IMG/VR virus record: IMGVR_UViG_3300009409_000065
Span: 1 to 20,765 of that record
DNA: 20,765 nucleotides
DNA from: a virus
Reading direction: 5' to 3' (one strand)
This document shows positions 1 to 20,765 of this stretch, in pieces. The notes beneath the pieces were generated by a model. The model had not been told where the DNA came from, did not search any database, and saw only the letters and a list, made by a program, of their open reading frames with translations. The position numbers and the translations under genes are program-made. Position 1 is the first letter of the stretch; each line of letters starts with the position of its first letter.

Positions 1-282
1 AAGCTTAACTTTGAACCTTTAAAGGAGGCTGTTTCTATATTTAGAGACATAGATACCCCTATAAAGGTAAAAACAGACATAGTATTAAAGATAATGCGAC
101 TTGTTTATCCAGAAGTTAAGCAGATACAAGTTGAAAGTCACAGTGTAGAGAACTCTATGAACCCAATTGCTGAAGCTATGTTACAAATTCAAGATAAAAA
201 ATCAGGCTTCGACTATAACGCAAGGATAACTAGTGACAAGAAAGACGGACAAGACCCAAACAAATCTAGTACAACTAATTAA
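1..282 (+). CDS. Probable terminase small subunit, C-terminal part (5' end outside window)
   Basis: The reading frame is open from base 1 to the TAA at 280-282, giving 93 visible residues. An internal ATG at 94 is probably not the true start, because the frame continues upstream without a stop and reads as normal protein. The visible part is a mixed helical stretch (LNFEPLKEAVSIFRDI, then a segment around IQVESHSVENSMNPIAEAML) with a charged, Lys/Asp-rich tail. I see no catalytic motif. The call rests mainly on position: it directly precedes and overlaps the large terminase gene by 50 bases, which is the usual place for the small subunit that recognises viral DNA and loads the motor. The N-terminal DNA-binding part, which would decide the matter, is missing. 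Confidence 0.55.
   Translation, partial: KLNFEPLKEAVSIFRDIDTPIKVKTDIVLKIMRLVYPEVKQIQVESHSVENSMNPIAEAMLQIQDKKSGFDYNARITSDKKDGQDPNKSSTTN
222..235 (+). promoter_or_regulatory. Ribosome binding site deciding the GTG start of the large terminase
   Basis: AAGGA at 222-226 lies 6 bases before a GTG at 233. It sits inside the preceding coding frame. It supports GTG as the start of the terminase large subunit, giving a 50-base gene overlap and probable translational coupling. Confidence 0.6.
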
Positions 283-1759
283 GAGCCGTACTTGGCGATT
301 AAACAATTTGTATCATATAAGACCCAAAGAAGGGAGTGCGTTAGTACCATTTAGACTCAACTGGTCACAACGTGAGCTATATAATAATATTTGGAATAGA
401 GTGGTAGTACTTAAAGCACGGCAATTAGGGGTTACAACCTTTTTTGCCGTTCTCTTTTTAGACGATTGTTTGTTTAACTCTAATAGAGAAGCAGGAATTA
501 TAGCTGATACAAGAGAAAACGCTGAAGAAATCTTCCGTACCAAGGTTAAAGATGTCTGGGACAACGTAGCTAAAGACATTCCTGCCCTAAGAGAACTGAT
601 ACACAAAACAATTAGTCTGGATAGCGAACAAGGTAAGCGTTTGATCTTTAGTAATGGCTCTGCCTTTCGTGTTTCAACTTCAATGAGGTCTGGAACGCTC
701 TCTCAATTATTGATTACAGAGTATGGCAAGATATGTGCCAAAGAACCAGAGAAAGCAAGAGAGGTAAGAACAGGTAGTATAGAAACTCTTCCCAGAGATG
801 CGCTACTTGCAATAGAATCTACCGCTATGGGGAATGAGGGTGACTTCTTTACTAAGTGTCGTGATGCTGAACTTGCAGGTATATCACAAAAAGAACTTAC
901 TACAATGGATTATAGGTTTTTCTTTTTTCCTTGGTATAAAGAGAACGCATACAAGCTCGACACAACCGCCCAACTTACGCCTGATGTTGAATCGTACTTT
1001 AAGAGACAAGAAGAGGACTTAGGGTGTACGTTTACAAAGGCACAGAAGTCATGGTATGCTAAGAAAGTAGCAGAGCTAGGCGATGATGTAAAACGTGAGT
1101 ACCCAACAACTGCAAAAGAAGCATTTGAACAGAGTATTGAAGGGGCTTACTTATCACGTCACCTACAGATAGCTTATAAAGACCAAAGAGTAACGACAGT
1201 ACCTTATATTAGAAGTCTAGCCGTCCATACATGTTGGGATTTAGGTATCAACGACACAACTTGTATTTGGTTTTTCCAAGTACACCGTGATACGATTAGA
1301 TTTATAGATTACTATGAAAACTCAGATGAAGGTCTGACACATTATATTAATTTATTAAAAACAAAAGACTTTAGTTACGGTAAACATCTAGCACCACATG
1401 ATATTGAGGTAAGAGATTTTACTATAGGCAAAACTAGGAAAGAGTTTGCAAGAGAGCAAGGGCTGATATTTGAAACTGTACCAAGACCTGCTGACGTTAT
1501 GGATAAGATTGAGAGCGTTAGAAACTTATTCCCACAGTTCTACTTTGATGAGAATAAGTGCAGTAGAGGCTTGACTTGCTTAAAAAATTACCGTAAAGAA
1601 TGGGACGATAAGAACGGTTGTTATAAGAATAGACCGTTGCATAATTGGGCTTCTCATGGATTTGATTCTTTGTCAACCTGTACGCTAGGATTTGAAGCAG
1701 GATATTTGACAGTTAAGGAAATGCAATCAAGTGCGGTAGCAGAATACGATGTTTTTTAA
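233..1759 (+). CDS. terL: Terminase large subunit (DNA packaging ATPase and nuclease)
   Basis: 508 residues with a GTG start supported by a Shine-Dalgarno sequence 6 bases upstream. The N-terminal ATPase shows a viral Walker A variant, KARQLGVTT (61-69), a Walker B-like strand LLITEYGK (159-166) with Glu163 as the likely catalytic acid, and a coupling motif AIESTA (193-198). The C-terminal RNase H-like nuclease shows the expected acids: Asp336 in CWDLG, Asp390 in APHD, and Asp478 in SHGFDSL. The protein powers DNA translocation into the prohead through the portal and cuts the concatemer. At 508 residues it is somewhat shorter than T7 gp19 (586). It is placed upstream of the portal, unlike T7, where terminase is at the end of the late region. 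The family call is firm; the packaging type (headful, cos or terminal repeat) cannot be read from this. Confidence 0.95.
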   Translation: MTRKTDKTQTNLVQLIKSRTWRLNNLYHIRPKEGSALVPFRLNWSQRELYNNIWNRVVVLKARQLGVTTFFAVLFLDDCLFNSNREAGIIADTRENAEEIFRTKVKDVWDNVAKDIPALRELIHKTISLDSEQGKRLIFSNGSAFRVSTSMRSGTLSQLLITEYGKICAKEPEKAREVRTGSIETLPRDALLAIESTAMGNEGDFFTKCRDAELAGISQKELTTMDYRFFFFPWYKENAYKLDTTAQLTPDVESYFKRQEEDLGCTFTKAQKSWYAKKVAELGDDVKREYPTTAKEAFEQSIEGAYLSRHLQIAYKDQRVTTVPYIRSLAVHTCWDLGINDTTCIWFFQVHRDTIRFIDYYENSDEGLTHYINLLKTKDFSYGKHLAPHDIEVRDFTIGKTRKEFAREQGLIFETVPRPADVMDKIESVRNLFPQFYFDENKCSRGLTCLKNYRKEWDDKNGCYKNRPLHNWASHGFDSLSTCTLGFEAGYLTVKEMQSSAVAEYDVF

Positions 1760-1772
1760 TTAGGAGATAAAT

Positions 1773-2084
1773 ATGGGCGGTAAAGGATCAATGCCTTCAA
1801 TGCCAGCACCTATGATGATGCCAGCACCAAAGGAAGCAGAATACTTGCCTCCTAAAACTGAGCTACCAGAGCCTGCTGCAATTACACAAGCAAAATTAGA
1901 TGATGAAAAGAGAAGGAAGATGGCACGTTTAGCCTCTACCGATACTAGAGAAAACACCATTATCAATGAAGGTGGGGCTTTAGGGTTAGGAGCTACGACA
2001 GATGAAGAGGTAGATAAGCCAAGTTTGTTCTATAAGAAGAAGGTTGTTGGTAATAAATCGGAAAAAGGACTCTTATCGTCTTGA
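1773..2084 (+). CDS. Small Gly/Pro/Met-rich phage protein of unknown function
   Basis: 103 residues. The start is supported by TAGGAGAT just upstream of ATG 1773. The N-terminus is low-complexity (MGGKGSMPSMPAPMMMPAPK), followed by a Pro/Glu stretch, then a basic helix (KLDDEKRRKMARLAS) and a segment TRENTIINEGGALGLG. The order of a Gly-rich start, a proline-rich linker, an Arg/Lys-rich helix and a Thr-Ile/Leu-Gly patch recalls small uncharacterised proteins common in T7-like phages, so it is probably a virion or assembly accessory protein, but this is recognition by style only. It sits between terminase and a GNAT-like gene, overlapping the latter's TTG start by 4 bases. No catalytic residues are apparent. 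Confidence 0.7.
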   Translation: MGGKGSMPSMPAPMMMPAPKEAEYLPPKTELPEPAAITQAKLDDEKRRKMARLASTDTRENTIINEGGALGLGATTDEEVDKPSLFYKKKVVGNKSEKGLLSS

Positions 2085-2554
2085 AAAAAACAACCCAAAG
2101 CACGGTTAGATTGGCGTTCCCTGATGATGCTGGTGAAATAGTACACCTAACGGAAGCAATCAATAGTGAAAGTGACTACGGGCTTGTTTATAACGAAGAA
2201 AATGCTTTCAAATATATATACAACCACATCTACTACGATGGTTATGACATTGCGGTTGCTGAGAAGGACGATGAGATAATAGGGTATGTGGTGCTGGCTA
2301 AAAGTTTAGAGTACCACGACAACCCGTTTTGTTACATAGGAAAGTTTTTTGTATTTGTATCTGGGAGAAGAACGGATGCTAGTAGAAAATTAGTAACCTA
2401 CGCATTAAAGTGGGCTAAAGAACAAAAATGTTCCCACATATTCGCTACAGCTACGGCAGGACTTAAAGAAAAAGAACAACAATTGTTTATTAATCTAATG
2501 AAGAAGTCTGGGTTGGTGGAACATGGCCCTGTTTTATCACTTAAGATGGAGTAA
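2081..2554 (+). CDS. GNAT-fold protein (putative N-acetyltransferase)
   Basis: 157 residues. The start is TTG at 2081, inside the TTGA overlap with the previous gene. No in-frame ATG precedes the first strand of the fold (STVRLAF, 8-13), so TTG is the best start; AAGGA at 2065-2069 is 11 bases away, so coupling probably helps. Visible GNAT elements: first strand and helix (VRLAFPDDAGEIVHL, 9-23), central strands (DIAVAEKDDEIIGYVVLAKS, 56-75), the strand-helix of the acetyl-CoA motif (FFVFVSGRRTDASRKLVTYALKWA, 89-112) and a closing KKSGLVEHGPVLSL. The acetyl-CoA loop is degenerate: RRTDAS at 96-101 stands where R/Q-x-x-G-x-G/A is expected, so activity is uncertain. The substrate is unknown; modification of a host or virion protein is possible. 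Confidence 0.8.
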   Translation: MKKTTQSTVRLAFPDDAGEIVHLTEAINSESDYGLVYNEENAFKYIYNHIYYDGYDIAVAEKDDEIIGYVVLAKSLEYHDNPFCYIGKFFVFVSGRRTDASRKLVTYALKWAKEQKCSHIFATATAGLKEKEQQLFINLMKKSGLVEHGPVLSLKME

Positions 2555-2559
2555 CGACT

Positions 2560-3006
2560 ATGAGTAAATTTTCTGGATGGTTTGGTGGGGGTCGTTCCGC
2601 ACCACAACCTGATTACGCAGCGATACAAAGACAACAAGAGGCAGAACGTAAGCGTTTACAAGGTATAAGAGATGAAGAGTTTCGTGTAGATGGCATTAAA
2701 GATTATGTAGATTATATGTATGACAACCCAGAGAATGTTAAAAGAAGATCCGCAACGGGTTCTTTCTATGGGGCTGTTAGTGAGGGTAAAGTACCCAATG
2801 AATTACTTTCTGGTTATGCAAGTAACAAAGACATCACATTAAAAGATGTTAAGGCTAACACAGGAAAATATTTTACCAATAGAGATCCTGTACCAACCCT
2901 ACAAAAAGGTCGTATTAAGCTAGGCAAAAGAGCCATAAAAAGACCAGAAGGAGTTTTAGGTGGGGATGGAGATGACGCAGATAAAAAAACGCTACTAGGA
3001 GCATAA
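2560..3006 (+). CDS. Small phage structural-module protein, function unknown
   Basis: 148 residues, with GGAG about 8 bases before the ATG. The N-terminus is Gly-rich (GWFGGGRSA), followed by a charged helix (DYAAIQRQQEAERKRLQ) that may form a coiled coil. The middle is unremarkable and charged, and the C-terminus ends LGGDGDDADKKTLLGA, with a terminal TLLG-like patch seen in other small uncharacterised proteins of T7-like phages. I recognise no domain. It lies directly before the portal gene (one base between stop and start), which suggests a role in portal, packaging or head-tail assembly. It may be of the same general type as the 103-residue protein at 1773-2084, since both pair a Gly-rich start and a basic helix with a Leu-Leu-containing end, but I cannot show homology. 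Confidence 0.7.
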   Translation: MSKFSGWFGGGRSAPQPDYAAIQRQQEAERKRLQGIRDEEFRVDGIKDYVDYMYDNPENVKRRSATGSFYGAVSEGKVPNELLSGYASNKDITLKDVKANTGKYFTNRDPVPTLQKGRIKLGKRAIKRPEGVLGGDGDDADKKTLLGA

Positions 3007-3007
3007 C

Positions 3008-4654
3008 ATGGCTTATAGGTATTCAGTCCAAGATATTCTTAGACAATATGAAGTTCTAAAAGAAGACCGTATGCTATGGGAGCCTTTCTTTAGAGATGTA
3101 AGAGATTTTATAAGACCAAGAAAACAAGGCGTAGATAGCTCTACGATTATTGGGGCTGAACGCCATACCAACAAATTATTTGATTCCTCTGCACCAGAAG
3201 CAAGCCGTCTTATGGCTATGTCTATGCAAAACGCTCTTGTCCCACAATCTGTAGTTTGGTTTGGTTTGGGAATCCCATCAGGACATGCACTAGCCCCATT
3301 AAACAAAGACCCAGAAGTTAAGCGTTGGTTCCATGATGTAACCCAAAAGATGTTTTTTGGTATGCACGAAAGTAATTTTTATACTGCTATTGGTGAAGCG
3401 TTTTTAGATTTTACTTCTTTTGGTACAATCAATATTCTATTAGAAGAAAACGATGCTTACAACGAAGGATTTGGTGGATTAGTTTTTACTTCTATCCCCA
3501 CAGGTCAGTTTTGTTTTGCAGAAGATAAGAGAGGACATCCAGACACAGTATTCTGGGAGTATACATTTACAGCACGTCAAGCCAAGCAGATGTTTGGAAT
3601 GCGTAAACTACCCGACAAGGTGAAAAAGGCTTGCAAGGATAAGCCACATGAAAAGTTTACGTTTGTTCGTGCTTTAATGCCAAGGGAGGACTACAAGGCA
3701 GGTTCGCAAGACGCTTTAAACAAGCGTTATGCAGCCCTTGATATTCATCTAGACTCTAGAACATTAGTTAGAGAGAGTGGGTTTGATGAACTTCCTTATG
3801 TTATAGGTAGATTTGAGAAATCTTCTGGTGAGCTATGGGGTAGAAGTCCTGCTGACATAGCAATGCCAGACATTAAAACAATTAATAAAATACGTGAATT
3901 AGAACTTAAGGGTTTAGCGACTGCCGTACATCCACCATTAATAGCACCCGATCAAGGTATCATTGGTACATTTAGAATGACCCCTTCCGCTATTAACTAC
4001 TCTAGAGAACCAGAAAGATTTAAATTCCTTAGATTTGAAGGACGGTTTGATCTATCTTCCCTAAAAGCAAATGAACTTAAAAAATCAATCAGAGGTATTT
4101 TCTTAGCAGATCAATTAGTTCTACCAGAAAAACTCAATATGACGGCTGAAGAGGTAGCAACTGTTAGAGAACAAATACAGAAACTACTTGGCCCTACAGT
4201 AGCAAGGTTTGAGAGTGAGGTTCTAACACCATTAATTATTCGTAGTTTTGGTATAATGAATAGGTCAGGTGTTTTACCACCTACCCCTAAAGCCTTGGAG
4301 GGAATGGATGAGATTGAAGTGTCATACGTTGGGCAGTTGGCTAAAAACCAAAAGATACAAGATGTTACAAGCATTCAACAATGGCTTGGGGTTGCTGCAA
4401 ATATGGCATCGTTTTCACCTGATGTACTTGACCTCATTAATATGGATGAAGCTCTACAAATCATTGGTGAAAGGATGGCTGTACCGAATCAAATTATGCG
4501 TTCTCAGGAAGAAATAGCACAATTACGACAACAACGACAAGAACAAATGAAAATGCAGGAACAAATGCAGCAAGCATCTCAGGTAGCTGAAGGTGCAGGA
4601 AAAGCTGCTCCAATGGTTAAAGCTCTAGGAGGCCCAGATGCGTTCCCGTTATAA
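3008..4654 (+). CDS. Portal protein (head-tail connector, T7 gp8-like)
   Basis: 548 residues, very near T7 gp8 (536). ATG 3008 has AGGAG 6 bases upstream. The N-terminal third carries the hallmark of the podovirus head-to-tail connecting family: LFDSSAPEASRLMAMSMQNAL (57-77), followed by VPQSVVWFGL. The middle has DFTSFGTINILLEE and GELWGRSPADIAMPDIKTIN, typical of portals. The C-terminus (about 500-535) is a Gln-rich helix (LRQQRQEQMKMQEQMQQ) matching the crown or barrel region of connectors. Twelve copies would form the ring at one capsid vertex, docking terminase during packaging and the gp11-like adaptor afterwards. The last bases hold the ribosome binding site and start of the next gene. 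Confidence 0.93.
   Translation: MAYRYSVQDILRQYEVLKEDRMLWEPFFRDVRDFIRPRKQGVDSSTIIGAERHTNKLFDSSAPEASRLMAMSMQNALVPQSVVWFGLGIPSGHALAPLNKDPEVKRWFHDVTQKMFFGMHESNFYTAIGEAFLDFTSFGTINILLEENDAYNEGFGGLVFTSIPTGQFCFAEDKRGHPDTVFWEYTFTARQAKQMFGMRKLPDKVKKACKDKPHEKFTFVRALMPREDYKAGSQDALNKRYAALDIHLDSRTLVRESGFDELPYVIGRFEKSSGELWGRSPADIAMPDIKTINKIRELELKGLATAVHPPLIAPDQGIIGTFRMTPSAINYSREPERFKFLRFEGRFDLSSLKANELKKSIRGIFLADQLVLPEKLNMTAEEVATVREQIQKLLGPTVARFESEVLTPLIIRSFGIMNRSGVLPPTPKALEGMDEIEVSYVGQLAKNQKIQDVTSIQQWLGVAANMASFSPDVLDLINMDEALQIIGERMAVPNQIMRSQEEIAQLRQQRQEQMKMQEQMQQASQVAEGAGKAAPMVKALGGPDAFPL
4626..4640 (+). promoter_or_regulatory. Strong ribosome binding site inside the portal gene
   Basis: TAGGAGG at 4626-4632 is 5 bases before ATG 4638, within the last codons of the portal gene. 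It is one of the strongest Shine-Dalgarno matches in the window and fixes the start of the Bbp19-like gene with a 17-base overlap. Confidence 0.75.
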
Positions 4655-4895
4655 TGAAGAATTGGTTGAGATTAGAGAAGCTATCGTTAAAACATTTTCT
4701 GGAACTTATGGTGAACGTGTTCTAGATTTTTTAGACGAAATGTACTCTAACCAGATTTCAGCAGTACCAAACGATCCCTACTCTACGTATTTCAATGAAG
4801 GTGGTCGTGGATTAGTGTTAGGAATAAAAGCACAAATTAAAGCTTTCAAAGAAGTTAAACCAACTATGCAACAAGAAACAACCTACGAAGAATAG
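4638..4895 (+). CDS. Bbp19-like small phage protein
   Basis: 85 residues. The core FSGTYGERVLDFLDEMYSN, then a short variable part, DPYSTYFNEGGRG and LVLGIKAQIKAF, matches the pattern of the Bbp19 family of small phage proteins: a helix around G-x-R-V-L, a spacer ending in a phase with an aromatic residue, then G-x-R-x-x-v-L-x-I. These proteins usually lie next to the portal gene in podoviruses, as here. Their function is not known; position suggests a head assembly or portal accessory role. It overlaps the portal end by 17 bases with its own strong ribosome binding site, so it can be made at higher level than the portal. The last residues (QQETTYEE) are acidic and probably disordered. Confidence 0.75.
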   Translation: MRSRYNEELVEIREAIVKTFSGTYGERVLDFLDEMYSNQISAVPNDPYSTYFNEGGRGLVLGIKAQIKAFKEVKPTMQQETTYEE

Positions 4896-4896
4896 G

Positions 4897-5127
4897 ATGG
4901 AAACAACAGAATGGAATTTCCCATGCGATGAGTGTGGAGCTTGTTGTAAGGTTTTAGATTGTCCTGATCTTACAGCAGATAACAAGTGTTCTATATATGC
5001 TACAAGACCATTCTTATGTAATACTAAAAAGATGTTTGATGAAGTACATAGTAAGACAATGACTAAACAAGGGTATTTTGATAAAGCTGCTATAGCTTGT
5101 AAACAACTAAAGGAGATGTTCTTATGA
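4897..5127 (+). CDS. YkgJ-family cysteine-cluster protein (CxxCxxCC)
   Basis: 76 residues with eight cysteines: Cys10, 13, 16, 17, 22, 31, 41 and 68. The pattern PCDECGACCKVL, then CP, NKCSIYATRPFLC, is that of the YkgJ/FliB-type cysteine cluster family, small proteins or domains thought to bind zinc or an iron-sulfur cluster; one branch is linked to flagellin lysine methylation. At this size only the cluster domain is present, with no separate catalytic domain. The start is one base after the previous stop and has little Shine-Dalgarno match, so coupling is likely. The end overlaps the scaffold-like gene by 4 bases (ATGA). A metal-cluster protein is not a standard member of a head gene block. 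Its job is unknown: metal or redox chemistry, modification of a host protein, or an assembly factor are all possible. Confidence 0.8.
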   Translation: METTEWNFPCDECGACCKVLDCPDLTADNKCSIYATRPFLCNTKKMFDEVHSKTMTKQGYFDKAAIACKQLKEMFL

Positions 5128-5966
5128 CTGAAGATGCGACCGTGACAAACGATAATCTCATCACAGAGGAAGTAGCACCCGTAGAGGATAATTCTTGGCA
5201 AGCACGTTATTTGCCTGATGATCTTAAGGAAAACGCAACCCTACAAAAGTTTAAGGATGTAGGTGGACTAAGTAGTTCCTATCTTTCTATGCAGGAAATG
5301 TTAGGTTCTAGGGTTAAAGTACCTACAGATGATTCTTCTGACGAAGAACGTAGTGACTTTTATACTAAAGTAGGTCGTCCAGAAACTCCTGACAAGTACG
5401 ATCTGGTAATTGATGAACGCTTTTCTGCTAATCCTGCGGATCAACAAAAGATTGTAGACTTTAGAAACCAAGCATTCAGTCAGGGCTTTACTAATAATCA
5501 AGCCCAGAAAGCAGTTGACTTTTATACTGATATGATAAATGGGGCTATGATTGATGGTGATGCAGCTATGGGACAAGCCCGTATATCCGCTGAAACTATT
5601 CTTAAAAAAGAATGGGGGCCACAAGAATATGACAAAAACCTTGCATTATCAAGACGTGCTTTTAATAGATTCGCAGACGAAGACTTAAAAACTTTTGTCA
5701 ATGAGAACGGTATAGCCAACAATGTTGGCATGATTAAGTTTCTGCACAAGATAGGGACAGCATTTAATGAGCCAGAAATGGCAGGCTCTGGCAGGGATAC
5801 TGGGTCAGTAGATTCAGATTCTGCTAGGATTGAAATAGATGCAATAATGAAAGACACCAAACATAAATACCATGAAGCATTGTTTGACCCCAAACACATT
5901 AAGCATGAAGAAGCAATTGCTTATAGGGATAATCTCTACGATGTGGTATACAGGGGTGAGGAATGA
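5124..5966 (+). CDS. Scaffold-like capsid assembly protein (T7 gp9-like position)
   Basis: 280 residues, against 307 for T7 gp9. The start is in an ATGA overlap, with AAGGAG 8 bases upstream. The first 25 residues are acidic and probably disordered. Next comes a segment common to podovirus scaffold or capsid assembly proteins: WQARYLPDDLKEN (25-37), LQKFKDVGGLSSSYLSMQEMLG, then a phrase ending GRPETPDKYDLVID. The remainder is strongly charged and helical, ending in acidic and His/Lys-rich helices. Such proteins co-assemble with the major capsid protein to set shell curvature and are removed before or during packaging. Position, two genes before the major capsid gene, supports this. The gene is flanked by two small Cys-rich genes, each overlapping it by 4 bases. 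Confidence 0.78.
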   Translation: MTEDATVTNDNLITEEVAPVEDNSWQARYLPDDLKENATLQKFKDVGGLSSSYLSMQEMLGSRVKVPTDDSSDEERSDFYTKVGRPETPDKYDLVIDERFSANPADQQKIVDFRNQAFSQGFTNNQAQKAVDFYTDMINGAMIDGDAAMGQARISAETILKKEWGPQEYDKNLALSRRAFNRFADEDLKTFVNENGIANNVGMIKFLHKIGTAFNEPEMAGSGRDTGSVDSDSARIEIDAIMKDTKHKYHEALFDPKHIKHEEAIAYRDNLYDVVYRGEE

Positions 5967-6208
5967 TTGAGAATATAATTTGCTCTGAGTGTTCGCACTT
6001 TACCTACAAAGACAGACGTGTTGAAGAGGAAAAGGGTAAGACCACTCCAGAGAAATATGGGTTTTGTAACTCTTATGAGACAAAGACTTCGGCAGATACA
6101 TTTTATGGAATGTGTCCTTCGGCAGTCAGACTCCCTGTAGAAGTTTACACTCCCCAACTTGTGAAGAAAATAGCCCGTAAAAGGACAACTAGGTCTTCAC
6201 GCAAATAA
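5963..6208 (+). CDS. Small putative zinc-binding protein (CxxC)
   Basis: 81 residues. Four cysteines, Cys7, Cys10, Cys35 and Cys51, are in the arrangement CSEC...FCNS...MCPS, compatible with a single tetrahedral metal site such as a small zinc ribbon. The C-terminal third is basic (KKIARKRTTRSSRK) and could touch nucleic acid or an acidic partner. The start overlaps the scaffold-like gene in ATGA, with an AGGGG match 6 bases upstream inside that gene. It is the last gene before the capsid leader. I recognise no family with confidence. With the YkgJ-type gene on the other side of the scaffold gene, the scaffold is bracketed by two Cys-rich small proteins. Confidence 0.7.
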   Translation: MIENIICSECSHFTYKDRRVEEEKGKTTPEKYGFCNSYETKTSADTFYGMCPSAVRLPVEVYTPQLVKKIARKRTTRSSRK

Positions 6209-6241
6209 GAGCCTGCATGGTGCAGATAACTCTTCCTTTTT
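6207..6241 (+). terminator. Candidate stem-loop terminator before the major capsid gene
   Basis: AAGAG (6207-6211) pairs with CTCTT (6230-6234), and inside it CTGCA (6213-6217) pairs with TGCAG (6221-6225) around the loop TGG. One unpaired base on the left and four on the right form an internal loop. CC and then five T (6237-6241) follow. The outer arm begins in the stop codon of the previous gene. The shape is compatible with a weak intrinsic terminator or an RNA processing hairpin; the 10 pairs are interrupted, so strength is doubtful. Confidence 0.4.
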
Positions 6242-6243
6242 AT

Positions 6244-6259
6244 CTCTTAAAATAAGAGG
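6244..6259 (+). promoter_or_regulatory. Hairpin covering the ribosome binding site of the major capsid gene
   Basis: CTCTT (6244-6248) and AAGAG (6254-6258) form a perfect five-pair stem with loop AAAAT. The right arm plus G6259 is the Shine-Dalgarno sequence AAGAGG, 6 bases before ATG 6266. Folding would therefore mask the site. The same two five-base arms also occur in the upstream stem-loop, so alternative pairings are possible. The stem is short and AT-containing, so it may be only marginally stable. Confidence 0.4.
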
Positions 6260-6265
6260 TGTATT

Positions 6266-7141
6266 ATGAGTACTGAAGTCAATAAAGCATTTGTCCAGAA
6301 GTTTAGGGACACTTTTATTCACTTGGTACAGCAAAAGGGTTCACGTTTGCGTGACTATGTTCGTTTAAATGCGGATGTAGTAGGTAAATATGACCATTTT
6401 GACAGAATAGGTAGCACATCGGCTCAAAAGATTACAAGCCGACATTCTGATACTCCATTAATCTCTACACCACACTCACGTAGACGTGTGAGCATGGATG
6501 ACTACAATTGGGCTGACTTGATTGACAAGGCAGATAAAGTCCGAATGTTAGCTGATCCTGCTTCCGACTATATGAAAGCTGGTGTATGGGCAATGGGGCG
6601 AAAGATGGATGATATAATCATCGCTGCTATGTCTGGTAACGCTACAACGATTGATGAGAATGACGCATCATCTAACGTAGCTTTACCTGCTGCTCAAAAA
6701 GTTGCTGTATCAGCTACAACGGATATGAACATTACGAAGCTAATGCAAGCTAAGAAAATCTTGGATGCTTCTGATGTTGATCCTGATTTACCACGCCATA
6801 TTGTTATGAAGAGCAATCAATTTTATGATCTCCTAGGGGATTCTGAAATTCAAAGCTCAGATTATAATACGGTCAAAGCTCTAGTAGCAGGGGATATTGA
6901 TACTTTTATGGGTTTCAAATTCCACCGTTCAGAGCGTTTAGCTCAAGATGCAAGTAGTGATACGCTATGTTTAGCATGGATTCCTGAAGGAATTGGTCTA
7001 AGCATGGGAATGGACGTTAAGACAGAAATCTCTGAACGTGCAGATAAAAACCATAGTACACAGGTCTATGCCCAGATGTGTTTAGGTGCGGTTCGCATCG
7101 AAGACGAAAAGGTTGTAGAGATTGCCTGTACTGATTCTTAA
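6266..7141 (+). CDS. Major capsid protein (HK97-fold type)
   Basis: 291 residues, shorter than T7 gp10A (345). Recognisable capsid features are an N-terminal helix (VNKAFVQKFRDTFIHLVQQKGS), the segment DTPLISTPHSRRRVSMDDYNW, the spine-like helix region LIDKADKVRMLADPASDYMKAGVWAMGRKMDD, a central LMQAKKILDASDVDPDLPRHIVM with residues facing the capsomer centre, and a closing AQMCLGAVRIEDEKVVEI strand. This is typical of the capsid family found in marine and enterobacterial podoviruses. It forms the icosahedral shell on the scaffold made upstream. The ribosome binding site lies in a potential hairpin (6244-6259). The gene is followed after 12 bases by the decoration-like gene, and I see no slippery site for a T7-type 10A/10B frameshift at its end. 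Confidence 0.9.
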   Translation: MSTEVNKAFVQKFRDTFIHLVQQKGSRLRDYVRLNADVVGKYDHFDRIGSTSAQKITSRHSDTPLISTPHSRRRVSMDDYNWADLIDKADKVRMLADPASDYMKAGVWAMGRKMDDIIIAAMSGNATTIDENDASSNVALPAAQKVAVSATTDMNITKLMQAKKILDASDVDPDLPRHIVMKSNQFYDLLGDSEIQSSDYNTVKALVAGDIDTFMGFKFHRSERLAQDASSDTLCLAWIPEGIGLSMGMDVKTEISERADKNHSTQVYAQMCLGAVRIEDEKVVEIACTDS

Positions 7142-7153
7142 CGGAGGTTTACT

Positions 7154-7621
7154 ATGGCTACTTTAAAAAGCACTGAGTACACCAACGCTACAGACGGTGC
7201 AGGAACCAAAAATGCCCCTACTTCTTGGAGTGGAGTAACTTATCGGTATGCACGATTTACTGGTACAGCCGTTACTACTTCAGATGTTATGCATGTGATG
7301 GTTATTCCTTCAGGTGTACGCATTTTACCGCAGTCCTTTGTCATTGTTAGTGACTTAGAGACATCAGCTACGGTAGATGTTGGTTATGCAGCACATACAA
7401 CCCAGAGTACTGGTGCAGCAGTTGCAGTTGATGTCAATGCGTTTTGTACCGTTATTGACGCTGCTTCCGCACGTACTGTTACACATTTCCACGAAAGCAC
7501 AACGCACGATACTGGTTATGTAACAACTGGTGAAATGATCCTCACGTTATCTATGCCAGCAGGTTCGGCTGTTGCAGCAGATACGTTTGATTTTCATATC
7601 ATGTACGCAGATCCTAACTAA
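7154..7621 (+). CDS. Putative capsid decoration protein (beta-rich)
   Basis: 155 residues, with a strong GGAGG (7143-7147) 6 bases before the ATG. The sequence is rich in Thr, Ala, Ser and Val with almost no Lys after the N-terminus, and alternates in a way typical of beta sandwiches (YRYARFTG, VMHVMVIPSGVRILPQSFVIVSD, TVDVGYAAHT, GEMILTLSMPAGSAV, FDFHIMYAD). Small beta proteins with a similar ordering (strand, a proline-glycine turn like PSGVRIL, then a periodic D-V-G-Y strand) often follow the capsid gene in aquatic podoviruses and are thought to sit on the shell surface. The gene is followed by a candidate terminator, so with the capsid gene it may form a highly expressed pair. Function is inferred from position and fold style only. 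Confidence 0.65.
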   Translation: MATLKSTEYTNATDGAGTKNAPTSWSGVTYRYARFTGTAVTTSDVMHVMVIPSGVRILPQSFVIVSDLETSATVDVGYAAHTTQSTGAAVAVDVNAFCTVIDAASARTVTHFHESTTHDTGYVTTGEMILTLSMPAGSAVAADTFDFHIMYADPN

Positions 7622-7627
7622 CTGTTT

Positions 7628-7661
7628 GGTGGTGGCTCTTAGGGGTCACCGCCTTACTTTT
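7628..7661 (+). terminator. Candidate intrinsic terminator after the capsid genes
   Basis: GGTGGTG (7628-7634) pairs with CACCGCC (7647-7653) over seven pairs including one G-T wobble, with a 12-base loop, and is followed by TTACTTTT (7654-7661). The stem is GC-rich in an AT-rich setting and lies in a 53-base intergenic gap. T7 has a terminator at the equivalent point, after gene 10. Partial read-through would be needed for the tail genes. Confidence 0.6.
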
Positions 7662-7674
7662 CAAGGAGAATGAT

Positions 7675-7755
7675 ATGCCAGCAGGAAAAGGAACTTACGG
7701 AACAAAAAAAGGAAGACCACCTGTACCTAAAAAGAAAAAAATAAGAGGTAAATAA
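7675..7755 (+). CDS. 26-residue basic microprotein with an AT-hook-like core
   Basis: ATG 7675 has a near-perfect AAGGAGA (7663-7669) 5 bases upstream, and the frame ends in TAA 7753-7755, abutting the next ATG. The product begins MPAGKGTYGTKKGRPP and ends PKKKKIRGK, with about ten Lys/Arg in 26 residues. The GRPP within basic flanks resembles the core of an AT-hook, a minor-groove DNA-binding peptide. Short proteins of this MPxGKGTYG...GRPP type recur near the capsid genes of many phages, to my recollection, but their function is not established. DNA condensation, assembly or a role at the head-tail stage are possible. The strong ribosome binding site and fit between neighbours support it as a real gene. 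Confidence 0.7.
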   Translation: MPAGKGTYGTKKGRPPVPKKKKIRGK

Positions 7756-7950
7756 ATGCCACAAGACAAACCGATCAACCTAATAGGAAAGACACTAAGA
7801 ACTGGTAGTAAGATTATTCTTAGTAAGGACATGACAGAAAATAGACTCAAAAATGCCCACAGTGGTGCAATAATGAGTTCAATTGTAGAACGAAATGCCA
7901 TTAAACATCGTAAGCAAACACCTAAAAAACCAAACAAAAAGGCAAAATAA
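7756..7950 (+). CDS. Small basic protein, function unknown
   Basis: 64 residues, starting directly at the stop of the 26-residue gene (TAAATG), with AAGAGG 7 bases upstream. The first half is mixed (INLIGKTLRTGSKIILS), the middle is a possible short helix (RLKNAHSGAIMSSIVERNAI) and the tail is strongly basic (KHRKQTPKKPNKKAK). There is no membrane segment, so it is not a holin despite lying before the peptidase gene. It ends at a TAAATG junction with the peptidase gene. No family is recognised. The basic tail would fit binding to DNA or an acidic partner. Confidence 0.65.
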   Translation: MPQDKPINLIGKTLRTGSKIILSKDMTENRLKNAHSGAIMSSIVERNAIKHRKQTPKKPNKKAK

Positions 7951-7953
7951 ATG
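7936..7953 (+). repeat. Stop-start junction motif, copy 1
   Basis: 18 bases covering an AAAAAGG Shine-Dalgarno-like stretch, the codons for a KAK ending, TAA and the ATG of the peptidase gene. It is identical to 15576-15593, which also joins two genes with the same stop and start. The sequence is A-rich and low in complexity, so chance cannot be excluded. Confidence 0.5.
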
Positions 7954-8322
7954 CCCACCAATAACCAAATCACAAGAAATTTCTCTGAAGCTGAATTTGC
8001 TTGCAAATGTGGATGTGGTTTGAAAGACATTAGTGTTAAACTAGTTGAGGATTTACAGATAACAAGATCAGAGTATGGTTGTCCAATGACGGTCACAAGT
8101 GGGATAAGGTGTCCTACTTGGAATAAGGCTTCTGGGGGATCTGAAAATTCTTCACATCTAACTGGTTTAGCTGTCGATATAGCAATGGATGATGCAGTCT
8201 TAAGACACCGATTAATACGTACAATTTTAGATATGGGATGGATGCGTGTAGGAATAGCGAAATCTTTTATCCATCTTGACATAGATTACAAAAAAACTAA
8301 CCCTGTTATTTGGACATACTAA
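7951..8322 (+). CDS. M15-family peptidase (probable endolysin)
   Basis: 123 residues. The N-terminus has FSEAEFACKCGCGLKDI, the usual entrance of the small M15 peptidase group. The zinc site is seen as SSHLTGLAVDI (His69 and Asp76) and FIHLDID (His108, with Asp110 near it), preceded by VTSGIRCP. These enzymes cut the peptide stems of peptidoglycan (L-alanyl-D-glutamate or D-alanyl-D-alanine bonds). The single-domain length without a signal peptide fits a soluble endolysin that needs a holin, but no holin-like gene is present in this window. The gene lies between head and tail genes, so an alternative is a virion-associated enzyme. It starts at a TAAATG junction. Confidence 0.88.
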   Translation: MPTNNQITRNFSEAEFACKCGCGLKDISVKLVEDLQITRSEYGCPMTVTSGIRCPTWNKASGGSENSSHLTGLAVDIAMDDAVLRHRLIRTILDMGWMRVGIAKSFIHLDIDYKKTNPVIWTY

Positions 8323-8323
8323 T

Positions 8324-8902
8324 ATGGCTTCCAAAGTAGACATAGCAAATGAAGCCCTGTTAATGCTAGGGGCAAACTCTATTACAAGTTTTACAGATAA
8401 TGATTCTAATGCGGTGCTTGTTAATCGTTTCTTTGATGGTGAAAGAGATGCTGTATTACGAAGTCATCGTTGGAACTGCGCTATAACCACAGCGAATCTA
8501 GCATCATTAGCGACTGCACCAATTATAGATTGGGCTTTTAAATTCACCCTACCCACCGATCCTTATTGCTTGCGTGTATTAGACGTAAGAACAGTATCTG
8601 GTGATATCAAATTAGACCACGCAATACAAGGCAGAGAACTCCTGACGGAAGAATCAACGGTTGATATAACTTATATTCAACGATTAGAAGATGCTACATT
8701 GTTTGATGCTCTACTCCATCAAGCTATTGTTTTTAGAATAGCATGGAAACTTGCATACCCTATTACACGATCACATACAGTTATGTCTCAGATGGGAGCA
8801 ATGTTTGAATCAATAGTAAGAGAAGCTAGAACAATTGATTCTCAGGAAGGAACCCCAGAAACGATTGTAACAGACGCACTCACAGACTTACGATTGAGAT
8901 AA
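8324..8902 (+). CDS. Tail adaptor (T7 gp11-like tail tubular protein A)
   Basis: 192 residues, against 196 in T7 gp11. The opening KVDIANEALLMLGANSITSFTDNDSNA and the next part, LVNRFFDGERDAVLRSHRWNCA, are the signature of the gatekeeper or adaptor family. PTDPYCLRVLDV and DITYIQRLED are also typical, as is the final arm-like helix (LLHQAIVFRIAWKLAYPITRS onward). It binds below the portal and carries the nozzle protein encoded next. The start is one base after the peptidase stop and has only a poor Shine-Dalgarno match, so coupling is likely. It ends in a TAAATG junction with the next gene. Confidence 0.9.
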   Translation: MASKVDIANEALLMLGANSITSFTDNDSNAVLVNRFFDGERDAVLRSHRWNCAITTANLASLATAPIIDWAFKFTLPTDPYCLRVLDVRTVSGDIKLDHAIQGRELLTEESTVDITYIQRLEDATLFDALLHQAIVFRIAWKLAYPITRSHTVMSQMGAMFESIVREARTIDSQEGTPETIVTDALTDLRLR

Positions 8903-11005
8903 ATGGCTAAAGTATTCCCGATACAAACTAACTTTACGGCAGGTCAGTTATCACCACGTCTGCATGGTAGAGTTGACATAAATAAATATAACAACGGACT
9001 GAAGACACAGAAAAATGCCTACAGCTTACCGCATGGCGGTGTTGTGCGTAGAGGTGGTTTTCATTATGTAGCAGGAGTCAAAGGAATCCCTAGTGGTTCT
9101 GAATTAGTGGCTAACGGTACATTTGCGTCTAACATAACAGGTTGGACTGATAAGACAGTAGGATCTGGTAGTTCTATAGCCCACTCTACTAATTTAATGA
9201 ATATAGTATCTGTCGATGCCAGTAACTACGGTTGGGCAGAAGATGAAATAGTTACAGTAGCTGGTAAGTTATATGTACTTAGTTTTACTATTGGAACAGG
9301 TGCGGTCAATGTTCAGATTGGGACAACTACTGGGGCTGTCGATATTTTAGCTTCAACATCCTATACCGCTGCAACGCATACTATAGAGTTTACCGCACTT
9401 AGCACAGCAACTTTTATTGGTTTCAAGCATACTACAGGTGCTACACATACCATAGATACTGTTTCAGTTAAAATTGCTACCCAAGACGCAAAAATACGTT
9501 TAGCTAAATTTGAATTTAGTGTTACGCAAGCCTATATCTTAGAGTTTGGTAATCTGTATGTACGATTCTATAAAGATAACGGTCAAATACAAACTGGTGG
9601 TGATGTAGTAGAAGTTGTAACTCCATACACAACGGCTCAAGTACCCGATATATATCTTGCTCAATCTGCCGATACGCTGTATATAGCACATCCTGCTCAT
9701 GCTCCACGTAAACTCACACGAACTAGCCATGTAGCGTGGACTCTGGCTACTTTATCATTTGCGACTGCTCCTTCTAACTTTGTAGGGGGTGCAGGAGAAT
9801 ACCCTAGGTCAGTTACATTTTTTGAGGAAAGATTATATTGGGGTGGTACAGACAATAACCCACAAACAATTTGGGCAAGCAAGTCAGGTGATTTTTTAAA
9901 TATGGATCAAGGTACTGGTTTAGATGATGAATCAGTAGAGTTTACATTAGCTACAGATGACGTAAATGTTATACGCTGGATGAAAGCATCTGATGTGTTA
10001 TTGATTGGTACTGTAGGCGGTGAATTTAAGCTACATGGGAATGGCGCTCCCGTGACTCCATCTAATGTAAGGGTTGTTCAAGAAACTAAGTACGGTTCTA
10101 GTACAGTCATACCAGTTACTTCTGGTCGTGCTGTTTTATTCAACCAAAGAGCCACTAAAAAAATACGTCAAATGATTTTTGATTTGAACGTGGAAGGATT
10201 TGTAGCACCAGATTTAACCATACTAGCTGAAGATATTACTGGGGATGGTATTTCTGATATGGCTTATCAGCAAGAACCTGATTCAATTATATGGGCTGTT
10301 CGTTCCGATGGGCTTCTTATTGGGCTAACTTACCAAAGAGATCAACAAGTAGTTGCTTGGCATCAACATCCAGTTGGCGGTACAGGTACAGAAGTTGAAA
10401 GCGTTGCTGTTATTCCTTCCTCAGATGGCTTGGCTGATGAATTATGGATAAGTGTCAAGAGAACTATTAATGGAGGCACGGTAAGATATATTGAGTACTT
10501 AGATCCAGCTATCTATGTAGATTCTGGCTTAACTTACTCAGGTACTCCGATCAGTGATTTTTCTGGTTTAGCTCATTTAGAAGGACAGACGGTAGCGATT
10601 GTTGGAGATGACGCAGTATACCCAAGTGTAGTAGTCTCTGGTGGTTCTGTATCTATCTCTGAATCCGTTTCTACAGCATACATTGGTCTTCCTTACACAA
10701 CAGAGGTTGTAACACTACCTCCAGAAGTACCCCAGAAAGATGGTGCTTCTTTTGGTAAAAAGAAATCTTGGAATAGAATCATACTGAACTTATATCAAAC
10801 TTTAGGTATTACCGTAAACAGCAAGCAGTTGATTCTTCGCTCTGGTGGAGATCCTATGGATTCAGCCCCTCCTGAGTTTACTGGACAGCATGATGTCACA
10901 AATTTAGGATGGAAAGAATCTGATTCTTCTTTAACCATTAAACAGGAGCAACCGCTTGGTATGACGTTAATATCGATAACAGGCGAACTTAATGTATCAG
11001 ACTGA
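8903..11005 (+). CDS. Tail nozzle (T7 gp12-like tail tubular protein B) with an inserted beta domain
   Basis: 700 residues, against 794 in T7. The N-terminus NFTAGQLSPRLHGRVDINKYNNG (10-32), KNAYSLPHGGVVRRGGFHYV (37-56) and the later propeller-like WASKSGDFLNMDQG and DEISVE-like segments are characteristic. Between residues about 65 and 192 there is a Ser/Thr/Gly-rich segment that begins ELVANGTFASNITGWTDK and has the look of a carbohydrate-binding jelly-roll domain, with VDASNYGWAEDEIVTVAGKLYV further on. The family sequence resumes at DAKIRLAKFEFSVTQAYILEFG (195-216). The protein forms the lower tail tube. The inserted domain may face outward and bind surface glycans. The 3' end overlaps the next gene by 14 bases. 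Confidence 0.88.
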   Translation: MAKVFPIQTNFTAGQLSPRLHGRVDINKYNNGLKTQKNAYSLPHGGVVRRGGFHYVAGVKGIPSGSELVANGTFASNITGWTDKTVGSGSSIAHSTNLMNIVSVDASNYGWAEDEIVTVAGKLYVLSFTIGTGAVNVQIGTTTGAVDILASTSYTAATHTIEFTALSTATFIGFKHTTGATHTIDTVSVKIATQDAKIRLAKFEFSVTQAYILEFGNLYVRFYKDNGQIQTGGDVVEVVTPYTTAQVPDIYLAQSADTLYIAHPAHAPRKLTRTSHVAWTLATLSFATAPSNFVGGAGEYPRSVTFFEERLYWGGTDNNPQTIWASKSGDFLNMDQGTGLDDESVEFTLATDDVNVIRWMKASDVLLIGTVGGEFKLHGNGAPVTPSNVRVVQETKYGSSTVIPVTSGRAVLFNQRATKKIRQMIFDLNVEGFVAPDLTILAEDITGDGISDMAYQQEPDSIIWAVRSDGLLIGLTYQRDQQVVAWHQHPVGGTGTEVESVAVIPSSDGLADELWISVKRTINGGTVRYIEYLDPAIYVDSGLTYSGTPISDFSGLAHLEGQTVAIVGDDAVYPSVVVSGGSVSISESVSTAYIGLPYTTEVVTLPPEVPQKDGASFGKKKSWNRIILNLYQTLGITVNSKQLILRSGGDPMDSAPPEFTGQHDVTNLGWKESDSSLTIKQEQPLGMTLISITGELNVSD

Positions 11006-11483
11006 ACCACCATTAAAACAATGTGGTAGAATACAGATAGTTCCTTACCAGCATGAGCATTTTAAGGAACTGGTAGTTAGACCACATGATGACACAGTAA
11101 AGGCAGCCGTTAAATTGTCAGACACACAATGGGCTGATGCAATAGGAAGAGAAGCAATAGAAGCTTACACATGCTATTTAGATGGTAAAATATTATTAAT
11201 AGGTGGTATCAATATACTATGGGATGGAGTTGGAGAAGTCTGGGTTATAGGTTCTCCACAGATTCCATCTCTAAGATTTTCATACATCAAGATATGTAAG
11301 TTCTACTTGAAGTACGTACGTGAAAAGTATAAGTTAAAACGGGTACAAGCCCAAGTTGTAAAGGATTATGAGATGTTACACAGATTTGTAAAATATCTAG
11401 GATTCACATACGAAGGCACTTTACATAACTACTGCGGTGGAACAATGGACAACTGTATGTACGCTATCTGGGAGGGCAAATAA
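10992..11483 (+). CDS. T7 gp13-like internal virion protein (GNAT-like fold)
   Basis: 163 residues (T7 gp13 is 138). The position right after the gp12-like gene equals gene 13 of T7. Visible parts: RIQIVPYQHEHFKELV (13-28), a helix DTQWADAIGREAIEAYTCYLDGK, the strands ILLIGGINILWDGVGEVWVIGS (67-88), a long helix SLRFSYIKICKFYLKYVREKYK, and RVQAQVVKDYEMLHRFVKYLGF, followed by YEGTL. This ends like a GNAT protein (helix then LGF-x-x-EG). The acetyl-CoA loop R/Q-x-x-G-x-G/A is not present, so an enzyme role is unlikely. In T7, gp13 is needed for virion assembly. It overlaps the previous gene by 14 bases and shares one base with the next (TAATG). Confidence 0.82.
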   Translation: MYQTEPPLKQCGRIQIVPYQHEHFKELVVRPHDDTVKAAVKLSDTQWADAIGREAIEAYTCYLDGKILLIGGINILWDGVGEVWVIGSPQIPSLRFSYIKICKFYLKYVREKYKLKRVQAQVVKDYEMLHRFVKYLGFTYEGTLHNYCGGTMDNCMYAIWEGK

Positions 11484-12280
11484 TGGATCCAGTTACCATG
11501 GCAGTTGTTGGAGGAGCAGCAGTAGCAAAGGGTGCTAGTGGTTACAAAGCAGGGCAAAATTCCGCTAAGTCTGCAATGGCTACGGCAGAGTACAACGCAC
11601 AGATATCAAAGATCAACGCTCAGATGGAACAGGATCGTGGTCGTATTGTTAGGGCGATTGATGAACGTAATGCCGACATAGTAGGAGAGCAGTCTGTTTA
11701 CAATGCTTACTTAATAGACAGGCAAGCAACCCAAATAGAAGACCAGAATGAATTTGATTTCTTTATGGCTGAGAGGCAGTATGACATATTCACCTCTGAG
11801 AAAAGAGCTAAATGGGGTAACTCTGGGGTTACGATGTCTGGTAGTCCTGCTGTAGTAGCAATGGCTGATGCTAATGCTGCTGCTTTAAATTTAGCTAACA
11901 TAGAACAAAGAGGATATCAAGCAGTATCTAGGACGGAACAAGCAGCAGAAATGACCCGATATAAAGGTAAGGTAGACTACAACAATATGATGCAACAAGC
12001 TTTTATGGGGCAGTATAACTCAGACATCCAAAGAGCTAGTATTATTAATCAAGGTAACATGAACTACTACGCAGGGGCTTCTAAAGCTTACCAAGCACAA
12101 CAAGCAGCTAATGCAGCACTAATAGGTGGTATAGCAGATGGTGTTAGTGGTCTTGCTTCTGGTGGTGCATTTGCAGGTGGTGGGGGGTCAACTGGAACAA
12201 TGCAAGGCCCAACTGGTTATACTCCCAATAATTATTCATCAGGCTTAGGGAATGATGCAAGACAGGGCTTTGCCCCATAA
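11483..12280 (+). CDS. Internal virion (ejection) protein, T7 gp14-like
   Basis: 265 residues (T7 gp14 is 196). The start overlaps the previous stop by one base (TAATG), with GGGAGGG about 6 bases upstream. The N-terminal hydrophobic segment TMAVVGGAAVAKGASGYKAG (5-24) and the C-terminal glycine/alanine-rich segment NAALIGGIADGVSGLASGG (about 210-230) flank a long Gln/Ala-rich helical core (SKINAQMEQDRGRIVRAIDE and QSVYNAYLIDRQATQIEDQN). This is the usual layout of the smallest ejection protein, which in T7 inserts in the outer membrane and begins the DNA channel. The Gly-rich C-terminal tail (GGGGSTGTMQGPTG) is longer than in T7. Confidence 0.82.
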   Translation: MDPVTMAVVGGAAVAKGASGYKAGQNSAKSAMATAEYNAQISKINAQMEQDRGRIVRAIDERNADIVGEQSVYNAYLIDRQATQIEDQNEFDFFMAERQYDIFTSEKRAKWGNSGVTMSGSPAVVAMADANAAALNLANIEQRGYQAVSRTEQAAEMTRYKGKVDYNNMMQQAFMGQYNSDIQRASIINQGNMNYYAGASKAYQAQQAANAALIGGIADGVSGLASGGAFAGGGGSTGTMQGPTGYTPNNYSSGLGNDARQGFAP

Positions 12281-12289
12281 GGATAAACT

Positions 12290-14224
12290 ATGGCTAAAAT
12301 AGGATCACCTTTACAAATAGACCAAAGAAAATCTGTTCAAGAACCTGTATTGCTTCCAACCACTAGTCGGATTGGTAACAATGTCGGAGCCTTGAAAGTA
12401 GATTATATGCCTTATGAAATAGGGCAGGAGAATGCTAAAGCGCAGATGGCTGTCACTAATGAGCTATCCAATATGGCTTTTAAAGTTGCTGAAGCTTATC
12501 AAGTCACCGAAAACATTAATAGACAATATAAGGTCAATTTATTAGAAAGAGATTTACAGGAAAATGATGCCGTATTTGCTAGTGAAATGTCAGAAGCACG
12601 TACTTATGAACAAAAGAATGATGTAGTAGAGAGATACCGTGCCAGTATTACTGATTTCGGTTCCCGATACAACAAGATATACCCTTCTGCAACGCCAAAA
12701 GAACAAAGAGTTGGATTGGATATGCAGTCACGTTCACTTGCGAAAGCTAGTACCTATGAAGTACAAGCGAATATGGCGCAATATTCTGAGACTACTTCTG
12801 ACTTGAAGTTGAGATTAAAACTAAACTCAGAAGAGTTTGGAACCAAACAATCAATAGACCCTATATTACAGTTACGTAAAGGTAAGGAGTTGCTAGGACA
12901 ACTGCTTGAAATTGGAGCTATGACTAAAACTGGATATGATACAGCTTTTAATCAGTATGTTACAGATGGTTATATAAACCGTTCTAAACTAATGGGGCGA
13001 CAATTTGGACAGGATGTGGCAGATGGTAAATTTGCAAAGGATATGACCAAGGAATCTATTTTAGAGCATATTGGTGCTTTAGTAGGAATAGATGGAAATT
13101 TAGACCCTTCCAGATCCAATCAGGTTTACGAAGCATTTAATATAGCTTCTACTACAAGACTAAGAGAACTCAATACACAAGACACAGCTTTTGAACGAAG
13201 CGCAAATACTTACTTTAGAGAGGATGTATTGAAACGAAAAGAAAACTATAAGATTAGCGAAGACAACGGAACACTAACCCAAGAAAGTCATGATGACTTT
13301 ATATCGTATTTATATAATAATAGATTGTATGGAGAAAGAAAAAAGCAAGACCTAAGATATAGTGAATACCAAAACGATAAACGACCTATTACTAATTTAG
13401 TTACTGCTTGGACAGATTCAGATGGTTTAATAGCACGTGCAATAGCAGATGGCACAGCCAGTGGCTCAGACTATGGTATGTATAATACTGCAACTAATTC
13501 GTATGATGTTGACAATATTGTAAAGTTAATGAGGGATCAAGGAATAACCCATCAACCAACCATTTCTGCCGTTAGATCATTTTATAGAGATACTCATACT
13601 GCTTTGTCTAAGGGTTATAATGGGGGCGCTCAATCTGGGTTGGTTATAGACGATGAGATTAAAAGGTTGATGTTTAAAGATGTGAAGGGTGATACATCTA
13701 TGCAGTTTAAAAATTCTTGGGGCGTTACTATTCCAGAAGGTAGTCCATTTGAGTATAAACAATATACGTCAAATCCTAAAGGAGTCGTAAACGCAGCACA
13801 GGACGCATTCCCAATTTTACAGGAATTTGAGACTGCAATGACAGGGGCTATTCAAGCAGACATATCAAACTCTGCTAGTCAAAGACGTGTTAAGGATCAA
13901 GAATCAATTGAACATTTAAGCCGTTATTCACATCAAGATGGCAAAGATGGAAGAGTGGCAACCCCATTTTACACAATAGTAGATCCACAAACAAACAGTC
14001 ATATTACTTGGGAGCAAAGGACAAATACACCAAAATTCAGAGAACAGTTTAAGAAATATGTAGCTGATATTGCATATAGTGTTAAGCGAAATCTTAGACC
14101 AATTGAGTATTGGAAGGCTAGTGACGCACGAATAGTTCTAGATGAGAAAATAAAAGCAGATAAAAAAATAGAAGATAAAACCATAAATAATTCTTTCACA
14201 GGGTCATATAAAAAAAATGACTGA
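12290..14224 (+). CDS. Internal virion (ejection) protein, T7 gp15-like
   Basis: 644 residues (T7 gp15 is 747). ATG 12290 has AAGGAT nearby. The protein is mostly charged helix with no signal peptide or membrane segment. Residues about 40-75 and 85-140 look like long amphipathic or coiled-coil helices (EIGQENAKAQMAVTNELSNM, ENDAVFASEMSEARTYEQKN). The N-terminal KIGSPLQIDQRKSVQEP and RIGNNVGALKVDYMPYEIG resemble other gp15-type proteins of marine podoviruses. It is placed between gp14-like and gp16-like genes, and probably forms the periplasmic part of the ejection channel. The 3' end is a run of eight A, then TGACTGA, where the next gene starts 8 bases before this one ends in the +1 frame. 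Confidence 0.72.
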   Translation: MAKIGSPLQIDQRKSVQEPVLLPTTSRIGNNVGALKVDYMPYEIGQENAKAQMAVTNELSNMAFKVAEAYQVTENINRQYKVNLLERDLQENDAVFASEMSEARTYEQKNDVVERYRASITDFGSRYNKIYPSATPKEQRVGLDMQSRSLAKASTYEVQANMAQYSETTSDLKLRLKLNSEEFGTKQSIDPILQLRKGKELLGQLLEIGAMTKTGYDTAFNQYVTDGYINRSKLMGRQFGQDVADGKFAKDMTKESILEHIGALVGIDGNLDPSRSNQVYEAFNIASTTRLRELNTQDTAFERSANTYFREDVLKRKENYKISEDNGTLTQESHDDFISYLYNNRLYGERKKQDLRYSEYQNDKRPITNLVTAWTDSDGLIARAIADGTASGSDYGMYNTATNSYDVDNIVKLMRDQGITHQPTISAVRSFYRDTHTALSKGYNGGAQSGLVIDDEIKRLMFKDVKGDTSMQFKNSWGVTIPEGSPFEYKQYTSNPKGVVNAAQDAFPILQEFETAMTGAIQADISNSASQRRVKDQESIEHLSRYSHQDGKDGRVATPFYTIVDPQTNSHITWEQRTNTPKFREQFKKYVADIAYSVKRNLRPIEYWKASDARIVLDEKIKADKKIEDKTINNSFTGSYKKND

Positions 14225-15590
14225 ACAAGAAATGGTAGAAGACACAGGTGACGTTGTTGCAAAGTCTTTAGGAGTAGATCCTAAAACTCCTGTCAAGGAT
14301 GTCATCAACGATCAGGTACAGTTCCCTTGGTTAAAGGAGACTAAGGGTAGTTACGACTCTAAAATAGATTTTGATAGATCAAAGAAACTAAGTGCTGGAT
14401 TAGAAGCACTAGAGCCATCTACTAAGGTTGACCCTTTAGCTGAATTAGAATCACTACAACCATCTACTAATATAACACCAGAGGAAATACCAAGAGAGTT
14501 AGAGAAGCTTAACCCGTCAGAAAAACGCACGTCTTTTGCTACAGATGTCATGGACGATGACGCAGAGCGTACAATACCTCAGTGGGTTAATGATGAAATG
14601 AAAAGCTTTGGGATACTCTCTGATTTGGTACAATCTCCATTTGATGAACAAGAAGAAACCAATGAATACATTATAAAATCTGGGGATACTTTATCTGAGA
14701 TAGCAGAACGGCATGATCTTAGCACAGATGAAATACTAAAATTAAACCCACAGGTTAAAAATGCAGGAGAAATATTTGCTGGTGAATCACTAAAGATGAC
14801 AGGGGATTCCCCTAGTTCTCCTAGCTTTCTTGATGAGTCACTATATGGTGGAGGAGGGGATATTGGAGAACATAGTTTTGGTAGTATAGTGCCTAGTAAT
14901 CTCAATAGACTATGGGAGTATATCTCCCACGATAAGACTGTACGAACAGAGAAGGATGTCAAACCAGAAGAATATGAAGTTCTAAAGGAATTAGGGAAGA
15001 AAGCAATACAAAGAGGTCAAGGACTTGCGCCACAGATTCTAACAACAAGGGGTACTGGTGGTTATAAGGATAAACCACAATATATTAAAAATAAAAACTA
15101 CATTGTTTCCTACACAGATTACGATGACAAGGGTGGATCTGAGTTAGGTTATGGGCATGAAACGTCTTTAGAAAAGATGTCTGATCCTGCTTATAACATG
15201 AAGACATCATACGGTGTAATGCGACTTTTTACAGACAAAGGAAAGGTATATCTTGGTGATGAGCAAAACTTTTATGACCCAGATTTGGGTGGGAAAGGAC
15301 AGAAGCCACAACTGCGTGACCAACCTATAGCAGATCGTGTAAGCCATTTATATGATATGGCAATAAGTATGGCTAAAGGAGATGAAAAGGCAACACCAGC
15401 AGGACTTGCACATAAGTTTGCAGAGGCTTTTGGCCCTGCTATGGGAGATGGTGCGTCCACTAGAATACTAATCGGTAATTCAAGTGAGTTAGGTTTAGAC
15501 AAAAAACAATTTAAAGACATACCAACTCTTAAAGAATACGAAGCTTTTATGGTTAAGACAGGGCAACTTAATAAAAAAAAGGCAAAATAA
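14217..15590 (+). CDS. Virion protein with a LysM peptidoglycan-binding domain
   Basis: 457 residues. A single LysM domain lies at about 150-194: YIIKSGDTLSEIAERHDLST, then DEILKLNPQ, then AGEIFAGESLKM. LysM binds N-acetylglucosamine in peptidoglycan. Before it lies an acidic, probably disordered region with three LExLxPS repeats (62-101). After it, about 200-457, there is a region with GSELGYGHETSLEKMSD, SYGVMRLFTDKGKVYLGDEQ and LAHKFAEAFGPAMGDG, which I cannot assign. No SLT, amidase or peptidase motif is seen. Position between gp15-like and gp16-like genes suggests a virion-internal protein that touches the cell wall during DNA ejection. The Shine-Dalgarno match is weak (AGGG 13 bases upstream), so translation probably depends on the previous gene. 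Confidence 0.78.
   Translation: MTEQEMVEDTGDVVAKSLGVDPKTPVKDVINDQVQFPWLKETKGSYDSKIDFDRSKKLSAGLEALEPSTKVDPLAELESLQPSTNITPEEIPRELEKLNPSEKRTSFATDVMDDDAERTIPQWVNDEMKSFGILSDLVQSPFDEQEETNEYIIKSGDTLSEIAERHDLSTDEILKLNPQVKNAGEIFAGESLKMTGDSPSSPSFLDESLYGGGGDIGEHSFGSIVPSNLNRLWEYISHDKTVRTEKDVKPEEYEVLKELGKKAIQRGQGLAPQILTTRGTGGYKDKPQYIKNKNYIVSYTDYDDKGGSELGYGHETSLEKMSDPAYNMKTSYGVMRLFTDKGKVYLGDEQNFYDPDLGGKGQKPQLRDQPIADRVSHLYDMAISMAKGDEKATPAGLAHKFAEAFGPAMGDGASTRILIGNSSELGLDKKQFKDIPTLKEYEAFMVKTGQLNKKKAK
14400..14520 (+). repeat. Imperfect tandem repeat in the LysM gene (LExLxPS)
   Basis: A 26-base unit starting TTAGAAGCACTAGAGC at 14400-14425 recurs at 14445-14470 with 23 matches in 26, 45 bases apart. A more degenerate third unit begins at 14499. 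They encode LEALEPSTK, LESLQPSTN and LEKLNPSEK. The two closer copies point to a fairly recent in-frame duplication in a linker. Confidence 0.75.
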
Positions 15591-15593
15591 ATG
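15576..15593 (+). repeat. Stop-start junction motif, copy 2
   Basis: The same 18 bases as at 7936-7953. It ends the LysM gene (KAK, TAA) and starts the gp16-like gene at ATG 15591 with AAAAGG about 8 bases ahead. Confidence 0.5.
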
Positions 15594-18500
15594 GCAGAAT
15601 CAATTACACGCATAGAAGATGAAAAAGGTATAGAAGAACAGGGAATACGAATGCCTTACTTTGACCAAGGCAAGGCTATGGAACGTGAATCAGAAATAGA
15701 ACTAGTGCAGATTGATGCCAAAAAAGCATCTGACACAGAGATTAGACCCATTGAAGAGTCTGACATGGTAGTTGACCATATGACCATGGAAGATAAAGAG
15801 ATGGAAGACAAGCGTTTACAAGAGTATGAAGAGGCAGAAGATGAATTTCGTGGGGTTTACCCTGATGGGAATAGAAGATTACGTTCACCAGAACCAGAAA
15901 AAGAGCCAGCATTACGTGATGACGAAGATTTAAAGTTAACATATGATGGAGATGGCAATGCTACTGGTTATGAGGTGGAAGACAAACCTTTTATTTGGCA
16001 AACAGCCGATGTTATGGGAGATGTGTTAACAGGAGCTATTGCAGGGGGTATGTACTCTGTAGATGCAACAGCGCAGTTCTTTGTAAATACAACTAATCTC
16101 TTCAGCCCAGATCCAGAGGATGATATTAGGTTCTTTAGTTATTTGGGTGATTGGCTAATGAAAGATGGTGGTGATGCAAAAGAATTTGGTCGTGATATGG
16201 GTCGTTTTATGGTGCCGTTTCTTGGGTCTTTAAAAATAGCAAGGATGGCTACTGGTGCTGCAACTAAACTTAAAGTATTTGATAAGGCTCCTAGATTTAT
16301 AGCAGGAGCTAAAGGTGTTAAAAATTTACCCAAAGTTAACAAGAGCAACATTAAAAAACAGAAGCTACAGGATTTTCTTAAAAAGGATCTAACTTCTGGT
16401 CAGTTAGCTTACCTATTATCAGGAGGTGTTGCCTATAATGCTGATGAATTAAGTGGTGGTCTTGCTGGTCTAAAGGCTATTGATGGTGCTATGGGTGGTG
16501 AGATAGGAAGATTTTTTGAGTCAGATGACAAAACGAATGCTCAAAAACGCCTAGAGAACGCATTGGCAGAGAGGTTTCTTTTTTACAACATAGACAAGCA
16601 TGTATTGCCTATCGTTAAACAACTGGGTTTGTCAGTACACAATTGGACATCTAAGCCACTTGCTGCGAAAGTAGCATCAGCTATAGGTATGGAGAAACAT
16701 ATATTAGCTCAAAAACAACGGGTAAAACTGAACGCACGTGGGCAAGGTAATACAGTTATTACAGAAGATGCACAGACAGGACTGCTCAAGGTAAATGCAA
16801 GAGAAGATGGCAGTATCGAATTTATTACTCAAGAACGTATGGGTCATGGTTTTAAACAAATCATTAGAAGCAAAGAGGAAATGTCTGACTTTGCACTAAG
16901 AATGGTTCCAGAGGGTACAGTTGTTAAAAACGGTGTAATAGCAATTGAGCATGAGGGGAAATTGTATTCTGCTAAAGTTGGGGAGAAGATAGGAGGACGG
17001 ACAATCTATACCCATTTAGACCTAGTAGAAGCTCATGGAGCAGGGGCTACTGAGATAAAAGCAGGTACAAGAACTGGATTCCTTGACAAAGAAGGTAAGT
17101 TTGTGAACTCACCAGCTAGTATGCCACGTCAGAGATATGAGACACTTCCAGAATTGCAAGGTGATGAATTTATAGCTGGCACAGGCAATACTAGATTAGA
17201 AAAATTAAAGTCGATGTGGGATGACGGTAGTCTTCAAGAACGTATGGATACGGCTCCAACCCTAGTAGAAAAGGTATCAGTTGCTAACGACATTATTGAG
17301 GTGTTAGAACGATCTTCAAAAGGATCTGGAGGCAGTAAAAGTGTCAAACAAATGCGTAGCGAAGCAGACACAATATTAAAAAATATGTGGGGTGAGGATT
17401 TAGATGGTCTACTTGGTCGTGCTATGGGATCTCCTGTTAATGATCCTATAGCTATAGCTTATGCAACAGCAGCTAAATCGGCACACGATGACCTTATTCT
17501 AGCACTACAACGTGTAGAAAATATGCCAGTAGGTTTTCAAGATGCTGCTTCTACTACTTCTAATATGTTCCGTACCTTATATAACTACGCAGGGTTACGT
17601 GAACAACTCAAAGATGTTAAGAAGGTCTGGGGGCGTACTGGTACTGCTCTTAGATTCTCTCAGAATAAATTTGATGACATATTAGAATCTCCTTCGTTTG
17701 CTAAAATTATGCAAGAAAGTGAGAACGCATCAGAACAAGATGTTATACGACTAGCAATAGCACTTTCAACATCATTGAGAGAACAGGGTGGAAGAGGATT
17801 GGCAAAAGCAGTTGAGTCTTTTGGTAAGACAGGATTTTCTGCTGCATTCCAAGAAGGATATATTGGATTGGGATTACTTAGTAGCCCTGCTTTGCAGATG
17901 TTAAACCTTGCCACAGGATTAGCGAATATATCTAGTACCCTGATAAGCCGTCCGATTTCAGGAGTGGCTAGTAAATTAACAGGTCATGGCGATGTGCGAA
18001 TGGAAGAAGCAATGGCAGGAGTCTACGGGATGATGTCTTCTATATTGGTAGCAACCAAACTAGGTATTTCAGCAGCCGTCACAGGTAAATCTGCTCCTGC
18101 TTTTACTGGTGCTAAAATGGAAAACTATACAGGGTTAAGGCATATCACGTCTGAAAATTTTGGGTTAGAGAACTATACTGCTGGACTAGCTGTTGATTTT
18201 ATAGGTAAAACTGCTAGATTGACAGGTCGGATGCTACTAGGTGGAGATGACTTTGTTAAAGTTGTTTCGTATGAAACGGAACGTCACATGCTATCTTATC
18301 GTATTGCAATGAATAAGATGAAAGGGGAGAAGTTTGACTATAATAAGTTTACTAAACTGACCCAAGAAATATACGATAATCCTGAGAAATACACAATTAG
18401 CAAAGGTGGCCCTACAATACATCAACGTGGTCTAGAACAAGGACGACTGAATGTACTACAACAAGACTTGGGAGGATTAGGTAAAAAAGTACAAAGTATG

Positions 18501-19817
18501 CAAAATAGTATACCTTTTGTATCTCCTATTGTTAAATTGTTTGTTCCGTTTGTTAAGGTGCTATCTAATATACCTAAACTAGCGGTTAGATACTCTCCTA
18601 TGAGTGCCTTAAATTTTAAGGGTGCAAATTCTATATATAGGAAATCGGCTCCTGAGAGAATGGAAGAGATCGGGAGGATGGCATATGGTACAATGTTGGC
18701 TAGTCTGGGGGGGATTCTATATAATAGCGGTGTGTTAACAGATTCTGGGGATCTTGATTGGGATATAAGACGCAATCGAATAGAAGGGGATGCTGCTCCA
18801 CCTCTGTCAATCCGTCATGTTAATGACAAAGGAGGGAAGTATTGGGTTGATCTCTCTAGGTTACAACCTTGGATTAATATATTAGGTGTTGGTGCTGATG
18901 CTGTTAAAGGGTACGAAGATTGGGGTGATAAAACGACAGAGGAACATATATTTAAAGGTGTATGGTCTATGAAACAAATGTTAGCTAATACATCTTGGAT
19001 GCCTAATATGCACAAACTATTAGATCTAATGGCTAACGACAAACTAGAACCTTGGAAATTTCAACACGCAGCTAACGCTTTAATAACCAGTATGTCTACA
19101 CCTGCGTGGAATAGGGCTGTTGGCAGGGCATACGAACCAATTCAACCAGAATACAAAACATTTCACTCAGAACCAGAAAACAAATTTACAGGTAGACCAG
19201 AAGATTACTCTGGAATTGCTGCTAGAATGTTGGGTTCAACTACAGGGAAAGAGGGCGTACTTCCACCACACCGTAATTATAATGGAGATGTAGTCAATTA
19301 CCATGAAACAGAAAAAGCAGCTAACGCTGGAGTGACTCCGTTTGGTCTACCACGTTGGGCAACTGGTGGTGCTATGTCTTTCATGGCTGTCAGAGAAGAC
19401 AGATCGACTAAGGTAGATAAAGAATTAGCCAAAATCGAATTGCCTATTGTAAAACCAACTGATATAGTAAAACAGCCTCAAACGCAAATACCTATTCGTA
19501 TGAGGTACTATGAATACGACTATTTTATGGAACGTATTGGTAAAATAAAGCTAGGTGGGCTTACACAACAACAGGCTTGGCATCGTAAAATGAATCAGAA
19601 AATGTATAAAGAAGCCCCTATTCGTGGTTATGACAAGTCAATACCTTCCAAACAAGATGAGATGATGAAGATACATATAGACTATAAAACAGCAGCAAAG
19701 CAAGAAACGATAGCCAGATTTAAGATATACGATAGGGCAGGCAGGATTTTAGATGAGCCAGTAGTCCCATTCGCACCAGAAAGCAGACGTTTAAGAGATA
19801 AAAGAGGAAACCAATGA
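15591..19817 (+). CDS. Large internal virion (ejection) protein, T7 gp16-like by position
   Basis: 1408 residues (T7 gp16 is 1318), last of the ejection set. Residues 1-130 are highly acidic and disordered-looking. A segment GDVLTGAIAGGMYSVDATAQ (143-162) and DMGRFMVPFLGSLKIARMAT (202-221) have the amphipathic helix pattern found in large ejection proteins of marine podoviruses. Further moderately hydrophobic stretches lie near 757-780, 811-832 and 1029-1045, which may enter the membrane. I could not find the N-terminal lytic transglycosylase motif of T7 gp16. The protein likely forms the inner-membrane end of the channel and helps pull in DNA. It begins at a TAAATG junction and overlaps the fibre gene by 4 bases (ATGA). 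The family relation is inferred from size, position and helix style. Confidence 0.75.
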   Translation: MAESITRIEDEKGIEEQGIRMPYFDQGKAMERESEIELVQIDAKKASDTEIRPIEESDMVVDHMTMEDKEMEDKRLQEYEEAEDEFRGVYPDGNRRLRSPEPEKEPALRDDEDLKLTYDGDGNATGYEVEDKPFIWQTADVMGDVLTGAIAGGMYSVDATAQFFVNTTNLFSPDPEDDIRFFSYLGDWLMKDGGDAKEFGRDMGRFMVPFLGSLKIARMATGAATKLKVFDKAPRFIAGAKGVKNLPKVNKSNIKKQKLQDFLKKDLTSGQLAYLLSGGVAYNADELSGGLAGLKAIDGAMGGEIGRFFESDDKTNAQKRLENALAERFLFYNIDKHVLPIVKQLGLSVHNWTSKPLAAKVASAIGMEKHILAQKQRVKLNARGQGNTVITEDAQTGLLKVNAREDGSIEFITQERMGHGFKQIIRSKEEMSDFALRMVPEGTVVKNGVIAIEHEGKLYSAKVGEKIGGRTIYTHLDLVEAHGAGATEIKAGTRTGFLDKEGKFVNSPASMPRQRYETLPELQGDEFIAGTGNTRLEKLKSMWDDGSLQERMDTAPTLVEKVSVANDIIEVLERSSKGSGGSKSVKQMRSEADTILKNMWGEDLDGLLGRAMGSPVNDPIAIAYATAAKSAHDDLILALQRVENMPVGFQDAASTTSNMFRTLYNYAGLREQLKDVKKVWGRTGTALRFSQNKFDDILESPSFAKIMQESENASEQDVIRLAIALSTSLREQGGRGLAKAVESFGKTGFSAAFQEGYIGLGLLSSPALQMLNLATGLANISSTLISRPISGVASKLTGHGDVRMEEAMAGVYGMMSSILVATKLGISAAVTGKSAPAFTGAKMENYTGLRHITSENFGLENYTAGLAVDFIGKTARLTGRMLLGGDDFVKVVSYETERHMLSYRIAMNKMKGEKFDYNKFTKLTQEIYDNPEKYTISKGGPTIHQRGLEQGRLNVLQQDLGGLGKKVQSMQNSIPFVSPIVKLFVPFVKVLSNIPKLAVRYSPMSALNFKGANSIYRKSAPERMEEIGRMAYGTMLASLGGILYNSGVLTDSGDLDWDIRRNRIEGDAAPPLSIRHVNDKGGKYWVDLSRLQPWINILGVGADAVKGYEDWGDKTTEEHIFKGVWSMKQMLANTSWMPNMHKLLDLMANDKLEPWKFQHAANALITSMSTPAWNRAVGRAYEPIQPEYKTFHSEPENKFTGRPEDYSGIAARMLGSTTGKEGVLPPHRNYNGDVVNYHETEKAANAGVTPFGLPRWATGGAMSFMAVREDRSTKVDKELAKIELPIVKPTDIVKQPQTQIPIRMRYYEYDYFMERIGKIKLGGLTQQQAWHRKMNQKMYKEAPIRGYDKSIPSKQDEMMKIHIDYKTAAKQETIARFKIYDRAGRILDEPVVPFAPESRRLRDKRGNQ

Positions 19818-20765
19818 CTATATCAACATTAACATCCAAGGTAAGTTACACAGGTAATGGGGTAACTACTGTATTCGCTTACACATATAAGATATTTGCA
19901 GACTCAGAACTTAAGGTATATGACAACGGAGTACTTAAAACCTTAACTACCCACTATACAGTAAGTGGTGCAGGTGGAGCGTCAGGAGGAAATGTAACTT
20001 TTACGGCAGGGAATATACCTGCTAATTTATCTCCAGTTGTTATTGCAAGAAATATCTCTAAGACACAAGCTACTGACTATGTAGAGAACGACAGTTTCCC
20101 TGCGGAAACTCATGAATCCGCATTGGACAAATTAACCATGCTTGTGCAGGATGTGGATAACTCTGTAACGGCTGATATCTTTAGGTTTAGTGAGACAGTA
20201 GGTGATGCAGGCGTAGTAACTATCACCAAAACAGTTGCTGAAAGAGGAAACAAATTACTAGCTTTTGATGCTGCTGGTGACCTACAGGCAACACAAGAGA
20301 TAGGTATACTCAAAGGCAACTGGGCTGCAACTACAGCCTATGTGGTTAGGGATCTAATCAAAGATACATCAAATAATAATATTTATATTTGTATTACGGC
20401 TCATACTTCAAGCGGATCTCAACCAATTTCAACGAACACAGATGTCGCTAAATGGACTTTAATTGTTGATGCTGCCTCTGCCACTACTTCGGCATCTTCG
20501 GCATCTACATCGGCTTCTAGCGCATCGACATCGGCATCAACGGCAACGACACAGGCTGGAATTTCTACCGCTCAAGCGGTTATTTCAACTGCTCAAGCTG
20601 TAATTTCAACCACTAAAGCATCAGAAGCATCTACTTCCGCTAGTAATGCTGCTACCAGTTACGATAATTTCGATGATCGGTATTTAGGCCAGAAGTCGAG
20701 TGACCCTTCTGTTGATAATGATGGGGCTAGTTTGCTTACAGGAGCGTTATATTTCAATACGTCTA
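19814..20765 (+). CDS. Tail fibre or spike protein, N-terminal part (3' end outside window)
   Basis: ATG 19814 overlaps the previous stop (ATGA), with AGAGGA 5 bases upstream. The frame has no stop to the window end, giving 317 visible residues. The start (about 1-150) is the tail-attachment domain of T7 gp17-like fibres: VSYTGNGVTTVFAYTYKIFA, then LKVYDNG, and VIARNISKTQATDYVENDSF, and ESALDKLTMLVQDV. Residues 167-219 (GNWAATTAYVVRDLI through CITAHTSSG to AKWTLIVD) resemble small chitin-binding or carbohydrate-binding folds of the CBM5/12 style. Residues 226-270 are heptad repeats, a trimeric coiled coil. The visible end, NFDDRYLGQKSSDPSVDNDG, is a phrase common in phage fibres. The receptor-binding tip is not visible. 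Confidence 0.9.
   Translation, partial: MTISTLTSKVSYTGNGVTTVFAYTYKIFADSELKVYDNGVLKTLTTHYTVSGAGGASGGNVTFTAGNIPANLSPVVIARNISKTQATDYVENDSFPAETHESALDKLTMLVQDVDNSVTADIFRFSETVGDAGVVTITKTVAERGNKLLAFDAAGDLQATQEIGILKGNWAATTAYVVRDLIKDTSNNNIYICITAHTSSGSQPISTNTDVAKWTLIVDAASATTSASSASTSASSASTSASTATTQAGISTAQAVISTAQAVISTTKASEASTSASNAATSYDNFDDRYLGQKSSDPSVDNDGASLLTGALYFNTS
20489..20623 (+). repeat. 21-base heptad repeats in the tail fibre gene
   Basis: Units of 21 bases encode SASSAST (20489-20509), SASSAST (20510-20530), SASTATT (20531-20551), and, after three codons (QAG), ISTAQAV (20561-20581), ISTAQAV (20582-20602) and ISTTKAS (20603-20623). The seven-residue period with Ala/Ile/Val spacing suits a trimeric coiled coil forming the fibre shaft. 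Confidence 0.8.

Follow-up and report, generated by a model that had tools for sequence, protein, structure and literature searches.

The LysM gene and its neighbors

The window, by which we mean the whole 20,765-base stretch analyzed here, is a virus record from a podovirus whose portal protein, among the best 30 of 237 matches, is closest to that of pelagiphage EXVC032P Baldr (38%) and matches those of the HTVC010P group at 31 to 34%. Its genes run in the order terminase, portal, scaffold, capsid, M15 peptidase, tail tube A and B, gp13-like, gp14-like, gp15-position, LysM gene and gp16-like, with the following features.

7951-8322, separate M15 peptidase gene (PF08291, E 3.8e-17)
10992..11483, plus strand, gp13-like protein (phrog_4177, E 7.1e-21; phrog_308 "internal virion protein," E 2.4e-14)
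11483..12280, plus strand, gp14-like internal virion protein (phrog_418 "internal virion protein," E 5.5e-5)
12290..14224, plus strand, gp15-position ejection gene, 644 aa (named from its position; a relative of the protein is fused with the module in contig L096, described below)
14217..14224, plus strand, 8-base overlap between the gp15-position gene and the LysM gene, following eight consecutive A (14210-14217)
14217..15590, plus strand, LysM gene between the gp15-position and gp16-like genes, 457 aa, ATG start (list of open reading frames)
14217..14663, plus strand, N-terminal 149 aa of the LysM protein, linker-like (sequence comparison with relatives)
14667..14795, plus strand, LysM domain, aa 151-193 (PF01476, E 1.1e-9)
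14898..15587, plus strand, C-terminal domain, aa 228-457, for which we coin the name NF (BLAST, PHROG profile and hhalign)
15591..19817, plus strand, gp16-like internal virion protein, 1,408 aa (phrog_6651 "internal virion protein," E 3.9e-16), beginning 1 base past the end of the LysM gene

PHROG matches place gp14-like and then gp16-like internal virion proteins in the window in the order known from T7. The gp15 label of the intervening gene is positional only: its product matched no PHROG family and did not significantly match T7 gp15, and none of the ejection proteins of the window had a significant direct match in T7. The arrangement resembles the T7 ejectosome (gp14, gp15 and gp16) in gene order, in the PHROG families of the gp14-like and gp16-like proteins and in what may be a wall function tied to ejection proteins, and it differs from T7 in two respects. 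T7 gp16 carries an SLT transglycosylase domain at its N terminus, whereas a search of the window for SLT (PF01464) gave no match at E<=10, the positive control, T7 gp16, scoring E 5.8e-33; and the window has an extra gene between 15 and 16, where T7 has none annotated (gene 15 ends at 30568 and gene 16 starts at 30595). The original prediction, made from the letters of the DNA, had put a LysM domain in a gene at this place, had noted that T7 lacks such a gene and had seen no T7 transglycosylase in the gp16-like gene, and all of this was borne out, the last within the reach of the search.

Binding of GlcNAc-containing glycans is the activity expected of a LysM domain. The domain in the window scored 38.5 bits against a curated cut-off of 20.9, and the whole protein, searched against Pfam at E<=1, matched LysM-type models alone. 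Fifty records in the phages collection matched the protein, none of them covering 80% of it, and the best 40 of the 50 all align at LysM; among viral contigs, no direct relative of the protein was confirmed.

What follows the gp15-like gene in relatives

In scans of viral contigs, the place after the gp15-like gene could be read in eight distinct relatives, or nine with the window. Loci on the same contig as, or nearly identical to, one that was retained were removed before counting (L004-L006, L010 and L011 with L002; L027 with L003; L091 and L092 with L021; L095 with L028; L097 with L096), contigs that do not span the interval (e.g., L007, L019, L020, L029 and L093) were left out, and L019 was used in the tree only. 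The part found at this place, here called the module, takes these forms.

Window, separate module gene: LysM and NF domain
L002, separate module gene: LysM and a part without a recognized family
L003, separate module gene: LysM and a lysine-rich part without a recognized family
L014, separate module gene: LysM and a weakly SLT-like part
L021, separate module gene: NF without LysM
L012, fused to the C terminus of the gp15-like protein: M15 peptidase (PF13539, E 7.4e-7, over cut-off)
L094, fused to the C terminus of the gp15-like protein: LysM, with a lysozyme-like part seen by eye only
L096, fused to the C terminus of the gp15-like protein: LysM and NF

The module is thus a separate gene in five of the nine (the window, L002, L003, L014 and L021) and fused in three (L012, L094 and L096); the ninth, L028, has a long gp15-like protein alone, in which nothing was recognized. 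LysM is over its cut-off in six (the window, L002, L003, L014, L094 and L096), and its recurrence shows that the match in the window is not due to chance. Three have NF, and three (L002, L003 and L028) have neither NF nor a recognized enzyme. A wall enzyme over its curated cut-off occurs in one (L012), a weak SLT match in one (L014) and a lysozyme seen by eye in one (L094). The gp16-like gene comes next in eight of nine, the exception being L014, whose contig stops 248 bases past the module, the open frame that comes after the module being of unconfirmed gp16-like identity. A LysM search of 51 chosen records, among which were neither the window nor L094 and L096, found 4 over the cut-off. A viral scan with a three-sequence gp16 alignment returned only L002-L004, and a search of genome_contigs with gp16 gave no match.

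The SLT-like part of L014 matched PF01464 at E 7.3e-4 in a one-genome search, with 13.1 bits against a cut-off of 21.3, and matched the transglycosylase family phrog_4067 at E 0.002; it was missing from the Pfam scan results. By eye, a motif there (E, then S..GA.G.MQ) is consistent with SLT. In L094, neither PF00959 nor PF18013 gave a match at E<=10, and no lysozyme emerged when the C terminus was scanned against Pfam, PHROG and PDB. The module of L003 weakly matched a tape-measure family (phrog_2335, E 6.1e-4). Wall cutting at this place, as distinct from wall cutting by the LysM protein of the window, is represented among the relatives by the M15 peptidase of L012 and, weakly, by the SLT-like part of L014.

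In L096, a single 1,504-aa open reading frame joins the gp15-like protein, LysM and NF. Its N terminus aligns with the gp15-position protein of the window (26% over 454 aa, E 1e-29), and it also aligns with the window's LysM protein (32% over 336 aa, E 8e-40). The module is thereby linked with the gp15-position protein. This fusion is our main argument that the LysM protein is a part of the virion ejection apparatus rather than a lysis gene, and it upholds that side of the original prediction, which had added the protein to the ejection gene set. An ordinary lysis endolysin that happens to be sited among ejection genes strikes us as very improbable. LysM is frequent in endolysins among the database matches, and in cobaviruses diverse endolysin genes adjoin internal virion protein genes (PMC6775973); yet L094 and L012, like L096, have the module joined to the gp15-like protein, the window has its M15 peptidase in a separate gene, and no enzyme was recognized in the LysM protein.

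The part after LysM is exchanged between close relatives. The window has L002 as its sister, with 93% identity in gp13 plus gp14, and the N-terminal 149 aa of the LysM protein are common to both (50% over 147 aa) and partly to L003 (47% over 47 aa), with no match to L014, L021, L096, L094 or L012. Past LysM, no similarity of the window was detectable to L002 or to L003, L014, L094 or L012, whereas the window aligns there with L096 at 34% over 237 aa, though the two are only 62% identical in gp13 plus gp14. The gp13 plus gp14 tree also unites L003 with L012, as well as L014 with L094, each at a support of at least 0.99, and within neither pair was similarity between the modules detectable beyond LysM. 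Moves of NF are not countable, because the placement of L096 and L021 has a support of 0.14. The LysM gene thus behaves as a cartridge, of which the part after LysM has been exchanged even in the closest pair.

Such turnover might also be expected of cargo, with the C terminus a counter-defense or takeover factor delivered into the host and LysM a passenger or targeting piece. We regard this as unlikely. It would accord with C termini that differ even among the closest relatives and with the lack of an enzyme family in the modules of L002, L003 and L028; however, the sole confidently named module is a wall enzyme, and the presence of LysM in six of nine points to the periplasm.

Distribution and possible function of the NF domain

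NF is common to the window, L096 and L021 and, by profile, to virion-region proteins of phage HTVC115P and two roseophages. BLAST aligned the window's NF with that of L096 (34% over 237 aa, E 1e-32) and of L021 (26% over 140 aa, E 1e-5). A profile of these three gave 14.8 bits with HTVC115P gp40 (1,893 aa), against a maximum of 9.4 bits for shuffled sequences (302 of 500 shuffles scored) and 6.2 bits for the best nonmember open reading frame (3,112 in all). With only the three-sequence profile, the roseophages CRP-4 and SIO1 scored -0.3 and -0.7 bits, which is not significant (maxima among shuffled sequences, 5.8 and 9.6), and they were joined via HTVC115P and hhalign: NF against an alignment of HTVC115P, CRP-4 gp36 and SIO1 gp23 gave 95.5% and a pairwise E of 1.4e-8, and a narrower alignment gave 85.4% and E 5.8e-6. 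Searches with NF alone found no match in the phages collection from the window or L021 query, and the L096 query found two weak places, one of them HTVC115P (E 0.4). Viral scans with two-sequence C-terminal alignments returned nothing or the L096 contig only, and genome_contigs gave no match to the C-terminal domain.

A further connection leads to phrog_7348, a family of 2,564 positions labeled "endolysin." The window's LysM matches positions 2089-2153 (E 7.5e-9 in a one-genome search) and its NF matches positions 2440-2505 (E 1.0e-5 with one genome, 0.005 in the library), so that LysM and NF come in the same order in both; the remaining profile positions are uncovered, and the profile describes a giant protein, compared with 457 aa in the window. 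HTVC115P gp40 matches positions 2395-2554 at E 8.7e-23 and the L096 C terminus reaches an E of 0.37 only; searched alone, the C termini of L096 and L021 had no PHROG match. The family was also positive in 10 of 14 control genomes, presumably via LysM.

The original prediction had proposed that the C terminus could hold an unrecognized wall-cutting domain. A profile search with aa 252-457 gave no Pfam match at E<=10 (HMMER filters discard most matches above about 0.1), leaving the "endolysin" family phrog_7348 at E 0.005 as the one hit. By these searches, NF does not appear to be a recognized hydrolase. In a small and uncertain alignment of five sequences, the invariant residues amount to two Gly, an Asn and a Phe, and four of the five also agree at three Asp, two Tyr and other positions; with so few invariant residues alongside the three Asp, the residues decide nothing. 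A D-x-Y-D motif had suggested a likeness to colicin M, a lipid II hydrolase; the colicin M family PF14859 was found in none of six records, the control genomes being likewise negative, so that the search had no working control. A comparison of NF with PDB by sequence gave nothing useful. The structure prediction that had been proposed for the C terminus yielded two AlphaFold2 models from three-row alignments, with mean pLDDT values of 48.8 and 52.3, too poor to judge by and such that absence from the fold matches excludes no family. Foldseek with the first model (pLDDT 48.8) gave no match at E<=0.001 in PDB or BFVD. With the second (pLDDT 52.3), VIA-align found a MazG-related chain (best Z 4.3 over 54 residues), for which we claim no fold.

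Within the explanation that we favor below, NF might itself cut peptidoglycan as an enzyme of a family yet to be described, in which case the protein would be a LysM-bearing virion-associated lysin that replaces the transglycosylase of T7 gp16; we consider this possible, if rather doubtful. The M15 peptidase and the weakly SLT-like domain that relatives hold at the same place speak for it, as do the SLT domain not found in the window, the three Asp columns and the match of NF to the end of the phrog_7348 "endolysin," which also has LysM upstream. SIO1 gp24, which adjoins the NF gene, is lysozyme-like by eye, but PF01464, PF00959 and PF18013 were negative in SIO1. The phrog_7348 label may stem from LysM alone, given its positives among control genomes, and the missing Pfam match, the few invariant residues and the occurrence of NF without LysM in L021 also weigh against an enzyme.

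Alternatively, within the same explanation, NF could be a structural or binding domain with the tunnel, inner membrane or capsid core as its docking site; LysM would then be a mere anchor, and the wall would be simply threaded or else opened by a different protein. To this we give a substantial chance, somewhat short of even. The domain lies within the large HTVC115P gp40, which has no Pfam match, and also in proteins of 259 aa (CRP-4) and 200 aa (SIO1), and the window's separate M15 peptidase gene could fit a wall opened elsewhere. That relatives carry an M15 peptidase here instead, and perhaps an SLT-like domain, is harder to reconcile with a purely structural part.

A candidate wall interface in the ejection apparatus

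We favor, at somewhat better than even confidence, the explanation that the LysM protein corresponds to the C-terminal cartridge of the gp15-position protein, detached from it, and that it is packaged, ejected and docks the channel at the peptidoglycan. The protein would travel in the virion among the internal proteins and leave it together with them at ejection; in the periplasm, LysM would bind peptidoglycan and the C-terminal domain would act on or at the wall, so that together they would fix the channel at the wall and help it through. In the T7 model, gp14 forms a pore in the outer membrane, gp15 and gp16 form a tube across the periplasm, and the path is cleared by a wall enzyme (PMC8954989); by analogy, LysM may dock such a tube to the wall, where the variable C terminus may act. 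Since relatives swap the C-terminal part, at least once for a known wall enzyme, the cartridge would be an adjustable wall interface. In its favor are the LysM score, the 8-base overlap with the gp15-position gene, the L096 fusion and the exchange of C termini among the relatives. Against this reading stand the lack of a recognized wall enzyme in the LysM protein, the count of a single wall enzyme over a curated cut-off among nine modules, the positional basis of the gp15 label, the NF of L021 without LysM, the lack of an enzyme family in L002, L003 and L028 and the weakness of the SLT match in L014.

Parts of this arrangement have precedents. It has already been published that the wall enzyme can change places between gp16 and gp15 (PMC8954989), and the gp15-type protein (OEP) of Pectobacterium phage PhiM1 has a lysozyme-like domain (PMC11440229). 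The PhiM1 OEP and the gp15 homologues of K1E and K1-5 resemble our case in having a wall-active domain on a gp15-type protein, as in the L012 fusion (PMC11440229, PMC8954989), whereas the part in the window is a separate gene with LysM, its kind varying among near relatives. Virion-associated lysins are likewise wall enzymes on virion proteins active in entry (PMC5380687), motif 3 of the mycobacteriophage TM4 tape-measure protein being of this type (PMC1796659); in contrast, no enzyme was recognized in the LysM protein, whose place in the virion is predicted. One study counts LysM among the domains enriched in phage proteins that were recently shuffled, in its case endolysins (PMC10684548), whereas here it lies at the gp15/gp16 joint. 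The word "LysM" is absent from the main text of PMC8954989 and PMC5380687, as are "internal virion" and "ejection" from that of PMC10684548, and the available part of the PhiGT1 paper holds nothing on wall enzymes. In literature searches of a library without subscription papers, none of the titles and abstract openings listed mentions a LysM gene at the gp15/gp16 joint. What the window adds to the published cases is LysM in the ejection set, as a separate gene, and exchange between near relatives.

A broader proposal, which we offer tentatively and think improbable as a whole, is that the clade keeps an exchangeable wall cartridge at the gp15/gp16 joint, consisting of LysM and a swappable catalytic or docking domain, fused to gp15 or in its own gene, and that the window's NF would belong to an undescribed family of wall-active domains spanning pelagiphage, roseophage and PHROG-7348 proteins.

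Most knowledge of wall crossing by short-tailed phages comes from T7 and P22. If the explanation that we favor is correct, the wall step would be a plug-in part that changes fast while the capsid and tail tube stay constant, and adaptation to the host wall would become testable in relatives of abundant pelagiphages. NF, as a shared domain, also offers a way into large unannotated proteins of the virion region.

Additional genes of the window

Four reading frames of the window gave the domain matches below, and two of them encode acetyltransferase-type proteins.

Domain matches of four proteins encoded in the window
2081-2554, near portal: acetyltransferase-type protein (PF00583, E 3.6e-9)
4897-5127, portal/scaffold interval: small protein with a weak match to PF03692, a CxxCxxCC zinc/iron-chelating domain (E 8.8e-4, below cut-off)
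7951-8322, between capsid and tail-tube genes: M15_3 peptidase (E 3.8e-17)
10992-11483, gp13 place: acetyltransferase-type protein (PF13420, E 0.013 only)

We found relatives of the M15_3 peptidase gene in the related viruses L002 and L028 and on contig L019, and no matching ORF of at least 60 aa in L014 (another relative), L092 (on the same contig as L021 or near-identical to it) or L029. A second small ORF with Cys, at 5963-6208, was without a match.

LysM and NF domains in other phages

In Roseobacter phage CRP-235, gp25 (L090 8809-11343; 843 aa) carries LysM close to its N terminus, and a gene annotated as a lysozyme lies near the gp25 gene. L066, a more distant podovirus, encodes downstream of its tail-tube B gene a protein (7968-10031) whose LysM-like match stays below threshold (14.4 bits, E 6.9e-4). 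Among the proteins bearing NF, the C-terminal domain of the LysM protein, gp23 of roseophage SIO1 (L099 7665-8267) ends directly after the NF motif, whereas its CRP-4 counterpart extends past it. The L096 fusion (3423-7937, 1504 aa), which joins a gp15-like N terminus, LysM and NF, also has a weak match to the DnaG DnaB-binding domain (aa 754-827; E 7.3e-4, below cut-off).

Junction between the gp15-position gene and the LysM gene

A run of eight A residues (14210-14217) lies where the gp15-position gene meets the LysM gene, and the two reading frames are one apart. It is conceivable that putative slippage at this run would yield a fused product, as encoded in a single ORF in L096.
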